A DNA stretch of 64,000 bases. Origin: an uncultured Phascolarctobacterium sp. GTDB taxonomy: Bacteria; Bacillota; Negativicutes; Acidaminococcales; Acidaminococcaceae. Every line of letters starts with the position of its first letter. Position 1 is the stretch's first letter. The position numbers and the translations under genes were made by a program. The notes under the pieces were generated by a model. The model saw only the letters and a program-made list of their open reading frames with translations. It was not told where the DNA came from and made no database searches. This document shows, piece by piece, positions 1-64,000 of this stretch. The stretch spans positions 1-64,000 of the forward strand of contig CASFZG010000016.1 in assembly GCA_949299135.1 (NCBI GenBank), read 5' to 3'.

Positions 1-653
1 GCAGCTTCCTGCGCTGCTTTTTCCGCTTCCTGCTGCTCTTTGATTTTCATCTTTTCATCGTAGCGGTCGTATTCGTCCCAATCGGGGTGCGCTTCGGCAA
101 TCTGGCGGTCTAGTTCCTCATCGGCGCGTTTGGCAGCTTCGGCCGCTTCCTTGCGGGCTTTGGCTTCGGCTTTCTGCTCGGCTTTGGTTTTCTTCTTTTC
201 TTTTTCCGGTTCGGCTAAAAGGTCTTCGCCGTATTTGTTCGGGCCTCTGGTGCCGCGGAAGAAGATTAAGAAGATGTTGAACATCTGGGCGATGTAGAAC
301 AGAATGCTTGCAGCCAGGTCAATGGCGCTGTTGCCGGTGTTAACGCTGCTCAGCATTGCGCCGGTGCCTACCAGCATCCACCAGCCGCTCAGGTTCATAT
401 CGTGCAGGCGGCGCACACCCAGCGAAACGCTGGCGATAATCAACGGAATGTAATAAACCCAGAAGGTCAGCGTTTTGCGCACGTTTTCGGCAAAATGCGC
501 CGGGTCTTCCTTCAGGTGCGGTTCGGCGTTGATAACGATTAAAACAAAAAATATACTGAGCGCGCCCAGCATCATAAGGCGCATTAAAAACGGTTTGCGG
601 TTCAGGCGTCCGCTGAAACAAAAATAACTTTGCTTAAACTCCTTGACTGTCAT
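1..653 (-). CDS. DUF805 family membrane protein, 3' end outside window
   Basis: Reading on the minus strand from an ATG at 653 gives an open frame that is still open at base 1, so the C-terminus is missing. Residues 1-145 are hydrophobic and match the DUF805 (YhaH-like) layout of several membrane helices, including the typical RRLHDMNLSGWW segment. After about residue 145 the protein becomes a Lys/Glu/Ala-rich charged tail that should be cytoplasmic and coiled-coil-like. An AGGAGGT-like site (GGAGGTTTTTTA) lies just upstream of the ATG. DUF805 proteins have no settled biochemical function; the long charged tail is not part of the core family. The neighbour upstream (ttcA-like) is on the same strand with 55 bases between them. 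Confidence 0.8.
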   Translation of the reverse strand, partial: MTVKEFKQSYFCFSGRLNRKPFLMRLMMLGALSIFFVLIVINAEPHLKEDPAHFAENVRKTLTFWVYYIPLIIASVSLGVRRLHDMNLSGWWMLVGTGAMLSSVNTGNSAIDLAASILFYIAQMFNIFLIFFRGTRGPNKYGEDLLAEPEKEKKKTKAEQKAEAKARKEAAEAAKRADEELDRQIAEAHPDWDEYDRYDEKMKIKEQQEAEKAAQEA

Positions 654-708
654 TAAAAAACCTCCGGTCAGAATGTCATATAAAATTTATTATTCGCCGC
701 AAGCGGTG

Positions 709-1509
709 TTATTCCTGCCTGCGGCTGCGCTTTTGCTGCCAAAAAGTGTGGAATTTGTCCGCCAGTTCCTGCTTGCTGCATTTGGCGGGCCAAAGCTCAT
801 GCGGCGCGGTGCGCATGGCTGCCGCCAGATGATCGTACGCTTCGGGGTTAAACTTCTGCAAGGCGGCGATAAGTTCTTTGGCTTCCTGCCTTTTGGTATG
901 CCCGTCGTAGGGGCAGGGGTTTTTCAGCGGCGTTAAGCCGAGCTGCTGTACCATGCTGATGATTTCCGCCTCGCGGTAATATAAAAGCGGGCGTATCAGC
1001 GTCAGCCCCGTACGGCTAAGCGGCGTTACCGGCAAAAAGGTTTTCAGCTGCCCGCTGGCGGCAAGGTTTAAAAAGAAGGTTTCCACAGCGTCGTCGTGGT
1101 GGTGCGCCCATGCTACCTTGTTAAAGCCCAGTTCCAGCGCCGTACGGTTGGTGGCGGCGCGGCGGAAGTAAGCACAGGTAAAACACGGCGTGTTGGTTCG
1201 CTTGTTCCACGCCTCGGTAACGTCAACCTTGCTGCTGTAATGCTTAAGCTCGTACTGCGCGCAGAAGCTTTCCAGTTCATCTTTGGGAAAGTGCGGGCTG
1301 AACATCGTATCGACGGTGTAGCACGCCAAATCAAACTTAAACGGCGCGTACTGTTGTAATTCTGCCAACGCAGCGGTTAAAAACATGCTGTCCTTGCCGC
1401 CGCTCAGGCCGATTAGCACGCGGTCGCCGTCCTTTAACATATCAAATTCAATTACGCAGCGCCACAGCTTGCCAAGCAAATCTGCGGGCACAAAAGGTTT
1501 GCGGCTCAT
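709..1509 (-). CDS. ttcA: TtcA-like tRNA 2-thiocytidine synthetase (PP-loop ATPase)
   Basis: 266 residues. An adenylating PP-loop (SGGKDS, residues 36-41), a CxxC pair (C109, C112) and an AHHHDD segment match TtcA, which adenylates C32 of certain tRNAs and replaces oxygen by sulphur using a [4Fe-4S] cluster. The two CxxC cysteines are the expected cluster ligands. The family also contains less well characterised PP-loop proteins (TtuA/TtcA superfamily), so exact substrate specificity is inferred. The start ATG at 1509 has GGAGATGCC upstream. It seems to be monocistronic, with its own extended -10 promoter in the short gap after the aldo/keto reductase terminator. Confidence 0.82.
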   Translation of the reverse strand: MSRKPFVPADLLGKLWRCVIEFDMLKDGDRVLIGLSGGKDSMFLTAALAELQQYAPFKFDLACYTVDTMFSPHFPKDELESFCAQYELKHYSSKVDVTEAWNKRTNTPCFTCAYFRRAATNRTALELGFNKVAWAHHHDDAVETFFLNLAASGQLKTFLPVTPLSRTGLTLIRPLLYYREAEIISMVQQLGLTPLKNPCPYDGHTKRQEAKELIAALQKFNPEAYDHLAAAMRTAPHELWPAKCSKQELADKFHTFWQQKRSRRQE

Positions 1510-1536
1510 GGCATCTCCTTAAAAAATCATGCTGCT

Positions 1537-1545
1537 ATTATACCA
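1537..1545 (-). promoter_or_regulatory. Extended -10 promoter for the ttcA-like gene
   Basis: On the minus strand the sequence TGG-TATAAT lies about 28 bases before the ATG at 1509. TGN upstream of a perfect TATAAT is an extended -10. No good -35 is visible; the position it would occupy is inside the upstream terminator hairpin. The same TGG-TATAAT string recurs before the genes at 6962 and 10063. Confidence 0.5.
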
Positions 1546-1555
1546 TAACGCGCAT

Positions 1556-1587
1556 AAAAAAGCACCTGCCGTTTCAGCAGGTGCTTT
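1556..1587 (-). terminator. Rho-independent terminator after the aldo/keto reductase
   Basis: AGCACCTGC (1561-1569) pairs with GCAGGTGCT (1577-1585) around a 7-base loop; on the minus strand the stem is followed by a run of T (A-run 1556-1560 on the plus strand). It lies directly downstream of the stop of the gene at 1598-2716. Confidence 0.85.
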
Positions 1588-1597
1588 GTGTTTTGTT

Positions 1598-2716
1598 TCA
1601 GCCCAGCGTTTCGCTTACTTTTACCAGCTCGTCGCGGATTTTAATATGCTGCGGGCAGGCTGCTTCGCATGCGCCGCACTTAATGCACTCGGAGGCTTTT
1701 TTTAGCCCGTGGCCCTTAACCAGCCAGTTTTCCTGGTGCTTCGCCGCGCCCAAATCCTTATACAGCGTGTAATAGTTCATCGCTGTAAAGCTGCCGCTGA
1801 TGCCTATATGCATGGGGCAGACCTTGGCGCAGTAATTGCAGGTGGTGCAGGGGATGAGCGGAATGCGTGCCAGTTCTTCCTGCGCTTTTTTCAGCGTCGC
1901 TTCTTCGGCAGCGCTTAAACCGTTAAAGCCCTTCATATAGCTCAGGTTGTCCTGCATCTGTTCAACGCTGCTCATGCCGCTTAAAACGGTAATAATGCCG
2001 TCAAGATGTGCGGCAAAGCGGATTGCCCAGCTGGCGACGGACATTTCCGGTTCGGCGTCTTTCAAAATTTTCTGCACGCTTTCCGGCGGGTTGGCCAGCA
2101 TGCCGCCCTTAACCGGCTCCATAATGATGACTGGTTTGTTGTGTTTGCGCGCAACTTCGTAGCAGCGGCGCGACTGCACTGCCGGGTAATCCCAGTCGGC
2201 GTAGTTAATTTGCAGCTGCACAAACTCCATCTCCGGGTGCGCGGTCAGTATCGCGTCCAGCTCCTCCGGCGTGGAATGGAACGAAAAACCGACATGCTTA
2301 ATCAGCCCTGCGGCTTTCTTTTCCTGCACAAAGCTCCACATGTCAAAATCGTCAAAATATTTGGTGCGGCTTTCGCCGAGGTTATGCAAAAGGTAAAAAT
2401 CAAAATAGCCTGCACCGGTCTGTTTCAGGCTGGTTTCAAACTGGCTGACTGCTTCTTCGCGCGTTTTGCAGTTAATCCACGCGGCGTTTTTGGTTGCCAG
2501 CTGGAACTTTTCGCGCGGGTAACGCTCAACCAGCGCCTGACGGATAGCGTCTTCGCTGCCGGGGTAAGCCCAAGCCGTATCAAAATAGGTAAAGCCTGCT
2601 TCCAGAAACATATCAACCATCTGCTTGGTCTGTTCAATGTCAATCGCGCCGTCCTTCTGCGGCAGGCGCATCAGCCCAAAGCCCAGCTTTTTAATGTCTT
2701 CGCCAAGATATGCCAT
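1598..2716 (-). CDS. Aldo/keto reductase with C-terminal 2x[4Fe-4S] ferredoxin-like domain
   Basis: 372 residues. The first ~280 residues are an aldo/keto reductase TIM barrel (FDTAWAYPGSED near the N-terminus, then K and H positions in LATKNAAW and LLHNLGE). The last ~90 residues carry two cysteine clusters, CTTCNYCAKVCP (about 287-298) and CIKCGACEAACP (about 342-353), typical of the Fe-S aldo/keto reductase subfamily common in anaerobes. Physiological substrate is not known for this group. RBS AAGAAGGGATATT precedes the ATG at 2716; a -35/-10 promoter lies just upstream and a terminator just downstream, so it is a single-gene unit. Confidence 0.88.
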   Translation of the reverse strand: MAYLGEDIKKLGFGLMRLPQKDGAIDIEQTKQMVDMFLEAGFTYFDTAWAYPGSEDAIRQALVERYPREKFQLATKNAAWINCKTREEAVSQFETSLKQTGAGYFDFYLLHNLGESRTKYFDDFDMWSFVQEKKAAGLIKHVGFSFHSTPEELDAILTAHPEMEFVQLQINYADWDYPAVQSRRCYEVARKHNKPVIIMEPVKGGMLANPPESVQKILKDAEPEMSVASWAIRFAAHLDGIITVLSGMSSVEQMQDNLSYMKGFNGLSAAEEATLKKAQEELARIPLIPCTTCNYCAKVCPMHIGISGSFTAMNYYTLYKDLGAAKHQENWLVKGHGLKKASECIKCGACEAACPQHIKIRDELVKVSETLG

Positions 2717-2749
2717 AATATCCCTTCTTTCGTAAAACTGCTTAATTTA

Positions 2750-2778
2750 ATTATAAACCGCTTTTAACAGGCTGTAAA
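2750..2778 (-). promoter_or_regulatory. Sigma-70 type promoter of the aldo/keto reductase gene
   Basis: On the minus strand TTTACA (2773-2778) and TATAAT (2750-2755) are separated by exactly 17 bases, about 35 bases before the ATG at 2716. Confidence 0.65.
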
Positions 2779-2796
2779 TTTGGAAGCCACTCCAAC

Positions 2797-3612
2797 TTAA
2801 ATCGCCTTCAGGGCTTTTAAGCAATCAAGCGTAAGGCTTTCGCGCAGCGGCAAATCGTTAGCGTCCTCTAAATCCATATTCAGCGCAAAAACGTAGGTGT
2901 TGCCTTTAACTTCCACCCAGCCGACGAACCAGCCCACGGGCGTATCAATATTTTCCGTAGTCCAGCCGGTTTTGCCATGCAGCGTGTAATTTTTGTTCTG
3001 CTCTAAAACGGTAATGGCTGCCACCTGCGCCTGCGCGGATTTATCATAGGGCAGTTTCTGCTGCGCCAGATAAGTTAACAGCTGCACCTGTTCCAGCGCG
3101 CTGATTTTCAGCGGGCCCTGCAGCCAGAAGCTGTCAAGATGTTCGCCGATTTCCATATTGCCGTACTGTAAAAGGTTCAGGTTGGCCTGCATGGCAGGGC
3201 GGCCGATGCGGCGGGCAAGTTCCTTATACGCAGGCACCTGCGAGCGCTTGATGGCTAAACGCAGGTTGGCGTCGTTCTGCCAGCTTTCAAGGTAAACAGG
3301 TTCGCCCATGTATTTGTAAAAATATTCGTCTACATTTTTAACGGCGTGTACGTTCAGCCCGATGAGCGAGTTAAAAATTTTAAAGATGCTGGCGGGGTAA
3401 AAGCGCTGCGCCGCGCGTTCCGAGTTGTGGATGTAGCAGGCGTTGGCGTCAGCGTCGTACACAACAAGCGTGCCGTTAATATTGCCGCGCTCAAAAATTT
3501 CATCAACGGCGGCGGAATATTTTACTTCCGGCACTGCTTCATCCGCGTAAGCGGCAAACGGCAGGCACACAAGGGTAATTAACATGGCTATGGTTTGCAG
3601 TAATTTTTTCAT
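2797..3612 (-). CDS. Class D (OXA-like) serine beta-lactamase
   Basis: 271 residues from the ATG at 3612, chosen over an in-frame upstream start at 3627 because GAGGAGG sits 6 bases before it and it begins a clean signal peptide (residues 1-23, ending AAYA). All class D motifs are visible: S75-I-F-K78 (nucleophile and carbamylatable lysine), S124-Q-V126, Y150-G-N152, W163 in FWLQGPL, and K214-T-G-W217 followed by GWFVGWVE. These residues and the length match periplasmic OXA enzymes rather than PBPs or BlaR sensors, which are longer. It hydrolyses beta-lactams in the periplasm by inference; spectrum cannot be read from sequence. It lies downstream of the metNIQ terminator on the same strand, with no clear promoter of its own, so some expression may come from read-through. 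Confidence 0.88.
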   Translation of the reverse strand: MKKLLQTIAMLITLVCLPFAAYADEAVPEVKYSAAVDEIFERGNINGTLVVYDADANACYIHNSERAAQRFYPASIFKIFNSLIGLNVHAVKNVDEYFYKYMGEPVYLESWQNDANLRLAIKRSQVPAYKELARRIGRPAMQANLNLLQYGNMEIGEHLDSFWLQGPLKISALEQVQLLTYLAQQKLPYDKSAQAQVAAITVLEQNKNYTLHGKTGWTTENIDTPVGWFVGWVEVKGNTYVFALNMDLEDANDLPLRESLTLDCLKALKAI

Positions 3613-3626
3613 AAGGTTCCTCCTCA

Positions 3627-3652
3627 TGCAAAAAGCGCCCTTGCGGACGCTT
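3627..3652 (-). terminator. Terminator at the end of metNIQ
   Basis: On the minus strand AAGCGTCC-GCAA-GGGCGCTT (plus 3633-3652) forms an 8-bp stem with a GCAA tetraloop followed by TTTT. It separates metQ from the beta-lactamase gene. Confidence 0.7.
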
Positions 3653-3666
3653 CAGCGTTATAATTT

Positions 3667-4491
3667 TTATTTCCAGCCGATGGTAACGGCTCCTTTAAAG
3701 TGTTCGTCGATAAATTTCTGCACATCATCGGACTGGTAGATTTTTTGCAGCTGTTTAATGCGCGGGTCAGCGGCGTGCTCTTTTTTGGTAACAAAAATGT
3801 TGATGTACGGGGAAGCCGCGCCTTCAACCATCAGGCTGTCCTTAACGGGGTTCAGCCCTGCGGGCAGCGCATAGTTGGCGTTAATAACGGCTACGGTTAC
3901 GTCCGGCAGGCTGCGGGGGATGGTGGCAGCGTCCAGCTCAAGGAATTTGTAGCCGTGCGGGTTGCCGGTAATATCTGCCACGGAAGTGGTAACATCGGTA
4001 ATGTCCTTAACTTCAATCAGCTTCTGTTCAGCCAGCAGCAAAAGCGCCCTGCCGCCGTTGGAGGGGTCGTTCGGGATGCCGATGGTAGCGCCGTCGGGGA
4101 TAGCTTCGCCTTTTTTGATTTTATCGCTGTAAACAGCCATCGGGAAGTTTACGGTTTTAAAAACTTCGACCAAATCAAATTTGGGTTCTTTCTCTAAAGT
4201 AGCGTCAAGATAGGGTTTGTGCTGCATGCAGTTGGCAAAAATTTCGCCCTGGTACAGCGCGATGTTGGGGGTTACAAAATCGTTGAACTCCACAACTTCA
4301 ACATTCAGCCCTTCTTTGGCGGCAAGGCGTTTAACCTCGTCCATAATTTCGGCGTGCGGGCCTGCGGTTACGCCAACCCTTACCGGTTCACCGGCAGCGG
4401 GTGCCTGTTTTTCATCGCCGCCGCAGCCAAAAACGCCCAGCGCTAAAGTGCCGATGGCAAAAGCCGCTAAAATTCTTTTTAATCTGGTCAT
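3667..4491 (-). CDS. metQ: Methionine ABC transporter substrate-binding lipoprotein
   Basis: 274 residues of the NlpA/MetQ family. The signal peptide ends in a lipobox (LGVFGC, lipidated Cys23), so the protein is membrane-anchored and faces the periplasm. The core carries NlpA hallmarks such as FNDFVTPN, MQHKPYLD and IGIPNDPSNGGRALLLL. It binds D/L-methionine or a related compound and delivers it to MetI. GAGGAGGT precedes the ATG at 4491, 29 bases after metI. The SAM-I riboswitch upstream of metN supports methionine as substrate. Confidence 0.92.
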   Translation of the reverse strand: MTRLKRILAAFAIGTLALGVFGCGGDEKQAPAAGEPVRVGVTAGPHAEIMDEVKRLAAKEGLNVEVVEFNDFVTPNIALYQGEIFANCMQHKPYLDATLEKEPKFDLVEVFKTVNFPMAVYSDKIKKGEAIPDGATIGIPNDPSNGGRALLLLAEQKLIEVKDITDVTTSVADITGNPHGYKFLELDAATIPRSLPDVTVAVINANYALPAGLNPVKDSLMVEGAASPYINIFVTKKEHAADPRIKQLQKIYQSDDVQKFIDEHFKGAVTIGWK

Positions 4492-4520
4492 AGTTTTTAC
4501 CTCCTCATCAAAACAACAAA

Positions 4521-5180
4521 TTATAATTTATTTTTGTTCAGCTTTTTGCTGAGCGTATCGCCAAGGTACTGAATAATCTGCACCATAGCAATCAAAATAA
4601 CAACGGTAACAATCATAACATCCGGCTGGAAGCGCTGATAACCGTAGCGGATGGCTAAGTCGCCAAGGCCGCCGCCGCCTAAAACGCCCGCCATGGCGGA
4701 ATAACCGATAAGCGCGATAACCGCCAGCGTAATGCCCAGTACGATGGAGTGCAGCGCTTCCGGCAGCAGCACTTTGTAAATGATTTGCAGCGGGCTTGCA
4801 CCCATGCTCTGCGCCGCTTCGATAACGCCGTGGTCAATTTCCAGCAGCGAAGATTCAATAACGCGGGCAATGAACGGCGCTGCGGAAATCGTCAGCGGCA
4901 CAATCGCCGCCGTAGTGCCGATGGAAGAACCAACCAGCACGCGCGTCAGCGGGATAATGGCTACCATTAAAATAATAAACGGGGTGGAACGGGTTGCGTT
5001 GACGATAACGCCCAGCACGGAATTAACGGCTGCGTTCGGCAGAATGTGGTTGGCGCGCGTAACCGTCAAAATAATCCCCAGCGGGATGCCGATAAGGCTG
5101 GCCAGAAGCGTGGAGGCTACAACCATATAGCTTGTTTCCCAAAAGGATTTTATTAAAAGTTCAATCATTTCATTTGACAT
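4521..5180 (-). CDS. metI: Methionine ABC transporter permease
   Basis: 219 residues from the ATG at 5180; this start has GGAGGT 8 bases upstream and removes an 11-residue charged extension of the longer open frame. Five hydrophobic segments and the EAA loop (EAAQSMGASPLQIIYKVLLPEA) mark a MetI-type inner-membrane permease that couples to the MetN ATPase. Its start overlaps the metN stop by 11 bases, indicating translational coupling in a metN-metI-metQ operon. Confidence 0.93.
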   Translation of the reverse strand: MSNEMIELLIKSFWETSYMVVASTLLASLIGIPLGIILTVTRANHILPNAAVNSVLGVIVNATRSTPFIILMVAIIPLTRVLVGSSIGTTAAIVPLTISAAPFIARVIESSLLEIDHGVIEAAQSMGASPLQIIYKVLLPEALHSIVLGITLAVIALIGYSAMAGVLGGGGLGDLAIRYGYQRFQPDVMIVTVVILIAMVQIIQYLGDTLSKKLNKNKL

Positions 5181-6207
5181 AACCAAGCACCTCCACTTGC
5201 AGGTTCTGCGCACGCAGATATGCTTCCGCGTTTTCCAGCGCGTCTCCGCTGCCTTCGATAACGATTAACAGATTGCCGTAAATGCGGTCCTTCAACTGGT
5301 CCAGATTGCCGGAGAGGATGTTGGCGTCGACGCCGCACTCGCGGATCATGCCGGATACAACCGGTTTATCGGCGTTGCCGCCGAAGAAGGAAAGGCGCAC
5401 CACCATGCTGCTGCCTTCAAAATATTTATCCTGCACGGGCGTATCCTTAAAGGCTTCCGGCAGCTCCAGTTTGTTGACGCTTTTTACAAAGTCCTTCGTC
5501 GTGGGGCTCTGCGGATTGGTGAAGACTTCAACCATGTTGCCTTCCTCAATAATGCTGCCTTCTTCAATAACGGCCACGCGGTCGCAGATTTCCTTAACAA
5601 CTTCCATCTGGTGCGTAATCATTACTATGGTAAGGTTTAAACGCTGGTTGATGTCGCGCAGCAGGTTCAAAATGGATTTTGTGGTCTGCGGGTCAAGAGC
5701 GCTGGTAGCTTCGTCGCACAGCAGCACCTTCGGGTTGCTGGCAAGCGCGCGGGCGATGCCGACACGCTGCTTTTGCCCGCCGGAAAGCTGGCTGGGGTAA
5801 TGGTCGGCGCGTTCACGCAGCTGTACCAAGTCTAAAAGCGGTTCTACGCGTTTTCTGATTTCGTCTTTAGATAAGCCTTGAATTTCCAGCGGGAAGGCGA
5901 TGTTGTCATAAACGGTGCGGCTGGCCAGCAGATTAAAATGCTGGAAAATCATGCCGATGTTCTGGCGTGCCTTGCGCAGCTGGGTTTCCGTCATGGCGGT
6001 CAGCTCCTCGCCGTCAACAAAAACCTGACCGGCAGTGGGCTGCTCCAGCATGTTGATGCAGCGGATTAAAGTCGATTTACCGGCGCCGGAAAGGCCGATG
6101 ATGCCGAAAATTTCGCCCTGCTCAATCGTTAGGCTCGTCCGCTTTAAGGCGTGGATATCGCCCGAGGCGGTGTGGTAAGTTTTTTCTACATTGCGTAATT
6201 CAATCAT
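5170..6207 (-). CDS. metN: Methionine ABC transporter ATPase
   Basis: 345 residues from the ATG at 6207 (AGAGGAA upstream); the open frame extends further 5' but that part runs through the riboswitch terminator. The ABC domain shows Walker A GLSGAGKST, signature LSGGQKQR, Walker B VLLCDEATSALD and the H-loop ITHQM. The C-terminal ~100 residues form the NIL (ACT-like) domain that binds methionine and causes trans-inhibition in known MetN proteins. First gene of the riboswitch-controlled operon. Confidence 0.94.
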   Translation of the reverse strand: MIELRNVEKTYHTASGDIHALKRTSLTIEQGEIFGIIGLSGAGKSTLIRCINMLEQPTAGQVFVDGEELTAMTETQLRKARQNIGMIFQHFNLLASRTVYDNIAFPLEIQGLSKDEIRKRVEPLLDLVQLRERADHYPSQLSGGQKQRVGIARALASNPKVLLCDEATSALDPQTTKSILNLLRDINQRLNLTIVMITHQMEVVKEICDRVAVIEEGSIIEEGNMVEVFTNPQSPTTKDFVKSVNKLELPEAFKDTPVQDKYFEGSSMVVRLSFFGGNADKPVVSGMIRECGVDANILSGNLDQLKDRIYGNLLIVIEGSGDALENAEAYLRAQNLQVEVLGYVK

Positions 6208-6237
6208 ACAGGTTCCTCTTTCTTTGCTTCGTATACT

Positions 6238-6265
6238 AAAAAACCCTTCACGTACAGGTGAAGGG
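6238..6265 (-). terminator. Riboswitch expression-platform terminator
   Basis: On the minus strand CCCTTCAC-CTGTAC-GTGAAGGG followed by six T residues. It lies between the SAM aptamer and metN, so SAM binding would favour this terminator and stop transcription. Confidence 0.88.
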
Positions 6266-6282
6266 TACAAGTTTTTAACTGC

Positions 6283-6386
6283 ATCTTTCATCTGCCGGAT
6301 GTTTCCGTTGGATTTGGCACCGTTTCGCTGTGGATGGTTGCCGTAGCGTCATAGGGCCAGTCCCTCGGCTACTCTTGATGAATGTT
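6283..6386 (-). promoter_or_regulatory. SAM-I riboswitch (S-box) aptamer controlling metNIQ
   Basis: The minus strand contains the S-box core in order: TTCATCAAGAGTAGCCGAGG, GACTGGCCCTATGACGC, then TACGGCAACC, and P1 closes by pairing TTCATC (6377-6382) with GATGAA (6287-6292). This is the conserved SAM-I architecture; it binds S-adenosylmethionine and represses methionine uptake when SAM is plentiful. The terminator at 6238-6265 is the expression platform. Confidence 0.95.
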
Positions 6387-6406
6387 TGTATGAAGTTGAT
6401 GTATCA

Positions 6407-6435
6407 ATCATACACGTTGTTTACAAATATGTCAA
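6407..6435 (-). promoter_or_regulatory. Promoter of the SAM riboswitch / metNIQ transcript
   Basis: TTGACA (6430-6435) and TATGAT (6407-6412) on the minus strand are separated by 17 bases, with the S-box aptamer starting about 20 bases downstream of the -10. Confidence 0.85.
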
Positions 6436-6466
6436 TAAAATTTTTGCAAAAAAGCGTTAAAATTAC

Positions 6467-6496
6467 TTGACTTTTTGTTGAATAAAGTATTAAAGT
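6467..6496 (+). promoter_or_regulatory. Possible promoter of yerC
   Basis: TTGACT (6467-6472) and TAAAGT (6491-6496) with an 18-base spacer, divergent from the metN promoter. The 349-base gap 6208-6556 is thus filled by the riboswitch and two divergent promoters. Confidence 0.45.
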
Positions 6497-6556
6497 TAAA
6501 AAGGACGATTGTATCCAAAATAAAATTACAACGGACGTTTTATAAGGAGGACAGCC

Positions 6557-6859
6557 ATGCCGGCAAAGACAAGGGACAGACTTACCACGCAGCTGTTTAG
6601 GGCTGTTTTAAGTTTAAAGGATGAACAGCAGTGTTCTGATTTTTTTGAAGATATCTGTACAATTACCGAACTGAAAGCGATGGCGCAGCGCCTTGAAGTG
6701 GCGCGTCTTTTGGACGAGGGCGAAATCTACGAGGAGATTGTGGAAAAAACCGGCGCCAGCACGGCGACGATATCGCGCGTAAAGCGCTGCCTTGTTTACG
6801 GTGCCGACGGCTACAACTCCGTAATGCCCGTTTTAAGAGAAGGCAGCAAAGGCAAATAA
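6557..6859 (+). CDS. yerC: YerC/YecD family TrpR-like DNA-binding protein
   Basis: 100 residues, all of which match the YerC/YecD family of TrpR-related proteins. The helix-turn-helix lies around residues 58-80 (EEIVEKTGASTATISRVKR). The RBS AAGGAGGACAGCC is near perfect. The family is widespread in Firmicutes; its target genes are poorly defined and it should not be assumed to sense tryptophan. It is followed by an extended -10 promoter, so the pyrophosphatase gene need not be cotranscribed. Confidence 0.85.
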   Translation: MPAKTRDRLTTQLFRAVLSLKDEQQCSDFFEDICTITELKAMAQRLEVARLLDEGEIYEEIVEKTGASTATISRVKRCLVYGADGYNSVMPVLREGSKGK

Positions 6860-6871
6860 GCGCATTTGTGC

Positions 6872-6901
6872 TTGTTTGCAGCTTTTAAATTATGGTATAA
6901 T
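6872..6901 (+). promoter_or_regulatory. Promoter of the pyrophosphatase gene
   Basis: TTGTTT (6872-6877), 18-base spacer, TATAAT (6896-6901), with TGG directly before the -10 (extended -10). Confidence 0.6.
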
Positions 6902-6961
6902 AATAAGACTAAATAAATTATTACGGCAGCCATGTCTGCCTGTAAAAAGGAAGTGCTGAAC

Positions 6962-8290
6962 GTGGATAAACCAGTATATGTCATCGGCCACCGCAACCCG
7001 GATACGGACTCCGTCTGCTCCGCCATTGCCTATGCGTGGCTTAAAAGGCAGCTTGGCGTTAACGCCGTAGCGGCGCGCGCAGGTGCGCTGAACCCCGAAA
7101 CCCAGTATGTATTGAACTATTTTGGCGTGGAAGAACCCGTGCTTTTGGAGGATATGTACCCCCGTCTGAAAGATGTTGAACTGATTGCCGTGCCCATGCT
7201 GAACGCTGAAACCAAACTGCGCGAGGTAAGCCATTTGTTTACCGATTACGGTGTGCGCTGCATGCCGGTCGGCACGCCGGATAATATTGAAGGCGTTGTT
7301 ACCGTAACCGACCTTGCCAAATGCTTCTATAAAGAGCTGTGCGCGCAGGAAAACGAAACCGGTGCCGTTGATTACAGCCAGCTTCTGGACGCACCGGTAA
7401 AAGACATTATGAGCTCCAGCGTTGTTGCCTTTAACAATAACGAACTGCTGGACGACGTTAAAAACGCCATGCTCGATACCAACTTCCGCTCCTATCCGGT
7501 AGTGGAAGGCGGCCGCTACATCGGCATGATTGACAAGGTTCGCCTGCTGAAACCTGCCAAAACCCAGCTCATCCTTGTTGACCACAACGAGCGCACCCAG
7601 GCCGTTGAAGGCAGCGAAGAAGCTGAAATTATCGAGATTATCGACCATCACCGCCTTGGCGGCATGAGTACCGCCGCGCCTATCTACATCCGCGAGGAAC
7701 CCGTAGGCTGCACGGCGACGATTATTACCAACATGGCAGAACTGCACAACGTACAGCTGCCGCGCGAAATTGCAGGGCTTCTGCTTTCCGCAATTATCAG
7801 CGATACGCTGTATTTCCGCAGCCCGACCACCACGCAGATGGATAAGGACGCCGCTGCCAAACTGCAAAAAATGGCATGGCTGGAAGACCTTGAAACCTAC
7901 GCTATGGAAGAACTGAAACAGGGCTCCGTTATCGCGCGCTTAACCGCGGACGAACTGGTACGCACAGACCTGAAGGAATTTGACTTCGGCGACGTTAAAG
8001 CAAGCGTTGCGCAGATTAACATCATGGGCCGCCAGCAGGGGCTGGATAAAGCGCCGGAACTGCTGACCGCACTGGAAGCAATGCGCGAAGCGGAAGGCTT
8101 TGACCTTTCCTTCCTGATGGTAACGGATATCCTTTCCGAAGCAACCGACCTTCTGGTTGCCGGTGTAAATCAGGCTAAAGTTACCGAAGCCTTCGGCAAA
8201 CCGGAAACACAGGGGCATTATTACCTGCCGGGCGTGCTGAGCCGCAAAAAACAAATCATCCCGCCTTTGACGGATGCTTTTACAAAATAA
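6962..8290 (+). CDS. ppaC: CBS-domain manganese-dependent inorganic pyrophosphatase (family II)
   Basis: 442 residues from the GTG at 6962, preferred over an in-frame ATG at 6932 because AAGGAAG is correctly spaced before the GTG and the protein then begins directly with the DHH-type motif. Catalytic motifs of family II PPases are GHRNPDTDS (residues 8-16), VDHNE and DHHR. Two CBS motifs lie between the first motif and VDHNE (about residues 65-180) and no full DRTGG domain fits in the linker, so this is the adenine-nucleotide-regulated CBS-PPase without DRTGG. It hydrolyses cytosolic pyrophosphate. A terminator follows directly. Confidence 0.9.
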   Translation: MDKPVYVIGHRNPDTDSVCSAIAYAWLKRQLGVNAVAARAGALNPETQYVLNYFGVEEPVLLEDMYPRLKDVELIAVPMLNAETKLREVSHLFTDYGVRCMPVGTPDNIEGVVTVTDLAKCFYKELCAQENETGAVDYSQLLDAPVKDIMSSSVVAFNNNELLDDVKNAMLDTNFRSYPVVEGGRYIGMIDKVRLLKPAKTQLILVDHNERTQAVEGSEEAEIIEIIDHHRLGGMSTAAPIYIREEPVGCTATIITNMAELHNVQLPREIAGLLLSAIISDTLYFRSPTTTQMDKDAAAKLQKMAWLEDLETYAMEELKQGSVIARLTADELVRTDLKEFDFGDVKASVAQINIMGRQQGLDKAPELLTALEAMREAEGFDLSFLMVTDILSEATDLLVAGVNQAKVTEAFGKPETQGHYYLPGVLSRKKQIIPPLTDAFTK

Positions 8291-8307
8291 TGTAAATATG
8301 TTTACAA

Positions 8308-8339
8308 ACAGGCAGCGTTTGATACGCTGTCTGTTTTTG
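8308..8339 (+). terminator. Terminator after the pyrophosphatase gene
   Basis: ACAGGCAGCGT (8308-8318) pairs with ACGCTGTCTGT (8324-8334, one G-U) around a 5-base loop, followed by a T-run. Confidence 0.85.
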
Positions 8340-8386
8340 TATGCACCTGAAATTCATAAAAATTCACGTTTTTATGTAAAAAATTA

Positions 8387-8415
8387 TTGACGGCATTGTG
8401 AAATTGTGGTAAAGT
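8387..8415 (+). promoter_or_regulatory. Promoter of the SLH porin gene
   Basis: TTGACG (8387-8392), 17-base spacer, TAAAGT (8410-8415). The start codon is about 160 bases downstream, giving a long 5' leader (about 8422-8574) typical of very highly expressed porin mRNAs. Confidence 0.65.
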
Positions 8416-8574
8416 GTACACATCTCCTGAAAGATTGGTGGAATAAGTATACCGATTATGGTTTCGGCGTGCAGAGGAAACACGGCAACTCGCGCATAAA
8501 CAAACAGCAAAGGTTTGCTTGCTCTGAAGATTCGACAGGGGGTAAAAAAATTATTTTCCCTGGAGGAATGAAAA

Positions 8575-9834
8575 ATGAAAAAATCTTTAGTTCTCGCTAT
8601 GGCTATGGCTCTTGGCGTAACTGCCAGCGCTTATGCCGCAAACCCCTTCTCCGATGTACCGGCTGGTCATTGGGCTTATGACGCTGTAAACAAACTGGCT
8701 GCAGCAGGCGTTGTTGACGGTTATCCCGACGGCACCTACGGCGGCGACAAACTGATGACCCGTTATGAAATGGCTCAGATTGTTGCTAAAGCTATGGCTA
8801 AAGGCGCTAACGTAGACAAACTGGCAGCAGAATTTGCTGACGAACTCGACAGCCTCGGCGTTCGCGTTGCTAACCTCGAGAAAAAAGCTGACAACGTAAA
8901 AATCACCGGTCAGTTCCGTGCATCTTACAAAGACCTCAGCGGCGACGTTGACGGCGACTCCGCTGCTCTGCGTTCCCGTCTGTGGGTAACCGGCCAGATT
9001 AACGAAGATTGGACTTACACCGGCATGTTCCAGAACACTCAGGACATCAGCAATGAATCCGGCGATGATGATGTTAAACTGAACCGTGCTTATGTTGAAG
9101 GCCGTGTTGGTGGCTTGGACGTAACCGCAGGCCGCTGGGATGAAGTAACCTTCACCGGTAACGTACTTGATTCCTATCTTGACGGCGTTAAAGTTTCCTA
9201 CGGCGACAAAGTAAAAGTATTCGGTTTGGCAGCTAAAGGCGCAAGCCATAATAACGATAATGTTGATTATTTGCTGGATTCCGAAGACCGTCTCTATGTT
9301 GCAGGTGTAACTGCTGACATGGGTGCAGTTGATGCTTATGCTGCTTATTTTAAAACTGATTCTTCTGTTGGTGCTCCTTATGCAGCAGCAGGCGATGTTC
9401 TTGATAAAGAAATCTGGAACGTAGGCGTAAGCTACAACTTTGCTCCGGACTTTACTCTTGCTGCTGAATATATGCGCGGCGATAAAGATTATTTTGACAC
9501 CGATAAAGACGGCTGGTATGCAGACCTCGCCTGGAAAGGCGCTTCCGCTGATGAACCGGGTTCCTATGGCCTGCATGTTGGCTACTTCGACCAGTCCGCT
9601 AACGCTTACCTCAGCCCGACCACTGATGGTTTCGTAGCTGGTACTTGGGATAAAAATGATGTTTTTGAAGTTGGCAGTGATGTATTCAGAACTGGTTACA
9701 AAGGCTGGAATGTTGGTGCAAGCTATGCATTTGCTAAAAACATCGTTGGCGTAGTTAACTACTATGACTTCGAATCCAAAGAAGGCGGCATTGACGCTGA
9801 AACCATCTTCTCCGAACTGTACTTCACTTTCTAA
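8575..9834 (+). CDS. SLH-domain outer-membrane porin (OmpM-like)
   Basis: 419 residues. Signal peptide 1-21 (ending AYA), SLH domain about 23-65 (FSDVPAGHWAYDAVNKLA ... GYPDGTYGG), a short coiled-coil linker (about 75-105, LAAEFADELDSLGVRVANLEKKA) and a beta-barrel from about 110 to a C-terminal aromatic end (ELYFTF). In Negativicutes this architecture is OmpM: the SLH domain binds modified peptidoglycan and tethers the outer membrane, which lacks Braun lipoprotein. RBS CTGGAGGAATG and codon use skewed to a few codons suggest very high expression. It stands alone between a promoter and a strong terminator. Confidence 0.93.
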   Translation: MKKSLVLAMAMALGVTASAYAANPFSDVPAGHWAYDAVNKLAAAGVVDGYPDGTYGGDKLMTRYEMAQIVAKAMAKGANVDKLAAEFADELDSLGVRVANLEKKADNVKITGQFRASYKDLSGDVDGDSAALRSRLWVTGQINEDWTYTGMFQNTQDISNESGDDDVKLNRAYVEGRVGGLDVTAGRWDEVTFTGNVLDSYLDGVKVSYGDKVKVFGLAAKGASHNNDNVDYLLDSEDRLYVAGVTADMGAVDAYAAYFKTDSSVGAPYAAAGDVLDKEIWNVGVSYNFAPDFTLAAEYMRGDKDYFDTDKDGWYADLAWKGASADEPGSYGLHVGYFDQSANAYLSPTTDGFVAGTWDKNDVFEVGSDVFRTGYKGWNVGASYAFAKNIVGVVNYYDFESKEGGIDAETIFSELYFTF

Positions 9835-9868
9835 TCTTAACCTTAATAAGTTTAATACGGAAAGCTTT

Positions 9869-9899
9869 AAAAGCGGATGGCTTATGCCATCCGCTTTTT
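9869..9899 (+). terminator. Terminator of the SLH porin gene
   Basis: AAAGCGGATGGC-TTAT-GCCATCCGCTTT, a 12-bp perfect stem with a 4-base loop and a trailing T-run. Confidence 0.92.
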
Positions 9900-10001
9900 G
9901 TATATCCGCGTAAGCGGAGGGTTTAATATAAAAAGAAAAGGCTTACTGCGTAATTTGTGAAATTTTATTTAAATTTTATACGCGGCGGCGAAAATAAAAC
10001 T

Positions 10002-10030
10002 TTGCTTATGCTATCATATTTTGGTATAAT
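10002..10030 (+). promoter_or_regulatory. Promoter of the small protein gene at 10063
   Basis: TTGCTT (10002-10007), 17-base spacer, TATAAT (10025-10030), preceded by TGG as an extended -10. Confidence 0.7.
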
Positions 10031-10062
10031 AAAAATACAAAGAATGATGGGAGTTGATTTTC

Positions 10063-10257
10063 ATGGCTGACGTATTCAATACCGTTTCCGGAAATAAAAT
10101 GTTTGAATTGAGGCAGGCTGTGCAGGAACTGCGCGAGCGCCTGAAAACCGAAGAAGACCCCGATATTATTGCTGAAATCAAAAAAGAAATTATGGAAAAG
10201 GAAACCAATTACAATATCCTTGCCGAGCGTTTGAAAGTACAGAGCCGCGGCATCTGA
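10063..10257 (+). CDS. Small coiled-coil protein, unknown function
   Basis: 64 residues from the ATG at 10063 (GGGAG 9 bases upstream); a TTG at 10054 is too near the RBS. The sequence is highly charged and predicted helical throughout (heptad-like QAVQELRERLKTEEDPDIIA), with no signal peptide or membrane segment, so cytosolic. It has its own promoter and a strong terminator, indicating a genuine single-gene transcript. I do not recognise a family. Confidence 0.75.
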   Translation: MADVFNTVSGNKMFELRQAVQELRERLKTEEDPDIIAEIKKEIMEKETNYNILAERLKVQSRGI

Positions 10258-10283
10258 TTCTGTAATTTTAGTAAGCACATTTA

Positions 10284-10320
10284 AACACTTACCGTTTATT
10301 AAAAACGGTAAGTGTTTTTT
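10284..10320 (+). terminator. Terminator of the small coiled-coil protein gene
   Basis: AACACTTACCGTTT and AAAACGGTAAGTGTT form a long stem with a short A/T loop, then T7. Confidence 0.92.
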
Positions 10321-10322
10321 TA

Positions 10323-10356
10323 TTGCCAATATGCAAAAAAAGTGATAAACTATCAC
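10323..10356 (+). promoter_or_regulatory. murA promoter with overlapping palindromic operator
   Basis: TTGCCA (10323-10328), 17-base spacer, TAAACT (10346-10351). A perfect palindrome GTGATA-AAC-TATCAC (10342-10356) straddles the -10, the typical position for a repressor operator. The regulator is not identifiable from the window. Confidence 0.65.
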
Positions 10357-10420
10357 AGAAAATATTTATTTTTAGAAGTCTGCCTTTTTATAGAATGGTT
10401 AAGAACAGGAGAGTTTGCAG

Positions 10421-11686
10421 TTGGAAAGATTGATAGTTAAAGGCGGCAACCGCCTTGTCGGCAGGGTTAAGACCAGCGGCGCCAAAAACGCTGTGCTGCC
10501 GATTATAGCTGCTTCTATTTTGGGCACGTCGCCCAGCAGGCTGGATGAAATACCTGCTTTGGAGGATGTGCGCACGATTTGCGCCGTTTTGGAATGCCTC
10601 GGCATTAAGGTTGACGCTTCCGAACCGAATGCGCTGAAGGTTGACAGCACGGAAATTACTTCGTGTGAAGCGCCGTATGAACTGGTGCGTTCCATGCGTG
10701 CTTCGTTCCTTGTAATGGGACCGCTGCTGGCGCGCAAGGGTTATGCGCGTATTTCCCAGCCGGGCGGCTGCGCAATCGGCACGCGCCCGATTGATTTGCA
10801 CCTGAAGGGTTTTGAAGCGCTGGGCGTTAAAATCGAGCAGGGGCATGGTTATATTGAAGCTTCCGCGCCGGACGGCATGGTGGGCGCTAACATTTACCTT
10901 GATTTTCCGAGCGTGGGCGCTACGGAAAACATTATGATGGCGGCTGCTATGGCCAAAGGCACGACGGTGCTGGAAAACCCCGCCGAAGAACCGGAAATTG
11001 TTGACCTTGCCAACTATCTGAACCAGATGGGCGCGCGTGTGCGCGGGGCAGGCACCAATATTATTACTATCGAAGGCGTCAGCGAACTGCACGGCGTACA
11101 GCATTCCGTTATTCCGGACCGCATTGAGGCGGGCACTTATATGATTGCCGCAGCAATGACGGGCGGCGATGTGATTATCGAAAACGTACTGCCGGAACAC
11201 CAGAAACCGCTGATTGCCAAGCTGCGTGAAGCGGGCGCGCTGGTTGAAGAAGATATCGACCGCATCCATGTCGCTTCCGACGGCAAATTGAAGGCTGTCG
11301 ATATTAAAACGCTGCCGTATCCGGGCTTCCCGACCGATATGCAGGCGCAGATGATGGCCATGCTTGCTATCGCCGAAGGGCGCAGCAAAGTAACCGAAAC
11401 TGTTTTTGAAAACCGTTTTATGCACGTTGTTGAGCTGAACCGCATGGGCGCGGACATTACCACCGACGGACGCAGCGCCGTTATTACCGGGCCTGCGCAT
11501 TTAACCGGCTGCACCGTAAGGGCAACCGACCTGCGTGCCGGTGCGGCGATGATTTTAGCCGGGCTGGTAGCGGAGGGCGCAACCGAAATTTGCGATATTT
11601 ACCACATTGACCGCGGCTACGAGGAGATTGTGGCCAAGCTGAGAAATTTGGGCGCGGATATTGAGCGCGTCGGCACGAAAGATTAA
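10421..11686 (+). CDS. murA: UDP-N-acetylglucosamine 1-carboxyvinyltransferase
   Basis: 421 residues starting at TTG 10421, which has AGGAGAG 7 bases before it (another TTG at 10415 is too close to the RBS). MurA transfers enolpyruvate from PEP to UDP-GlcNAc, the first committed step of peptidoglycan synthesis. Seen: the substrate-binding GAKNAVLP (about residues 20-27) and the loop GGCAIGTRP with Cys117, the residue alkylated by fosfomycin, so the enzyme should be fosfomycin-sensitive. mreB follows after 14 bases, probably as an operon. Confidence 0.95.
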
Positions 11687-11700
11687 AAGTAGGTGAAGAA

Positions 11701-12717
11701 ATGTTTTTTAACAGTGTTGATATAGGCATCGACCTTGGTACCGCCAACATTCTGGTGTACATCAAAGGCAAGGGCATCGTGTTTGACGAGCCTTCCGTAG
11801 TGGCAATTAACAAAAGCAAAAATAAAATTCTGGCTGTCGGCAACGAAGCGCGCGACATGATTGGCAAGGTTCCGGGCAATATTTCCGTAATCCGCCCGTT
11901 AAAAGAGGGCGTAATTGCCAACTATACCGTTACGCAGAAAATGCTGGAGTTTGTAGTGGCGCGCGTGGCAGGCAAAAGCTTTTTCAGCAAGCCGCGCATT
12001 ATGGTCAGCATCCCGACCGGCATTACTTCCGTTGAAAAACGTGCCGTGCTGGAAGCAGCCATGAACGCAGGCGCGTCCAAAACCTATCTTATCGAAGAAC
12101 CGCTGGCTGCGGCGCTGGGCGCAGGTCTTGACATCAGCGTACCGAGCGGCAGCATGGTTATTGATATCGGCGGCGGTACGACTGACATTGCCATTTTGAG
12201 CATGGGCGGCGTGGTTGTCGATTCTTCTATCCGCATTGGCGGCGATGCTTTTGACGACGCGATTGTGCGTTACGTTAAAAAAGTGCATAACGTGCTGATT
12301 GGCGAGCCGACGGCGGAAGAAATTAAAATTAAAGTGGCAACGGTACATTCCGAAGGGCGCAGCGACGCTATTGAAGTGCGCGGCCGCGACCTGGTAACCG
12401 GCATGCCGACTACCATTAAAGTAACTTCCGCAGATGCGCGCGCTGCTTTGCGCGAGCCTGTTTACAGCATGATTGCCACCATCCGCGGCGTATTGGAAAA
12501 ATGCCCGCCGGAACTTTCGGCAGACATTGTGGACAAGGGCATGGTGCTGACCGGCGGCGGTGCAATGCTGGACGGACTGGCACAGCTTTTGACCGACGAA
12601 ACCGGCATTAAAACCACGGTTGCGGAAAACCCGCTGGACTGCGTGGCGCTGGGCACCGGCAAAGCACTGAGCGAGCTGAACAATCTGCGCCCGGGTGCGG
12701 TTATCGGCAACGACTGA
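11701..12717 (+). CDS. mreB: Rod-shape determining actin homologue MreB
   Basis: 338 residues with the actin-fold ATPase motifs: phosphate-1 IGIDLGTANILVY, phosphate-2 MVIDIGGGTTDIAI and adenosine motif LTGGGAMLDGL. MreB filaments at the inner membrane direct lateral wall growth. mreC and mreD are not adjacent here, which fits a Firmicute Mbl/MreB paralogue linked to murA (as in the Bacillus murAA/mbl neighbourhood); MreB versus Mbl cannot be settled from sequence by eye. RBS AGGTGAAG. Confidence 0.93.
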   Translation: MFFNSVDIGIDLGTANILVYIKGKGIVFDEPSVVAINKSKNKILAVGNEARDMIGKVPGNISVIRPLKEGVIANYTVTQKMLEFVVARVAGKSFFSKPRIMVSIPTGITSVEKRAVLEAAMNAGASKTYLIEEPLAAALGAGLDISVPSGSMVIDIGGGTTDIAILSMGGVVVDSSIRIGGDAFDDAIVRYVKKVHNVLIGEPTAEEIKIKVATVHSEGRSDAIEVRGRDLVTGMPTTIKVTSADARAALREPVYSMIATIRGVLEKCPPELSADIVDKGMVLTGGGAMLDGLAQLLTDETGIKTTVAENPLDCVALGTGKALSELNNLRPGAVIGND

Positions 12718-12734
12718 TTGAAGATTAACTTTTG

Positions 12735-12766
12735 ATACACAGCCTGCGGGCTGTGTATTGTTTTTT
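12735..12766 (+). terminator. Terminator/attenuator between mreB and the glycosidase gene
   Basis: ATACACAGCC-TGCG-GGCTGTGTAT then TGTTTTTT. It ends only about 10 bases before the next RBS, so it could attenuate a read-through transcript. Confidence 0.82.
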
Positions 12767-12782
12767 GCACGGAGGTAAGAAG

Positions 12783-14183
12783 ATGTTGAAATTTTTAGGC
12801 AGGCTGGCGGCGGCTGCGCTGTTGGTTGTTGCTGTGCCGCTGGCGGCGATGGCGGCGGAGGTGCAGGACTTCCGTTTCAGCAGCGGGCCGAGCAGAATCC
12901 GTTTTGTTGTCGATGCGGACGGCAAAATTGAATACAAGGAAATTAAAAACACCAAAAAGCAGCTGGTGCTGGAACTGGACGCGGAGCTTGAGGACGATAT
13001 CGTTTCCAAAGTAAAGGACCCGATTATCAAAAAAGCACGCTTGCAGGAAAAGGGCGATAAAACGCGTCTTGTTATTGATTTGAACAGCGAAGCGCAGCAC
13101 AAGGTGCTGGTGCTGAAGAACCCCGACCGTCTGGTGCTGGATATTTTCCGCATCCGCGTGGAAAGCACCAAAAACGATATGGGCAAAGGGCTGACGCATA
13201 TTTACCGCCGCGAGGACATGAACGGCCTGCCGGTAGAGGTAAATATTTTAGAGATTGCCCCGAAGAACCGCTACACCTTAAAACCGTTCAGCGGCGCGGT
13301 AAATAAAAACGGGCGCGGCACTTTGCTGAAAGCCAGCAAGGCAGTGGGCGCGCGTGCAGCCGTTAACGCTTCGTATTTTGACGGCGACGGCTGGATTATC
13401 GGCAACTTGAAGCTGGACGGCGAATGGCTGGGTATGGAAAGCCAGCCGCGCAGCGCTTTTGTTGTTGCGGGCGGCAAACCGCAAATTATGCAGGATTTGG
13501 CGTACGAAGGGCGCGCCTTTTTCCCCAAACTCGGTACGTTCATCAACATCAAGGGCATTAACCGTGCGCGCATTGCTGGCGACGTTGTGTTGTACACGCA
13601 TTACTACGGACCTTCTACCAAAACCAACCAGTGGGGCTGCGAAGTCCGCATCGCCAATAACGGCGAAGTGACGGAAGTAAGCAAAAACGGCAACATGAAA
13701 ATCGACAAGGACAGCGTTGTTTTATCCGCCCACGGCGATGCAGCAAAAATTTTGGAGCGCGTGCAGGTTGGCGACCGTGTGCGCCTGCGTGAAACGCTGG
13801 GCAGCGAAAAGGCAGACGAGGCAGAGCTGGTGCTTGGTGCAGGGCCTTCGCTGGTAACAAACGGCAAGGCTGACGTGCGCAGCGCGGAAGAAAATATTGC
13901 CGGCGACATTGCGCGCGGGCGTGCGCCGCGTACGGCGATTGGCGTTAAAAAGGACGGCACCGTAATTTTGCTTGTTGTTGACGGGCGCAGCCGCAGCAGT
14001 GCGGGCATGAGCTTACAGGAGCTTGCCGATTACATGGTGAAGCTGGGCGCGGTGCAGGCGCTGAACTTTGACGGCGGCGGCAGCAGCGAGATGGTGCTGG
14101 ACGGCAAAATTTTAAATAACCCTTCCGACGGCAGGGAAAGGGCGGTCAGCGTTGGTTTGGGCGTGTTCCCCACCAAGGGCTGA
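12783..14183 (+). CDS. Secreted phosphodiester glycosidase (NAGPA) family protein with AMIN-like N-terminus
   Basis: 466 residues from the ATG at 12783 (GGAGGTAAGAAG upstream); the longer frame runs back through the terminator. Signal peptide 1-20 (ending AMAA). Residues about 22-120 resemble an AMIN domain (beta-rich, FRFSSGPSRIRFVV ... DRLVLDIFRI), which targets peptidoglycan or envelope polymers. Residues about 140-466 form the NAGPA domain, with AAVNASYFDGDGW, RAPRTAIGV, VVDGRS and LNFDGGGSSEMV motifs. NAGPA enzymes cleave sugar-1-phosphate diesters; in bacteria they are linked to wall teichoic acid or exopolysaccharide. In an LPS-bearing cell the substrate is open. Confidence 0.85.
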   Translation: MLKFLGRLAAAALLVVAVPLAAMAAEVQDFRFSSGPSRIRFVVDADGKIEYKEIKNTKKQLVLELDAELEDDIVSKVKDPIIKKARLQEKGDKTRLVIDLNSEAQHKVLVLKNPDRLVLDIFRIRVESTKNDMGKGLTHIYRREDMNGLPVEVNILEIAPKNRYTLKPFSGAVNKNGRGTLLKASKAVGARAAVNASYFDGDGWIIGNLKLDGEWLGMESQPRSAFVVAGGKPQIMQDLAYEGRAFFPKLGTFINIKGINRARIAGDVVLYTHYYGPSTKTNQWGCEVRIANNGEVTEVSKNGNMKIDKDSVVLSAHGDAAKILERVQVGDRVRLRETLGSEKADEAELVLGAGPSLVTNGKADVRSAEENIAGDIARGRAPRTAIGVKKDGTVILLVVDGRSRSSAGMSLQELADYMVKLGAVQALNFDGGGSSEMVLDGKILNNPSDGRERAVSVGLGVFPTKG

Positions 14184-14186
14184 CGC

Positions 14187-14215
14187 TTGCCAGAAAAATT
14201 TTTAAATAGTATAAT
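14187..14215 (+). promoter_or_regulatory. Promoter of the S55-domain gene
   Basis: TTGCCA (14187-14192), 17-base spacer, TATAAT (14210-14215). The transcript would carry a leader of about 100 bases. Confidence 0.75.
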
Positions 14216-14265
14216 ATAGCCATGCATGCCACGGCTGCGTGCGGCTGATTTGCTTAAAAAAGATT

Positions 14266-14298
14266 AAACCGGCGTGCGGCGTTTGCCCATGCCGGTTT
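14266..14298 (+). promoter_or_regulatory. Leader hairpin upstream of the S55-domain gene
   Basis: AAACCGGCGTG (14266-14276) pairs with CATGCCGGTTT (14288-14298), 11 bp with one G-U, followed by TTGCGTT. It lies between the promoter and the start codon, so it could act as an attenuator; no ligand-binding fold is recognised. Confidence 0.45.
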
Positions 14299-14319
14299 TG
14301 CGTTATTGATGAGGGTTTT

Positions 14320-15999
14320 ATGAAAACGAAAAAATTACTGCTTACTTTTATTTTTAATATTCTGCTTTTAATAAGCCTGCCTTTAGTGTGCGCCGCCAAC
14401 GTGCCGCTGATGCCGGTAGAGGACGTGCGCCCCGGCATGCACGGTACCGGCAAGACTGTTATCAGCGGTGAAACGGTTGAAAATTTTGACGTGGAAGTTA
14501 TCGGTGTTACCGGCAGTGAGGCAACGGGTTACAGCATCCTTGTGCGCACAAGCGGCGATTTGATTGAAAAAAGCGGCGGCGTGGCGCAGGGCATGAGCGG
14601 CAGCCCGGTGTATATTAACGGGCGTCTGGTCGGCGCCGTTGCCTTCGGCAAGGAATTTAACGACCCGCATTACTGCTTTTTAACGCCTATCGGGCAGATG
14701 CTGGATTTATTGAACGAGGCAAGCCCGCGCCCGTCGGAGTTCATCCCCAAAAGCACGGTGCTGATGGCGGGCGGCTTTACCGGCAAAGGGCTGGATTACT
14801 TAAATGAAAAACTTGCTCCGCTGGGCTTGGAAGCAACCGGCGCAGGCGGCAGCGGTGATTTTACATCGACAAAACCGCTGGAACCGGGCAGTGCAATAGG
14901 CGTTTCGCTGATTCGCGGCGATATCCGCCTGGGGGCGCTGGGCACAATAACGTGGATGGGTGATGACGGCAGCCTGCTGGCGTTTGGACACCCGTTTATG
15001 CAGCGCGGCGACAGCAATTACTTTTTGGACAGGGTGTGGATTTTAACCTCGCTGCCCAATTTGCAGAGCGCGTATAAGGTCGGCAACCTTGGCGAAACCA
15101 TCGGCACGGTTACGCAGGACCGCAGTGCGGGCATTGCCGCCAAAATCGGCGCGCAGCCGAAGGTGATACCCATGTACGTTGCGGTGACGGACACCAGCCG
15201 CGGCGTTAACGGCAGCGCGCGCACGGAACTGATTGACGACGATGCGCTTTTGCCTGCGATGGTTGACGCCGTTACCTATAACACCGTTACGCGCGTGGCG
15301 GACAGGGAAGGCGGCGGCACGGCGCGCTTTGACTTCCGTATCGACGGGCGCAGCGCAGGCGGCGAACAGATTTTGATTAAGCGCGAGAATATGTATTACG
15401 CCGATACCGGCATTTTGAAAATGATCAGCCAGGAGCTGGTGCAGGCGGCAACTTTGCTGGCGCAGAATAAATTTGAAAAGATTGACATTTATAATATTGA
15501 GGCGAATGTCGCCGTCGGCACGGAGCCGGAGGTGGCGGAAATTGTTGCCGCACACCCGCAGAAGCTGGAGGTACGCGCCGGTGAGGTGCTGAACATCGAC
15601 GTGGAATTGCAGCCCTACCGCGCGGCGAAAATTACCAAAACGGTGCAGTTTACCGTGCCCAAACAGCAGCGCGCGGGCAAACTGGCGCTTAACGTACGCG
15701 GCGGCAGCAGCCTGGCGTGGATGCAGGAAATGATGAAACGCCAGCAGGAGGAAGGCATACCGGCTGCCAAACAGCCGCAGCGCCGTACCTTAAAAGATTT
15801 TATTGCCGATATCAACAACGCGGACCAGAATAATGAAATCATCGTCGATATCGCCGCGCTGCCCGACCCGGACATGATGGTGCAGCAGCAGGACGCAGGT
15901 TTTGCGGCAGCTTTGCAGGGCACGCCCGCCAAGCAGAAAACCACGATGAACTTTATCGTGGACGGCACGGCTGATATTATGGTTGACGTTATTGACTAA
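14320..15999 (+). CDS. SpoIVB-type peptidase S55 domain protein
   Basis: 559 residues from the ATG at 14320 (GAGGG upstream). Signal peptide 1-26 sends it across the inner membrane. Residues about 30-250 match the SpoIVB S55 serine-peptidase domain, with the GMSGSP motif at 91-96 and a GHPF segment near residue 225. Sporulation SpoIVB has an N-terminal PDZ domain that is absent here, and the ~300-residue C-terminal region (charged, with a QMMKRQQEE-like helical stretch) is unrelated. It therefore looks like an envelope protease or former protease placed next to the Mla operon rather than a sporulation factor. Substrate unknown. Confidence 0.8.
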   Translation: MKTKKLLLTFIFNILLLISLPLVCAANVPLMPVEDVRPGMHGTGKTVISGETVENFDVEVIGVTGSEATGYSILVRTSGDLIEKSGGVAQGMSGSPVYINGRLVGAVAFGKEFNDPHYCFLTPIGQMLDLLNEASPRPSEFIPKSTVLMAGGFTGKGLDYLNEKLAPLGLEATGAGGSGDFTSTKPLEPGSAIGVSLIRGDIRLGALGTITWMGDDGSLLAFGHPFMQRGDSNYFLDRVWILTSLPNLQSAYKVGNLGETIGTVTQDRSAGIAAKIGAQPKVIPMYVAVTDTSRGVNGSARTELIDDDALLPAMVDAVTYNTVTRVADREGGGTARFDFRIDGRSAGGEQILIKRENMYYADTGILKMISQELVQAATLLAQNKFEKIDIYNIEANVAVGTEPEVAEIVAAHPQKLEVRAGEVLNIDVELQPYRAAKITKTVQFTVPKQQRAGKLALNVRGGSSLAWMQEMMKRQQEEGIPAAKQPQRRTLKDFIADINNADQNNEIIVDIAALPDPDMMVQQQDAGFAAALQGTPAKQKTTMNFIVDGTADIMVDVID

Positions 16000-16031
16000 A
16001 ATTTTACAAAGAGATTTTACAAAATCGTTAA

Positions 16032-16068
16032 AAAGCAGTGATTCCCATAAGCAGGGAATCTTTGCTTT
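16032..16068 (+). terminator. Terminator after the S55-domain gene
   Basis: GATTCCC (16040-16046) pairs with GGGAATC (16054-16060); the stem continues after a small internal loop with AAAGCA/TGCTTT. Followed by T-rich sequence. Confidence 0.7.
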
Positions 16069-16120
16069 ATGTTGAATTATATAACAATAGCTTAAAAATT
16101 TTGGGGAAAGGACGAGGCCG

Positions 16121-16891
16121 ATGCTGAAAGATATTTGTGCCGCGGTGGGCAGATATACCATTACCGCGTGTGAAAATACCGGGCGTATTATGCAGCTGTT
16201 TCTGGATACGGCGGCGCGCCTGAAATATGCCAATGCCCGCGAAACGGTGCGGCAGATGGCGCGGCTCGGCGCGGATTCTCTGCCCATTGTTCTGATGACG
16301 ATTCTGTTTACCGGCATGGTTTTTGCCTTGCAGACGGCGACGGAATTTGTGCGTTTCGGCGCTGCTTCATCCGTCGGCGGTATTGTTGCCATCGCGCTGG
16401 GGCGCGAGCTGGTGCCGGTGCTGACGGGCGTTGTTGTGGCCGGGCGCATAGGCGCTGCCATTGCGGCGGAGCTTGGCACGATGAAGGTTACGGAACAGAT
16501 TGATGCTTTGAAGGTTATGGCGACAAACCCGATAACCTACCTTGTGGTGCCGCGCTTTTTAGCGGCGGTGCTGATGATGCCCGTACTGATTGTGTTTGCC
16601 AACGGCATCGGCAATGTCGGCGGCTGGGTGGTTGCGCATTATTACGCAGGCATCAGCAATTTTACCTATATCAATTCCATTAAAGTGTTTGCCGATATTT
16701 TTGACGTTACCGGCGGCATGATAAAAAGCATGGTTTTCGGCGGCATTATCGCCATTGTGGCCAGCCATAAGGGGCTTGGCGCAAAGCAGGGCGCTGAAGG
16801 CGTAGGCCTTGCGACAACGGAATCCGTAGTGCTTTCGATAATTTTGATTTTTATTGCCAACTATTTTTTGTCGGCAGTGCTTTATGTATGA
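16121..16891 (+). CDS. mlaE: MlaE-family lipid ABC permease
   Basis: 256 residues, PF02405 family. Five to six hydrophobic helices; the conserved segment ALGRELVPVLTGVVVAGRIGAAIAAELGTMKVTEQIDAL is the MlaE hallmark. It forms the inner-membrane core of an MCE lipid transporter with MlaF and MlaD. RBS AAAGGACGAGG. First gene of mlaE-mlaF-mlaD, 10 bases from mlaF. Confidence 0.93.
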   Translation: MLKDICAAVGRYTITACENTGRIMQLFLDTAARLKYANARETVRQMARLGADSLPIVLMTILFTGMVFALQTATEFVRFGAASSVGGIVAIALGRELVPVLTGVVVAGRIGAAIAAELGTMKVTEQIDALKVMATNPITYLVVPRFLAAVLMMPVLIVFANGIGNVGGWVVAHYYAGISNFTYINSIKVFADIFDVTGGMIKSMVFGGIIAIVASHKGLGAKQGAEGVGLATTESVVLSIILIFIANYFLSAVLYV

Positions 16892-16900
16892 GGTTCAGTA

Positions 16901-17659
16901 ATGGCAGAAGCGGTAATAAGTTTGCGCCAATTGAATATTACCTTCGGCACGCATACGGTGCTTGATGACATCGACCTTGATGTTTACCGCGGCGAAACGC
17001 TGGCGATACTCGGGCCTTCGGGTACGGGCAAAAGCACGGTGCTGCGCTCGATGATTGGTCTCTTAGAACCAAACGGCGGCAAGATTTACATTCAGGGCGA
17101 GGACGTGTCGGAGCTTGACGAGGACGGCTGGAACCGCCTGCGCATGAAGATGGGCATGGTTTTTCAGTATTCGGCGCTGTTCGACTTTTTAACCGTGGGC
17201 GAAAACGTAGCCTTTGGCCTGCGCCAGCACACGGATAAGGGCGAAGAAGAAATACGGCAGATTGTGGCGCAGATGCTGGAAATGGTAGGCCTGCCGGACA
17301 CGCAGGATTTATATCCGGCGGAGCTCAGCGGCGGCATGAAAAAGCGCGTGGGGCTTGCGCGTGCCATTGCCGTCAGCCCCGAGATTGTTTTGTACGATGA
17401 ACCGACGGCGGGGCTTGACCCGATTATGAGCCACAACATCAGCCGTCTGATAAAAAAGACGCAGCAGCAGCTGCACGTTACTTCCGTTCTGGTAACGCAC
17501 GACATGCAGTCGGCGTTTTACGCTGCAGACCGCGTTGCCATGTTGTACAAGGGGCGCATCGTCGCCATCGGCACGGCGGAGGAAATGCAGCAAAGCACAA
17601 ACCCGATTGTAAAAGCCTTTATCGAAGGGCGCGAGATTAAAGAGCAGGTGATAGAATGA
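16901..17659 (+). CDS. mlaF: MlaF-family lipid ABC ATPase
   Basis: 252 residues with Walker A GPSGTGKST, Q-loop FQYSALFD, signature LSGGMKKR, Walker B VLYDEPTAGLD and the H-loop VTHDM. These match MlaF, which energises lipid transport by the MlaE permease. No MlaB gene is adjacent. The stop codon overlaps the mlaD start (ATGA), a strong coupling signal. Confidence 0.93.
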   Translation: MAEAVISLRQLNITFGTHTVLDDIDLDVYRGETLAILGPSGTGKSTVLRSMIGLLEPNGGKIYIQGEDVSELDEDGWNRLRMKMGMVFQYSALFDFLTVGENVAFGLRQHTDKGEEEIRQIVAQMLEMVGLPDTQDLYPAELSGGMKKRVGLARAIAVSPEIVLYDEPTAGLDPIMSHNISRLIKKTQQQLHVTSVLVTHDMQSAFYAADRVAMLYKGRIVAIGTAEEMQQSTNPIVKAFIEGREIKEQVIE

Positions 17660-18924
17660 GTTCCAGCGAAGTTAAAGTAGGCGCGGTAACACTGGGCGGC
17701 GCTGCGATTTTGGCGGCGATGATAACCTTTTTGGGCACGTTCAGTTTTGGCAGCGACAAATACAACATTACAATAGATTATCCGCAGGTTGGCGGTTTGA
17801 TGGCAGGCAACATGGTGCGCTACGCAGGCGTGCAGGTCGGCACGGTTAAAGGGCTGACGGTCAGCGACAGCGGCATTGAGGTTGTTGCCGAAATCAACGA
17901 CAACGTGCAGATTCCGCAGGAAGCAACCTTCACCATCGGTGCGGACGGCATTCTGGGCGAGAAGTTCGTCGATATCCAGCCGCCTCCGCGTTCGGTAAGC
18001 GCCTTTTTAGAGGAGGGCGACAGGGTGAAAGGCACGCCGGGCGGCGGCTTTGACACCTTTATGAGCGCCTCGGGCGAAGTGCTGAAAAAGGTGGAGAACA
18101 TCGCCGACGCGCTGGATAATGTGTTCGGCGACCCGGAAGTGCAGCAATCGCTGCGTGAAGGCTTTTTGAACATGAAGGACATCAGCGCCAACATGAACGC
18201 CTTTACTAAAGTAATGGCGGACGTGGCGGTGGACAACCAGCAGCAAATTAACGTAATGGTTAAGCAGCTGAGCGAAATGAGCGCGCGCATGAACGAAACG
18301 GCCAGCAGCATGGAAAACATCATTGCCGAGGTCAACGAAGGGCATGCCGGGCAGAATTTTGCCGAGATAGTTGAGAACATGGCCAAAACCAGCGCCCGCA
18401 TTGAAGAAGCGAGCAAGCTGCTGGAAAATGTTGCCAGCGACCCGCAGACAGAGGAAGATTTAAAGGCAACGCTGCATAACGCGCGCGAGGCCAGCGAAAA
18501 GGCCAACCGTATGCTGGGCGTGCTGGAAACGGCTGAAATAAGCGCCGACGTTACGCACAGCGCGGAGGGCGGCGACTGGCGCAGCAACTTGGGCGTAACC
18601 CTGCGCCCGCAGGAAGACACTTTTTTTTACCTGGGCGGCTATGACCTTGGCGACAGCAACAAACTGGATTTGCAGTTCGGCAAGGAACTGGGCGCCGCCG
18701 ATGTAAGCATGGGTGCCATGCAGGGCGAGTTTGGCGTGGGGCTTGGCTACGATTTTGCCGACCGCTTCCGCCTGTACACGCAGGTGTATGATTTTGACGA
18801 CGCCAAAGTAAAGCTGGGCGGCGAACTGAAGCTGACCGACAACTTTTCGCTGCTGGGCGAGCAGACCGATTTGCGCCACGGCAACAAGAGCAATACCTAT
18901 GTTGGTGTGCGCACTTATTTTTAA
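17656..18924 (+). CDS. mlaD: MlaD-family MCE protein with C-terminal beta-barrel-like domain
   Basis: 422 residues, about twice the length of E. coli MlaD. Residues 1-30 hold a signal-anchor helix; about 38-115 is the MCE domain (VGGLMAGNMVRYAGVQVG ... GILGEKFVDIQP); about 130-305 is long alpha-helical sequence with coiled-coil character; about 310-422 alternates short amphipathic strands (FFYLGGYDL, LDLQFGKEL, FGVGLGYDF, LYTQVYDF, VKLGGELKL) and ends in F, as do outer-membrane barrels. A MlaD of this kind that bridges both membranes has been described in Veillonella parvula, where MlaA, MlaB and MlaC are absent; none of those genes is seen here either. Likely a trans-envelope phospholipid conduit. 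Confidence 0.9.
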   Translation: MSSSEVKVGAVTLGGAAILAAMITFLGTFSFGSDKYNITIDYPQVGGLMAGNMVRYAGVQVGTVKGLTVSDSGIEVVAEINDNVQIPQEATFTIGADGILGEKFVDIQPPPRSVSAFLEEGDRVKGTPGGGFDTFMSASGEVLKKVENIADALDNVFGDPEVQQSLREGFLNMKDISANMNAFTKVMADVAVDNQQQINVMVKQLSEMSARMNETASSMENIIAEVNEGHAGQNFAEIVENMAKTSARIEEASKLLENVASDPQTEEDLKATLHNAREASEKANRMLGVLETAEISADVTHSAEGGDWRSNLGVTLRPQEDTFFYLGGYDLGDSNKLDLQFGKELGAADVSMGAMQGEFGVGLGYDFADRFRLYTQVYDFDDAKVKLGGELKLTDNFSLLGEQTDLRHGNKSNTYVGVRTYF

Positions 18925-18950
18925 AAATTTGTTAACTTTTGAAAAAGCAG

Positions 18951-19001
18951 TTGACTTTTGCAAATAAAAAATATAAAATTTAAGCACTGACTAATCAGTC
19001 A
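18951..19001 (+). promoter_or_regulatory. tolC promoter with a TetR-like palindromic operator
   Basis: TTGACT (18951-18956), 17-base spacer, TAAAAT (18974-18979). Just downstream lies TGACT-AATC-AGTCA (18988-19001), an inverted repeat at the expected transcript start, resembling TetR-family operators of efflux genes. No TetR gene is adjacent, so the regulator assignment is a guess. Confidence 0.55.
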
Positions 19002-19020
19002 ATGATTGGAGGTAAACAAA

Positions 19021-20508
19021 ATGTTCAGTTATAAAAAAGCCAAAAACGTGCTGGCGCTGACGGCGGCGTTGACCGTGCTGTGTTCCCAGTCCGTCTTTGC
19101 CGCTACTCTGGAGCTGGATTTGGACGAAACCATTCAGAGGGCGCTTTTAACCAACCCGAATGTAAAGATTGCTGAATATAACAGAAAAGCAGCCAAGGCT
19201 GATTACAGTGCTGCCAAGAGCGCACGCGGCATCAGCATCAGCATTAATCATCAATCAGGTCGCGGTGGCTATGCTGATAATCGTGTGTTTACTGATGCAG
19301 CTGGTAGAGTGTTGTACGGTAAAAACATTGGCAATAACCACAGCAATGGTATATCTGCCAGCTTACCAATTTTTACCGGCGGTGAATTGCAGGGCCAGAT
19401 TGGCCAGGCCAAAGCCAATTACCGCAGCATGCTTTCCGCTGAGGAGCAGGCTTACATTGAAATGAAAGAAACCGCTACCAACGGTTACTTTACCATGCTG
19501 GACGCAGGCAACATGAAAACTTTGTGCCAGGAATCAGTTGACCGTTTGCAGGCACATCTGGATAACGTAATTGCCCAGTACAACGTCGGCATTGTTGCCC
19601 GTGCGGATGTACTGCGCAGTGAAGTAGAACTTGCCAACGCCAAACAGGACCTCATCAGTGCGGAAAACGGCTATGATGTTGCCGAAGCAACTTTGAACAA
19701 CATCATCGGCACGCCGCTGAGCACGACCCTTGTTTTAAAGGACACTTTGCAGTATGTACCTTATGATAACGACATGGCTTACTGCCTTGCTTACAGTGAA
19801 GAACACCGCCCGGAACTTAAACAGGCGGAGTACGGCGTTGACGCAGCAGAAGCGGCTTTGGTTGTAGCCCGCAGCGGCCACATGCCTAAAATCAGCGCTA
19901 ATGCTGGTAACAACTGGGCAAGTGACAACTGGCCTGGCGATGATAATGAAGAATGGTCTGTTGGTATTACTGCCAGCATGAACATTTTTGACAGCGGCGT
20001 AACTTGGTCGAAAATCCATGCGGCACAGGAAAATCTGGCCAAAGCCAAAGAAACCCAGCGTCAGGTTAAGGATGCCGTTGAACTGGAAGTGCGCACCGAT
20101 TACCTTGGCATGCGCGAGGCTGAAAAACGCATCAGCACCACGCAGGTTGCCGTAGCACAGGCTGAAGAAGATTACCATATCGCAGTGGTACGCTATCAGG
20201 CCGGCGTTGGCACCAACATCGACGTTATGGACGCACAGGTTGCCCTGACGGAAGCCAAAACCAACTATGTAAAGGCATTGTATGATTACAATACCTCTAA
20301 AGCAGCGCTCAACACTTCCATGGGTGTGGGCGTGCCCGTGCCGGAACCGCGCACCTTTGCCGAACCGGTTGAAGATACTGCCGTAACGGCTGACGCAGAA
20401 GCAGCAGCAGAAAATGAAACGGCTACGGCAGAAACTAACGAAGCTGCAAGCGAACAGCCCGCGGCGGAAGCAAATGCTGAAACTGCGCAGGAACAGGCAG
20501 CAGAATAA
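19021..20508 (+). CDS. tolC: TolC-family outer-membrane channel protein
   Basis: 495 residues from the ATG at 19021 (GGAGGTAAACAAA). Signal peptide 1-29. Two OEP repeats follow (residues about 30-230 and 240-440), with the typical NPNVKIAEYNRKAAKADY start and the AQLALTEAKTNY-like end (AQVALTEAKTNYVKALYDYN). The last ~55 residues are an Ala/Glu/Thr-rich tail without predicted fold, in the position where E. coli TolC also has a dispensable tail. It would be the outer-membrane exit duct for efflux pumps or type I export; no pump genes are adjacent. Confidence 0.9.
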   Translation: MFSYKKAKNVLALTAALTVLCSQSVFAATLELDLDETIQRALLTNPNVKIAEYNRKAAKADYSAAKSARGISISINHQSGRGGYADNRVFTDAAGRVLYGKNIGNNHSNGISASLPIFTGGELQGQIGQAKANYRSMLSAEEQAYIEMKETATNGYFTMLDAGNMKTLCQESVDRLQAHLDNVIAQYNVGIVARADVLRSEVELANAKQDLISAENGYDVAEATLNNIIGTPLSTTLVLKDTLQYVPYDNDMAYCLAYSEEHRPELKQAEYGVDAAEAALVVARSGHMPKISANAGNNWASDNWPGDDNEEWSVGITASMNIFDSGVTWSKIHAAQENLAKAKETQRQVKDAVELEVRTDYLGMREAEKRISTTQVAVAQAEEDYHIAVVRYQAGVGTNIDVMDAQVALTEAKTNYVKALYDYNTSKAALNTSMGVGVPVPEPRTFAEPVEDTAVTADAEAAAENETATAETNEAASEQPAAEANAETAQEQAAE

Positions 20509-20524
20509 AAATTAAACAACATTG

Positions 20525-20566
20525 AAAAGCATTGCATCTTGTAAAATTTAAGGTGCAGTGCTTTTT
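20525..20566 (+). terminator. Terminator after tolC
   Basis: AAAAGCATTGCATCTT (20525-20540) pairs with AAGGTGCAGTGCTTTT (20550-20565), a 16-bp stem with few G-U pairs, then T-rich sequence. Confidence 0.9.
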
Positions 20567-20647
20567 CTGTTTAAAAACGGCAGGAAGATTATTTTTAACG
20601 TAGAATAAATAAAAAGTTAAGTATAATTTTTTCTGCGGGGGCAGATT

Positions 20648-23600
20648 ATGAATAGACTTGTCAAAATATTTTTGCTGGTTTTGCTGGCGACGGCAGCGCT
20701 GTATGCGTGGGCGGTAAAATTTATCGCGCCGCAGTATCTGGCACAGGTGCCGCAGCTGGTGGAAACCATGTCGCAAAATTATATTAACGGCACTGTAACG
20801 GTTGAGCGTTTTGACTGGAACGGCAGGCTGGAGTTTACCGCTTACGGCGTTAAGGTAAGCGGTGTTGACGGCGCGCGCATTGCAGAAATTCCGGAGGCGA
20901 AATTCGGAATTTCACCGCTGAAGGCGTTTATTGCGCCTGCCCGCGCTTTAAGCGAGGTCAGCCTGACAGGACCGCAGCTGTATCTGGAAATGAACGAGCA
21001 GGATGAGTGGAACCTGCGCGACTTTTTGAAACCGTCGGATTCTTCGGAAACACCGTTTTACGGATTTTTGACGGTGCGTGACGGTGCTGTACATGTAGCA
21101 ACGCCGCACGGCAGCTGGGCTTTTGGCGTTAACGCCGATGTAGATGGCGGCGGCAACCCGGATTTTGCCGTTGACGGCACTGTTACCTACGGCAGCGATG
21201 AATTGAAAATTGCCGGTGTGGTTGACACCAACGCGCACGGGCAGCTGGCGTTAAAAACAGATAAGTTTGCTTTGACCGAGTTTGCGGATTTTGCGGCGGC
21301 TTATGCGCCCATCCAAAATTTTGCCGGCGAAGTTGACGGACTGAACCTGATTTGGGAAAACGACGGCGAAAACACTAAATTGAGCGGAAAGGGACAGATT
21401 GCGTTATCCGCGGAAGCGCTGCTGGGCGGCGAGCCGCTGCCGGTTAAGCTGGCAGGCGGGCTTGAAGTTACCGACCGCGACGTGCTGGTTGAAGGACTGG
21501 CGCTGACGGTTGATGAGAACACGGCGGTGCTGGACTGTGATATTGATTTTGCCGATTTGGAAAACATACAGGGCAAGGGCGAGCTGACGGCGAAGGAGCT
21601 GGCGCTGAACGGCGAGAAGCTGGCCGACGTGCGCCTGCCGTTTACGGTGGTGGAAAGCCGCGTTATGCTTGATGAGGCGGGTGTTGACATTGCTAACGGG
21701 CACCTGCGCCTTGACGGCGAATATAATATCAACAGCGGCGAAATTTTTGCCGTGCTGAACGCAAGCGGCATTAAGGATTTTGCGCTGCCGGAGCGCCCAC
21801 AGGACACCATTGCGCTGGACGGCCTTTTGGCAATTAACGGACAGACCGGCGTGAAGGGTGAAACGGCGCTGACTGTGGCGGGCAATATGAAGCACCTCGG
21901 CTGGCGCGATTTGCTGATGACGGACGTTGATTTTGAGGCGGAAGTCAGCGGCAGCGATGTTATTATTGAAAAATTTGCGGCGTTTGCCGGTGATAAGGGC
22001 GCGTTCAACATGACGGGCAAGGCTGCGTTTGACGGCAGTTTCAGCGGCAGCGGGCGCATGGTTGACTTCCCGCTGGACAGCTTTTTTGCCGCCGCAGGGC
22101 AGAACGGCAGCGGTACGGCAACGGCCGGTTTCCGCTTTAACGGCGATTTGAACGGCGTTGATTTTTACGCCAACACGCAGGTTAAGAACATCCACCTGAT
22201 GGGGTTGGTTTTCCCCGAAGCGCACGGCGAAATTGAAATGACAGACAGCGTGGTGAGCCTGACCGATTACAAGCTGACGATGGAACAGGGCTATAACCTT
22301 GTTAACGGCTATGTCGATATCGGCGGCGCAGAACCGGTGCTGGGGCTTACCGTAAGCACCAGCGGCATACGCGCCGAGCCTTTGGTGGCAGTTGCCGCGC
22401 CGGACGTTAAGCTGACCGGCAATATAGACAACGAAATAAGCATTATGGGGCCGCTGTCCGCGCCTTCGGTTGAAGGCAGCGTTATGCTGACCGATGGCAG
22501 CGCAGAGGGCTTTTTGATAGACCGCATCAGCGCGGCGTATTATTATGCGCCGGACGGCAGCGTGCGCCTGACTGACGGCTATATTAAGGCGCTGTCCACG
22601 GAAGCTTCGTTAAGCGGCACGATGGACGCGGCGCAGAACCTTGATTTTACGGTAGACATTACCGATATGGATTTAAGCACCCTGCCTATCAGGGACGAAA
22701 CCGTCGATCTGGACGGCTTTGTCAGTGCGCACGGCAGCCTGACGGGTACGCTGGTACAGCCTCGTTTTGACGGCAGCATCAACAGCGATTCCGTGCTGAT
22801 TAACGGCGAGGAGCTGAAAAACATCCTCGGCACGCTGACGGCGGACGGGCAGCGCAACAACCATGTGGAAGCATCGTTTGAGCAATCGCCGGACGGCATG
22901 TTTGCCGCTGAATTGACGCTGGACGCCGTTGAAGAAAACATCACCGGCGACGTTGAATTTATGTACGGCAACCTGCGCTCCATCATGAAGATGGCGAAGG
23001 TTGACCTTGATATCGACGGCACGGCGGACGGCCGCTTGGTTATCGGCGGCAAAGATAAAGGAGTATTTGCCGATATGCGCGTGTCCGACATTAAGGTGAA
23101 GGACGTAAGCTACGACTCCATGCGCTTTAAAGGGCGTCTGCAAAAAGGCGTGCTGAATTTTGACGAGCTGGAACTTAAGGAAAGCGTGCCGGAAGAAAGC
23201 AAGGGCACAGAGGCCGAAGCAGCAGTTGGCAGCTTAACGGCAGGCGGCTGGGTTAACCTGCGCGACCATTCGTTAAGCCTGAAAGCGCGTGCTTATAACG
23301 CCAACCCGGCGATTGTACCGGCGCTGCTGGATTACGACCTGGCTGTCGGCGGCAAAATTGACATGGCCGTTGATTTAACGGGCAGCCTTGATAATCCGCA
23401 GGGCACAGCAAGGCTGGAACTTCTTGACGGCTCTGTGGAAGGCATCGGCTTTGACGCCCTGACGGTGCAGATGAGCCTTGCTGACGACACCTTGAAGCTG
23501 GACCATGCACAGCTTAATAAAGACATTTACAAGCTGACAGCATCCGGCGATATGCCGCTTGATTTACTGCGCAGCAAGGAGGCACGCCGCAACCCGGCAG

Positions 23601-24926
23601 CCGCGATGAACATCAGGGTTAACCTTGATAACGCGCGCCTTGGGCTCCTGCACCTCTTAACGCCGATGGTTGAGTGGGGCGTGGGCGAAACGCTCGGCTC
23701 GGTAACGCTGTCCGGCACGCTGGAAGAACCGCTGGTTTACGGCGAAGTGCTGATGCACGGCGGCTCGCTGAAATTGCGCGACGCTTATACAATTTTTGAC
23801 AATATCAATCTGGACGTGGCGTTTACCGGCAACGAAATCGCGCTCAGGGAATTTTCCATGCAGATGGGCAAGGGCACGGTAACGGCTTCCGGCAACTACG
23901 CACTGCGTGCGGATGAAGATAAAACCTACGTTATTAATACCACGTTTAAGGACGCGGAATTTGCTTCCGAAATCTTTAGCGGACGCATCAACGGCATGGC
24001 AGGCATCAGCCCGCAGCGCTACTTTATGCGTACCAATACGGAAGCGGGCAACCGCCTTGGCGGCGTTGGTTACCGCCCGTTCATTCAGGCGGATATCCAG
24101 CTGGACGATGTGCTGGTCAACATGCCGACGATACCGGAACTTTCCGAAGGCAGCAGCAATTACGGGTTGGATGTTAAGGTAACGCTGGGACCGAAAATCC
24201 ACCTGTATAACAAATATTTGTATGATTTGTGGCTGTCCGGAGGATTGCATGTAACGGGCAGTACAGTGTATACTAATATAGACGGCAACGTGAAGGCAGA
24301 CAGGGGCACCATTACCTATCTGCGCACGCCGTTTGAAATCCACAATGCTTCCGTGGCGTGGCCGGTGCCGGGCGACATTCTGCCGACGGTTAACCTTGAC
24401 GCAACAGCACAGTTCAGACGTTATGACATTTTCCTGCGCGTAACAGGCCCGCTGGAGCAGATGAACATGGTACTGCGCAGCGATCCGTCACTGACTAAGG
24501 ACCAGATTATCAAGATGCTGACTTTGCAGCGCGAAGTAACCGGCACGGACCAGGGCGTAACGCAGGATGACTTCCAGAACCTGATGACGGTCGGGCTGGA
24601 AATGACGGTGCTGGGCGACGTTGAAGAAATCTTCAAGCAGACGCTGGGGCTGAATGAATTTATGATTTATTCCGGGCACGGGGCACAGCCTTGTGCAGGA
24701 CAGCGGCGAGTTGACCGAGGACGAGAAAGACCAGTACAACCTGCTCGTCAGCAAGTACCTGACGGACCATTTGCTGGTTGGCTATACCGTCAGCGACGAC
24801 AGCGAACGCCAGAGCATTTTTGCGTCGTATGATATCTCGCGCCATATGAGTATCAACTACGAGCGCAACAAGGATTACGACACGACGGACGAATGGTACG
24901 GCGTGGAATACAAAGTCACATTTTAA
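20648..24926 (+). CDS. tamB: TamB-family (DUF490) inter-membrane protein, one-base frameshift near the 3' end
   Basis: About 1425 residues if the reading frame is restored. An N-terminal signal-anchor (residues 4-22) is followed by more than 1000 residues of repeated short beta-strands (AsmA/TamB-like groove) and a C-terminal DUF490 domain. After LNEFMIYSGHG the frame given by the start codon turns into an Arg/Gln-rich nonsense tail ending at 24832. The adjacent frame instead gives HSLVQDSGELTEDEKDQYNL and on to YGVEYKVTF at 24926, the expected TamB terminus. The shift is one extra base at or near the GGGG run 24680-24683. TamB-like proteins form a lipid slide between the membranes. No tamA is nearby; BamA is 1.3 kb downstream. 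Confidence 0.88.
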
Positions 24927-24966
24927 GTAATTTTTAAGATAAACAGACTAAACTTTAAGGAAGGGT

Positions 24967-25605
24967 ATGCCCATGCTGAAGGAATATCTGGCAGAGCTGC
25001 AGAAAACGCCGCTGCTTACCCGCGAGGAAGAAACGGCGCTGTGGCAGCGTTATGCCGGAGGCGACCGTGAGGCGTATAACAAGTTAATGACATCCTATCA
25101 GCCGCTGGTGTTTAAAATTGCGGCCGGGTTTAAACTGCCCGAGCCGCAGTTAATGGAACTGGTGCAGGAGGGAATGCTGGGGCTGCTGGAAGCGGCAGAG
25201 CGCTACGATTATAAACGCGGCGTGGCTTTCAGCGTGTTTGCCATGCACCGTATCCGCGGCAGAATGCTGGACTTTTTGCAGCAGGACGAGAGCAGAAACT
25301 TTTCGCTGGACGATACCAACGCTGCGGGTGTTGCCTGGGCAGAGGTGCTGGCTTCTTCCGGACGCACGCCTTTTGAGGAAGCGGAGTTAAGCATGTTGAC
25401 CGACCGCGTGGCGCAGGCGTTGCACCGCCTGCCGGAAAAAGAGCAGCAGGTGCTGACGGGTATTTACCTTGAAGACCGCACCGCTGCCGATATGGCGGAC
25501 AGCATTCACGTCAGCCAGGGGCATATCTACCGTCTGCAAAAACGCGGTGTTAAACGTATCCGCGGTATGCTTTCGCATTTTATTGCGGATTTAAAAAGAA
25601 GCTAA
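24967..25605 (+). CDS. Sigma-70 family RNA polymerase sigma factor
   Basis: 212 residues. A short region-1.2-like start (LKEYLAELQKTPLLTREEE), region 2 (residues about 40-105, with LVQEGMLGLLEAAERYD and a -10-reading helix), and region 4 (about 140-205; HTH AADMADSIHVSQGHIYRLQKRGVKR). There is little room for region 3, so it lies between group 3 and ECF types. AGGAAGGG precedes the ATG at 24967. It sits 41 bases after tamB and is followed by a single-span membrane protein gene and bamA, suggesting a role in envelope gene control; its regulon is unknown. Confidence 0.88.
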   Translation: MPMLKEYLAELQKTPLLTREEETALWQRYAGGDREAYNKLMTSYQPLVFKIAAGFKLPEPQLMELVQEGMLGLLEAAERYDYKRGVAFSVFAMHRIRGRMLDFLQQDESRNFSLDDTNAAGVAWAEVLASSGRTPFEEAELSMLTDRVAQALHRLPEKEQQVLTGIYLEDRTAADMADSIHVSQGHIYRLQKRGVKRIRGMLSHFIADLKRS

Positions 25606-25756
25606 CGCAAGAAAAACAGTGCTGTTGTACTTTTTTCGCAGGATTATTGCATTTATTGTTGAAATATGGGAAAATATAATAAATTTTGCCATGATAAAAT
25701 ATCCTGAAAAAACGGATTATATATTCAATTAGTCTGTGCAGGAAGGAGTTTTGGCG

Positions 25757-26233
25757 GTGGCAAAAGACATTTACGATAATATAGACGATGTGAAATGCAG
25801 CCTGGACAATGCCCAGCAGAGCTTCCGCAAAAACAACGGCTTGCGGGGCGAGCTTGATTTGATGCTGGCGGAGGCGTCCATCCGCTATTTGCGCGAAAAG
25901 CGCGGGCTTGCAAGCGTATGGAACAGGCAGAAGCTGGCGGCCATACTGGCAGTGCTTCTGGTGCTGGCAGGTTACGGCGGCTGGTTATATGCAGGCGTTT
26001 CGCACAACGAGGCGGTAAACATCCCGGCGGCAGCCGCGGTTGCGCCCGCACAAAAGCAAGCGGCAGCAGTACCGCAGCAAACAGTTACTACCCAACCGGA
26101 ACCGGAAATAAAACAGGCGGCGCCGGCTGAGCAAAATATAAACAGCAATACCAGTTATAAAAATTATTTAGCTGAAGAAGATATGCAGCAGCTTGTCAGA
26201 ACTGGCAGGCAGGTTCTGCAGGATGCTGATTAA
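25757..26233 (+). CDS. Single-span membrane protein of unknown function between sigma factor and bamA
   Basis: 158 residues from the GTG at 25757 (GAAGGAG 8 bases upstream; a TTG at 25751 is too close). N-terminal 50 residues are charged and helical (cytoplasmic), one membrane helix spans about 55-75 (LAAILAVLLVLAGYGGWLY), and the rest is Ala/Pro/Gln-rich and presumably periplasmic, ending in a short helix (EEDMQQLVRTGRQVLQ). No family is recognised. The layout and position next to a sigma factor would fit an anti-sigma or sensor role, but no ZAS motif or RsgI/RsiW homology is seen. 15 bases separate it from bamA. Confidence 0.7.
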   Translation: MAKDIYDNIDDVKCSLDNAQQSFRKNNGLRGELDLMLAEASIRYLREKRGLASVWNRQKLAAILAVLLVLAGYGGWLYAGVSHNEAVNIPAAAAVAPAQKQAAAVPQQTVTTQPEPEIKQAAPAEQNINSNTSYKNYLAEEDMQQLVRTGRQVLQDAD

Positions 26234-26248
26234 ACAGGGAGGATTTGA

Positions 26249-28645
26249 ATGAACAAGAGAAAGTATGCACAGTTGTCCTTAAGCCTGGCGGCCATGCTGA
26301 TGGCAGTGCCGGTATGGGCGGCGGAACAGAACAATTCCGCAGCTGACGTTGTTGCCAACCAGACGATGACCATCGGCGGCAAGGAACAGATTGTCAGCCA
26401 GAAAGCGCTGGAACAGATGCGCGAAGCTCAGGAAAAAGAAGGCAAATCCTTCCCGAAAAAGGGCAAAGACGGCAAGTATACTTATTATATGCACAATAAA
26501 CCGTCCGAGGATATCTCCGACCCCAATTACAAAAGCGGCGGCAAATCCGGCAGCGGCAGGATTGTGGAAATTGTCCCCGGCAAGGGCGTTGTGCGTGAAG
26601 GCGGCAGCGGTGTGGAAGCACCGGACGCAGTACAGCAGAAAACTGCTGAAACGCAGGACAGCGGCGCTGCACAGGTGCAGGATGAAGCCGTTGTTACCGA
26701 TGAAGGCGACGGCCAGATTATCGCAGGGGAAGATGGCGAACTGAAAGAGCCCATGGTGCGCGAAGCCGACGGCAGCCTGCGCCCGATGACGATGGAAGAA
26801 CGCCAGAAATGGGAAGCTGAAGTAGAACAGCAGCGTACGGCACAGGAAGCTGTGCAGCAGAACGCGCAGACCAACGCTGTTTCGCAGGAGCCGGTATTGA
26901 ACATGCCGATTGCCCAGCAGCAGCGCGCCAGCGAACCGGCTGCCCCGTATATCGGCCAGCTGATTACCAAAATCAGCGTTACCGGCAACAAAGTAACCAA
27001 AGCCGAAGACATTGAAGCGGTTATTACCACCAAACCGGGCATGGAACTGACGCAGGAAGGCCTTGCCAAAGACCTGCATGCCATTTACGGCCTGGGCTGG
27101 TATTATGATTTGCAGCCGGAATTCATCAAAGTTCCGGAAGGCGTGCAGCTCGTTTACCATGTGCTGGAAAACCCTGTTTATAAACAGCTGGAAGTAGAAG
27201 GCAACACCAAAATTTCCGATTCCGAAATCGAAAAAATCCTTGATTTGCCGAAAGACGAAATCATCAATATTAAAGACGTTAATATAAAAGTGCAGCGCCT
27301 TGAAGCAGAATACAACAAGCAGGGCTATATCCTCGCGCGTGTTGCGGATATCCGCATGCTGCCTGACGGAACGCTTTTGCTTTTAGTTAACGAAGGCATT
27401 GTTGAAGACTTTAAGGTTAAAGGCAATGTAAAAACCAAAGACTATGTTATTACCCGCGAAATGAAGCTGAAAAAAGGCGAGCCGTTCAATGCCAAAGACG
27501 CACGCCGTAGCATGCAGCGCATTTATAACCTCGGTTATTTTGAAGACGTTAACATTAAGCTGAACCCGGGCCAGGAACCGAACGGTGTGGAAATTGAAAT
27601 TACCGTTGTGGAAATGAACACCGGTACTTTCGGCATCGGTGCAGGCTACAGCAATGCTGACGGCTTTATCGGCATGGTTTCCGTCGGCGACAGAAACTTC
27701 CGCGGCACGGGCGACAGCGTGAACGTACGCTGGGAGTTTGGCGGCGAAGATGAAAAGAACTACGAATTTACTTATGTAAAACCGTGGATTGACGATAAAG
27801 AAACCAAAGCAACCTTGATGCTGTACGATGTTACCAACGAATATGCCGACTACGACATCGACGCACATGAGATTGCGCGTTACGATAAAAAGCGCCGCGG
27901 CCAGGAATTAACCTTCAGCCGCAGGACGGACAACGAATTTATCAGCAACTATGTAACGCTGAAAAACCGCGACGATATTTATAAAGGCGAAGCCGATGGT
28001 TACGAAGGCGACCGCGACCAGTACTATGAAGACCAGTTTAATGGGTCTAAATATGATAAACCGTATTACCCTGCAACCGCTAAAGAGCGCCGTGATGAAA
28101 ACTTTGGCGTAACCCGCAGTATTACTTTCGGACGTGTATTCGATTCACGTGATAACATTTACGACCCACACGAAGGTAAACGTATCGGCTACAGCGTAGA
28201 ATGGGCAGGCCTTGGCGGCGATTTTGACTTTACCAAATTAACGGCTGACTGGCGTTATTATTACCGTGCCGGCGGAGAAAGCGTCTGGGCGCTGAACCTT
28301 GGCGCAGGCTGGGCTGACGGCGACATGCCTTTGAGCCAGCGCTTCTCGATGGGCGGCAGTGATACCCTGCGCGGCTACGAGGACGACCAGTTCCGCGGCA
28401 ACAGTATGTTAAAAGCTACTTTGGAATACCGCTTCCCGATTATCAAAAAAGTACAGGGCGTACTCTTTACCGATAACGGCTATGCCTGGGATAAACGCTT
28501 TGAGGACGATTTTGACCTCGGTTTGATTAAGAACAGCGTCGGTGCAGGTTTGCGCATCAACTCCCCGCTCGGCCCGGTTAAACTGGATTACGGCTGGGGC
28601 GACGACGGCGGCATGTTCCACTTCAGCTTCGGCGGCCAGTTCTGA
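26249..28645 (+). CDS. bamA: Outer-membrane protein assembly factor BamA with N-terminal extension
   Basis: 798 residues. Signal peptide 1-24 is followed by about 205 residues of low-complexity, charged sequence with no known fold. Three POTRA repeats follow (about 235-308, 309-384, 385-458; each with a VxGNxxxxxxxI pattern), instead of the five in E. coli, and then an Omp85 barrel to a C-terminal Phe (MFHFSFGGQF). The conserved barrel motif SMGGSDTLRGYEDDQFRG (VRGF/Y-type loop) is present. It inserts beta-barrel proteins into the outer membrane. RBS AGGGAGG. Skp-like chaperones are encoded just downstream. Confidence 0.93.
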   Translation: MNKRKYAQLSLSLAAMLMAVPVWAAEQNNSAADVVANQTMTIGGKEQIVSQKALEQMREAQEKEGKSFPKKGKDGKYTYYMHNKPSEDISDPNYKSGGKSGSGRIVEIVPGKGVVREGGSGVEAPDAVQQKTAETQDSGAAQVQDEAVVTDEGDGQIIAGEDGELKEPMVREADGSLRPMTMEERQKWEAEVEQQRTAQEAVQQNAQTNAVSQEPVLNMPIAQQQRASEPAAPYIGQLITKISVTGNKVTKAEDIEAVITTKPGMELTQEGLAKDLHAIYGLGWYYDLQPEFIKVPEGVQLVYHVLENPVYKQLEVEGNTKISDSEIEKILDLPKDEIINIKDVNIKVQRLEAEYNKQGYILARVADIRMLPDGTLLLLVNEGIVEDFKVKGNVKTKDYVITREMKLKKGEPFNAKDARRSMQRIYNLGYFEDVNIKLNPGQEPNGVEIEITVVEMNTGTFGIGAGYSNADGFIGMVSVGDRNFRGTGDSVNVRWEFGGEDEKNYEFTYVKPWIDDKETKATLMLYDVTNEYADYDIDAHEIARYDKKRRGQELTFSRRTDNEFISNYVTLKNRDDIYKGEADGYEGDRDQYYEDQFNGSKYDKPYYPATAKERRDENFGVTRSITFGRVFDSRDNIYDPHEGKRIGYSVEWAGLGGDFDFTKLTADWRYYYRAGGESVWALNLGAGWADGDMPLSQRFSMGGSDTLRGYEDDQFRGNSMLKATLEYRFPIIKKVQGVLFTDNGYAWDKRFEDDFDLGLIKNSVGAGLRINSPLGPVKLDYGWGDDGGMFHFSFGGQF

Positions 28646-28655
28646 TTAAACAATT

Positions 28656-29918
28656 ATGCAGTTAAGAAGTTTATTGCTGTGCTGCCTGCTTGTTGCGGCG
28701 GCTGTGCCTGCGTGGGCAGAGCCGGTGGACAGCGTGCAGGTGCGCATTACCGATAACGGCGGTACAAGCGGCGTGCTGCTCGACAGGATGTCCAGAAGCA
28801 TGCAGGTAGTGGCAGAACAGCTTTTTCTCGATAAAGACAGCGTCAACATCAATGCCGCGTGCGGCGATTACGAGCGTTTGCTGGCAGAAGTAGGCGACCG
28901 TGTGCTGACGGGCTACCGGATGGAAAGCGTCAGCGTGAGCGCGGGCAGCGTTACCGCTATTGATATGCGCGTTGCCCCGTGGAGCGCAGCAGTTGACGAT
29001 GTGTTTGTGGATTTGCAGTTTTCCGGCGTGGAGCCGGGCACGGCGGAGTTTTTGAAAGCACGCCTGCCGCAGCTGCAAAACAGAATAGAAAATATTATTA
29101 AAGGTTCTTCCGTCGATGCAAGCGACTGGGCCGGCGGCATACTGCGCCGTCTGGTGCGCAGCGAAGTGGAAGAAAAACTGCCGGAGTTCAAGGCTGCTGT
29201 CGATGTTGTCCGCGAGGATGACCGCACCGTGGTGCAGGTGGTAATTTACCCGGTAGGCCAGCTGGTGCAGAACGTGGATTATTCCATGGCTTCGGAATCG
29301 ATACCGAACCTTTTGCTGCTGGATTTAAAACAGCGCTATGCCCAAAAGGCGGACGCTTTGCGCGGGCTGCCGGTAGAATATGTCAAACGCCATAAGGCGG
29401 AGCTGGAAAACCTGCTTTTGACAGATTTGCAGAACGAAAAATCCGTAAAGCTGCACAATCTGGCGCCGGCAGTTAAGCTTGTGCCGGGCGGCACGCTGGG
29501 CGTGGAAATCAACATGGGCTCGGATAAATACAAAATCTGGTTTGAGGGTTACGGCGATATCGGCCGCGACGAGGATAATATTTCCGGGCGCGCCCATTTT
29601 GGCAAGTTCATTTCGGACCGCGATGAAATTTTCGGCGAAGTCGGCGTGACGCTGGACGATGTGGACTGGGATTTTTCCGCGGGCTACGCAAGGCACTGGG
29701 GCAAGGCAACGCTGAGCTATATGCGGCGCAGCCCCGACGGGCAGAACGTGTTCCGCGGCGAATACGATTTTACCAGCAAATGGCGTTTGCGCACCGAATA
29801 TTTTTCGGGCACGGATACCACGGAAATTGCCGTGCGGTACAGAATACACGAATTTTTAAGCGCTGAATACGTTTACTCCAACGATAAGCCCTACTTCCGC
29901 ATTGTGGGAAATTTGTAG
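28656..29918 (+). CDS. Probable outer-membrane protein, family not recognised
   Basis: 420 residues. Clear signal peptide 1-21 (LLLCCLLVAAAVPAWA). Residues about 22-250 are mixed alpha/beta and contain two POTRA-sized segments; residues about 280-420 alternate strands with aromatic girdle residues (YKIWFEGYGDI, FGEVGVTL, DFSAGYARHW, ATLSYMRR, WRLRTEYF, EIAVRYRI, LSAEYVY), consistent with an 8-10-stranded barrel. No Shine-Dalgarno is visible in the 10 bases after the bamA stop, so translation may depend on coupling to bamA. Its conserved-looking position between bamA and the Skp genes suggests an envelope assembly role. Confidence 0.72.
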   Translation: MQLRSLLLCCLLVAAAVPAWAEPVDSVQVRITDNGGTSGVLLDRMSRSMQVVAEQLFLDKDSVNINAACGDYERLLAEVGDRVLTGYRMESVSVSAGSVTAIDMRVAPWSAAVDDVFVDLQFSGVEPGTAEFLKARLPQLQNRIENIIKGSSVDASDWAGGILRRLVRSEVEEKLPEFKAAVDVVREDDRTVVQVVIYPVGQLVQNVDYSMASESIPNLLLLDLKQRYAQKADALRGLPVEYVKRHKAELENLLLTDLQNEKSVKLHNLAPAVKLVPGGTLGVEINMGSDKYKIWFEGYGDIGRDEDNISGRAHFGKFISDRDEIFGEVGVTLDDVDWDFSAGYARHWGKATLSYMRRSPDGQNVFRGEYDFTSKWRLRTEYFSGTDTTEIAVRYRIHEFLSAEYVYSNDKPYFRIVGNL

Positions 29919-29925
29919 GCATTAG

Positions 29926-29954
29926 TTGAAAGATAAACGCAGGGCTGATATAAT
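29926..29954 (+). promoter_or_regulatory. Promoter upstream of the Skp-like genes
   Basis: TTGAAA (29926-29931), 17-base spacer, TATAAT (29949-29954). It provides an independent start for the Skp/lpx part of the cluster. Confidence 0.75.
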
Positions 29955-29992
29955 TAAAAATATAATTAAATTTGAAAGCAGGGATATTTATT

Positions 29993-30478
29993 ATGATGCA
30001 GCAATTACGCAATCCGAAAAACGTAAAGATGATTTCTTTGTTTGTTGCCGCAATCTTTGTCCTCAGCTGCTTTGCCATTACCTTGCAGCAGGGCTCTTTT
30101 TCCGGCATTGCCTCGGCGGCTTCCTCCGAATCCGCTATCGGCGTTGTAAATTACCAGATGCTTCTTTCCCAGTCGCCTGACCTGGCCGGTGTTGAAGAAG
30201 CCATGAAACAGGAAATTGCAACCCAGCAGAAAAACTTTGACGAAAAAAGCCAGAATATGAACGATACCGAAAAGCAGCGTTATTACCAGCAGCTGCAGGA
30301 GGTAATTGCCAACAGGGAAAAAGAACTGATGGAGCCTGTGTTCCAGAAAATTGAAGCAGCCATAAAAAAAGTGGCCGATAAAAAAGGCCTGGCAGTTGTA
30401 GTAGAAAAAAATACCGTAATTTACGGTGGTCTCGATATTACTGACGAAGTGGCAAAAACCCTGCAAAGCGGAAAATAA
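29993..30478 (+). CDS. Skp/OmpH-family periplasmic chaperone (paralogue 1)
   Basis: 161 residues from ATG 29993 (CAGGGAT upstream). An N-terminal hydrophobic segment (residues about 14-32) acts as a signal peptide or anchor; the SASAASS stretch after it could be a cleavage site. The rest is the OmpH/Skp fold: VVNYQMLLSQSP, then a long coiled coil (QNFDEK...NREKELMEP) and the terminal beta strand GLAVVVEKNTVIYGGLDITDEV. Skp trimers hold unfolded outer-membrane proteins for BamA, which is encoded just upstream. Confidence 0.87.
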   Translation: MMQQLRNPKNVKMISLFVAAIFVLSCFAITLQQGSFSGIASAASSESAIGVVNYQMLLSQSPDLAGVEEAMKQEIATQQKNFDEKSQNMNDTEKQRYYQQLQEVIANREKELMEPVFQKIEAAIKKVADKKGLAVVVEKNTVIYGGLDITDEVAKTLQSGK

Positions 30479-30482
30479 TCTT

Positions 30483-30506
30483 ACGGGACCCTGACGGGTC
30501 CTGTTT
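30483..30506 (+). terminator. Weak terminator-like hairpin after Skp paralogue 1
   Basis: ACGGGACCC and GGGTCCTGT (30483-30491 / 30496-30504) form a 9-bp stem with a 4-base loop and only a short T-tract, so it may reduce rather than stop transcription. Confidence 0.55.
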
Positions 30507-30532
30507 GCTTAGGGCTATGAAAGGAAGGTAGT

Positions 30533-31447
30533 ATGCGTTATCTGCAAATTGCATTATTGATGTTCATAGCCGTATTTTGCGTAAGCGCCTGCGGCAGTCT
30601 GCCCGGCTTGGGCGAAAAGATTGCCTATCTCAACTGGGAGGAAGCGGTTAAAAGCCATCCGCGACACGAAGCGTTAAAGCAGGGCAAGGCGGAATATGAC
30701 AAGCTTTTAGCTTACCGTGACCAGCAGGCTGACATTGCCCGTAAGCAGATTCAGGGGCTGGCGCTTTTGCAGAAGATTAAGCAGAACAGCAAAAGCAGTT
30801 ATTACGAAGCCGATTTCCGTACATCGCTGTATGCCAAGCAGGAAATAGAGCAGCACGGTTTCCGCGAAGTTTTGCAGAAAGCGGCGGCCGAAGCCGATGA
30901 AATACTGGCGGCGGAACGCGAAAGTATCGAAAAGGATTACCAGCTGCGGATGTTCAACATCCGTTTGCAGCTGGAAGCGGTGCGCATGAAGCCGGAACAG
31001 CGTCAGGCACTGCAGGAGGAGCTGCATGCTATCCGCATGGAAATGGACGGCAGGCTGGCGCAGTTAAATCAGCGCAAGGCTGAAATTATTGCCGAAAAGA
31101 CAGCGCCGGAACGTGAAGCCATGCAGCAGCGCATAGCGGCTTACGCCGATGAACTGCGCGGCGAATTGCAGGGCAGGCTGCGGGACGATATCGCCAAAGA
31201 CGATAAGGATTTGCAGCAGGGACCCGAGGCTTTCGGCAAGGTGCTGGAAGTTATAGACAAACGCCTGGATAAGATTAAAGAAGGCAATGACAAAATTGCC
31301 GGTGAAATCAGGCATGACATTGAAAGCAAAGTGGCGTACCTTGCCAAAGAGCGCGGCTACACCATTGTTTTTAATAAAGTAAAGGTTAATGTAAAGGCTG
31401 ACGATATTACCAAAGAGGTTGTATCGGAGCTTAAAAAATCAAAATAA
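30533..31447 (+). CDS. OmpH-like coiled-coil lipoprotein (Skp paralogue 2)
   Basis: 304 residues. Signal peptide with lipobox VSAC (Cys20) marks a lipoprotein. The start of the mature part (IAYLNWEEAVKSHPRHEALKQGKAEYDKL) and the end (YTIVFNKVKVNVKADDITKEVVSEL) are OmpH-like, but the long central coiled coil (residues about 55-235) is roughly double the usual Skp length. It may form an extended periplasmic chaperone or tether. RBS AAAGGAAGG. Membrane of residence not decidable. Confidence 0.8.
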   Translation: MRYLQIALLMFIAVFCVSACGSLPGLGEKIAYLNWEEAVKSHPRHEALKQGKAEYDKLLAYRDQQADIARKQIQGLALLQKIKQNSKSSYYEADFRTSLYAKQEIEQHGFREVLQKAAAEADEILAAERESIEKDYQLRMFNIRLQLEAVRMKPEQRQALQEELHAIRMEMDGRLAQLNQRKAEIIAEKTAPEREAMQQRIAAYADELRGELQGRLRDDIAKDDKDLQQGPEAFGKVLEVIDKRLDKIKEGNDKIAGEIRHDIESKVAYLAKERGYTIVFNKVKVNVKADDITKEVVSELKKSK

Positions 31448-31462
31448 CGGGAGCGAATAAAC

Positions 31463-31873
31463 ATGAAAAAACAAATTATTGCCGGTTTACTTGCAGCGAC
31501 TGCGTTGTTATCCTTTGGCTGCTCCGGCCGCAACGCCGAATTTGGCGTGGTTGACATGCGTGCCGTGGAAAGCGAAGCCGCAGTTGTAAAAACCGTGCAG
31601 GAAGAAGTAACCACCAAAGGCAAAGCCCTGCAGGAGGAAATGAACGCCGCATTGGAAGGCAAAACCGGTGAGGAGCGCCAGAAAGTGATGGAGGACTTTA
31701 CCTCCAGGATGAATGTTGTCCGCTCCGAAGCGCAGAATAAATTAAAAGCCAGCCTTGATACGGCTTTGAACGAAGTTGCCAAGGAAAAAGGCCTGGGCGC
31801 TGTTTTGATTAAAGATGCCGTACCGCAGGGCGGCGTTGATGTTACGCAGGACGTAATTGCCAAAATGAAATAA
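31463..31873 (+). CDS. OmpH-like lipoprotein (Skp paralogue 3)
   Basis: 136 residues. Lipobox LSFGC (Cys20). Short OmpH domain: FGVVDMRAVESEAAVVKTVQ, coiled coil, and LGAVLIKDAVPQGGVDVTQDVI. Skp-like chaperone anchored to a membrane, immediately after paralogue 2 (15 bases) and before a terminator. Confidence 0.82.
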   Translation: MKKQIIAGLLAATALLSFGCSGRNAEFGVVDMRAVESEAAVVKTVQEEVTTKGKALQEEMNAALEGKTGEERQKVMEDFTSRMNVVRSEAQNKLKASLDTALNEVAKEKGLGAVLIKDAVPQGGVDVTQDVIAKMK

Positions 31874-31886
31874 AACCGGTGAAAGG

Positions 31887-31912
31887 GCGGGCGGCAGGGC
31901 CGTCCGCTTTTT
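31887..31912 (+). terminator. Terminator between the Skp genes and lpxD
   Basis: GCGGGCGGC-AGG-GCCGTCCGC, a 9-bp stem with a 3-base loop, followed by five T residues. Confidence 0.75.
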
Positions 31913-31942
31913 AAATAGCCGGATTGTACAGGAGGCTGCAAA

Positions 31943-32974
31943 ATGGAAAAAACTGTCCGTGAATTAGCAGAATTTTTGCATGGCAAGCTTGAAAACGATG
32001 CGCCGGAATTAAAGGTAACCGGCGTTAACGGACTGGTGGAAGCCGGTCCGCAGGATATTTCCTTTGCTGTGCCGCCCCATGTGGAGCACTGCCATTTAAG
32101 CAAGGCCGGAGTTATGGTGCTTGGCTTTGACGACCCGAAGCTGCCGGATAACCGTCCGGTCATCCGTGTGGAGAACCCGCGTGCCGCTTTTGCCGCATTG
32201 CTGGAATTGTTCCGCCACAGGGCTGAGGTTGAACGCGTTGTCAGCGACAGGGCTTATGTCGCACCGACGGCGAAAATCGGTAAAAACGTAGCCGTTATGC
32301 CGTTTGCCTATATTGATGAAGGTGCGGAAATCGGCGACGGCACTGTAATTTACCCGCATGTTTATGTGGGCAAAAATGTCAAGGTCGGCGCTGACTGTCT
32401 GTTCTATCCCAGCGCTACCATCCGCGAGGGCTGCGTGCTGGGCAACAAAATTGTTTTACAGTCCGGCGCTGTTATTGGCGGCGACGGCTTTGGCTATATT
32501 ACCGATAAAACCACCGGCAAGCACAGCTTTGTTTTGCAGGCGGGCAATGTGGTGCTGGAGGACGAGGTCGAAGTCGGCAGCAACTCCTGCATCGACAGGG
32601 CAACCGCAGGCAGCACTGTAGTGGGCGCAGGCACCAAGATTGATAATCTTGTGCATCTCGGCCATAACGACGTGCTGGGCAAAAACTGCCTGGTTGTGGC
32701 GCATGTAGGCATCAGCGGCAGCGTAACCGCCGGTGATAACTGCGTCTTCGCCGGTCAGGTCGGCACTGTCGGCCATATTACCATCGGCAATAACTGCCAG
32801 TTTGCGGGCAGGACGGGCATTACCCATAATATTCCGGACAATTCCGTCTGCGCGGGCTTCCCGGCACAGCCGTATAAAGAGTGGCTGAAGCAGGAGGCTA
32901 ACCTGCGCAAGGTGGGCGACCTTGTGAAAAAGGTTAAGGAGCTGGAAAAAGCTCTGGCCGAATTGAAGAAATAA
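31943..32974 (+). CDS. lpxD: UDP-3-O-acylglucosamine N-acyltransferase
   Basis: 343 residues. N-terminal uridine-binding domain (about 1-100), then a left-handed beta-helix of hexapeptide repeats (about 105-300; IGKNVAVMPF, IGDGTVIYPH) with the catalytic His in the GGDGFGY/ LVHLGHNDVLG region, and a C-terminal helix. Adds the N-linked hydroxyacyl chain from acyl-ACP to UDP-3-O-acyl-GlcN, step 3 of lipid A synthesis. RBS CAGGAGG. Confidence 0.94.
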   Translation: MEKTVRELAEFLHGKLENDAPELKVTGVNGLVEAGPQDISFAVPPHVEHCHLSKAGVMVLGFDDPKLPDNRPVIRVENPRAAFAALLELFRHRAEVERVVSDRAYVAPTAKIGKNVAVMPFAYIDEGAEIGDGTVIYPHVYVGKNVKVGADCLFYPSATIREGCVLGNKIVLQSGAVIGGDGFGYITDKTTGKHSFVLQAGNVVLEDEVEVGSNSCIDRATAGSTVVGAGTKIDNLVHLGHNDVLGKNCLVVAHVGISGSVTAGDNCVFAGQVGTVGHITIGNNCQFAGRTGITHNIPDNSVCAGFPAQPYKEWLKQEANLRKVGDLVKKVKELEKALAELKK

Positions 32975-32993
32975 TTTGCAGGACGTGTTTTAG

Positions 32994-33884
32994 TTGATTG
33001 CGTATCATATTGTTAAATTTTTCAGCTGGCTGATGTGCGTTTCGCCGAAGTTTATCCGCAACGGCGTGGCACACTTTTTAGGCAGCGTGGCTGTTATGGC
33101 TACGCCGGCGTGGCGCCTTAAAATGGCAACTGCCAATGTGCAGGAATGCCTTGGCGTTGACGAAAGGCGCGCGCGGCAGATTGCCGAGGACAGCCTGCAC
33201 CGCTTCGGCAGGATGATTGTGGAGGTTATGCGCTTTCCGCTTTTGAAGCCGGAGAACATTGACCAGCTGGTGACGGTGGAAGGGCTGGAATACCTGGAAG
33301 CCGCTTATAAAGAAAATAAAGGCGTTATTATGGCGACCGGCCATTTTGGCAACTGGGAGCTTCTGGGTGCGACGGTGGCATTGCACGGCTATCCGATGCT
33401 GAGCATCACGCGCAAGCAGAACAACGGGCAGATGGACCGCTTCATTAACGAGTACCGCGAGATGGTAGGGCAGAAGGTTGCTTACAACCGAGGCAAAAGC
33501 GGGCTTTTAGCCATCAGCCGCATGCTGAAGGAAAAGCATTTGCTTGGCGTTTTGTTTGACCAGGACACCAACGACGACGGCGTGGAAATTGACATTTTCG
33601 GCAAGAAGTGCATTACGCCTTACGGGCCGGCGGTGCTTTCGCGTTTGTACGGTTCGCCGATACTGCCGATTTTTATGCACAATAACCCTGACGGCACGCT
33701 GCGCGCGAAGATTTACCCGCCGCTGTATACGCCGAAGACCAAAAATAAAGAGCAGGATTATTACGATGTTACCAAGGAACTCATCACGGTGCTGGAACAC
33801 GAGATTATCGAAAACCCGCCGATGTGGTTCTGGGTGCATGACCGATGGAAGGACGGCCGGCAGCGTTTTGCCGGTAAAAAATAA
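32994..33884 (+). CDS. Lysophospholipid/lipid A acyltransferase (LpxL/HtrB family), copy 1
   Basis: 296 residues from a TTG start at 32994 with AGGA upstream. An N-terminal membrane segment, then the HX4D/E catalytic motif in GHFGNWE (about residues 117-123), and FDQDTNDDG and WFWVHDRW motifs of the LpxL/LpxM family. Adds secondary acyl chains to lipid A at the cytosolic face. A second member lies at 45669-46574. Which chain each adds cannot be told. Confidence 0.88.
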   Translation: MIAYHIVKFFSWLMCVSPKFIRNGVAHFLGSVAVMATPAWRLKMATANVQECLGVDERRARQIAEDSLHRFGRMIVEVMRFPLLKPENIDQLVTVEGLEYLEAAYKENKGVIMATGHFGNWELLGATVALHGYPMLSITRKQNNGQMDRFINEYREMVGQKVAYNRGKSGLLAISRMLKEKHLLGVLFDQDTNDDGVEIDIFGKKCITPYGPAVLSRLYGSPILPIFMHNNPDGTLRAKIYPPLYTPKTKNKEQDYYDVTKELITVLEHEIIENPPMWFWVHDRWKDGRQRFAGKK

Positions 33885-33906
33885 ACTTGCAGACAGGAGG
33901 AGAAGT

Positions 33907-34755
33907 ATGCCGAACAAAGAATATCAGCAGACTTTAGCCAGAAAAATATCGCATACAGGCATCGGGCTGCACTCCGGCAAGGATGTGCTGATTACCCTGT
34001 GCCCGGCGGAAGTTAACACCGGCATTGTTTTTGTGCGTACCGATTTGCCGGACAGGCCGGAAATCCCTGCGCTGCCGGAAAACGTAACTTCAACCCTGAG
34101 GGCGACGACTTTAAGCGCGGGCGGCGCGGAAGTTTTTACGGTTGAGCATTTGATGGCGGCGCTTTCGATGATGCACATCGACAACTGCCGTATTGAAATG
34201 TCTTCGCCGGAGCCGCCGGTAACGGATGGCAGCGCCGCTGTGTTCTGCGATTTGATTTTGCAGGCAGGGCGCGTGGAGCAGGAGGCGGAGCGTAAGGTTT
34301 ACGCCGTGCCGCAGTCCTTTGCCGTTTACGAAGACAACAAATATATTACCGTGCAGCCGTACGACGGTTACCGCATTTCCTTCGTTTCCATGAACCCGCA
34401 TCCCAAACTGGGCACACAGTATTTTGATGTGGAGCTGACGGAAGAAAGCTTTTTGAAGGAAATCGCGCGGGCGCGCACCGTGGGCTTTATGCACGAGATT
34501 AAACAGCTGCAGGCTATGGGCCTTGGCCTTGGCGGCAGCATTGAAAATGTTGTAATTTTTGATGAAGATAAGGTACTGTCCGAAATGCGTTTTGATGACG
34601 AGCTTATCCGCCACAAAATTTTGGACGTTATTGGTGATTTGTATCTGCTGGGGCCGATTAAAGGTCATGTCATCGCGGTTAAATCCGGGCATGCGTTTAA
34701 TTCCAAACTTGCCAAACAAATCAAAGCCTGTCAGTTAAAGGAGGAAGCAAAATGA
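33907..34755 (+). CDS. lpxC: UDP-3-O-acyl-N-acetylglucosamine deacetylase
   Basis: 282 residues from the ATG at 33907 (ACAGGAGGAGAAGT upstream); a longer open frame to 33544 overlaps the preceding acyltransferase and is not homologous. Zinc ligands are visible as HLMAAL (about residue 80) and HKILDVIGD (His and Asp near 237-241), with the catalytic His in GHAF near the end. It carries out the committed step of lipid A synthesis. Not fused to fabZ, which follows with a 4-base overlap. Confidence 0.95.
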   Translation: MPNKEYQQTLARKISHTGIGLHSGKDVLITLCPAEVNTGIVFVRTDLPDRPEIPALPENVTSTLRATTLSAGGAEVFTVEHLMAALSMMHIDNCRIEMSSPEPPVTDGSAAVFCDLILQAGRVEQEAERKVYAVPQSFAVYEDNKYITVQPYDGYRISFVSMNPHPKLGTQYFDVELTEESFLKEIARARTVGFMHEIKQLQAMGLGLGGSIENVVIFDEDKVLSEMRFDDELIRHKILDVIGDLYLLGPIKGHVIAVKSGHAFNSKLAKQIKACQLKEEAK

Positions 34756-35192
34756 CCGTTTTAGAAGCAAGTGAAATTCAGAAAATTATTCCCCACCGTT
34801 ACCCGATGCTGCTGGTTGACCGTATCATCGAACTGGAACCTATGAAACGCGCTGTAGGAATTAAAAATATTACCATGAATGAAATGCAGTTTCTTGGTCA
34901 TTTCCCGGGCGACCCGATTATGCCGGGCGTGCTGATGATTGAAGCGATGGCTCAGGTTGGCGGCGTAGCCCTGCTGTACCCCGAAGAAAACCGCGGCAAA
35001 ATCGCAGTGTTCGGCAAAATCGACAATGTGCGTTTCCGCAAACAGATTATCCCCGGCGATCAGGTTGTTACCGAAGCGATTATTACCAAAATCCGCGGCA
35101 ACATGGGCGTTTGCGAATGTAAGGGCAGAGTTGACGGCAAGGTTGCCTGCGAATGCGAATGCACCTTTGCCATTATGGACCCGAAACAATAA
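34752..35192 (+). CDS. fabZ: 3-hydroxyacyl-ACP dehydratase
   Basis: 146 residues, hot-dog fold. The active-site motif HFPGDPIMPGVLMIEAMAQ carries the catalytic His and Glu. FabZ competes with LpxA for 3-hydroxyacyl-ACP, which explains its place in lpx operons. ATG overlaps the lpxC stop (ATGA). Confidence 0.95.
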   Translation: MTVLEASEIQKIIPHRYPMLLVDRIIELEPMKRAVGIKNITMNEMQFLGHFPGDPIMPGVLMIEAMAQVGGVALLYPEENRGKIAVFGKIDNVRFRKQIIPGDQVVTEAIITKIRGNMGVCECKGRVDGKVACECECTFAIMDPKQ

Positions 35193-35379
35193 TTTACCAA
35201 AATACGTTAAATTTTGCTGAAATAATTAGTAAAAAGGCGTATTTTGCAGTTAACCGCCTCTGAAAGCTGATTTTGAAAGGTAAAAATATAATACGGTTTG
35301 CCGAATATAGATATTAGGTTGCAAATCGGTATATAATAATTTGCAGATTAAAATGAGCGGTTAATTTTGAGGAGTGAAT

Positions 35380-36189
35380 ATGATGAATTCGGTAATTATG
35401 CCTGTACATAACATCCATCCGACGGCGATTGTCCATCCCAATGCCAAAATCGGCAAGAACGTGGAAATCGGGCCTTATGCGGTTGTCGGCGACGACGTTG
35501 TCATCGGCGACGGCTGCAAACTTTACCCGCACGCCGTTATCCATGAACACACCACGGTTGGCAAAAACTGTGTGTTCTTTCCGGGCTGCTCCATCGGCGC
35601 AGTGCCGCAGGATTTAAAATTTGCCGATGAGTACAGCTCTACCATTATCGGCGACGGCTGCGTGTTCCGTGAATGCACGACCGTTAACCGTGCTACCGGT
35701 GAGGGCAATAAAACTATTATCGGCAATAACCTTTTAATGATGGCATACACCCATGTAGCGCATAACTGTGTGGTTGGCAATAACGTAATTATGTCCAACG
35801 TGGCAACGCTGGCAGGGCACGTAACCGTTGAGGACCGTGCCGTTATCGGCGGCCTTGCCGCTGTGCACCAGTTCTGCAAAATCGGACGCAACGCCATGAT
35901 CGGCGGGCAGGCTCATGTTAATCAGGACGTGCCGCCGTTTATGATTGTTTCCGGCCAGCCGGCTTATGTTTTCGGTTTGAACAGCGTCGGCATTGCCCGC
36001 GCAGGTATTCCGCAGGAGGAACGCAGCCAGCTGAAAAAGGCTTTCCGCATTCTGTACCGCAGCGGTTTGACCTTGCAGGAAGCTATCGCCACCATGGAAC
36101 ACGAACTGGACAGCTGCGAGCCGGTTGAACATTTAATGCGCTTTTTGCGTACCGCAGAGCGCGGCATTTTAAGAACCCCGAAAAAATAA
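35380..36189 (+). CDS. lpxA: UDP-N-acetylglucosamine O-acyltransferase
   Basis: 269 residues from ATG 35380 (GAGGAG about 6 bases before; the next ATG at 35383 is equally possible). Hexapeptide beta-helix (residues about 10-190; IHPTAIVHPNAKIGKNVEIG) with the catalytic His in MAYTHVAHNC, and a C-terminal helical bundle (LNSVGIARAGIPQEERSQLKKAFR). First acylation of UDP-GlcNAc. The 180-base gap before it contains TATAAT-like boxes but no convincing -35. Confidence 0.95.
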   Translation: MMNSVIMPVHNIHPTAIVHPNAKIGKNVEIGPYAVVGDDVVIGDGCKLYPHAVIHEHTTVGKNCVFFPGCSIGAVPQDLKFADEYSSTIIGDGCVFRECTTVNRATGEGNKTIIGNNLLMMAYTHVAHNCVVGNNVIMSNVATLAGHVTVEDRAVIGGLAAVHQFCKIGRNAMIGGQAHVNQDVPPFMIVSGQPAYVFGLNSVGIARAGIPQEERSQLKKAFRILYRSGLTLQEAIATMEHELDSCEPVEHLMRFLRTAERGILRTPKK

Positions 36190-36201
36190 GGTGGTGCTTT
36201 G

Positions 36202-37011
36202 ATGGAAACTGAAATTCTCGGCATCCTTTCCGGTATCGGGCATTTGCCGGTCGATGTTGCCAAATCGGCCAAAGAACGCGGCTGCCGCATTGTGGCTATC
36301 GGCGTTGTGCCGGATATTGACCCGGAGCTGCCGGAAGTTGCCGATGTTTATTATGATATCCACATCGGTAAAATCGGAAAAATTATTTCCACTTTAAAAA
36401 AGAATAACGTCAAAATCGTAACCATGATTGGCAAGGTTACGAAGGAAATTTTATATAAAAAAGGCGCAATCATTCCCGATATGCGTGCCATTAAAATTTT
36501 ATCGTCCGTGCCGGACCGCAAGGACGATACGATTATGAATGCCATTGTGGCGGAATTGCAGAGCGAAGACATCTTCGTTATGGACCAGACATATCTTATT
36601 AAGCCGCTGATGCCGGGACCGGGCGTGCTGACGAAACGCCAGCCGACGCCGGAAGAACTGGCGGATATGGACTTTGGCTATAAAATGGCGAAGGAAATCG
36701 GGCGACTTGATATCGGGCAGACCGTTGTTGTAAAAAACATGGCGGTTATGGCTGTTGAAGCTATCGAAGGCACCGACGCCTGCATTTTGCGCGGCGGCAA
36801 GCTTGGCAAGGACGCTGTTGTTGCCAAAACCGCCAAACCTGCGCAGGACGACCGCTTTGACGTGCCGGGCGTTGGCACGAAAACCATTCAGTCGATGATT
36901 GAATCAGGCTGCAAGGCGCTGGTTATTGAAGCGGGGCACACGCTTTTGACGGAGCGCGAAGCGGTAATTAAACTGGCCGATGAGCACGGAATTACGATTG
37001 TGTCAAAATAA
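36202..37011 (+). CDS. lpxI: UDP-2,3-diacylglucosamine pyrophosphatase LpxI
   Basis: 269 residues from ATG 36202 (AAGGTGGT upstream). The whole protein matches LpxI (DUF1009): LGILSGIGHLPVDVAKSAKERG at the N-terminus and the GTDACILRGG and QDDRFDVPGVGTKTI segments near the C-terminal catalytic domain. It yields lipid X from UDP-2,3-diacylglucosamine, replacing LpxH. Confidence 0.93.
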   Translation: METEILGILSGIGHLPVDVAKSAKERGCRIVAIGVVPDIDPELPEVADVYYDIHIGKIGKIISTLKKNNVKIVTMIGKVTKEILYKKGAIIPDMRAIKILSSVPDRKDDTIMNAIVAELQSEDIFVMDQTYLIKPLMPGPGVLTKRQPTPEELADMDFGYKMAKEIGRLDIGQTVVVKNMAVMAVEAIEGTDACILRGGKLGKDAVVAKTAKPAQDDRFDVPGVGTKTIQSMIESGCKALVIEAGHTLLTEREAVIKLADEHGITIVSK

Positions 37012-37037
37012 AATGAAAAATAATTGAGAAAAAACGC

Positions 37038-37066
37038 AAGGCTGGACGTAAAGTCCGGCCTTTTTG
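37038..37066 (+). terminator. Terminator after lpxI
   Basis: AAGGCTGGAC (37038-37047) pairs with GTCCGGCCTT (37053-37062) around GTAAA, followed by T residues. A TGT-TATAAT extended -10 (37067-37075) follows and may start a second transcript at lpxB. Confidence 0.85.
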
Positions 37067-37128
37067 TGTTATAATATATAATGAGTTGGTATGCAATAAA
37101 CTAAAACAGATAGAAGAAAGGAACCGTT

Positions 37129-38265
37129 ATGGCCAAAATACTTATTTCTGCCGGTGAGGCTTCCGGCGATGTTCATGCCGGTGCCGTGACAAGGGCGCTG
37201 AAAAAAATAGACCCGTGCTGTGAAGTCTTCGGCATGGGCGGTGACTGCATGCGCGAAGCCGGCGGCGAAGTGCTGTTTGACATTAAAGAGCATGGCGTAA
37301 TGGGTTTTATAGAAGTTATAAAAAAGCTGCCGTCGCTGTTTAAGCTGCGCAGCGATTTTGGCAGGGTAATGGATGAGCGCAAACCGGATGTGTTTGTAAC
37401 GGTCGATTACCCCGGCTTTAACATGAAGCTGGCGAAACTGGCGAAAGAAAAAGGTATCCCGGTTGTTTCCTACATTCCGCCTTCCGCCTGGGCGTGGAAC
37501 AAGGGACGTGCGCCGAAGGTGGCGAAGCTTGTTACCAAAATAGCTTCTATCTTTCCGTTTGAATACGATGTTTACAAAGAAGCCGGTGCCGATGTGGAAT
37601 TTGTCGGGCACCCGCTGATTGATATAGTAAAAACCGAACTGCCGCGCGCAGAGGCGGAAGCCTTTGCCGGTAAACAGGCAGGGCGCAGGCTGATTTTGCT
37701 GCTGCCCGGCAGCCGCCTGATGGAAATACAGAAAATGCTGCCGACATTGCTTGCGGCGGCAAAAATAATTGCAGAAAAAGAGCCGGACATTGATTTTGCC
37801 ATGCCGCGCGCATCGACCATTCCTAAAGAAATGCTGGAGGGAATGATTAAGGCAAGCGGTTTGCAGGTAAAAATTGTGGAAGGGCATATTTACGACGTGA
37901 TGAGCGTGGCTGACCTTGCGCTGGCAACCAGCGGCACGGTAACGCTGGAGGCGGCTTTGTGCGGTTTGGGCAGCGTTATTGTGTATAAAACTTCGCCTAT
38001 ATCGGCCTTTATTGCTCGCCGCGTTATCAATATCCCGGATATCGGCCTGCCGAACATTGTTGCCGGCAAGCACATCCTGCCGGAGCTTTTGCAGGAGGAT
38101 TTTACGCCTGAAAAAACGGCGCAGGAAGCGTTGCATCTGCTGGAGCCTGAGCGCAATGCGCAGATGAAGCAGGATTTACAATACGTTAAAGAAAGATTGG
38201 GCGCCCCCGGTGCGGTAAACCGAGTTGCGGAGCTGATTCTCCGCGTAGCCAAGGAGAAAAGATGA
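37129..38265 (+). CDS. lpxB: Lipid-A-disaccharide synthase
   Basis: 378 residues, GT19 family. N-terminal ISAGEASGDVHAG and the later LLLPGSRLMEIQKMLP and LATSGTVTLEAALCG motifs are diagnostic. Joins lipid X to UDP-diacylglucosamine. RBS GAAAGGAACC. Its stop overlaps the msbA start by 4 bases. Confidence 0.95.
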   Translation: MAKILISAGEASGDVHAGAVTRALKKIDPCCEVFGMGGDCMREAGGEVLFDIKEHGVMGFIEVIKKLPSLFKLRSDFGRVMDERKPDVFVTVDYPGFNMKLAKLAKEKGIPVVSYIPPSAWAWNKGRAPKVAKLVTKIASIFPFEYDVYKEAGADVEFVGHPLIDIVKTELPRAEAEAFAGKQAGRRLILLLPGSRLMEIQKMLPTLLAAAKIIAEKEPDIDFAMPRASTIPKEMLEGMIKASGLQVKIVEGHIYDVMSVADLALATSGTVTLEAALCGLGSVIVYKTSPISAFIARRVINIPDIGLPNIVAGKHILPELLQEDFTPEKTAQEALHLLEPERNAQMKQDLQYVKERLGAPGAVNRVAELILRVAKEKR

Positions 38266-39995
38266 GTTTATATATAAGACTATTGAAATACATACGCCCT
38301 TATATGCACCGGCTGATGCTGGCAATTCTTTGCACAGTGCTGGCCGCGGCTTGCAACTTGTATTTGCCATGGATTATTAAAGACGTTGTCGATAAAGTAC
38401 TGGTTGATAAAGATACCTTTATGCTGTATTTAATTGCTGTCAGCATTATTGTTATCTTTATTATCCGCGGCATTTTCTTCTACGGACAGAGCTACCTGAT
38501 GAGCTGGGTAGGGCAGAAGGTTGTTATTGACATCCGTGGTGAAATTTTCCGTAAATTGCAGCGTTTAAGCATGTCCTTTTACGATAAAAATAAAACCGGT
38601 ACGATTATGAGCTATGTTACCAACGATGTTGCAGCTTTGCAGACGGCAATGGTAGAAAAAGCCGTGGAACTGGTAACGGAAGGTCTTATACTGATAGGCA
38701 GTATTGTGGCCATGCTGTGGCTTGACTGGAAGCTGACGCTGTTTACCTTCTGCACGTTCCCGATAGTGCTGTGGTGCATGGATTCTTTTGGTAAAAAAAT
38801 CCGTAAAAACGGCGGCGAAATTCAGGAATGTACAGCAGAATTAACCTCTGTATTGCAGGAAACGGTTTCGTCGGCGCGCGTTATTAAATCCTTTGTGCGC
38901 GAGGAATACGAAACAGACCGTTTTGATAACCAGAATAAAGAAAATTTTTACGCGAATATGAAGAATATCAAGCTGAACTCGCTGCTGACGCCGGTAGTTG
39001 AATTTGTGGCTGCTGTCGGCGTAACCATCGTTATGTGGTACGGAGGGCGCAGCGTTATCGACGGCGATATTACCGCCGGTGCTCTGGTTGCTTTTTTGGT
39101 TTATGCCGTTAATATCGCCAACCCGATTAAACGTCTTACTAAGGTTGCGGCCAGTATTCAAAAAGCTCTGGCAGCAGGCGACCGTGTTTTCGGCGTGCTT
39201 GATTTGCCGGAAGATATTAAAGAAGTGCCCGACGCTAAAGTTTTGCCGCCGGTGCAAGGCAAGGTTGAGTTTGATAATGTTAAATTCAGTTATAACCCCG
39301 ATGAAGAAGTTCTGGACGGTTTATCCTTTACCGTCAACCCCGGTGAAGTAACCGCTATCGTAGGCCCGTCCGGCGCAGGTAAATCTACCATTGCCAGCCT
39401 GCTGCCGCGTTTTTATGACGTTACGGGCGGCGATATCCGCATCGACGGCTACAGCATTAAAGACCTGACGCTTGATTCCCTGCGCGGGCAGGTAGGCATT
39501 GTGCCGCAGGAAACCATGCTGTTTAACGGCAGCGTGTATGATAACATTCTGTACGGCAGGCTGGACGCGACGAAAGAAGAAGTTTATGCCGCAGCCAAAG
39601 CGGCTAACGCCGATGAATTTATCCGCCAGCTGCCGCAGGGTTATGAAACCCAACTGGGTGACCGCGGCGTGAACATCAGCGGCGGCCAGCGCCAGCGCAT
39701 TGCTATTGCCCGGGCAATACTTAAAAACCCGCGCATTTTGATTTTGGACGAAGCTACTTCGGCGCTTGATACCGAAAGCGAGCGCGTGGTGCAGGAAGCT
39801 TTGGACCGCCTGATGATAGGGCGCACGTCCTTTGTTATTGCCCATCGCCTGTCGACGATTAAAAACGCCGATAAAATACTGGTGCTTGAACACGGCGCGC
39901 TGGTGGAGGCCGGCACGCATGACGAGCTGATTGCACAAAACGGGCTCTACGCCCATCTTTATCAGATTCAGTACCGCAATAAGGAAACGAAATGA
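38262..39995 (+). CDS. msbA: Lipid A flippase MsbA-type ABC exporter
   Basis: 577 residues, fused membrane and ABC domains: six helices in residues 1-310, then Walker A VGPSGAGKST, signature ISGGQRQRIAIARAI, Walker B ILILDEATSALD, H-loop IAHRL. The place between lpxB and waaA-lpxK supports a lipid A flippase rather than a drug exporter. ATG overlaps the lpxB stop. Confidence 0.92.
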   Translation: MSLYIRLLKYIRPYMHRLMLAILCTVLAAACNLYLPWIIKDVVDKVLVDKDTFMLYLIAVSIIVIFIIRGIFFYGQSYLMSWVGQKVVIDIRGEIFRKLQRLSMSFYDKNKTGTIMSYVTNDVAALQTAMVEKAVELVTEGLILIGSIVAMLWLDWKLTLFTFCTFPIVLWCMDSFGKKIRKNGGEIQECTAELTSVLQETVSSARVIKSFVREEYETDRFDNQNKENFYANMKNIKLNSLLTPVVEFVAAVGVTIVMWYGGRSVIDGDITAGALVAFLVYAVNIANPIKRLTKVAASIQKALAAGDRVFGVLDLPEDIKEVPDAKVLPPVQGKVEFDNVKFSYNPDEEVLDGLSFTVNPGEVTAIVGPSGAGKSTIASLLPRFYDVTGGDIRIDGYSIKDLTLDSLRGQVGIVPQETMLFNGSVYDNILYGRLDATKEEVYAAAKAANADEFIRQLPQGYETQLGDRGVNISGGQRQRIAIARAILKNPRILILDEATSALDTESERVVQEALDRLMIGRTSFVIAHRLSTIKNADKILVLEHGALVEAGTHDELIAQNGLYAHLYQIQYRNKETK

Positions 39996-40004
39996 GGTTA
40001 GCCG

Positions 40005-42533
40005 ATGTATATAATTTATAATTTACTGATGATTGGCGCTTTCTTTCTGGTAATGCCCTATTTCATCTACCGTTCCATCTGTGAAAAAGGCTTTACCAAA
40101 CGTCTGCGCCAGAGCCTTGGCGGTATTCACGATGAAGAAATTGAAGCCGTTGCCCAAAAGGGCTGCATCTGGATTCACGGCGCGTCAGTCGGCGAGATTG
40201 TAGCTACCAGTCCTTTGGTTAAGGAAATACGCAAGGCCATGCCTGATATACCGATTCTGGTTTCTGCAGTTACCGTAGGCGGCTACGACATGGCGCACCA
40301 GATTATTCCGGAAGCGGACGCTATTATTTACTTCCCGCTGGATATGCCGTTTGTGTCGGAATCCGTTGTTAAACGCATCCGCCCGCGCATTTTTATGCCG
40401 GTTGAAACCGAATTGTGGCCTAATTTGCTGCGCGCCCTGCGCGAACGCAACATTCCGGTAATGATGGTTAACGGGCGTATTTCCGAAAAATCCGTTAAAA
40501 CCTACCGTTACCTGCTGGGCATCTGGGACGATATGCTGAACACGGTAAGCCGTTTCTGCATGCAGTCCAGCATCGACGCCGATTATATCCGCCATTTGGG
40601 CGCGGACCCCAGCAAGATTTACGTTACCGGCAATACCAAGTTTGACCAGACCTATGCGGAAGTAACGCAGGAGGACCTGGACGGCTATAAAAAAGAACTG
40701 GGTATTGAAGGGGCATATCCAGTTATTGTTGCAGGTTCTACGCACCCCAGCGAAGAAAAAGCCATGCTGGAAGCCTTTAAAACGATTAAGGAAAGCTACC
40801 CCAACGCACGCCTTGTTATTGCGCCGCGCAAACCGGAACGCACCGGCGAGATTGTGCGCCTTGTAGGCAACTTCGGTTACGACGTTGGTTTGCGTTCCAA
40901 GCTGCTGAAGCTGGACGGCAGCCGTCCGCAGTATCCGGTGCTTGTTATCGATACTATCGGTGAGCTGGGCAGAATTTACTCCGTCGGCGACGTGGTATTT
41001 GTCGGCGGTTCGCTGATTAACCACGGCGGCCACAACGTACTGGAACCAGCCGCACATGCCAAGCCGATTATCGTCGGCCCGAGCATGCAGAACTTTAAAG
41101 ATTCATATTCTTTGCTGAGCAAGGTTGGCGCCTGCAAAATGGTCAACGGCGTGCCCGAGCTTACCAAAGAACTGCTTGATATAATTCAAAATGACGAAAG
41201 ACGTGCCAAAATGGGCGCGGCTTCCTTGCAGGTTATCAAGGAAAACCGCGGCGCTGCGGTGCGCAGTATTGAATACCTTGAAGATTTGCTGCGTATTACC
41301 ACCGTTCCCGCTACCATTATGACGCGTTACCCGACCAATATCCGCAACCTGAAGGACGATGGTGGCATCAGCCTGCGCAACGGCGATTTTATTATCCAGT
41401 ATGTGTACCAGCTGGTGCATGGCGCAGAAGTTTCGCTGGCTGGCAATATCCTGCTGTTCGTGCTGCGTTTCTTCTCGTTCCTGTACGAGTTCGGCGTTTG
41501 CAGCAAGCTGTGGCTGTATAAGGTTGGCTTCTTCAACCAGAAAAAGCTGGACTGTTGCGTAATCTCCATCGGCAACATCACCGTTGGCGGTACGGGCAAA
41601 ACCCCGACCGCGCAGAAGGTTGCCGCCATGATTAAAAACATGGGTTACCGCGTCGTTATCCTTAACCGCGGCTACCGTTCCCACTGGGATAAGGAGCTGG
41701 GCGTGGTAAGCGACGGCAAAAAGATTTTTATGACGGCGTATGAAGCAGGCGACGAAGCCTACCTGATGGCGAAAACCCTGCCCGGCATTCCTGTTGTTAT
41801 CGGTAAAAACCGCGCCGTTACCGGCCAGTATGCCGTGGATAAATTAAACGCCGAAGTCATTATCATGGACGACGGCTATCAGCACTGGCATTTATATCGC
41901 GACCTTGATGTGGTGTTGGTCGATACCTACAACATGTTCGGCAACGGCAGCCTGCTGCCGCGCGGTACCCTGCGCGAGCCTTTGAAGCACCTTGACAGGG
42001 CGGGGCTGTTTTTGCTGACGAAAACCGACCAGAGCTCGCAGTTCAGCCGTATTAACCTGCGCAAAACGCTGGCTAAATACAACGACGAAGCGCCGGTTAT
42101 CGAAAGTATCCACCATCCGAAAAACTTTGTCGAAATTGCCGACTGGTACAAGGGCATCCACGAAAACACGCTGGAGCTTTCCGAACTGGAAGGCAAAAAG
42201 GTTATGGTCTTCTCCGCTATCGGCAACCCGTCCTCGTTTGAACAGACGCTGGCGGGCATAGGCCTTGATATCCTTGAAGCCATCCGTTACCCCGACCATC
42301 ATGATTACGGCATGATTGAAATGCAGTACATCAGCGAGCGCGCGGCCAGCAAAGAGGCTGTAGCGCTGATTACCACCGCTAAGGACGCGGTTAAAATCCC
42401 GACGGAATTTATTTACTTCAACAGGGATTTGCCGCTGTACATATTAAACATGGACATTATGATTACGGAAGGGCAGGACTTGTTTGAAAAAGCAATCGTC
42501 GCTGCTATCCAAAAGGAGACGAAAAAGCAATGA
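40005..42533 (+). CDS. Fused Kdo transferase (WaaA) and lipid A 4'-kinase (LpxK)
   Basis: 842 residues in one uninterrupted frame. Residues 1-430 are WaaA/KdtA, GT30: a membrane anchor helix, GCIWIHGASVGE, VETELWPN, MVNGRISEKS, VFVGGSLINHGGHNVLEPA. Residues about 445-842 are LpxK: membrane-proximal segment, P-loop ISIGNITVGGTGKTP (about 520-534), DDGYQHW (about 622), LLPRGTLREP, TTAKDAVKIP. LpxK phosphorylates the 4' position of the tetraacyl disaccharide and WaaA then adds Kdo, so the fusion joins consecutive steps, though domain order is the reverse of reaction order. kdsB overlaps its stop by 4 bases. Both active-site signatures are intact. Confidence 0.93.
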   Translation: MYIIYNLLMIGAFFLVMPYFIYRSICEKGFTKRLRQSLGGIHDEEIEAVAQKGCIWIHGASVGEIVATSPLVKEIRKAMPDIPILVSAVTVGGYDMAHQIIPEADAIIYFPLDMPFVSESVVKRIRPRIFMPVETELWPNLLRALRERNIPVMMVNGRISEKSVKTYRYLLGIWDDMLNTVSRFCMQSSIDADYIRHLGADPSKIYVTGNTKFDQTYAEVTQEDLDGYKKELGIEGAYPVIVAGSTHPSEEKAMLEAFKTIKESYPNARLVIAPRKPERTGEIVRLVGNFGYDVGLRSKLLKLDGSRPQYPVLVIDTIGELGRIYSVGDVVFVGGSLINHGGHNVLEPAAHAKPIIVGPSMQNFKDSYSLLSKVGACKMVNGVPELTKELLDIIQNDERRAKMGAASLQVIKENRGAAVRSIEYLEDLLRITTVPATIMTRYPTNIRNLKDDGGISLRNGDFIIQYVYQLVHGAEVSLAGNILLFVLRFFSFLYEFGVCSKLWLYKVGFFNQKKLDCCVISIGNITVGGTGKTPTAQKVAAMIKNMGYRVVILNRGYRSHWDKELGVVSDGKKIFMTAYEAGDEAYLMAKTLPGIPVVIGKNRAVTGQYAVDKLNAEVIIMDDGYQHWHLYRDLDVVLVDTYNMFGNGSLLPRGTLREPLKHLDRAGLFLLTKTDQSSQFSRINLRKTLAKYNDEAPVIESIHHPKNFVEIADWYKGIHENTLELSELEGKKVMVFSAIGNPSSFEQTLAGIGLDILEAIRYPDHHDYGMIEMQYISERAASKEAVALITTAKDAVKIPTEFIYFNRDLPLYILNMDIMITEGQDLFEKAIVAAIQKETKKQ

Positions 42534-43264
42534 AGGTTTTATGTGTAATTCCTGCGCGTTATGCTTCTACGCGCCTGCCGGGCAAACCGCTGGCGCTGAT
42601 TGCCGGTAAGCCGATGATTCAGCATACCTACATGCGTGCCTGCGAGGCTCAGGAGCCGGACGACGTTATCGTAGCCACAGACAACGAAAAGGTTTACGAT
42701 ACCGTTATCGGTTTCGGCGGCAAAGCCGTGATGACTTCGCCCGACCATCCGAGCGGTACCGACCGACTGGCAGAGGTTGCCATGCAATACCCGGATGTTG
42801 ACGTTATTATCAACGTGCAGGGCGACGAACCGATGATTGACCCGGATATTATCGACCGTCTGGCTAAAGCCTTTGACGGCAACGATGATTTGAAAATGGC
42901 TACGATGAAAGTGCCGATGCAGGAAAGCGAATACAACGACCCTGCCGCCGTTAAGGTTGTCACCGACGATAACGGCTACGCACTGTACTTCTCCCGCAGC
43001 CTGATTCCATATCCGCGCAACGAGGTTGCAGGCGCAAAGGTGTATAAACACGTGGGCGTTTACGCATACCGCCGTGACTTTTTGCTGCAATACGCCGCGC
43101 TTGAGCCGACCGTGCTGGAGCAGGTAGAAGGGCTTGAACAGCTGCGCGCTTTGCAGAACGGCTATAAAATCAAAGTGCTGGAAAGCGATTTTCAGGGCAT
43201 CGGCATTGATACGCCGGAAGATTTGGAAGCCATCAACAAACTTTTTGCAGAAAAGAATAAATAA
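42530..43264 (+). CDS. kdsB: 3-deoxy-manno-octulosonate cytidylyltransferase
   Basis: 244 residues. N-terminal nucleotide-binding IPARYASTRLPGKPLA, IINVQGDEPMI and the SRSLIPYPR and KHVGVYAYRRDFL segments match KdsB. Activates Kdo to CMP-Kdo, the donor for WaaA. ATG overlaps the waaA-lpxK stop (ATGA). Confidence 0.96.
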   Translation: MKVLCVIPARYASTRLPGKPLALIAGKPMIQHTYMRACEAQEPDDVIVATDNEKVYDTVIGFGGKAVMTSPDHPSGTDRLAEVAMQYPDVDVIINVQGDEPMIDPDIIDRLAKAFDGNDDLKMATMKVPMQESEYNDPAAVKVVTDDNGYALYFSRSLIPYPRNEVAGAKVYKHVGVYAYRRDFLLQYAALEPTVLEQVEGLEQLRALQNGYKIKVLESDFQGIGIDTPEDLEAINKLFAEKNK

Positions 43265-43297
43265 TACATTTGCGATTTGACGATAAAGGAGGCAGAC

Positions 43298-44116
43298 ATG
43301 AATATAGTAACTGTTGGCGATTACAAAGTAGGTCAGGGCAACCCGATGCTGCTGATGGCAGGCCCGTGCGTGCTGGAAGGCTACGAACGCAGCCTGATGA
43401 TTGGGCAGCGCGCCAAAGCCATTGCCGATAAACTCGGTATGCCCTATGTTTTTAAAGCATCCTTCGATAAGGCAAACCGTTCTTCTTACAGCTCCTTCCG
43501 CGGGCCGGGATTAAAAGAAGGGCTTGCGATTTTAGCGCAGATTAAGAAGGATTTGGGTGTGCCTGTCGTTACCGATATCCACGAAACCTATCAGGTTGAG
43601 CCTGCTGCCGAAGTGGCAGATATTTTGCAGATTCCGGCCTTTTTGTGCCGCCAGACCGACCTTGTTTACCAGGCGGGCAAATCCGGCAGGACGGTTAATG
43701 TAAAAAAAGGCCAGTTCCTTGCTCCGTGGGATATGAAAAATGTAATTAAAAAAATTGAAGAATCCGGCAACAAAAACATTATGCTGACGGAACGCGGCGC
43801 AAGCTTCGGCTACAACACGCTGGTAACAGATATGCGCGGCCTTGCGATTATGCGCGAGCTGGGCTACCCGGTAGTGATGGACGCTACGCACAGCGTGCAG
43901 ATTCCAGGCGGCCAGGGTACTTCTTCCGGCGGGCAGAGCCAGTATGTGCCGCACATGGCAAGGGCTGCCGCTGCGGTAGGCATCGACGCTTTGTTCCTCG
44001 AAGTACATGATAATCCGGCGGAAGCTCTTTCCGACGGACCGAACATGGTTAAACTGGATAACCTTGAAGCGCTTTTGAAAGACGTTCTGGCAATCGATAA
44101 GATTGTACGCGGTTAA
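43298..44116 (+). CDS. kdsA: 3-deoxy-8-phosphooctulonate synthase
   Basis: 272 residues from ATG 43298 (AAAGGAGGCAGAC). [30 protein letters not shown] and [13 protein letters not shown] match KdsA, which condenses PEP with arabinose 5-phosphate. The conserved motif has Cys in AGPC, so it belongs to the metal-dependent or Cys-containing clade by appearance. Confidence 0.96.
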
Positions 44117-44146
44117 TGACGTTTTAATTAAAGGAGTGATTTCCTG

Positions 44147-45124
44147 ATGGAAGACAAGATGCTGGAACAGGCGCGCGAAGTGCTGCGCCTGGAAGCAGAA
44201 GCTGTTCTGGAACAGGTTGAACGCATAGATGAGCATTTTAAGGCTGCGGTGGAAATGATTATGGCCTGCCACGGCCGCGTAGTTATTACCGGCATGGGTA
44301 AGTCCGGCATTATCGGCCGCAAAATGGCTGCTACGCTGGCCAGCACCGGTACGCCGTCCTTTTACCTGCACCCGGCCGAGGGTATCCATGGCGATTTGGG
44401 CATGGTAACGGAAAACGACGTTGTTATCGCGCTGTCCAACAGCGGCGAAACCGGCGAAGTGCTGCACATTCTGCCTTCGCTGCGCAGAATCGGTGCCAAG
44501 CTGATTGCCATGGTCGGCAACCCCAATTCCACGCTGGCCAAAAATTCGGACGTTGTTTTAAACGTCGGCGTCAGCAGGGAAGCCTGCCCGCTCGGCCTTG
44601 CGCCTACCTCCAGCACCACTGCTGCGCTTGCTTACGGCGATGCGCTTGCTCTGGCGCTGCTTTCCGAACACAAATTTACTGCCAGCCAGTTTGCTGTATT
44701 CCATCCGGGCGGTTCGCTGGGGCGCAAACTTTTGCTTACCGTTGCGGACATTATGCACAGCGGCGACGAGAACCCGCTTGTTAAAGCGGACCTCAGCGTG
44801 CAGGAAGCACTCTTTGTCATTACCGATAAAGGTCTGGGCGCAGTTTCCGTTGTTGATGAAAACAACAAAATGCTGGGCGTGCTGACGGACGGCGATATCC
44901 GCCGCGGGCTCAGCAAAGGCGTGGACTTCTTAAAACGCCCGGTAACGGAACTGATGACCGCCAACCCGAAAACCATTACCAAAGAAAAACTGGCAGCGGC
45001 AGCGCTGCACCTTATGGAAAGCAACCACCCGAAACCGATTACCGTATTGCCCGTTGTCGATGCGGAAAATCACGTTATCGGGCTGCTGCATATGACTGAC
45101 CTTGTACGTCAGGGCGTGGTATAA
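44147..45124 (+). CDS. kdsD: Arabinose-5-phosphate isomerase (SIS + 2 CBS)
   Basis: 325 residues. SIS sugar-isomerase domain about 35-190 (VVITGMGKSGIIGRKMAATLASTGTPSFYLHPAEGIHGDLG), then two CBS domains (about 205-325). KdsD converts ribulose 5-P to arabinose 5-P, substrate of KdsA encoded just upstream. RBS AAGGAGTGATTTCCTG. Confidence 0.95.
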   Translation: MEDKMLEQAREVLRLEAEAVLEQVERIDEHFKAAVEMIMACHGRVVITGMGKSGIIGRKMAATLASTGTPSFYLHPAEGIHGDLGMVTENDVVIALSNSGETGEVLHILPSLRRIGAKLIAMVGNPNSTLAKNSDVVLNVGVSREACPLGLAPTSSTTAALAYGDALALALLSEHKFTASQFAVFHPGGSLGRKLLLTVADIMHSGDENPLVKADLSVQEALFVITDKGLGAVSVVDENNKMLGVLTDGDIRRGLSKGVDFLKRPVTELMTANPKTITKEKLAAAALHLMESNHPKPITVLPVVDAENHVIGLLHMTDLVRQGVV

Positions 45125-45669
45125 TGATGAGTGACGTAAAAAATGCCGCCAAAATAAAACTGCTGGCACTGGACGTGGACGGCGTGCTTACTGATGGCAG
45201 CCTTAACATCGGCGCGGAAGGCGAACTTTTTAAAGCCTTCAACGCGCGCGACGGCCTTGGCTTAAGCTGCCTTCTGCGCAGCGGCGTGCGCGTGGCAATT
45301 ATTACCGGGCGCAAAAGCGCAATTATCCACCGCCGTGCGGAAGAACTTGGCATTACAGAACTTTACGAAGGCATAAAAGATAAAAGAAAAATACTGGCAG
45401 AACTGGCAGAGCAGGGCGGCCTTGCGCGTGAGGAAATTGCCTATATGGGCGACGACCTGAACGACCTGCCTGCGCTTACTTATGCAGGACTTGCCTGCGC
45501 ACCGGCGGATGCAGCGCCGGAAGTGCTTGCTGCCAGCCGGTTCATCAGCACAAAATGCGGCGGGCGCGGCGCAGTACGCGAAGCGGCAGAGCTGATTTTA
45601 AAAGCGCAGGGCAAATGGACTGAAATTGTAGATGCTTATCTTAAGCAGGGACAGGGAGATTCACAATAA
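45124..45669 (+). CDS. kdsC: Kdo-8-phosphate phosphatase
   Basis: 181 residues of the HAD superfamily, no cap domain. LALDVDGVLTDGSL carries the nucleophile Asp, followed by IITGRKS and GDDLNDLPAL. Removes phosphate from Kdo-8-P. Start overlaps the kdsD stop (TAATG). Confidence 0.95.
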   Translation: MMSDVKNAAKIKLLALDVDGVLTDGSLNIGAEGELFKAFNARDGLGLSCLLRSGVRVAIITGRKSAIIHRRAEELGITELYEGIKDKRKILAELAEQGGLAREEIAYMGDDLNDLPALTYAGLACAPADAAPEVLAASRFISTKCGGRGAVREAAELILKAQGKWTEIVDAYLKQGQGDSQ

Positions 45670-46574
45670 TGTGGCTTTATTATTTGTTAAAAAGCATGAG
45701 CTGGATTATCAGCCACCTGCCTTACAAGCTGGTTGTCAAAATCGGCTTGGGGCTGGGCAGGCTGTACTACATCATTGCCAAAAAGCAGCGCATCAGGGCG
45801 GAAGAAACGATTAAAGAACGCCTTGGCTACAGCGATGAGCAGGCAAAGAAAACCATTCACAGCCTGTTCGTCAAACTGGGCGCAACCTTTATGGAAATTA
45901 TGTACATGCCGGCTTTAAATAAAGACAATATCCGCGGGCTGGTAAGCTTTGACCGCCCAGAAGTGCTGTGGGAAGCGCTGGGCGAAGGCAAGGGCGTTGT
46001 TATGCTGGCCTGCCACATGGATAACTGGGAATGGCTGGGCGCGGCGCTAGCGCTGAACGGATTTCCGCTGAGCGCTGTTGAAAAACCGCAGCCGAACCAT
46101 ATTTACAGCGACTTTATGAACGAACTGCGTACCGGCGTGGGGCAGGAAATTTTCTCGCGCGGGACGAGTGAAATTTTGGGCTGCGCACGCGCGATGAAGA
46201 AAAAACGCATGCTGGGGCTGATTGCCGACCAGGACGGCGGCTACGACGGTATCTTCGTGCCGTTCCTCGGTAAAATGGCATCGACGCCGACCGGGCCTGC
46301 GTATTTTTCGCGTAAGTTTGACGCGCCGATTGTGCCGATATTCATTGTGCGCAAGGAAGGCAATTACGGGCATCAGGCCATTGTTAAGGACCCCATTTAC
46401 TACGAAAATACCGGCGACCGCAAAGCCGATGATTATAAGGTAACTTTAAAAATGACGCAGATTGTTGAAGAAGTTATCAAAGAATACCCGGATAACTGGC
46501 TGTGGTTCCAGCACCGCTGGAATACCCCTTATACGCCGCCGGAGGAAAAGGAGCTAAAGCAGGGTGAAGAATAA
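45669..46574 (+). CDS. Lysophospholipid/lipid A acyltransferase (LpxL/HtrB family), copy 2
   Basis: 301 residues. Catalytic HMDNWEW (HX4E type), IADQDGGYDGIFVPFLGK and WLWFQHRW. Same family as 32994-33884 but with differing motif context, so the two probably add different secondary acyl chains. The ATG overlaps the kdsC stop by one base, and its own stop overlaps the lptC start by 11 bases. Confidence 0.88.
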   Translation: MWLYYLLKSMSWIISHLPYKLVVKIGLGLGRLYYIIAKKQRIRAEETIKERLGYSDEQAKKTIHSLFVKLGATFMEIMYMPALNKDNIRGLVSFDRPEVLWEALGEGKGVVMLACHMDNWEWLGAALALNGFPLSAVEKPQPNHIYSDFMNELRTGVGQEIFSRGTSEILGCARAMKKKRMLGLIADQDGGYDGIFVPFLGKMASTPTGPAYFSRKFDAPIVPIFIVRKEGNYGHQAIVKDPIYYENTGDRKADDYKVTLKMTQIVEEVIKEYPDNWLWFQHRWNTPYTPPEEKELKQGEE

Positions 46575-47109
46575 AGGATTGTTACTGATTGCCGGCGGCA
46601 TTGCCGTGGCGGCAGCCATAATCGCCTGGCTGATGTTTGGCGGCGAGGCGCCGAAGAACCCGGAAAATGTTGTAACCGAAGTTGCCAGCGCCGTTGTAAA
46701 AAATACAACCGTTAACCGCGAGCAGGACGGCAAAGTGCTGTGGGAGTTTTCCGTTGAAGAACTGGAAAGCGTTTCCGGCAGCGGCGAAGCTGTGCTGAAG
46801 GGCGTTAAAGGCAAAATTTACCGCGAGGACGGCTCCGTTATCGACGTTGTGGCCGGCGGCGGCAAAATAAATAACGACGACAAAAACTTTGCGCTGGACC
46901 GCGGCGTTAAAGCCGTGCTTTCCACCGGCGGCGAGATAACCGCCGAAGAAATTGCCTGGAACCAGAAGGACGACATTATTACGGCGACCGGCAAGGTAAA
47001 GGTTGTAAAGGACGAGCACACCGCGCTGGCGGATAAAATTGTAACCAGCAGCAAATTTGAACATTTTAAATTAAGCGGCCATGCCGAAGTACAGAAAGGG
47101 GAACTGTAA
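46564..47109 (+). CDS. lptC: LPS export protein LptC
   Basis: 181 residues, GTG start at 46564 inside the preceding gene. Single N-terminal membrane helix (6-25) and a periplasmic beta-jellyroll (residues about 50-175) of the LptC/OstA type. Links LptBFG in the inner membrane to LptA. Only loosely conserved in sequence; the lptC-lptA-lptB order supports the call. Confidence 0.88.
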   Translation: MKNKGLLLIAGGIAVAAAIIAWLMFGGEAPKNPENVVTEVASAVVKNTTVNREQDGKVLWEFSVEELESVSGSGEAVLKGVKGKIYREDGSVIDVVAGGGKINNDDKNFALDRGVKAVLSTGGEITAEEIAWNQKDDIITATGKVKVVKDEHTALADKIVTSSKFEHFKLSGHAEVQKGEL

Positions 47110-47111
47110 CA

Positions 47112-47930
47112 ATGAAGATAAAAACAGCTATCGCGCTGGCGGCAGCCCTGATAATTGTGGGCGCGCAGGTGCATGTACCGGCTTATGCGGCCGAAGGCGG
47201 CTTCAGCGTAAAGGCTGACGAAATTGAATACGATATGACCAGCGGCGACGGCACTGCCAAAGGCAATGTTGTTATTTTGCACGACGGCGGCAAGGCTACC
47301 TCCGCCGCAGCGGAATTTAACAGCAAAACCATTACCGGCAGGCTGACCGGCGGCGTTGTTGCCGATAAGGACGATGCGCACATTACCTGCGCAACTTTTG
47401 TAATGCATAACGAAGATTATGTTTCGGCAGTTGGCAGCGCCAGCGTGACGAAAGAAGATAAAACCCTGACCGCAGAACAGATTGATTACCACAGCGATGC
47501 TGAATACGCCGAAACCATCGGTTCGTGGGGTCAGCTCAGCAGCACCGACGGCAGCGTTTTAACTGCGGCGCAGATTACCTATAACGGCAAAACCGGCATG
47601 GCGGAAGCAACCGGCAACGTTGATATCGTAAGCCCGCCGCGTAATTTAACGGCATCTGCCGATAAGGCTGTTTACGATACTAACAACGACGGTACGGTTG
47701 AACTCATCGGCAATGCTACCGCAACGCAGGACGGCAACACCGTATCCGGCAACCGCCTGCTTATGCATAACGCAGGCAACGCTGCCAAAGGACAGCGCGC
47801 CGAAGCGTTTGGCGATATTAAAATAGTTTATGTACCTAAAGAAGAACCTGCACCGGCTGAAAATGCAGCGGGCGCAGAAACCGAAACAGCTGTAACAGCG
47901 GAAAACACTGAACAGGTGGAGGCAGCATAG
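47112..47930 (+). CDS. lptA: LPS transport periplasmic protein LptA (OstA-like)
   Basis: 272 residues: signal peptide 1-27, OstA/LptA beta-jellyroll (about 30-235: [43 protein letters not shown]), then an acidic Ala/Glu/Thr-rich tail. Longer than E. coli LptA (185), perhaps with an extra jellyroll segment. Stop overlaps the lptB GTG start. Confidence 0.9.
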
Positions 47931-48649
47931 TGGTAATTGAAACAGCTAACCTTATAAAAGAATATTCCGACAGGCGCGTTGTCAACAACGTCAGCATCCG
48001 TGTGGAGCAGGGCAGCATTGTCGGCCTGCTCGGCCCTAACGGCGCCGGTAAAACCACTACGTTTTACATGATTGTCGGCATTATCAAGCCCGACAGCGGC
48101 ACGGTAACGCTGGACGGTCAGGATATCAGCGCTTTGCCGATGTATATGCGCGCGCGTGCGGGCATCGGCTATCTGCCGCAGGAGGCTTCCATCTTCCGTA
48201 AAATGACGGTGGAGGAAAACCTGCTGGCGATTCTGGAAGCCAACAACATCCCCGAAAAGCAGCGCATTGAAAAAATGAATGCTTTGATTGAGGAGTTCCA
48301 TATCGACCATATCCGCAAAAACAAAGGCACGGAGCTTTCAGGCGGTGAACGCCGCCGCGTGGAAATTGCCCGTGCGCTGGCAACCGACCCGGCGTTTATT
48401 TTGCTGGACGAGCCTTTTGCCGGCATCGACCCGATTGCCGTGGCCGATATCCAGAACATGATTGCCCATCTGGCGCAGCGCGGCATCGGTATTTTAATTA
48501 CCGACCACAACGTGCGCGAAACCTTGAGCATTGTCGATAAGGCTTATATCCTCGCCAACGGCGAGATACTGCTGCACGGCGACAGCGAAACCATTGCCAA
48601 CGACCCGGTAGCGCGCAAATACTACCTGGGCGAAAACTTCAGCATGTAG
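47930..48649 (+). CDS. lptB: LPS export ABC ATPase LptB
   Basis: 239 residues from GTG 47930. Walker [17 protein letters not shown], signature [15 protein letters not shown], Walker [16 protein letters not shown] and the LptB-specific [10 protein letters not shown]. Energises LPS extraction from the inner membrane. Followed after 12 bases by the LptF/G permease gene. Confidence 0.96.
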
Positions 48650-48661
48650 GGGGGATGAAGA

Positions 48662-49753
48662 TTGCGTTTACGTTTATTAGACCGTTATGTGTTAAGTGAA
48701 TTACTGTATCCGTTTGTCTTCGGTATCGCCTCCTTCTCCAGCATTTTTATTGCCAGCTCCATGCTGTACCGTATTACGCAGTACATGACCAAATACGGCG
48801 CGGGCTGGGATACCATTGCCTGGCTGTTCTTTTACAGCCTGCCGGAGGTTATCAACTACACCTTCCCGATGTCGATGCTGCTGGCGTCCTTAATGGCGTT
48901 CGGCAAATTATCCGGCAGCAGTGAAATCATCGCCATGAAATCCGGCGGCGTCAGCTATTACCGCATTGTTGCGCCGGTGCTGATTGTGGCGTTTATCGTC
49001 AGCATGTTCTCCGTCGTCTGGGCGGAAAAGGTAGTGCCTGCCTCTAAAGTGCAGTACACCCGCGTGCTGGAATACCAGATTAAGGGCAACACCAAGCCGA
49101 AAACGCAGGACAACGTCATCATCAAAACGATGAGCGGCGACACCCAGCGTTTGACTTATGCCCGCCGCTTTGAAGAACATTCCGGCAAAATGATGGACAT
49201 TACCATCGAGGAATTTGACAACCACAAGCTGGCGCGCATCCAGACGGCGAAGGAAGGCCGCTGGGAAAACGGCAGCTGGCGTTTGTTCAACGGCACTGTT
49301 TATTCCGTACATGACGAAGAAGGCTTGCAGAGCACGGCGAAGTTTGACGAGCAGATAATCCCGCTCGATATTGCGCCGGAGCAGATTTCCTGGGAACAGA
49401 AAGAGCCTGAGGAAATGACTATCCGCGAGCTGCGCGAATACATCCACATGCTTGAAATGCAGGACCAGCCGACCTCGCGCCACTGGTGTGAAATTTACAT
49501 GCGTATCTTCATTCCGATGGCAAGCTTCTTCTTTGCGATGATCGGCGCGCCGCTGGGCACGCAGAAGCAGCGTACCAGCTCGTCCATCGGCCTGGGCTTA
49601 AGCATTATCGTTATCTTTATTTATTACGCCATTATGACGTTTACCACCGGCCTTGGCAAAGGCGGCGCGATGAACCCGCTGCTGGCCTGCGCTTTGCCGA
49701 ACCTTATCTGTTTGTGTGTAGGTATTTATCTTTTGCGCCAGAAGAACGCATAA
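48662..49753 (+). CDS. LptF/LptG-family LPS export permease
   Basis: 363 residues from TTG 48662 (GGGGGG upstream). Six hydrophobic helices flank a periplasmic jellyroll (residues about 130-260); LLDRYVLSELLYPFVFG, TFPMSMLLASLMAFGKLSGSSEIIAMKSGG and GAPLGTQ are LptF/G hallmarks. Only one such gene is in the cluster, so it either pairs with an LptF/G elsewhere or works as a homodimer. I cannot assign F versus G. Confidence 0.9.
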   Translation: MRLRLLDRYVLSELLYPFVFGIASFSSIFIASSMLYRITQYMTKYGAGWDTIAWLFFYSLPEVINYTFPMSMLLASLMAFGKLSGSSEIIAMKSGGVSYYRIVAPVLIVAFIVSMFSVVWAEKVVPASKVQYTRVLEYQIKGNTKPKTQDNVIIKTMSGDTQRLTYARRFEEHSGKMMDITIEEFDNHKLARIQTAKEGRWENGSWRLFNGTVYSVHDEEGLQSTAKFDEQIIPLDIAPEQISWEQKEPEEMTIRELREYIHMLEMQDQPTSRHWCEIYMRIFIPMASFFFAMIGAPLGTQKQRTSSSIGLGLSIIVIFIYYAIMTFTTGLGKGGAMNPLLACALPNLICLCVGIYLLRQKNA

Positions 49754-49771
49754 TAATTTTGGGGTGAGTTT

Positions 49772-50905
49772 ATGTTTGGGTTACGCCTGATAATTATCCT
49801 GGCCGTCGTCGGCGGGCTGATTGCCTTTATCGGCGACAAGCTGGGCAGTAAAATCGGCAAGAAAAAACTGTCCGTCTTCGGGCTGAGGCCTTATTATACC
49901 TCGGTGCTGATGACGGTAATAACGGGCGTTTTAATTGCGGCGACGACGATTATCGTAATGGCGGCATCGTCCGACAGCGCGAGAACTGCCATGTTCGGCA
50001 TGGAGCAGTTACAGGACGAACTGCGCAGCCTGAACAAGGAAAAAGAAGCAGCATCGCTGGAAATTGAAAAAGCACGCGCAGACCTGGCTGACCGCAACAA
50101 GGAAATACAGGAGCTGGACGCCGAAAGGGCGCAGCTTGCGGCCGAAGTAAGCACCAGCCGTGAAGAACTGGGGCGCGCCCGCGCGGAAGTAAACTCCCTG
50201 ACGGAATCGAAAGCGACGCTGGAAGCAGAAGTAGGTTCGCTGGAAGAAACTACGGAACGCCTGCGCCGCGGCATTGTGGCGATGCGTGAAGGCAGCGTGG
50301 TTTACCGCAGCGGCGAAGTGATTTACGCCGGTGTTTTAAGCAGCAAGCTGAATGACGAAGAAAATGCCAAACAGATGGAAATGTTCCTGAGCGCGGCTAA
50401 CGAAGCGGCTATGCAGCGCATGGGCATCCGCAGCGAAGAACCTGTCGGCGTACTGTGGCTGCCTAACGAGCTGGCACAGGCGGCGCTGAAGGAAATCCAG
50501 TCTGCCGACGGCAACGTGTTTGTAAGGCTGCGCGCCGTGGCGAACATTATCGCCGGTGAACCGGCTATTTGCACTATTGAACTGGTACACAACGAATGTG
50601 TTTACAAGGACAACGAGCTGATTTTCAGCAAGATTATTGATGTAAGCGATATTAAATACGGGCTTGACCGTGAGATTCTGGCATTTTTGAACGAGGTTAA
50701 CCATACGGCGGTGCGCGCAGGCGTAATGCCCGACCCGCTGACCGGCAAGGTAGGCAACCTTGACGCCGGCACGATGGTGCAGACCGGTGAGAAAATGGCT
50801 GATTTGGGCGGGCAGGTTATGCTTAAGGCTTACGCCCGCGGCGATATTTATACCTCCGGCCCGGTGCTGCTGCGTTTAGAGGTTGAAGATGCAGACAAAG
50901 AATGA
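49772..50905 (+). CDS. DUF3084 family membrane coiled-coil protein
   Basis: 377 residues. Two membrane helices (about 5-22 and 44-66), then a coiled coil (about 75-170) and a C-terminal globular domain. The GDKLGSKIGKKKLSVFGLRPYYTS segment is typical of DUF3084. Function unknown; linkage to lpt genes and YqgF is common in Negativicutes-type clusters by inference. Overlaps the next gene by 17 bases. Confidence 0.85.
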   Translation: MFGLRLIIILAVVGGLIAFIGDKLGSKIGKKKLSVFGLRPYYTSVLMTVITGVLIAATTIIVMAASSDSARTAMFGMEQLQDELRSLNKEKEAASLEIEKARADLADRNKEIQELDAERAQLAAEVSTSREELGRARAEVNSLTESKATLEAEVGSLEETTERLRRGIVAMREGSVVYRSGEVIYAGVLSSKLNDEENAKQMEMFLSAANEAAMQRMGIRSEEPVGVLWLPNELAQAALKEIQSADGNVFVRLRAVANIIAGEPAICTIELVHNECVYKDNELIFSKIIDVSDIKYGLDREILAFLNEVNHTAVRAGVMPDPLTGKVGNLDAGTMVQTGEKMADLGGQVMLKAYARGDIYTSGPVLLRLEVEDADKE

Positions 50906-51317
50906 ATTTTTACTTGGCATTGACCCCGGCAGCTATAAAACCGGCGTGGCAAAGGTTAAGCCTGACGGCGAGGTTATCAGCGCCGAATGGGTGGAAACCA
51001 AAACGCTGACGGAAGTTTTAACAAAGCTGAACGCAGAATGCGGCGCGGCAATTAAAGCCGTAATTATCGGCAACGGCACCAACACCAAACCGGTGCATAA
51101 GGTGCTGGGGCAGGTTTTTACCGGCGTGCCGGTGATAGAAATTGACGAAAAGCACAGCACGGAACAAGCGCGTACATTGTACTGGCAGCTTAACAAGCCG
51201 CACGGCTGGCGCGCGCTGCTGCCAGAAGGCTTGCGTGTGCCGCCCGAACCGCTGGACGGTTACGCAGCGGCAGTGCTGGTAAAAAGATATTTAGAGCAAC
51301 AAAAAGACAGGGATTAA
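50889..51317 (+). CDS. YqgF/RuvC-like RNase H-fold protein
   Basis: 142 residues from ATG 50889 (GAGG upstream). The LLGIDPGSYKTGVAKV motif with its Asp, the VIIGNGTNTKPVH strand, IDEKHSTEQAR and the C-terminal LDGYAAAVLVKRYL (Asp) match the RNase H-like fold of YqgF/RuvC. It could process 16S rRNA precursors or act on DNA junctions, but it is not the standard YqgF and its activity is uncertain. Last gene of the large plus-strand block; a terminator overlaps its stop. Confidence 0.75.
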   Translation: MQTKNEFLLGIDPGSYKTGVAKVKPDGEVISAEWVETKTLTEVLTKLNAECGAAIKAVIIGNGTNTKPVHKVLGQVFTGVPVIEIDEKHSTEQARTLYWQLNKPHGWRALLPEGLRVPPEPLDGYAAAVLVKRYLEQQKDRD

Positions 51318-51332
51318 ACTCCCTGCTTTTTT
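51308..51332 (+). terminator. Terminator at the end of the envelope cluster
   Basis: CAGGGA-TTAAAC-TCCCTG followed by CTTTTTT; the stem begins inside the last codons of the YqgF-like gene. Confidence 0.85.
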
Positions 51333-51396
51333 GTAGGTATTTAACCTGCGGCGGCGAATATAAAACTATCAGACATTTGTAATTGGGGGGTACAAA

Positions 51397-52029
51397 ATGG
51401 AAAAATTACTTAATACAACCTGCGAAAAATTTTTGGAAGAACTGGCAAGCAAGCAGCCTACGCCGGGCGGCGGTGCGGCTTCTGCACTGTGCGGCGCCAC
51501 GGCGGCAGCCTTAACGGCGATGCTGGGCAATTTAACGGCTGGCAAGGCGGGCAGCGAAGCCAACGATAAAATGGCGCTGGAAATCATCATCGCTGCGGAC
51601 AAGCTGCGTTTGGAACTGGCACAGCTGGCAGACGACGATGCGGCAGTGTTCAATAAATTTATGGAAGCCTACAAAATGCCGAAGGCTACGGATACGGAAA
51701 AAGCCATGCGCACGGCGGCAATCGGGCAGGCAGCCATTGCGGCGGCAGAAGTGCCCATGCAGATTGCCAACAAAAGCCTTGAAGTGCTAAAACTGGCGCG
51801 CAAGCTCATCGTGTTCGGCAACCCCAACGCTATTAGCGATGGCACGGTATCCGCCCTTATGGCGCGTGCGGCTTTGCGCAGTGCGCTGTACAACGTAAAA
51901 ATCAACCTGGGGTTGATTAAGGACGACGAATACGTGGCGGCAGCGCGTGCCAAAATGCAGCAGCTGGAAGCCAAAGCCATGGAAATTGAAGCCTTTGTAC
52001 TGGCGCGCACCGACGAAGTTTTAAAATAA
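51397..52029 (+). CDS. Cyclodeaminase/cyclohydrolase family protein (FchA-like)
   Basis: 210 residues, all-helical. KQPTPGGGAASALCGATAAALTAM matches the formiminotetrahydrofolate cyclodeaminase (FTCD-C) / methenyl-THF cyclohydrolase family. Stand-alone members occur in anaerobes with amino-acid fermentation; the exact one-carbon reaction is not certain. RBS GGGGGGTAC. Single-gene unit between terminator and tRNA. Confidence 0.85.
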   Translation: MEKLLNTTCEKFLEELASKQPTPGGGAASALCGATAAALTAMLGNLTAGKAGSEANDKMALEIIIAADKLRLELAQLADDDAAVFNKFMEAYKMPKATDTEKAMRTAAIGQAAIAAAEVPMQIANKSLEVLKLARKLIVFGNPNAISDGTVSALMARAALRSALYNVKINLGLIKDDEYVAAARAKMQQLEAKAMEIEAFVLARTDEVLK

Positions 52030-52031
52030 TA

Positions 52032-52060
52032 TTGACGGCGGCGCGTATTTATCATATAAT
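52032..52060 (+). promoter_or_regulatory. Promoter of tRNA-Ser(UGA)
   Basis: TTGACG (52032-52037), 17-base spacer, TATAAT (52055-52060). Confidence 0.85.
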
Positions 52061-52073
52061 TAAAAATTAGCAG

Positions 52074-52161
52074 GGAGAGGTGGTCGAGTGGTTTAAGGCT
52101 CTGGTCTTGAAAACCAGCGAGGTGCAAGCCTCCGTGGGTTCGAATCCCACCCTCTCCGCCA
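52074..52161 (+). tRNA. tRNA-Ser (anticodon UGA)
   Basis: Acceptor GGAGAGG (52074-52080) pairs with CCTCTCC (52151-52157), then discriminator G and encoded CCA. The anticodon arm CTGGT-CTTGAAA-ACCAG gives anticodon TGA. The long variable arm is typical of tRNA-Ser. Confidence 0.97.
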
Positions 52162-52170
52162 CGATTTTAC

Positions 52171-52194
52171 CGCGCCTTTCACGGCGCGTTTTTT
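52171..52194 (+). terminator. Terminator of tRNA-Ser(UGA)
   Basis: CGCGCC-TTTCAC-GGCGCG followed by TTTTTTG. Confidence 0.9.
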
Positions 52195-52210
52195 GTTATA
52201 AGGGTGCAGC

Positions 52211-52861
52211 ATGGTTTATTTTGCCTACGGCGATAAGGAACTGAATTACTTAAAAAAGAAGGATAAACGTCTGGCTACCGTGATTGAAAAGGCAGGCTAC
52301 ATCAGACGCGAGCTGTTTCCGGATATTTTTGTGTCGCTGGTAAATTCCATTGCCGGGCAGCAGATATCGCGCAAGGCGAAAGCCAGCGTGTGGCAGCGGT
52401 TTTTAACGCTCTTGGGCGGGCAGGTAACGCCGAAGGCGATTGAAGCCGTGACGGAGGACGAACTGCGCGCGTGCGGATTATCCGGCCGTAAGGCCGTGTA
52501 TATTAAGCGGCTGGCAGCCAAAGTGCTTGGCGGCGAGCTTGATTTTGCAAGCTTTGCGCAGATGAGCGACGAAGAAATATGCGCAGAACTGACAAAGCTT
52601 GACGGCATCGGCAAATGGACGGCGGAAATGCAGCTGATATTTTCGCTGGGGCGCGCCAATATTTTAAGCGGCGGCGACGTTGCTATCCAGAACGGGCTGA
52701 AGCTTTTGTACGGGCACAAAAAAATAACGCCTGCGCTGGTGGCAAAGTACCATAAGCGTTACAGCCCGTATGCTTCGGTTGCCAGCTTTTATTTGTGGGC
52801 GCTGGCCAACGGCGATGTGGTTTACGAACGGCCGCGCAAAAAATCCACCCAAGCGGATTAA
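52211..52861 (+). CDS. DNA-3-methyladenine glycosylase II family protein
   Basis: 216 residues, HhH-GPD superfamily. SIAGQQISRKAKASV, the helix-hairpin-helix LDGIGKWTAEM and the catalytic Asp in GGDVAIQNGL fit AlkA/MagIII-type glycosylases that remove alkylated purines; there is no C-terminal Fe-S cluster as in endonuclease III. Lies between the two tRNA-Ser genes. Weak RBS (AAGGGTGCAGC). Confidence 0.88.
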   Translation: MVYFAYGDKELNYLKKKDKRLATVIEKAGYIRRELFPDIFVSLVNSIAGQQISRKAKASVWQRFLTLLGGQVTPKAIEAVTEDELRACGLSGRKAVYIKRLAAKVLGGELDFASFAQMSDEEICAELTKLDGIGKWTAEMQLIFSLGRANILSGGDVAIQNGLKLLYGHKKITPALVAKYHKRYSPYASVASFYLWALANGDVVYERPRKKSTQAD

Positions 52862-52897
52862 ACAGCGGCAAAATGAAAAAATAAAAATTAAAAACGC

Positions 52898-52926
52898 TTG
52901 AAATTTAGCGTAACATAGTGTATACT
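52898..52926 (+). promoter_or_regulatory. Promoter of tRNA-Ser(GCU)
   Basis: TTGAAA (52898-52903), 17-base spacer, TATACT (52921-52926). Confidence 0.85.
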
Positions 52927-52943
52927 ATACAAGTAAGTCAATT

Positions 52944-53034
52944 GGAGTGGTACTCAAGTGGCTGAAGAGGACGGTTTGCTAAATCGTTAGGGGGGGCAAC
53001 TCCCGCCAGGGTTCAAATCCCTGCCACTCCGCCA
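52944..53034 (+). tRNA. tRNA-Ser (anticodon GCU)
   Basis: Acceptor GGAGTGG (52944-52950) pairs with CCACTCC (53024-53030), discriminator G, encoded CCA. The anticodon loop TTGCTAA sits between ACGGT and ATCGT and gives GCT. Long variable arm. Confidence 0.97.
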
Positions 53035-53048
53035 ACTTAAAAGCAAAG

Positions 53049-53076
53049 GACATCGGTTAACGCCGGTGTCTTTTTT
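53049..53076 (+). terminator. Terminator of tRNA-Ser(GCU)
   Basis: GACATCGG and CCGGTGTC (one G-U) form an 8-bp stem followed by TTTTTT. Confidence 0.85.
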
Positions 53077-53104
53077 ATTTTGTGCGCAGGGCAGGCAATT
53101 ACTT

Positions 53105-53164
53105 ATTCAGTGATATTTGCAAAATGCATTCAGTGAAATTTCAGGTTTTCGTTCAGTGAGATTT
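53105..53164 (+). repeat. Three direct repeats with a 23-base period
   Basis: ATTCAGTGATATTT (53105), ATTCAGTGAAATTT (53128) and GTTCAGTGAGATTT (53151) are 14-base copies spaced exactly 23 bases apart, start to start. They differ at one or two positions. The spacing (about two helical turns) suits cooperative binding of a regulator upstream of the hydrolase-permease genes. No coding potential. Confidence 0.8.
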
Positions 53165-53169
53165 ACTGT

Positions 53170-53192
53170 ATTACGATTAACTTAATCGTAAT
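53170..53192. promoter_or_regulatory. Perfect 23-base palindrome, probable operator
   Basis: ATTACGATTAA-C-TTAATCGTAAT is an 11-bp perfect inverted repeat around one base, immediately after the direct repeats and about 50 bases before the -35 of the next gene. No T-run follows, so it is more likely a protein-binding site than a terminator. Confidence 0.65.
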
Positions 53193-53241
53193 TAACCAAA
53201 TCGGCATAAATTTTCAGAAAATATGTTTAATTACAGGATGC

Positions 53242-53269
53242 TTGAATTTTTGGCACGTAGAGTTATAAT
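53242..53269 (+). promoter_or_regulatory. Promoter of the hydrolase-permease unit
   Basis: TTGAAT (53242-53247), 16-base spacer, TATAAT (53264-53269). Confidence 0.7.
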
Positions 53270-53331
53270 ATTTAGTGTTATGTTTTATAAAACGGCATAA
53301 TAGTTTTTAAAATTATATTCAGGAGGGAACT

Positions 53332-54060
53332 ATGTCTAAATTACGTATTGCCATCACTGCGGATACTTATCCGTATGCCAGTGATGTTACCAATCTGGTG
53401 CGTGCGCCTTTTACGGCACGCGGACTTGTGGATATTATTAACGAACTGGGCGCGCTGCCTGTTGTTTTGCCGGATGTGCCCGGCGCAAAAGGCGAGGACT
53501 ATGTTGATTTGTTCGACGCGCTGATTATTCCTGGCGGGCCGGACGCAGACCCGACTTTTTACGGCGAAGAACCTTCGCGCCATATTGGCAGCACCAATTA
53601 CAAACGCGATGTGTTTGAAGCAGAACTTTTTAAAGCATTTTACAAAGCAGGCAAGCCGATTTTCGGTATCTGCCGCGGCTGCCAGTTTATCAATATTTTG
53701 ATGGGCGGCAGTGTTTATCAGGATTTGGCAGCGGATAATCCGGATTCTTACATCCGCCATTCGCAGGGTGCGGACGGCAGTTACCCCACGCACCATGTTG
53801 AAATTGCGAAAGGCAGCAGCTTGTATAAATCGCTGGGGGCAACGGCTTATGTAAATTCGCGCCACCATCAGGGAATTAAAAAAGTCGGCGAAGGTTTAAC
53901 CGTTACCGCTAAAGCTGCCGACGGCGTTGTGGAAGCTATTGAGACTGCCGATGGTCAGATTGTCGCCGTGCAGTGGCATCCGGAAAATATGTGGCAGGAG
54001 CACGCGGAAATGCGCCGTCTGTTTGAAGATTTTATCGGCCGCGTGGCTGCACAAAAATAA
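53332..54060 (+). CDS. Gamma-glutamyl-gamma-aminobutyrate hydrolase family protein (PuuD-like)
   Basis: 242 residues, class I glutamine-amidotransferase-like fold. Nucleophile Cys114 in FGICRGCQ, and the His/Glu pair in VQWHPENM near the C-terminus. PuuD-type enzymes hydrolyse gamma-glutamyl amides such as gamma-Glu-GABA; other members act on other gamma-glutamyl compounds. RBS AGGAGGGAACT. The permease gene begins 18 bases later, so the pair probably imports and cleaves a gamma-glutamyl or related amino compound. Confidence 0.88.
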   Translation: MSKLRIAITADTYPYASDVTNLVRAPFTARGLVDIINELGALPVVLPDVPGAKGEDYVDLFDALIIPGGPDADPTFYGEEPSRHIGSTNYKRDVFEAELFKAFYKAGKPIFGICRGCQFINILMGGSVYQDLAADNPDSYIRHSQGADGSYPTHHVEIAKGSSLYKSLGATAYVNSRHHQGIKKVGEGLTVTAKAADGVVEAIETADGQIVAVQWHPENMWQEHAEMRRLFEDFIGRVAAQK

Positions 54061-54078
54061 TTAACAAGGGTGAACTAA

Positions 54079-55365
54079 ATGAATAATAAGGCTAAAATGG
54101 GCTTTTGGACTATTGTGCTGTTTGGCATCAACAGTATCATTGGCTCGGGTATCTTTTTGCTGCCGAACAATGCCATGAGCATTATCGGCCCTGCCAGCCT
54201 TGGCGTATTGCTGTTTGATATGCTGCTGGTGCTGGCGATGACTTTTTGCTTTGCTGAGGCGAGCGGGCTGTTTAAGGATAACGGCGGTCCGTACATTTAT
54301 GCTAAAGAAGCGTTCGGCGATTTTATTGGCTACGAAGTTGGCTTTTTAACGTGGATTACGCGCATTATTGCGTTTTCGACCATGGGCGTCGGCTTTGCCA
54401 CAGCGTTGGGCGGCATTATGCCGGAGCTTGCCACGCCTATGATGAAGAATGTTATCGTTACTGTAATTTTTGCGCTGCTGGCGGTGATGAATCTGTTCGG
54501 CGTACAGCTGTTCAAGGTTATCCAGAACCTTGCTACGGTGGCAAAGATTTTGCCGTTTGTGCTGTTTATCGGCATGGGCATTTTCTTTATTGACAGCGCT
54601 AATTTTACACCGTTGTTCCCGGGCGGGGAATACACGCCGGGTACTTTTGGCACGGCTGCGGTAATGCTGTTCTTTACTTTTACCGGTTTTGAAAGCATTG
54701 CCGTTGCGGCTTCTGAAATGGAAAACCCGCAAAAGAACCTGCCGCGTGCGATTCTGGTTGCCATTGTTATTGTAGCTTCCATTTACTTTTTGTTGCTGGC
54801 CTGCGCTATTGGTATTATGGGTTACGAGCTGGCTAACACCACCGTGCCTGTACAGGAAGCCTTCGGTCGTATTGCAGGCAGCTTCGGTACCGGCATTGTT
54901 GCGTCCGGTACGTTAATTTCCATCGGTGCGCTGTGCATCAGTTCGTCCTTTGTTACACCGTACAGTTGTCTGGCTTTGGCCGAAAAAGGCATGCTGCCCG
55001 CAGTGATGACGAAACGCAACCGTTTTAACGCGCCGTACTGGTGTATTCTGGCGTCTACTATTATCGCCATGCTGATTGCCTATACCGGCAGCTTTACTTT
55101 CCTGGCATCGATAAGTGTTGTGTCACGTTTTTCGCAGTACATTCCTACCTGCCTTTCCATTCCGGTGTTCCGCAAAAAGATGCCGGATGCGCCGCGTGCG
55201 TTTAAAATTCCGTTCGGTCCGGTTATTCCGGCCATTGCCGTGCTGACCAGCATTTGGTTGCTGGCACAGGCTAAACCGCAGCAGCTTATTATGGGCCTGG
55301 GTGCGGCGGTAATTGCAGTGCCGTTTTATTACTTTGTTTATAAAAATAAAAAAGAGCAGGCTTAA
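54079..55365 (+). CDS. APC-superfamily amino acid permease
   Basis: 428 residues with about 12 hydrophobic helices. The first helix contains GINSIIGSGIFLLP, the substrate-binding signature of APC transporters, and helix 6 contains FFTFTGFESIAVAASEMENPQKN. It is an inner-membrane amino-acid or polyamine carrier. Cotranscribed with the PuuD-like gene; ends at a strong hairpin. Confidence 0.9.
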   Translation: MNNKAKMGFWTIVLFGINSIIGSGIFLLPNNAMSIIGPASLGVLLFDMLLVLAMTFCFAEASGLFKDNGGPYIYAKEAFGDFIGYEVGFLTWITRIIAFSTMGVGFATALGGIMPELATPMMKNVIVTVIFALLAVMNLFGVQLFKVIQNLATVAKILPFVLFIGMGIFFIDSANFTPLFPGGEYTPGTFGTAAVMLFFTFTGFESIAVAASEMENPQKNLPRAILVAIVIVASIYFLLLACAIGIMGYELANTTVPVQEAFGRIAGSFGTGIVASGTLISIGALCISSSFVTPYSCLALAEKGMLPAVMTKRNRFNAPYWCILASTIIAMLIAYTGSFTFLASISVVSRFSQYIPTCLSIPVFRKKMPDAPRAFKIPFGPVIPAIAVLTSIWLLAQAKPQQLIMGLGAAVIAVPFYYFVYKNKKEQA

Positions 55366-55378
55366 CCCTGCACACCAA

Positions 55379-55410
55379 AAAAGCGAAGGTATTATACCTT
55401 CGCTTTTTGC
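55379..55410. terminator. Bidirectional terminator between permease and secreted-protein genes
   Basis: AAGCGAAGGTAT (55381-55392) and ATACCTTCGCTT (55394-55405) form a near-perfect palindrome with A-run before and T-run after, so it can stop transcripts from both converging genes. Confidence 0.9.
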
Positions 55411-55449
55411 TTTATAACTGCTTACTTATAATTTATTTACAACTTTACA

Positions 55450-56072
55450 TCAAGGTCTCAGTTTTTCCATTTCCAGACGTACCTGGTACATCTGGTCTTC
55501 GGTAATGCCAAGCTGTGTGGCAACTGCATCCCAATCAGTTGCGGGCGGGTTGTGCATTTCAACAATCTGCGCCGGGGTGCTATCAACACTGCGTGTGCAA
55601 CATCGCCCATGCCAAAGTTCTGTTCAAACAGCGGCAGGCTTACGGCGGTGTCAACGCCAAGCACGGTGCTTAAATATTCGGCGTCGTTTTTATCGTGCGC
55701 GGCTTTAATGTCGTTAGGGGTCAGCCCCAGCATATATTCAACGCGCGGCCATCTGTTGTATTCGGTTTTCAAATCAAGCACGGCGCCCATGTCCTTACCG
55801 GTGGCATAGCTTAAAAAGGCAGCGTGGCGCAGTTCTTTAAAGCCCCAGCCCTGGTTGTAAAATTTTTTAACGGTGCTTTCAGCTACGCCAAAGCGTGCGC
55901 TGATGGAATCAATTTCGTTATCAATGCGTACCTGATGCGGCACAAGCCCTTCGCGTGCAGCGGGGCGCGGCGGCAGCGGTTTTGCTTCGGCGGTGCTGCT
56001 TAAAATATCGGTAGTAAAAGGTGCAGCAACAATGCCAAAGGCGAGTGCGAGAGTTAATAAGGATTTTTTCAT
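55450..56072 (-). pseudogene. Secreted repeat protein with a one-base frameshift
   Basis: From ATG 56072 the frame reads a signal peptide (residues 1-30, ending STAEA), then about 130 residues to GDVAHAV, after which it changes into Arg-rich sequence and stops at 55458. Shifting frame at about 55585-55590 restores DSTPAQIVEMHNPPATDWDA and LGITEDQMYQVRLEMEKLRP, ending at 55450: one base is missing. The repaired protein is about 207 residues. It holds two related ~60-residue units (RFGVAESTVKKFYNQGWGF and VLGVDTAVSLPLFEQNFGMG starts, each ending LGLT/LGIT). No family recognised. Sequencing error or recent mutation cannot be told apart here. Confidence 0.78.
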
Positions 56073-56175
56073 ACGTTACCACCCTTTCATAATCAATAAT
56101 AATTCTATATTACTCATTGTATCACAGTTTTATGCGTTTTGCATTAAGTAAGTTTAAAATTTTATATGGAATTTA

Positions 56176-56208
56176 TAAAAAAGCCCCCAAAGCATAAACT
56201 TTGAGGGC
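56176..56208 (-). terminator. Terminator of the SMR efflux pair
   Basis: On the minus strand GCCCTCAAAG-TTTATG-CTTTGGGGGC followed by TTTTTT (plus 56183-56208 with A-run 56177-56182). Confidence 0.88.
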
Positions 56209-56238
56209 AACTGCTCTGACAGAGCAGGGAGGGGGCTG

Positions 56239-56559
56239 TTATACCATTTTTAAAAGCACTATGCCGCTGATCATGGTGGCGATGCCTACAAAGCCGAGCG
56301 GTTTAATCCGCAGGCCGAAAAAGGTTTTATCCACGCAAGTGGTTAAAAGTATGCCCAGTGCGCCCCAGACGGCATACGCGATGCTTAAGTCCAGCGTTAC
56401 CAGCGCTTGTGCCATAAGCAAAAAGGCAACGCCGATAAGTGCCAGTGAGGCAAAGCCGTATTTTTTGTCGGCAAAGCCGTTCGATTTTTTGAGGCAGACG
56501 TTGGCAATTACGTCCGCGATAACGGCGAGAATTATATAAAAAAGTCCTGTCATCTGCAT
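56239..56559 (-). CDS. Small multidrug resistance (SMR) efflux subunit, MdtI-like
   Basis: 106 residues from the ATG at 56559, with AGGGTG 8 bases upstream and one base of separation from the preceding SMR stop. Four hydrophobic helices fill the protein; the EmrE-type glutamate in helix 1 is replaced (YIILAVIADVIANVCLKKSNGF: Asp instead), and helix 3 has SIAYAVWGALGI. In paired SMR systems the two subunits form a heterodimer and one may lack the canonical Glu. Exports cations such as polyamines or quaternary ammonium compounds by inference. Confidence 0.88.
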   Translation of the reverse strand: MQMTGLFYIILAVIADVIANVCLKKSNGFADKKYGFASLALIGVAFLLMAQALVTLDLSIAYAVWGALGILLTTCVDKTFFGLRIKPLGFVGIATMISGIVLLKMV

Positions 56560-56560
56560 T

Positions 56561-56896
56561 TCAATCACACCCTACTTTAAAAGTGCCTTTTTTAATCATT
56601 ACAAGCCCGGCGATGATGACGCCGAAGGCTAAAAGTTTAATGGGCGGCATGGTTTCGTTAAAAATCAGCCAGGCCATTAAAGCCGTGCCCGCAAGGCCAA
56701 GCCCTTCCCAAACGGCGTAGGCGACGCTGATGGGGATTTTTTTTACAGCCTTGCTTAAGCAGAAGTACGAACAGGCCATAGCCGCCAGCATTACGGGGTA
56801 GCCGATAAGCCATTCGTGCGTTACGGAAAACTTCATAAATGTGGTGCCGCTTACTTCCAGCGCGATGGCTGCCAGCAGCATATAGAAATGTTTCAT
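56561..56896 (-). CDS. Small multidrug resistance (SMR) efflux subunit, MdtJ-like
   Basis: 111 residues, four helices. Helix 1 carries the canonical Glu14 (FYMLLAAIALEVSGTTFMK) that binds substrate and protons, and SVAYAVWEGLGL is the SMR signature. RBS AAAGGGTGAA. It is transcribed with the following SMR gene from a MerR-type promoter at 56945-56975. Confidence 0.91.
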   Translation of the reverse strand: MKHFYMLLAAIALEVSGTTFMKFSVTHEWLIGYPVMLAAMACSYFCLSKAVKKIPISVAYAVWEGLGLAGTALMAWLIFNETMPPIKLLAFGVIIAGLVMIKKGTFKVGCD

Positions 56897-56914
56897 AATA
56901 TTTCACCCTTTCAC

Positions 56915-56943
56915 TTGCGGTAAAACAATTTAACCGCTATAAT
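56915..56943 (+). promoter_or_regulatory. Promoter of the MerR regulator gene
   Basis: TTGCGG (56915-56920), 17-base spacer, TATAAT (56938-56943). Its transcript would start inside the divergent operator, so the regulator probably represses itself. Confidence 0.7.
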
Positions 56944-56944
56944 A

Positions 56945-56975
56945 ATCTTAAAGTATGGTGCTACACCATAGTCAA
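56945..56975 (-). promoter_or_regulatory. MerR-type promoter and operator of the SMR genes
   Basis: On the minus strand TTGACT (plus 56970-56975) and TAAGAT (56945-56950) are 19 bases apart, too long for unaided sigma-70. The spacer holds the palindrome TATGGTG-TAG-CACCATA (56954-56970). A 19-bp spacer with a dyad between -35 and -10 is the classic MerR activator promoter, matching the divergent MerR gene. Confidence 0.88.
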
Positions 56976-56990
56976 GGGGTGCTTTTAAAA

Positions 56991-57803
56991 TTGTCACAAA
57001 GATTTTTAAAAACGGGTGAATTTGCCGCGTTTTGCAATACAACCAAGGATACGCTGTTCCATTACGACGATATCGGGCTGTTAAAGCCGCTGCGCACTGC
57101 GCCCAACGGCTACCGTTATTATTCGCTGAACCAGATTTACATGTTTGACCTGATAACGACGCTGAAGGAACTGGGGCTTTCGCTGGAGCAGATAAAAAAC
57201 TACATGGACAGGCGTGACAGCGACGCTTTTGTTACGCTGTTAAAGGAGCAGGACAAACGCCTGAAGGCGAAAATTGACCAGCTTACGCGCCGACGCAGGC
57301 TTTTGCGCAACACGCTGGCGCAGATGCGGGAATCGTTCGACGTGGAGGAAGACGTAATTACCGTTGAAGAAATGCCGGAGGAGTATTTTATCATCAGCGA
57401 CCCGATTACCAACCAGTCGGAGAAGGAACTGTTTGCGGTGGTAAGCCGCCACTGGGATTACTGCACAAAGCACAACGCCTACGACGATTTTGTCACCGGC
57501 GAGATAATTGCTTACGAAAACATCCAGAACGGCAGTTTCGCCAGCAGCTGGTATTCGTCGCACATTGATAAAAAAATCAAAAGCCGCTACCTGCACATTA
57601 AACCGGCGGGCAACTATGCCACCAAGTACATCCGCTGCTCGTATTACGGGCTGAAGGAGGAATACCGCAAGTTCTGCGAGGAAGTGGCGGCAATGGGCTG
57701 TAAAATTTGCGGCGATATTTACCAGAACGACATTACCAATTACCTGTCCGAGCGTTATGCGGACGATTATTTAATGAGGCTTGAGGTGCGCGTGGAGCGT
57801 TGA
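56991..57803 (+). CDS. MerR-family transcriptional regulator with effector domain
   Basis: 270 residues from TTG 56991 (AAGGGG upstream); longer frames would start inside the operator. N-terminal MerR helix-turn-helix (about 1-70: KTGEFAAFCNTTKDTLFHYDDIGLLKP), a dimerisation coiled coil (about 75-115), and a C-terminal domain (about 120-270) reminiscent of GyrI-like multidrug-binding domains (BmrR/TipA type). Probably senses a toxic organic cation and activates the divergent SMR genes. Its stop is 7 bases before the next gene, so the pseudo-ATPase is likely in the same transcript. Confidence 0.87.
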   Translation: MSQRFLKTGEFAAFCNTTKDTLFHYDDIGLLKPLRTAPNGYRYYSLNQIYMFDLITTLKELGLSLEQIKNYMDRRDSDAFVTLLKEQDKRLKAKIDQLTRRRRLLRNTLAQMRESFDVEEDVITVEEMPEEYFIISDPITNQSEKELFAVVSRHWDYCTKHNAYDDFVTGEIIAYENIQNGSFASSWYSSHIDKKIKSRYLHIKPAGNYATKYIRCSYYGLKEEYRKFCEEVAAMGCKICGDIYQNDITNYLSERYADDYLMRLEVRVER

Positions 57804-57810
57804 GGTTATG

Positions 57811-59379
57811 ATGACGGATAAAAAAGATTTACGCAAAAATTTAAATATCTGCCTGCTGCTGACGCTGCTTTTATGCGTGCTGGCGGTTTTGCCGCTGTTT
57901 GCGCCGCAGGCGGATTGGCGTTTGAATGCAGCAATTTTTGGCGGACAAGTTGTACTTGTGCTGCCGCTGCTATATTACGCCAAAGCTGTTTTGCGCAGGG
58001 GCAGGCAGCTTTTGTTCGGCGGTGTGCCTGCTATGGAAGGGCTGGCGTTTGCAGCGTGCGTGGCGGGGCTGATTGGCAGTTTTGCCGTTGGCATAAGCGC
58101 GTTGCAGGGCGGTGTGGCGCTTAATGGTTTGCTTTTTGCGCCGCTGGCGCTGATATTGTTTTTAATTTTTGCTGCGGCGTATTTTAAAACGCAAAGCGGT
58201 TGGGCAAACGCAGAAGCTGACGAAGTTTTAACGCCGGACGGAACAGCGGCGGTACTGCTGCCTGCGGTGTTTGCACTGGCATTGGCGGCGGCGCTAAGCT
58301 GGTGGTTCCGCGGCTGGGGTGCGGCAGCGGCGTGGCAGGTGCCGGGCAGCGTGCTGTTGGCAGCCGGTGCGGGCGTATTTATGCTGGGCGGCAGTTTGCC
58401 TTTATATTACGCATCGCGCCGTGCGGAAAAATGCGGCTTTGCGTTTACTGATAAATTAGCGGCTGAAAATTGCCGCCGCATAACTATGGCAGTATTTGAT
58501 GAAAGTTTTGCTAAAACAGATGAGCAGGAAATTACAGATGTTACCGGCGTTGCCATCAGCGAAGCGCAGCTTTTGGCACTTGCTGCAAGCGTTATGAGTG
58601 CTGCGGGCGACCCGTTGGCGGAATTGTTTAAGGAAAAAGCGGCGGGTATGGAACTGCCGGTATGCAGCGGTGTGCTTAAAATGCGCGGCGGCGTTACGGC
58701 GCAGTGCAGCCGCAAAAATATCCGCCTGGGGCAGCTTGCTTTTGTGTTAAGCGTGGCAACGGTGCCCGTGCAGTACATAAAAATGGGCGACGAACTGGCG
58801 GCGCAGGGCAAAACGGTGCTTTATGTAACCGGCGGCAGGTCGCTGCTGGGCGTTATCGCCGTGGGGCAGCGCGTTAATACAGGCATTGTACCTGCACTGG
58901 CAGAACTGCGTGCTTTGGGCGTGCGTACTGTTATGTTTGCCGCTGGCAATAAGCAGGCGGCGGAATACAACGGCAGCAAAGCCGGTTTTGCACAGACGGT
59001 GGCAGAGTTGACTGAAGCGCACCAGCAGGAACTGACCGATGCTTTTTGCCGTGCCGGTGAATTTGTGGCAGTGTTAAAACGCGGCGAAGGTTCGCAGGTA
59101 ACTGCTGCGCTGTACAATCAGGCAGCGGCAGAGTGCGGCAGCATTGTGCTTAATGACGGCAATATCGCCAATCTGGCGCAAGCCGTAAAATTGAGTGCAA
59201 ACCTGCAAAAAATTAACGGGCTGAATATTAAAATTGCGCTGTGGCTGGGTACGCTGTGGGCGGTAATGGCGGCGTGCGGCTGGCAGCTGCTGTTTAAAAC
59301 CGTTCTGCCCGGAGCGGTGCTGGCAGGTATGCTGGTGTTATCCGCCTTGGCGGTGTGGCTGAACAGCAAACGGATTTAA
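57811..59379 (+). CDS. Degenerate P-type (P1B-like) ATPase, probably not catalytic
   Basis: 522 residues from ATG 57811 (GAGG 5 bases upstream; ATG 57808 is too close). The layout follows CopA-type ATPases: paired helices (about 10-30, 38-60), M1-M2 (70-125), M3-M4 (140-205), a cytoplasmic P/N-like part and M5-M6 ending AVLAGMLVLSALAVWLNSKRI. But the actuator domain between M2 and M3 is reduced to about 20 residues, the CPC helix reads FMLGG, DKTGT reads D230-ESFA, HP reads DP, TGDN reads AAGN (377-380) and GDGIND reads GEGSQV. Only the phosphorylatable Asp remains. The frame is intact, so it is probably a functional pseudoenzyme. Expressed with the MerR gene. Confidence 0.82.
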   Translation: MTDKKDLRKNLNICLLLTLLLCVLAVLPLFAPQADWRLNAAIFGGQVVLVLPLLYYAKAVLRRGRQLLFGGVPAMEGLAFAACVAGLIGSFAVGISALQGGVALNGLLFAPLALILFLIFAAAYFKTQSGWANAEADEVLTPDGTAAVLLPAVFALALAAALSWWFRGWGAAAAWQVPGSVLLAAGAGVFMLGGSLPLYYASRRAEKCGFAFTDKLAAENCRRITMAVFDESFAKTDEQEITDVTGVAISEAQLLALAASVMSAAGDPLAELFKEKAAGMELPVCSGVLKMRGGVTAQCSRKNIRLGQLAFVLSVATVPVQYIKMGDELAAQGKTVLYVTGGRSLLGVIAVGQRVNTGIVPALAELRALGVRTVMFAAGNKQAAEYNGSKAGFAQTVAELTEAHQQELTDAFCRAGEFVAVLKRGEGSQVTAALYNQAAAECGSIVLNDGNIANLAQAVKLSANLQKINGLNIKIALWLGTLWAVMAACGWQLLFKTVLPGAVLAGMLVLSALAVWLNSKRI

Positions 59380-59451
59380 AGCAAACTGCTGTGGGTAAAA
59401 CCATGGCAGTTTTTAATTTTGAATAGAAAAAATAAAAAACTTTTTAAAATT

Positions 59452-59494
59452 TTAGCACTCACCTATTGACAGTGCTAACAACAAGTGGTATATT
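59452..59494 (+). promoter_or_regulatory. CIRCE operator and promoter of hsp20
   Basis: TTAGCACTC-N9-CAGTGCTAA (59452-59478) is the HrcA-binding CIRCE element with one mismatch to consensus in the right arm. It overlaps the promoter TTGACA (59466-59471), 17-base spacer, TATATT (59489-59494). HrcA would repress until heat shock. Confidence 0.92.
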
Positions 59495-59510
59495 ATATTC
59501 AGAACGAAGG

Positions 59511-59536
59511 AAGGCCCCGAAAGGAACCGGGGCCTT
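59511..59536 (+). promoter_or_regulatory. 5' leader hairpin of hsp20
   Basis: AAGGCCCCG-AAAGGAAC-CGGGGCCTT, a 9-bp stem starting about 10 bases after the predicted transcript start. It is not followed by a T-run, so it is more likely an mRNA-stabilising or regulatory structure than a terminator. It does not enclose the RBS at 59593-59600. Confidence 0.6.
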
Positions 59537-59608
59537 TAAACACGTTCAGAAGCGACAGCCTTTAAAGCTGCTGAAATAGATTGCAAGTTTTGAAAGGAAG
59601 TCTTTATT

Positions 59609-60058
59609 ATGTTGTTACCTACTATTTTTGGAGAAAACTTATTCGACGATTTTATGGACGATAATTTTGAAAGGAACTTCTTCGGCAGCAGGAACCCGCT
59701 GTATGGCAAACACAGCAAAAACCTGATGAAAACCGACGTTAAAGAAACCGATAACGGTTATGAGCTTGACATCGACCTGCCGGGCTTTAAAAAAGATGAA
59801 ATCACGGCTCATCTGGAAGATGGTTATTTGACCGTATCGGCTGCCAAAGGCGTTGATAAGGACGAAAAAGATAAAGAAGGCCGTTATATCCGCCGTGAGC
59901 GTTACAGCGGCAGCATGACGAGAAGCTTCTATGTCGGCAACGCTGTTACCGAACAGGATATCAAAGCCAAATACGAAGACGGTATTCTGAGCCTGAGCAT
60001 TCCTAAAAAAGACCCGAAAGCCGTTGAAGCTAAAAAATACATCGCCATCGAAGGCTGA
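59609..60058 (+). CDS. Small heat-shock protein (Hsp20/alpha-crystallin family)
   Basis: 149 residues. Alpha-crystallin domain about 40-135 (VKETDNGYELDIDLPGFKKDEITAHLEDGYLTVSA ... EDGILSLSIPKK, with the conserved A-x-x-x-n-G-v-L-type ending). Binds unfolding proteins without ATP. RBS GAAAGGAAG. Controlled by CIRCE, unusual for Hsp20 outside Firmicutes. Confidence 0.95.
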   Translation: MLLPTIFGENLFDDFMDDNFERNFFGSRNPLYGKHSKNLMKTDVKETDNGYELDIDLPGFKKDEITAHLEDGYLTVSAAKGVDKDEKDKEGRYIRRERYSGSMTRSFYVGNAVTEQDIKAKYEDGILSLSIPKKDPKAVEAKKYIAIEG

Positions 60059-60088
60059 TAAGTTGTAACTGAATAACCACATAATACA

Positions 60089-60123
60089 AACAGCTGCGGG
60101 ATTTTGTACCGCAGCTGTTTTGC
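60089..60123 (+). terminator. Terminator of hsp20
   Basis: AACAGCTGCGG (60089-60099) pairs with CCGCAGCTGTT (60109-60119), followed by TTTGCG. Confidence 0.85.
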
Positions 60124-60137
60124 GTTTAGGGATAAAA

Positions 60138-60217
60138 CACTGCGCAGCATAACGGAGTTATGGTGTGCAGTGCCAAGCGAAAAAAATCCGGCATACCAGT
60201 GATATGCCGGATTTTTT
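60138..60217 (+). ncRNA. Candidate structured RNA with its own terminator
   Basis: CACTGC (60138-60143) pairs with GCAGTG (60167-60172); after a symmetrical 4x4 internal loop, CATAAC (60148-60153) pairs with GTTATG (60157-60162) around a GGA loop. It is followed by a strong terminator hairpin (60181-60217: 15-bp AAAAAATCCGGCATA/TATGCCGGATTTTTT). No convincing promoter is found, so it could be a small RNA, a leader or a processed fragment. Confidence 0.4.
60181..60217 (+). terminator. Perfect 15-bp terminator hairpin before the MBOAT gene
   Basis: AAAAAATCCGGCATA-CCAGTGA-TATGCCGGATTTTTT. Symmetric A/T runs allow function in both directions. It isolates hsp20 from the O-acylation genes. Confidence 0.92.
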
Positions 60218-60324
60218 ATATGGGCAAAGCGCTAAAGAAAATATTTGCAGTACGTAAGTTAGAATGTATTGCAGGGGGGGAAGTGCGTGTTAAAATAATA
60301 GTAAATTTAAAGTGGGAGATTTTT

Positions 60325-61689
60325 ATGCTTTTTAATTCTTACGAATTTATTTTTATCTTTTTGCCTGTTACGCTGATCGGTTATTATCTGGCGGCTAAAT
60401 ATATTAAAAATCAGGCGGCAAAGCTGTTTTTAATTTTTGCTTCCGTCTGCTTTTATTCTTATTGGGACATCAATAATTTACCGGTGCTTTTAGCTTCTAT
60501 CTGTGTCAATTATTTGTTTGGCAGGTGGTTGACTGCTAACCGCAGCAAAAAAGTTTTAGCCGCTGGCGTTGCGTTTAACCTGTTGTTTTTAGCTTATTAT
60601 AAATATACAAATTTTATTATTGAAAACCTGAACTATTTATTTGATGCCGGTTTTGCTATGCAGAATATCGTTTTGCCGCTCGGTATATCGTTTTTCACCT
60701 TTACCCAGACGGCTTATCTTGTCGACGTATACCGCGGTGAAACCAAAGCATACAGCAAAAGTGATTACCTGCTGTTTGTAACAATTTTTCCGCATTTAAT
60801 CGCCGGACCTATTTTATATCACCGTGACATGATACTGCAGTTCTCGCAAAGCGAACGGTATAAAATAAATTATAAAAATTTAACCTACGGTATTTTGTGG
60901 TTTACCATAGGTTTGTTTAAAAAAGTGGTTATTGCCGATAAACTGGCGATTTATGCTGACAGGGTTTTTAATGCAACAAACAATTTAACCATGCTTGATG
61001 CGTGGGGTGGTTCGCTTGCCTATACCCTACAATTATATTTTGACTTTTCTGGTTACTCTGAAATGGCAATCGGCCTTGGGCTGATGTTTAACTATAATCT
61101 GCCGCTTAACTTTAACCTGCCCTACCGGGCGACAAGCATTATAGATTTCTGGCGCCGCTGGCATATGACATTATCGGCATTTTTGAAAAACTATTTGTAT
61201 ATTCCGCTGGGCGGCAATAGAACAGGGCATCACTTGCGAAATATTATGATAACAATGTTTTTAGGTGGTTTGTGGCATGGTGCAGGCTGGACATTTATTT
61301 TTTGGGGTGTGCTGCACGGTATTTACATTTGCATAAACCACTTGTGGCGTAAAACCAAATATACCTTGCCGCAATGCCTGAACTGGTTTATAACTTTTAA
61401 CGCTGTTAATATTGCGTGGATATTTTTCAGGGCAACAACCTTCAGCGACGCAGTAAATGTGCTGACAGCCATGTTTGATGTGAGTAATTTAACAGGCGGT
61501 GTAATTGCTTTAAAGCATATTGGCGGACTTTTAGCCGTAATGATAGTAGTGTTGCTTGGAATAGATACTGTAAAAGTTGAAAGAAGATTTGTGCCTAATT
61601 ATTGCTGGTTAATTGCATTGATATTAATGTTTGTTTATCCGGTATTGAAACTTGGACAGGTAACACAATTTTTATATTTTCAATTTTAA
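60325..61689 (+). CDS. MBOAT-family O-acyltransferase (AlgI/DltB-like)
   Basis: 454 residues from ATG 60325 (GGGAG upstream). About 10-12 hydrophobic helices; the MBOAT signature runs WRRWHMTLSAFLKNYLYIPLGGNR with the catalytic His in GLWHGAGWTFIFWGVLHG. These enzymes transfer acyl groups across the inner membrane for O-acylation of extracellular glycans (alginate, cell-wall polymer or LPS). Paired with an SGNH-like partner gene 19 bases downstream. Visibly more AT-rich than the lpx genes. Confidence 0.91.
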   Translation: MLFNSYEFIFIFLPVTLIGYYLAAKYIKNQAAKLFLIFASVCFYSYWDINNLPVLLASICVNYLFGRWLTANRSKKVLAAGVAFNLLFLAYYKYTNFIIENLNYLFDAGFAMQNIVLPLGISFFTFTQTAYLVDVYRGETKAYSKSDYLLFVTIFPHLIAGPILYHRDMILQFSQSERYKINYKNLTYGILWFTIGLFKKVVIADKLAIYADRVFNATNNLTMLDAWGGSLAYTLQLYFDFSGYSEMAIGLGLMFNYNLPLNFNLPYRATSIIDFWRRWHMTLSAFLKNYLYIPLGGNRTGHHLRNIMITMFLGGLWHGAGWTFIFWGVLHGIYICINHLWRKTKYTLPQCLNWFITFNAVNIAWIFFRATTFSDAVNVLTAMFDVSNLTGGVIALKHIGGLLAVMIVVLLGIDTVKVERRFVPNYCWLIALILMFVYPVLKLGQVTQFLYFQF

Positions 61690-61708
61690 GTTGATTTAGA
61701 GGTAACAA

Positions 61709-62791
61709 ATGATTGCATTTGATAAGTTTGCAAAAGGATTTGTAATAATAAGTATAGTTATTTTAGGAATAATAGCAGGATTTAATTATTGGATAGACCC
61801 GGCAGGTATTTTTAATAATAAAAAAGTTGATTTAGCAGTCAGCTATTTGGTTGAAGGAAAAGCTGTAGCAGGATTAACTAATTTTGATGAGCGTATTTTT
61901 AAGAAAGAACTAATTTGGCAGACAAAGGCAAAACCGGAAACTATTGTATTAGGCTCAAGCCGCGCAATGGGTATTGGGGCAGAATTTGATAAAGATAAAA
62001 ACAGTTTTGGAAATTATAGCGTTAGCGGAGCTAATTTTAATGATGATATAGCATTATTTGCGGTTTATTATAATAAATACCAAGATGTGCCTGAAAAGGT
62101 CATTTTAGCAGTAGAACCTTGGAATTTAAATAAAAATCGTGGAGATACACGTTGGAAATCGTTGGAAAGAGAATATTATACCGGTTTAGAATTAATAAAT
62201 TTTAAAGGCGAGAAAATAAAAGAATATAATAATATTAGTTATATTTTAGAAAAAGTTAAAACACTCTTTTCTATTTCGTATTTAAGGAATTCCATTAAAG
62301 AATTAAAAGAAGATATAAGAATGCCTTCAGCAGTTAAAGATAGTTATAATGAAAAAGATATTATTTTAAGTACAGGAACTGTAAAATATGGAAATATTAC
62401 AGAAAAATTAACTGCAAAACAAATTTATAAAAATGCTCAGACTTATATAAATAATGGCAGAATATATCAGCTTGATAATTTTGATGAATTGGATAAAAAT
62501 GATATTGATAAATTTTATAGTTTTATAAAATTTTTAAAATTAAAAAATGTTGAAGTAAGTTTTTGGTTTCCGTCATATCATCCTTATGTTTATCAATATA
62601 TTGAAAAGAATAACAAATTTAAGAATGTTTTAAAAGCGGAAGAATTTTTTAGAGAAGTTGCTCGTAAAGAAAATTTAAAAACATTTGGTTCGTATAATCC
62701 TGCTTTATGCGGTGTAGAAGAAACAGATTTTTCTGATGGCATGCATTTAAGAACAAGCGGTTATGAAAAAGTTTTTAAAACTAAGTTTTAA
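61709..62791 (+). CDS. SGNH-like (AlgJ/AlgX-type) partner of the MBOAT acyltransferase
   Basis: 360 residues. N-terminal signal-anchor (about 10-30), then a periplasmic SGNH-type domain with VLGSSRAMGIG (Ser block, about residues 82-92) and a C-terminal DFSDGMHLR block containing the Asp/His pair. This is the layout of proteins that finish O-acetylation with MBOAT carriers. It is strongly AT-rich (A/T-ending codons throughout), unlike the flanking GC-rich genes, suggesting recent acquisition. The glycan target is not known. Terminator downstream. Confidence 0.8.
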   Translation: MIAFDKFAKGFVIISIVILGIIAGFNYWIDPAGIFNNKKVDLAVSYLVEGKAVAGLTNFDERIFKKELIWQTKAKPETIVLGSSRAMGIGAEFDKDKNSFGNYSVSGANFNDDIALFAVYYNKYQDVPEKVILAVEPWNLNKNRGDTRWKSLEREYYTGLELINFKGEKIKEYNNISYILEKVKTLFSISYLRNSIKELKEDIRMPSAVKDSYNEKDIILSTGTVKYGNITEKLTAKQIYKNAQTYINNGRIYQLDNFDELDKNDIDKFYSFIKFLKLKNVEVSFWFPSYHPYVYQYIEKNNKFKNVLKAEEFFREVARKENLKTFGSYNPALCGVEETDFSDGMHLRTSGYEKVFKTKF

Positions 62792-62798
62792 TTAAAAC

Positions 62799-62834
62799 CA
62801 ACAGCGCAGATGAAAACTCATCTGCGCTGTTTTA
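62799..62834. terminator. Bidirectional terminator between SGNH-like and toxin genes
   Basis: AACAGCGCAGATGA (62800-62813), AAAC loop, TCATCTGCGCTGTT (62818-62831): a 14-bp perfect stem with A and T runs on both sides, between converging genes. Confidence 0.93.
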
Positions 62835-62836
62835 TT

Positions 62837-63130
62837 TTACTTATTCAAATATTTTTTCAAATCACGGTAGTAGTTTTCGTGTACGCCTAATAAAATTAAG
62901 GTTAGTGTTTTGGGGTCAAAGGTGTAGGCCAAAAGCATTAAGTTATTATCAATTTTGAATTTGTAAACGTAAACGCCTTTCAAATCCTGTTTCTTTTCCG
63001 TACCGATTTCCGGGTTTTTATCAATAGTTAAAATTACTTCGTTAACAATCTGCTTTTTTGCCGGCGGAAGTTTTTTGTAGGCCCTGGCGAAGGGCGGCTT
63101 CTGTTGGATATTATGGATTGGTTGGGGCAT
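62837..63130 (-). CDS. RelE/ParE-family toxin
   Basis: 97 residues from the ATG at 63130 (AAGGAG upstream); the longer frame runs through the antitoxin gene. The fold is RelE-like: N-terminal helix FARAYKKLPPAKKQIVNEVI, then strands KFKIDNNLMLLAYTFD and LTLILLGVHENYYRDLKKYL. Could be a ribosome-dependent mRNase (RelE) or gyrase poison (ParE); not decided. Overlaps the antitoxin by 20 bases, the usual TA arrangement with antitoxin first. Confidence 0.85.
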   Translation of the reverse strand: MPQPIHNIQQKPPFARAYKKLPPAKKQIVNEVILTIDKNPEIGTEKKQDLKGVYVYKFKIDNNLMLLAYTFDPKTLTLILLGVHENYYRDLKKYLNK

Positions 63131-63347
63131 TTTGTTCTCCTTCAAAAGTAAAGGGTTCAGACGGTAATTCTTTGGCGACCAGAAGTTCGGCAATAAAATC
63201 AATCGGTAAATCCGGGTTTGCCAAAGCGTTGCGGCCTACATTAGCCCAAAAGTTAATTTGTTGTGCTGCGCTGCGGTATTCCGCTTTGCCTTCAATAGCT
63301 GCAGCGTCAAATAAATTTTTATCTATTCTTACACTTACGCTGGACAT
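63111..63347 (-). CDS. ParD-like antitoxin
   Basis: 78 residues from the ATG at 63347 (AGGAGG upstream). Starts SSVSVRIDKNLFDAAAIEGKAEYRS, as in the ParD-like family, with a ribbon-helix-helix-type N-terminus for DNA binding and a C-terminal tail that should wrap the toxin. Two identical palindromic operators precede it. Confidence 0.83.
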   Translation of the reverse strand: MSSVSVRIDKNLFDAAAIEGKAEYRSAAQQINFWANVGRNALANPDLPIDFIAELLVAKELPSEPFTFEGEQNAPTNP

Positions 63348-63362
63348 AATAAAACCTCCTTT

Positions 63363-63418
63363 GTGGTAAATTACCACTGCTTTAGGTTTATTATAACATC
63401 TGTGGTAAATTACCACAA
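63363..63418 (-). promoter_or_regulatory. Toxin-antitoxin promoter with twin operators
   Basis: GTGGTAAATTACCAC occurs twice (63363-63377 and 63402-63416), both perfect palindromes with centres 39 bases apart. On the minus strand the -35 TTGTGG (63413-63418) lies in the outer copy, TATAAT (63390-63395) follows after 17 bases, and the second copy is downstream of the transcript start. This supports autorepression by the antitoxin-toxin complex. Confidence 0.87.
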
Positions 63419-63440
63419 GAACTTTTATATTTTGAGATAA

Positions 63441-63471
63441 TAAAAAGCACCGCACTGATCAGTACGGTGCT
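63441..63471 (-). terminator. Terminator of the YjiG-family gene
   Basis: On the minus strand AGCACCGTAC-TGATCA-GTGCGGTGCT followed by TTTTTA (plus 63441-63471). Confidence 0.88.
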
Positions 63472-63482
63472 AATTTTTGTTG

Positions 63483-63962
63483 TTATACAAAAATGTAATT
63501 CATAATCAGCATTGCGCAAAGGGCATTTAATAAACTTGCGGACATTAACAAAGGCCAGTATTTTTTAGGTACGTCAGCTACGCCCAATAATCTGCCCATA
63601 TATTGCAGCTGTGCGCCAAGCAAAAAGAAGCAGGGCATTAAAATGGTTATATGGGTTGCGTCTAAAATGCCGTTAGCTGCCATGTTAGCAGCAAGGCCTA
63701 CGGATGCCGAGCTGGACAGCCATGCTGTAAGAATTACGGTAACGGCTTCGCCGGGAAGACCGAACACGGTCATAGCTGGGCCGAACAGTGTGCCTAAAAA
63801 TTCCATAACGCCAAGGAGTTTTAAAATTTCTGCTACGGCGTAAGCCATTAAAATGTTCGGCACTAAATTGTTAATGGCAATGTTAAAGCCTTTGCGTGCG
63901 CCGATAACGAATATATCAAACGGGTTCGCAGACATTTTTGCAGGAGTTGCACCGTTACTCAT
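63483..63962 (-). CDS. YjiG-family nucleoside-recognition (SpmB-like) membrane protein
   Basis: 159 residues from the ATG at 63962 (AAGGAGGAT upstream). Four to five hydrophobic helices (MPCFFLLGAQLQYMGRLLG, VILTAWLSSSASVGLAANM) match YjiG/SpmB-type Gate-like domains. These usually act with a YjiH-type partner, whose gene would lie to the right of the window (upstream on this strand). The transported compound is not known. Confidence 0.88.
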   Translation of the reverse strand: MSNGATPAKMSANPFDIFVIGARKGFNIAINNLVPNILMAYAVAEILKLLGVMEFLGTLFGPAMTVFGLPGEAVTVILTAWLSSSASVGLAANMAANGILDATHITILMPCFFLLGAQLQYMGRLLGVADVPKKYWPLLMSASLLNALCAMLIMNYIFV

Positions 63963-64000
63963 TTTTAAAATCCTCCTTATAGAACGTGTTTAAAATAAAA

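Follow-up and report, generated by a model that had tools for sequence, protein, structure and literature searches.

The question raised by this locus is what is encoded by a gene, here called ORF420, which lies between bamA and the skp-like genes in DNA of an uncultured Phascolarctobacterium sp., and in which process its product takes part. The window, meaning the whole stretch of DNA that was analysed, is 64,000 nt long. A preliminary description of it had regarded the ORF420 product as an unrecognised outer-membrane protein fixed between bamA and the Skp genes and, from its place, as a possible Bam-complex partner specific to diderm Firmicutes; it did not mention the sigma factor gene and the gene of a single-TM protein, up165, which are located on the other side of bamA. 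The locus consists of the following genes and elements:

24967..25605, plus strand: sigma-70 family factor, 212 aa (Pfam Sigma70_r2 7e-16, r4 6e-11, r1.2 4e-5; no region 3 match)
25715..25723, plus strand: GATTATATA, conserved -10-like element, candidate promoter of up165-bamA-ORF420 (motif counts)
25757..26233, plus strand: up165 (GTG start at 25757 by eye, with AGGAAGGAG at 25740-25748 before it; also open from 25736)
26249..28645, plus strand: bamA (Omp85), 798 aa (Pfam Omp85 4.6e-50, POTRA 1.9e-32; TIGR03303 284 bits, just below the cut-off of 297)
28656..29918, plus strand: ORF420, whole gene, predicted to encode three POTRA-like domains and a mini-barrel (ORF, relatives, AlphaFold2 model, Foldseek)
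29972..30478, plus strand: skp-like gene 1 (Pfam OmpH 4.6e-17)
30533..31447, plus strand: skp-like gene 2 (Pfam OmpH 0.009, below cut-off; position)
31463..31873, plus strand: skp-like gene 3 (Pfam OmpH 1.8e-9)
After the three OmpH/Skp-like genes: lpxD (identified from its position and by eye)

ORF420 is a genuine open reading frame, far beyond chance, with 420 uninterrupted codons starting 10 nt past the bamA stop (28645). It opens with a Sec-type signal peptide (MQLRSLLLCCLLVAAAVPAWA followed by EP, by eye), as had been claimed, and 45 of 53 aligned rows (the window protein plus 52 of 68 named rows of suitable length) passed a crude signal-peptide test. The lipoprotein signal peptide of the Bam lipoproteins (BamB-E) is not what was found, a lipobox being present in one row of the 53. 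The window protein matched no Pfam or NCBIfam model at E values up to 10, and searching the PDB by sequence returned matches at E 0.05 or worse, so that no sequence family in these collections fits and the protein is indeed an unrecognised one. The same description had noted the lack of a Shine-Dalgarno sequence and suggested translation together with bamA. No Shine-Dalgarno was found ahead of the ATG in the window, but an SD-like motif precedes ORF420 in 27 of 85 carrier loci; the gap between bamA and ORF420 has a median of 18 nt in these loci and is within 30 nt in 55 of them (start codons in this survey were picked by script). Translational coupling to bamA is thus plausible, but not universal. 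Just past ORF420, the window also contains a strong sigma-70-like promoter (TTGAAA-17-TATAAT, 29926-29954; 11 of 12 matches, TG preceding the second hexamer), which may allow independent transcription of skp1.

According to the AlphaFold2 model (mean pLDDT 93.4, pTM 0.79; 53 aligned sequences), ORF420 is divided into the following parts:

28656..28718, plus strand: signal peptide (sequence by eye, model, alignment test)
28731..28979, plus strand: POTRA-like domain 1, residues 26-108 (predicted b-a-a-b-b; profile similarity to domains 2 and 3)
29001..29252, plus strand: POTRA-like domain 2, residues 116-199 (AlphaFold2 model, profile similarity)
29271..29516, plus strand: POTRA-like domain 3, residues 206-287 (AlphaFold2 model, profile similarity)
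29529..29912, plus strand: predicted 10-strand C-terminal barrel, residues 292-419 (AlphaFold2; VIA-align; face alternation in 8 of 10 strands)

The order beta-alpha-alpha-beta-beta, which is that of POTRA domains, is predicted in each of the three tandem domains, and their profiles resemble one another in single comparisons (E 3e-5, 1e-5, and 5e-6; probabilities 73-86%). No Pfam POTRA match to ORF420 was found, and hhalign of its domains against BamA gave nothing (E above 0.1). The count of ten barrel strands depends on the assignment of strands 272-276 and 280-287 to the third POTRA-like domain. When the model was used as a Foldseek query, the best 50 listed PDB matches were all Omp85/two-partner proteins, with TamA first (TamA of P. 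aeruginosa, 8us1, E 4e-10, probability 1.00). Whole-chain TM-scores of these matches are low (0.14-0.25 by query length), as different domain angles would produce, so the result indicates kinship of fold rather than superposition. The loop 6 motif VRGF/Y, searched as [VIL]RG[FYW], was present in none of the 53 ORF420 rows vs all 95 BamA rows. The reading as a TamA orthologue was set aside on account of the ten predicted strands and the absence of both the VRGF-type motif and profile similarity. Taken from the model, ORF420 likely has a signal peptide followed by three POTRA-like domains in tandem and an outer-membrane mini-barrel of 10 strands, in agreement with the mixed alpha/beta part and the strand-rich, small C-terminal barrel described before. 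The protein resembles a POTRA-bearing barrel, but it is not classed here as an Omp85 and is not a canonical one. We know of no protein combining three POTRA-like domains with a 10-strand barrel, and ORF420 looks like a new protein architecture.

Whether the barrel lies in a membrane was considered from structural matches and from the faces of its strands. VIA-align, with good coverage of residues 289-420, gave a designed 10-strand TM barrel as the best match (8uzl, Z 13.7, rmsd 2.8, 128 aligned), followed by Pla and KdgM, and the top eight rows are all transmembrane barrels (Z 10.9-13.7). In the alignment, hydrophobic and polar faces alternate in eight of the ten strands and the alternation is unclear in 351-359 and 413-419, the outward-facing side being taken from this alternation and not from coordinates. 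Of the two faces, the polar one shows the higher conservation in six strands and the hydrophobic one in two; invariant residues on the polar face comprise Asp301, His314, Glu324, Arg379, Arg394, His398, and Glu404; seven of the eight invariant charged or histidine positions of the barrel are therefore on a clearly polar face, and Arg415 is in an unclear strand. This pattern suits a predicted barrel with a lipid-facing outside and a polar lumen, and in the model ORF420 shows the even strand number, hydrophobic outside, and polar inside of a small transmembrane beta-barrel.

Profile comparison of the barrel by hhalign showed likeness to the TamB C-terminus over 51 columns (E 3.9e-5, probability 70%), and 12 of 53 ORF420 members matched Pfam TamB with E values of 1 or lower (best 2.4e-4). 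The C-terminus of an MlaD-like protein of the window (17656-18924, named by eye) was also similar (E 2e-4, probability 46%), and a control comparison with OmpM gave E 0.006 and 6%; small barrels may recur in the cluster. According to the available part of PMC10665443, MlaD of V. parvula has a C-terminal ten-strand barrel and fractionates with the outer membrane. A soluble C-terminal beta-barrel of the nitrobindin or lipocalin-like kind, which would make ORF420 a periplasmic protein, could account for the VIA-align matches to nitrobindins (Z 10.4) and to the anti-sigma factor RsfG (7qh3, Z 10.1), for the two strands of unclear alternation, and for the two in which the hydrophobic face is more conserved. 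The transmembrane barrels in the top eight rows, the conservation of the polar face with its invariant charged and histidine residues, and the profile likeness to the barrel of MlaD, the V. parvula counterpart of which fractionates with the outer membrane as just cited, all speak against it. By VIA-align scores and face analysis, a soluble protein is weaker than a membrane barrel, and we consider it very improbable; structure prediction favours the outer-membrane type.

Full-length relatives of ORF420 were present in 203 of 250 Negativicutes genomes (the class draw, each genome at least 90% complete), representing 78 of 86 genera. The closest named relatives belong to an Acidaminococcaceae MAG and to Phascolarctobacterium, and matches of 28-98% identity that cover most of ORF420 were obtained in 35 of 40 related genomes (36 of 41 when its own is counted). 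Scanning the genome collection with a degenerate peptide pattern yielded 109 relatives, of which 80 were kept; their titles are of Negativicutes type or unspecific, and two are filed as Acholeplasmataceae. Pelosinus fermentans JBW45 and Selenomonas ruminantium HD4 are among the carriers. The two Acholeplasmataceae entries (L080, L083), assigned to wall-less bacteria, have the entire outer-membrane locus aboard and are probably misnamed MAGs. A draw of 119 genomes from the phylum added four carriers outside Negativicutes, from two families in different classes, and in one of these classes ORF420 was present in five of seven genomes examined, three of the five being new. Omp85 was detected in 29 of the 119 genomes and ORF420 in seven of those 29. 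At the given sensitivity, ORF420 is therefore absent from the majority of the phylum's other diderm lineages. Among the genomes searched, ORF420 is found only in diderm Bacillota, namely Negativicutes and two other class-level groups.

The computed gene order is tamB, the sigma-70 factor, up165, bamA, ORF420, and skp in most carrier loci read, and outside Negativicutes it is the same in all five loci that are long enough (L154, L155, L156, L168, and L169). The sigma factor and up165 are upstream in 71 of the 80 named carrier loci. Of the remaining nine, six begin close to the end of a contig or directly at it, and the upstream stretch of L133 is 2 kb. The last two, L130 and L132, carry up165-bamA-ORF420 with no adjacent sigma gene, a reading that holds at the level of the locus. 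As determined by script, bamA adjoins ORF420 in 72 of the 80. Of the other eight, five begin where their contig does; the ORF420 frame of L102, L115, and L116 is over-long and runs into the preceding bamA. Adjoining skp was found in 67 of the 80, and in some others the contig ends first. No skp was found downstream of bamA in the stretch examined of L085, L115, L116, L117, and L130, where ORF420 still follows bamA. Exceptions to linkage were observed in three genomes: ORF420 is away from bamA in G242 (L171), the sigma gene stands among other genes in G257 (L173), and no sigma gene occurs within 3 kb upstream of up165 in G137 (L181). Each of these genomes nevertheless retains ORF420, up165, and the sigma gene, so linkage alone does not keep the three together. 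The distribution is not a scattered, bamA-free one, and the linkage to bamA proposed earlier was confirmed; ORF420 is less fixed than had been supposed, as its presence or absence changes about a dozen times on the tree described below and it stands away from bamA in G242.

Several further features of the cluster were noted. The tamB frame of the window is broken near its 3' end (24640-24926), where the ORF stops at 24832 and the C-terminal residues are open in another frame; its relatives in L054, L055, and L057 read through, and the break in the window may be genuine or may stem from the assembly. The length of the BamA frame varies between about 570 and 860 aa among the named loci, and a long low-complexity stretch precedes the POTRA domains of BamA in the genus (window 26249-27000). 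Both genomes of a family from outside Negativicutes have bamA divided between two overlapping frames, and the point of division differs between them (L155 of G291, 9868-11539; L156 of G332, 3583-5389). At the end of the window (60000-64000), G+C falls to 0.34-0.37 vs about 0.5 elsewhere, and the ORFs at 60160-61689 and 61709-62791 are a membrane-bound O-acyltransferase-like pair, as judged by eye.

The gene at 24967-25605 encodes a sigma-70 family factor with regions 2 and 4 both above the Pfam cut-offs. ECF (group 4) factors have regions 2 and 4 only, and this sigma also matches region 1.2; its best PDB profile matches are FliA and then SigA chains, and its TIGR02937 match is to a generic model. 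In up165, a TM-like segment is present in 47 of 47 rows with an N-in charge in 46, and the layout comprises conserved cytosolic N-terminal helices, one TM segment, a disordered periplasmic tail of variable length (67-186 residues), and a conserved C-terminal helix. The AlphaFold2 model of up165 is weak (pLDDT 69, pTM 0.29), and no convincing family or anti-sigma match was found in Pfam, NCBIfam, PDB, or Foldseek. The topology of up165 is anti-sigma-like, and we infer, as somewhat more likely than not, that up165 is the anti-sigma factor.

The distribution of these two genes follows that of ORF420. In the class draw of 250 genomes, ORF420 was found in 203, up165 in 201, and an orthologue of the sigma factor (E <= 1e-40) in the same 201. 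Both exceptions coincide with a contig end, which is located 455 nt upstream of bamA in G025 (L022) and at the start of ORF420 in G260 (L158); the missing genes are assumed to lie in the assembly gap. None of the 47 genomes without ORF420 has up165 or the sigma orthologue, their best sigma-70 match reaching 77 bits vs 229-329 bits in eight positive controls. BamA is present in 46 of these 47 losers; the assembly of the remaining one, G130, may lack the locus. Among 20 loser loci that were read, none carries any of the three genes; bamA comes right after tamB in 18, and no TamB was seen in the stretch in two. Five more loser loci agree, one of them from a genome re-read, giving 24 distinct loser genomes in all. 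Since bamA lies between them, the joint absence of the three genes is not accounted for by one simple deletion; either two separate deletions or an exchange of the locus would be required. Seven loser loci (L139, L140, L146, L147, L148, L151, and L152) had no skp downstream of bamA in the stretch examined.

A BamA tree was built from 93 chosen loci, 92 rows after a duplicate was removed; G272 was scored as a carrier, and G036 (L048) was retained in spite of its long branch. On this tree, presence and absence require 14 changes, 12 of them within Negativicutes, and starred branches force 12 of the 14. The BamA tree is a stand-in for a species tree and parsimony is blind to loss versus gain; with conservation this deep, loss is the more economical interpretation. 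As many losers are congeners, the number of events is the tree count and not 47. In the phylum draw, the sigma factor occurred in eight of 119 genomes, i.e., the seven with ORF420 and G272. The latter, outside Negativicutes, has tamB-sigma-up165-bamA-skp without ORF420 (L201, 6000-9749), the sole such case seen, so the sigma-up165 pair can exist without ORF420. Among 18 diderm loci without ORF420 that were read in this draw (from 22 Omp85-positive, ORF420-negative genomes), 17 lack the pair and one, that of G272, has it. Among ORF420 genomes whose locus can be read, none was seen without both sigma and up165. This co-inheritance, with about a dozen joint changes, makes a functional linkage of ORF420, sigma, and up165 very likely.

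A promoter-like element accompanies the sigma factor as well. Its position in the window is 25715-25723, some 34 nt ahead of the probable up165 start at 25757. The 9-mer GATTATATA, with one mismatch allowed, was found in 29 of 51 non-redundant sigma-up165 spacers vs 3.5 expected from dinucleotide shuffles. The pattern GA[TC]T[AG]TA[AT] precedes up165 in 36 of 64 carrier regions vs 3.8 expected from mononucleotide shuffles, where 64 of 88 carrier regions remained after near-copies were removed. Before bamA it was present in 2 of 68 carriers and in 3 of 37 losers (2.2 expected; all 37 loser regions were used, 17 of them from outside Negativicutes), and elsewhere it preceded skp1 in 2 of 54, lpxD in 1 of 56, and the sigma gene in 4 of 68. 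No firm -35 box was found before up165, a loose bipartite pattern occurring in 8 of 64 regions. By the position of this -10-like element, we infer that it is read by the sigma factor of the locus.

The reading we favour, at somewhat below an even chance, is that ORF420 is the outer-membrane member of a three-gene module for envelope signalling or control of the bam operon, together with the sigma factor and the anti-sigma-like up165. ORF420 might instead be a mini-Omp85-like assembly factor that aids BamA or TamB in place of the BamB-E lipoproteins, with sigma and up165 just controlling the operon. POTRA domains are the usual docking modules of Omp85 machines, and the short distance to bamA, the Omp85 and two-partner proteins filling the best 50 listed Foldseek matches, and the profile likeness of the barrel to the TamB C-terminus would all suit such a factor. 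Diderm Firmicutes have BamA but no BamB-E, and replacement of the missing partners by unrelated proteins is posed as a question in the available part of PMC10665443. However, genomes that lost ORF420 nearly always keep BamA, and TamB remains beside bamA in 18 of the 20 loser loci; ORF420 follows sigma and up165 and not BamA, and the VRGF-type motif is absent. Such a factor is therefore unlikely in our view, and the idea of a constitutive Bam subunit is also set back by the persistence of BamA. Since ORF420 tracks sigma and up165 while BamA stays, a regulatory or signalling role fits better than that of a constitutive Bam subunit, and ORF420 may still touch BamA. For the Bam-complex partner suggested at the outset, the restriction to diderm bacteria of this phylum stood, while no sign of a partnership in the BamA complex was seen.

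ORF420 was not found without the pair in readable loci and the pair occurs once without ORF420, so both a sensor added to the pair and a target of the pair fit. As a target, ORF420 would be the output of the sigma factor, i.e., a stress-induced structural or lipid-handling outer-membrane protein, useless and lost once sigma was lost. The distribution in G272 and in the readable ORF420 loci is as expected of a dependent target, and the similar 10-strand barrel at the end of MlaD belongs to a lipid transporter (PMC10665443, available part). A mere target would be expected to survive at times under another promoter, and no such case was seen in either the class or the phylum draw, so we regard a pure output as improbable. 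Within the favoured three-gene module, ORF420 could tentatively be placed as the sensing arm.

In such a module, the conserved cytosolic N-terminus of up165 would tether the sigma factor at the inner membrane, and its disordered tail and conserved C-terminal helix would extend into the periplasm. The POTRA-like domains of ORF420 would lend themselves to docking of the up165 tail or of BamA. Through these domains, and perhaps beside BamA, ORF420 would modulate up165 according to the state of outer-membrane assembly, and the released sigma would act on the GATTATATA promoter to give more up165-bamA-ORF420. A more far-reaching version, possible but rather doubtful, is a trans-envelope surveillance circuit that is ancient in diderm Bacillota and has no kinship with sigmaE/RseA or FecIRA. 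In this circuit, a POTRA mini-barrel would keep watch on the outer membrane or on BamA and signal via a tethered single-TM anti-sigma factor to a dedicated sigma factor controlling the bam operon, and lineages such as Veillonella would have discarded all of it.

Joint presence and absence with a sigma factor and a membrane partner suggests a built-in outer-membrane alarm system, and a dedicated sigma factor built into the bam locus would supply an envelope-stress circuit whose promoter, partner, and sensor can be put to the test, for which natural losers are ready-made comparisons. V. parvula appears to be such a loser, as its TamB, BamA, and three Skp genes are numbered consecutively in the available text of PMC5491611. 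Papers on the cluster, in their available parts, treat BamA, TamB, Skp, the single Omp85, and the missing partners (PMC5491611, PMC5007114, PMC10665443); the available part of Antunes 2016 (PMC5007114) refers to hypothetical proteins in the cluster, and the three named are other proteins. In searches of open-access PMC papers, none of the titles or abstract openings listed pointed to ORF420, up165, or the locus sigma. The idea of a joint BAM/TAM machine rests partly on a single Omp85 per genome (PMC5491611, available part), an argument complicated by a POTRA-bearing mini-barrel beside bamA in most Negativicutes. A further Omp85-like ORF was observed in the Phascolarctobacterium genome (G000:C5:84498-85310, 564 aa frame; PF01103 7e-10, BamA match 6e-7), so BamA is not the sole Omp85 relative there.

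Compared with known systems, ORF420 shares a signal peptide, predicted tandem POTRA-like domains, and a predicted C-terminal barrel with the TamA/Omp85 superfamily (TamA 8us1, BamA, FhaC, Toc75), and TamA also has three POTRA domains. The Omp85 barrel has 16 strands, and ORF420 differs in its predicted ten strands, the lack of the VRGF-type motif, and the lack of profile similarity to BamA. Its predicted small barrel of ten antiparallel strands resembles the C-terminus of V. parvula MlaD as given in the available part of PMC10665443, while MlaD has an inner-membrane anchor, an MCE domain, and a long helix where ORF420 has a signal peptide and POTRA-like domains. For the module as a whole, two signalling systems are comparable. 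In E. coli, bamA, skp, and lpxD are members of the sigmaE regulon. Like sigmaE-RseA (PMC3944529, available part), the locus encodes an alternative sigma factor and a single-pass inner-membrane protein with a periplasmic part; unlike it, no homology was seen, the sigma factor has regions 1.2, 2, and 4 with FliA as its nearest PDB profile, up165 matches no RseA model among the families searched, and the module encodes a putative outer-membrane partner. The locus also resembles FecI-FecR-FecA, in which a sigma factor, a single-TM regulator, and an outer-membrane protein are encoded together, as are here sigma, a single-TM protein, and a predicted outer-membrane protein. FecA-type transducers have a 22-strand barrel with a plug and a signalling domain, whereas ORF420, with its 10-strand barrel and no Pfam match, is no TonB-dependent receptor. 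The module is probably a new variant of a known signalling type.

Follow-up and report, generated by a model that had tools for sequence, protein, structure and literature searches.

The window, by which we mean the whole stretch of 64,000 nucleotides of DNA from an uncultured Phascolarctobacterium sp. that was analysed, harbors a gene for a protein of 522 amino acids with homology to P1B-type ATPases. It is located downstream of a gene for a BmrR-like MerR regulator, and a pair of SMR efflux genes is oriented divergently (Table 1). As had been noted from the sequence, the reading frame is uninterrupted over all 522 codons. Coding on the opposite strand was rejected, since only short frames are present there.

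The regulator contains both a MerR HTH and a BmrR-like effector domain (PF13411, 1.8e-14; full-length match to BmrR over residues 2–268, 1.4e-11). Four bases separate its stop codon from the ATG at 57808. The adjoining MerR gene and the divergent SMR pair, which the sequence-only reading had pointed out, were confirmed.

Table 1. Position of the genes, signals and protein segments described in the text (residue numbers refer to the 522-residue protein).
Feature	Position	Strand	Remarks
SMR efflux subunit, MdtI-like	56239..56568	-	profile matches
SMR efflux subunit, MdtJ/EbrB-like	56561..56896	-	profile matches
Promoter-like TTGCGG-17-TATAAT for the MerR and predicted pseudo-ATPase genes	56915..56943	+	read from consensus
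Divergent promoter TTGACT-19-TAAGAT	56945..56975	-	read from consensus; spacer holds the dyad; reads into the SMR pair
Dyad TATGGTG-CTA-CACCATA	56954..56970	.	from sequence; perfect, 7 bp; probable MerR operator
BmrR-like MerR regulator	56991..57803	+	same operon as the predicted pseudo-ATPase; probable TTG start at 56991; longest ORF from 56955
Predicted pseudo-P1B-ATPase	57811..59379	+	522 aa; in-frame ATG also at 57808
Linker at actuator (TGES) position of intact relatives, res. 131-143	58201..58239	+	least conserved region; pLDDT about 51
M4 segment AAGAG, res. 184-188	58360..58374	+	alignment; spans CPC metal-site position
Phosphorylation loop, Asp230	58498..58512	+	alignment; Asp kept, KTGT replaced by ESFA
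N-domain, res. 238-355	58522..58875	+	ATP-site residues mostly lost; clade-specific Cys285, Cys299, Gly342-Arg343
TGDN position, now AAGN, res. 377-380	58939..58950	+	alignment
GDGxND position, now KRGEGS, res. 423-428	59077..59094	+	alignment
Terminator-like hairpin directly 3' of the predicted pseudo-ATPase gene	59383..59412	+	from sequence

A long spacer, as seen in the promoter reading into the SMR genes, is typical of MerR-activated promoters. The divergent region is highly conserved, and promoter and dyad are kept in all five genomes of the genus in which the gene was found. For the plus-strand promoter-like element the −10 sequence is kept in the five genomes and the −35 sequence is exact in four. 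The gene order SMR-SMR-MerR-pseudo-ATPase-Hsp20 is likewise the same in 5/5 genomes, and among 59 genomes of the family orthologues of the MerR and SMR genes (at least 70% identity) occur in those five only.

We rejected the Hsp20 gene (59609–60058) as a member of the operon, since the terminator and a separate promoter with a CIRCE element intervene. This element (TTAGCACTC-N9-CAGTGCTAA, one mismatch, 59452–59478) overlaps a TTGACA-17-TATATT promoter upstream of the Hsp20 gene, which is consequently predicted to be under HrcA-type heat-shock control. On the other side of the locus the minus strand encodes a secreted-looking protein of 204 amino acids (55458–56072; AEAKPLPPRPAAREG...) with no Pfam match and a dN/dS of 0.34–0.38 between genomes. 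In the isolate Phascolarctobacterium sp. ET69, one of the five genomes holding the gene, an insertion of two ORFs resembling a transposase pair separates the APC transporter gene from this region (L033:4253–5610).

Lost domain, lost motifs and predicted fold

The homology of the 522-residue protein to P1B ATPases is well above chance (TIGR01525, E 4.6e-17), and CopA structures in the PDB match it at 6e-13. With PF00702 only 26.0 bits were reached, slightly below the cut-off of the profile, while the PF00122 profile (actuator/TM) gave no match and the HMA domain is absent from the protein.

Losses of motifs were read from an alignment of the protein to intact relatives. In this alignment the actuator domain of about 115 residues is reduced to a linker of about 13 residues. 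Besides CPC in M4, the metal ligands YN in M5 and MxxSS in M6 are lost. The DKTGT position reads DESFA, DEGFA or DEALA in the orthologues of the genus, with Asp as the only retained residue. Among the ATP-binding motifs of the N-domain, HP is changed to DP and GxG to RGG. The Asn of TGDN is retained in the window protein, but not in genomes G001 and G005. The sequence-only reading had described a missing actuator domain and replacement of CPC, KTGT, TGDN and GDGxND, with Asp230 kept; all of this agrees with the alignment, which leaves Asp230 and scattered residues only. Its statement that HP is lost has to be modified: the Pro (Pro268) is invariant, and the His is replaced by Asp in the window protein but still present in G001.

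An AlphaFold2 model based on 18 alignment rows, including P1B homologues, had a pLDDT of 85.4 and a pTM of 0.76. The Legionella copper ATPase 3rfu is its best structural relative (Z 28.9 over 505 residues), the top structural ranks are occupied by P1B ATPases and KdpB, and Foldseek matched the model to 4bbj at 6e-21. In the model the P1B fold is complete except for the A domain: the six core TM helices, MA/MB and the N/P head are all present. Together with the TIGR01525 and CopA matches it supports the earlier view that the P1B membrane plan is retained. A control model from the five orthologues only, with no canonical rows, was poor (pLDDT 48), which means that confidence in the fold depends on the P1B homologues in the alignment; use of the P1B rows is, judged by the sequence matches, independently justified. 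The refuting outcome named by the sequence-only reading, a structure prediction without a P-ATPase fold, was thus not obtained with the deep alignment.

Orthologues in the genus and in the family

Full-length open orthologues with the same losses are present at the same place in four other genomes of the genus, with about 94, 91, 58 and 56% identity to the window protein. Orthologues with intact motifs, which would have spoken for a local decay, were thus not found among these close relatives (4/4 share the losses), and decay in one single genome was rejected. In G004, the remaining genome of the six from this genus, the entire region is missing together with the flanking Hsp20 and APC genes. 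We rejected its use as a natural knockout, because an assembly gap is probable, and consider it uninformative on gene loss.

None of the five frames contains a stop, and 42% of the positions are invariant. Comparison of the window gene to the four orthologues gave dN/dS values of 0.134 (95% CI 0.08–0.19), 0.188, 0.225 and 0.322. The upper bootstrap bounds were 0.19–0.41, and dS reached 1.6. Absence of purifying selection is therefore excluded (dN/dS 0.13–0.33), and selection acts on the protein itself. In the five orthologues M3-M4 (60% invariant), MB (49%), M5-M6 (47%) and the N-domain (45%) are most conserved, the linker at the place of the actuator (15%) and the M1-M2 part (21%) least. In the three closest genomes dN/dS was 0.13–0.19 for the pseudo-ATPase gene versus 0.00–0.11 for the MerR, SMR and Hsp20 genes. 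The faster evolution compared to the neighbouring genes means that constraint is partly relaxed.

Relatives were surveyed in 59 genomes of Acidaminococcaceae (genera are numbered, g1 being the genus of the window). The nearest relatives form one paralogue clade restricted to this family, separated from the canonical CopA1 with a support of 100/100, to which we gave the name CopA2. Six genera show differing kinds of loss within the clade. In g5 TGES is degraded (TGEV), together with CPS and SGGN; in g10 the catalytic Asp is changed to Gly and TGES to TGSS or TGNS; in g8 the catalytic Asp is changed to Ala. In g13 and g18 the actuator domain is incomplete or absent, but DKTGT is retained in all members other than that of G077 (SETGT). 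In g1 nearly all motifs are gone. Every pump motif is present in the CopA2 orthologue of G006, a single sampled genome. The earlier interpretation as a maintained pseudoenzyme is supported, with an amendment: the window protein does not stand alone, but is the most reduced form seen in a family-wide clade, of which one distant orthologue from another genus keeps all motifs.

The PF00122 match declines within the clade from 6.7e-58 (G006) to 5.2e-10 over half the length (G022, which retains the second half of the domain) and then to none. A single clade of the actuator-less members was not rejected (p-AU 0.205); in the unconstrained tree they are separated and have long branches. Copies from g13 and g10 are under purifying selection, and CopA2 members of other genera that lost motifs also have dN/dS values of 0.10–0.33, the range found within g13. 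The only g13 member without DKTGT (L058 in G077, Asp changed to Ser) has also lost GDGxND, and this is a recent independent loss. The genes in G006, G009 and G022 are located near rpsI, those in G022 and g13 near serC/DUF1015 (neighbours named by eye from the sequence), and the gene order shared by several loci supports orthology.

The N-domain of the clade has traits that are missing in CopA1, namely an xGRxL element and one or both of two cysteines, at LPxC (Cys285) and at xxC (Cys299). Of the genera compared, g5 and g8 have lost Cys299, and g1, g2, g10, g13 and g18 retain it. By comparison of these sequences, the clade-wide N-domain features outlast catalysis and predate the genus. A sample of 250 genomes of the class gave no sign of a wider spread; matches from outside the family (E 1e-25) have frames of 743–1026 amino acids, which in length correspond to full pumps.

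A different reduction was observed in three genomes of genus g15, in which the nucleotide-binding N-domain (about 110 amino acids) is cleanly deleted from a CopA of 613–616 amino acids (L126, G019 C9, frame from L126:2060; L127, minus strand; G034 C112). In both genomes read, HMA, TGES, CPC, DKTGT, SGDK and GDGVND are intact, and dN/dS between two of the genes is 0.09.

A maintained protein with a predicted loss of the pump cycle

Considering the shared losses, the open frames, the dN/dS values and the fold, which support the maintained pseudoenzyme proposed by the sequence-only reading, we estimate a probability of about 75% that the product of the gene is a maintained pseudo-P-type ATPase. 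The protein would descend from a copper-type P1B pump through the Acidaminococcaceae-specific paralogue CopA2 and would retain a transmembrane scaffold with a folded N/P head in the cytosol. A pump cycle should be impossible, since there is no actuator to dephosphorylate the protein, and the residues for Mg binding and phosphoryl transfer around the Asp are gone, as are the metal ligands of M4–M6, while the ATP site is degraded. From family knowledge we infer that the Post-Albers cycle cannot run without TGES, KTGT and GDGxND. An intact CopA of 868 amino acids is encoded elsewhere in the same genome, so that the cell would not require the window protein for pumping.

As to its role, the product is most probably a non-pumping membrane protein, made together with a drug-sensing regulator of the BmrR type. 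A ligand or partner would bind through the membrane part, of which M3-M4 and MB are most conserved, and the clade-specific N-domain, and binding would then modulate either the MerR protein or the SMR pair next to it. Such a partner or sensor role in the MerR/SMR module is tentatively suggested by the place of the gene in the operon and by the conserved synteny, but the link may also be plain co-location. Similarly speculative is the view that an ion pump was converted to a membrane receptor or accessory subunit, with its cycle removed stepwise across the family under continued selection on the membrane core and the clade-specific N-domain, and was in this genus wired into the MerR/SMR module as co-regulator or efflux partner.

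It is also quite conceivable that the pseudoenzyme has a more general role in the membrane (binding of metals or drugs, chaperoning of membrane proteins, or a partnership with CopA) and that its position in the operon is incidental; this concerns only the role. Relatives read in g2, g5, g13 and g18 lie elsewhere (rpsI or serC/DUF1015), not beside MerR/SMR genes, so that any ancestral role was not tied to that module, and the N-domain features Cys285, Cys299 and GR are older than the genus. A general role does not account for a module that is kept in 5/5 genomes of the genus, with MerR and SMR orthologues co-occurring exactly with the gene in the sampled genomes.

We consider it improbable that the gene is a slowly decaying pseudogene, i.e., a redundant second CopA with a frame still open by chance. 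Its faster evolution compared to the neighbours would be in agreement with decay, as would the loss of catalytic motifs in several genera, the internal stop in one g13 copy from a fragmented genome, and the presence of the intact CopA. However, five frames stayed open despite a dS of up to 1.6, the operon signals are conserved, and dN/dS is far below 1 in every pair, including the M3-M4, N and P2 parts, and likewise in g13 and g10. A reduced but active enzyme that uses Asp230 and the P-domain for phosphoryl transfer of the HAD type (phosphatase or autophosphorylation) without transport is very unlikely: Asp230 and the adjoining Glu231 are invariant in 5/5 genomes, and g13 proteins with DKTGT, TGDN and GDGDND but no A domain are a plausible active intermediate, yet HAD chemistry needs motif II and III residues and an acidic Mg-binding pair, all of which are replaced, and even within the genus the GDGxND loop varies.

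In these data one lineage covers a range of states, with an intact pump at one end and a protein devoid of both actuator and motifs at the other, each kept under selection. Such a natural series lends itself to the question of which functions the scaffold of a pump can have when it no longer pumps. Such genes may carry an annotation as metal ATPase, although they should not transport.

Comparison with known systems

To our knowledge, P-type ATPases are regarded as machines that cannot do without their catalytic core. Word searches of part of the literature revealed no inactive or domain-less P-type ATPase: a word search of a review on P-type ATPases (PMC10654040) found no inactive member, and one of a pseudoenzyme review from 2023 (PMC10211241) found no mention of ATPases or transporters. 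Pseudoenzymes as a kind are already known, while an actuator-less, motif-less P1B variant is not found described in the literature searched.

With the P1B copper ATPases (CopA; LpCopA 3rfu, A. fulgidus CopA, ATP7B) the window protein has the membrane plan, the MB kink motif FGGVP and the N/P head in common, but it lacks the actuator, HMA, CPC, KTGT, TGDN and GDGxND and comprises 522 compared to about 740–870 amino acids. The G006 CopA2 (L006, 742 amino acids, other genus) is 35% identical to it over residues 136–520 and shares the cysteines equivalent to Cys285 and Cys299, the xGRxL element of the N-domain and the 100/100 clade; unlike the window protein it has all pump motifs intact, and it is the sole CopA-type pump found in G006. 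The g13/g18 relatives (about 14 intact frames and one with a stop, 592–663 amino acids) belong to the same clade and, like the window protein, have no complete actuator and lost CPC, but they retain DKTGT in all genomes but G077 and GDGxND in most, and reside in another genomic neighbourhood. Pseudoenzymes in general (reviews PMC5106787 and PMC10211241) provide a precedent in kind: an enzyme fold that is selected without its catalytic residues, as is probably the case here.
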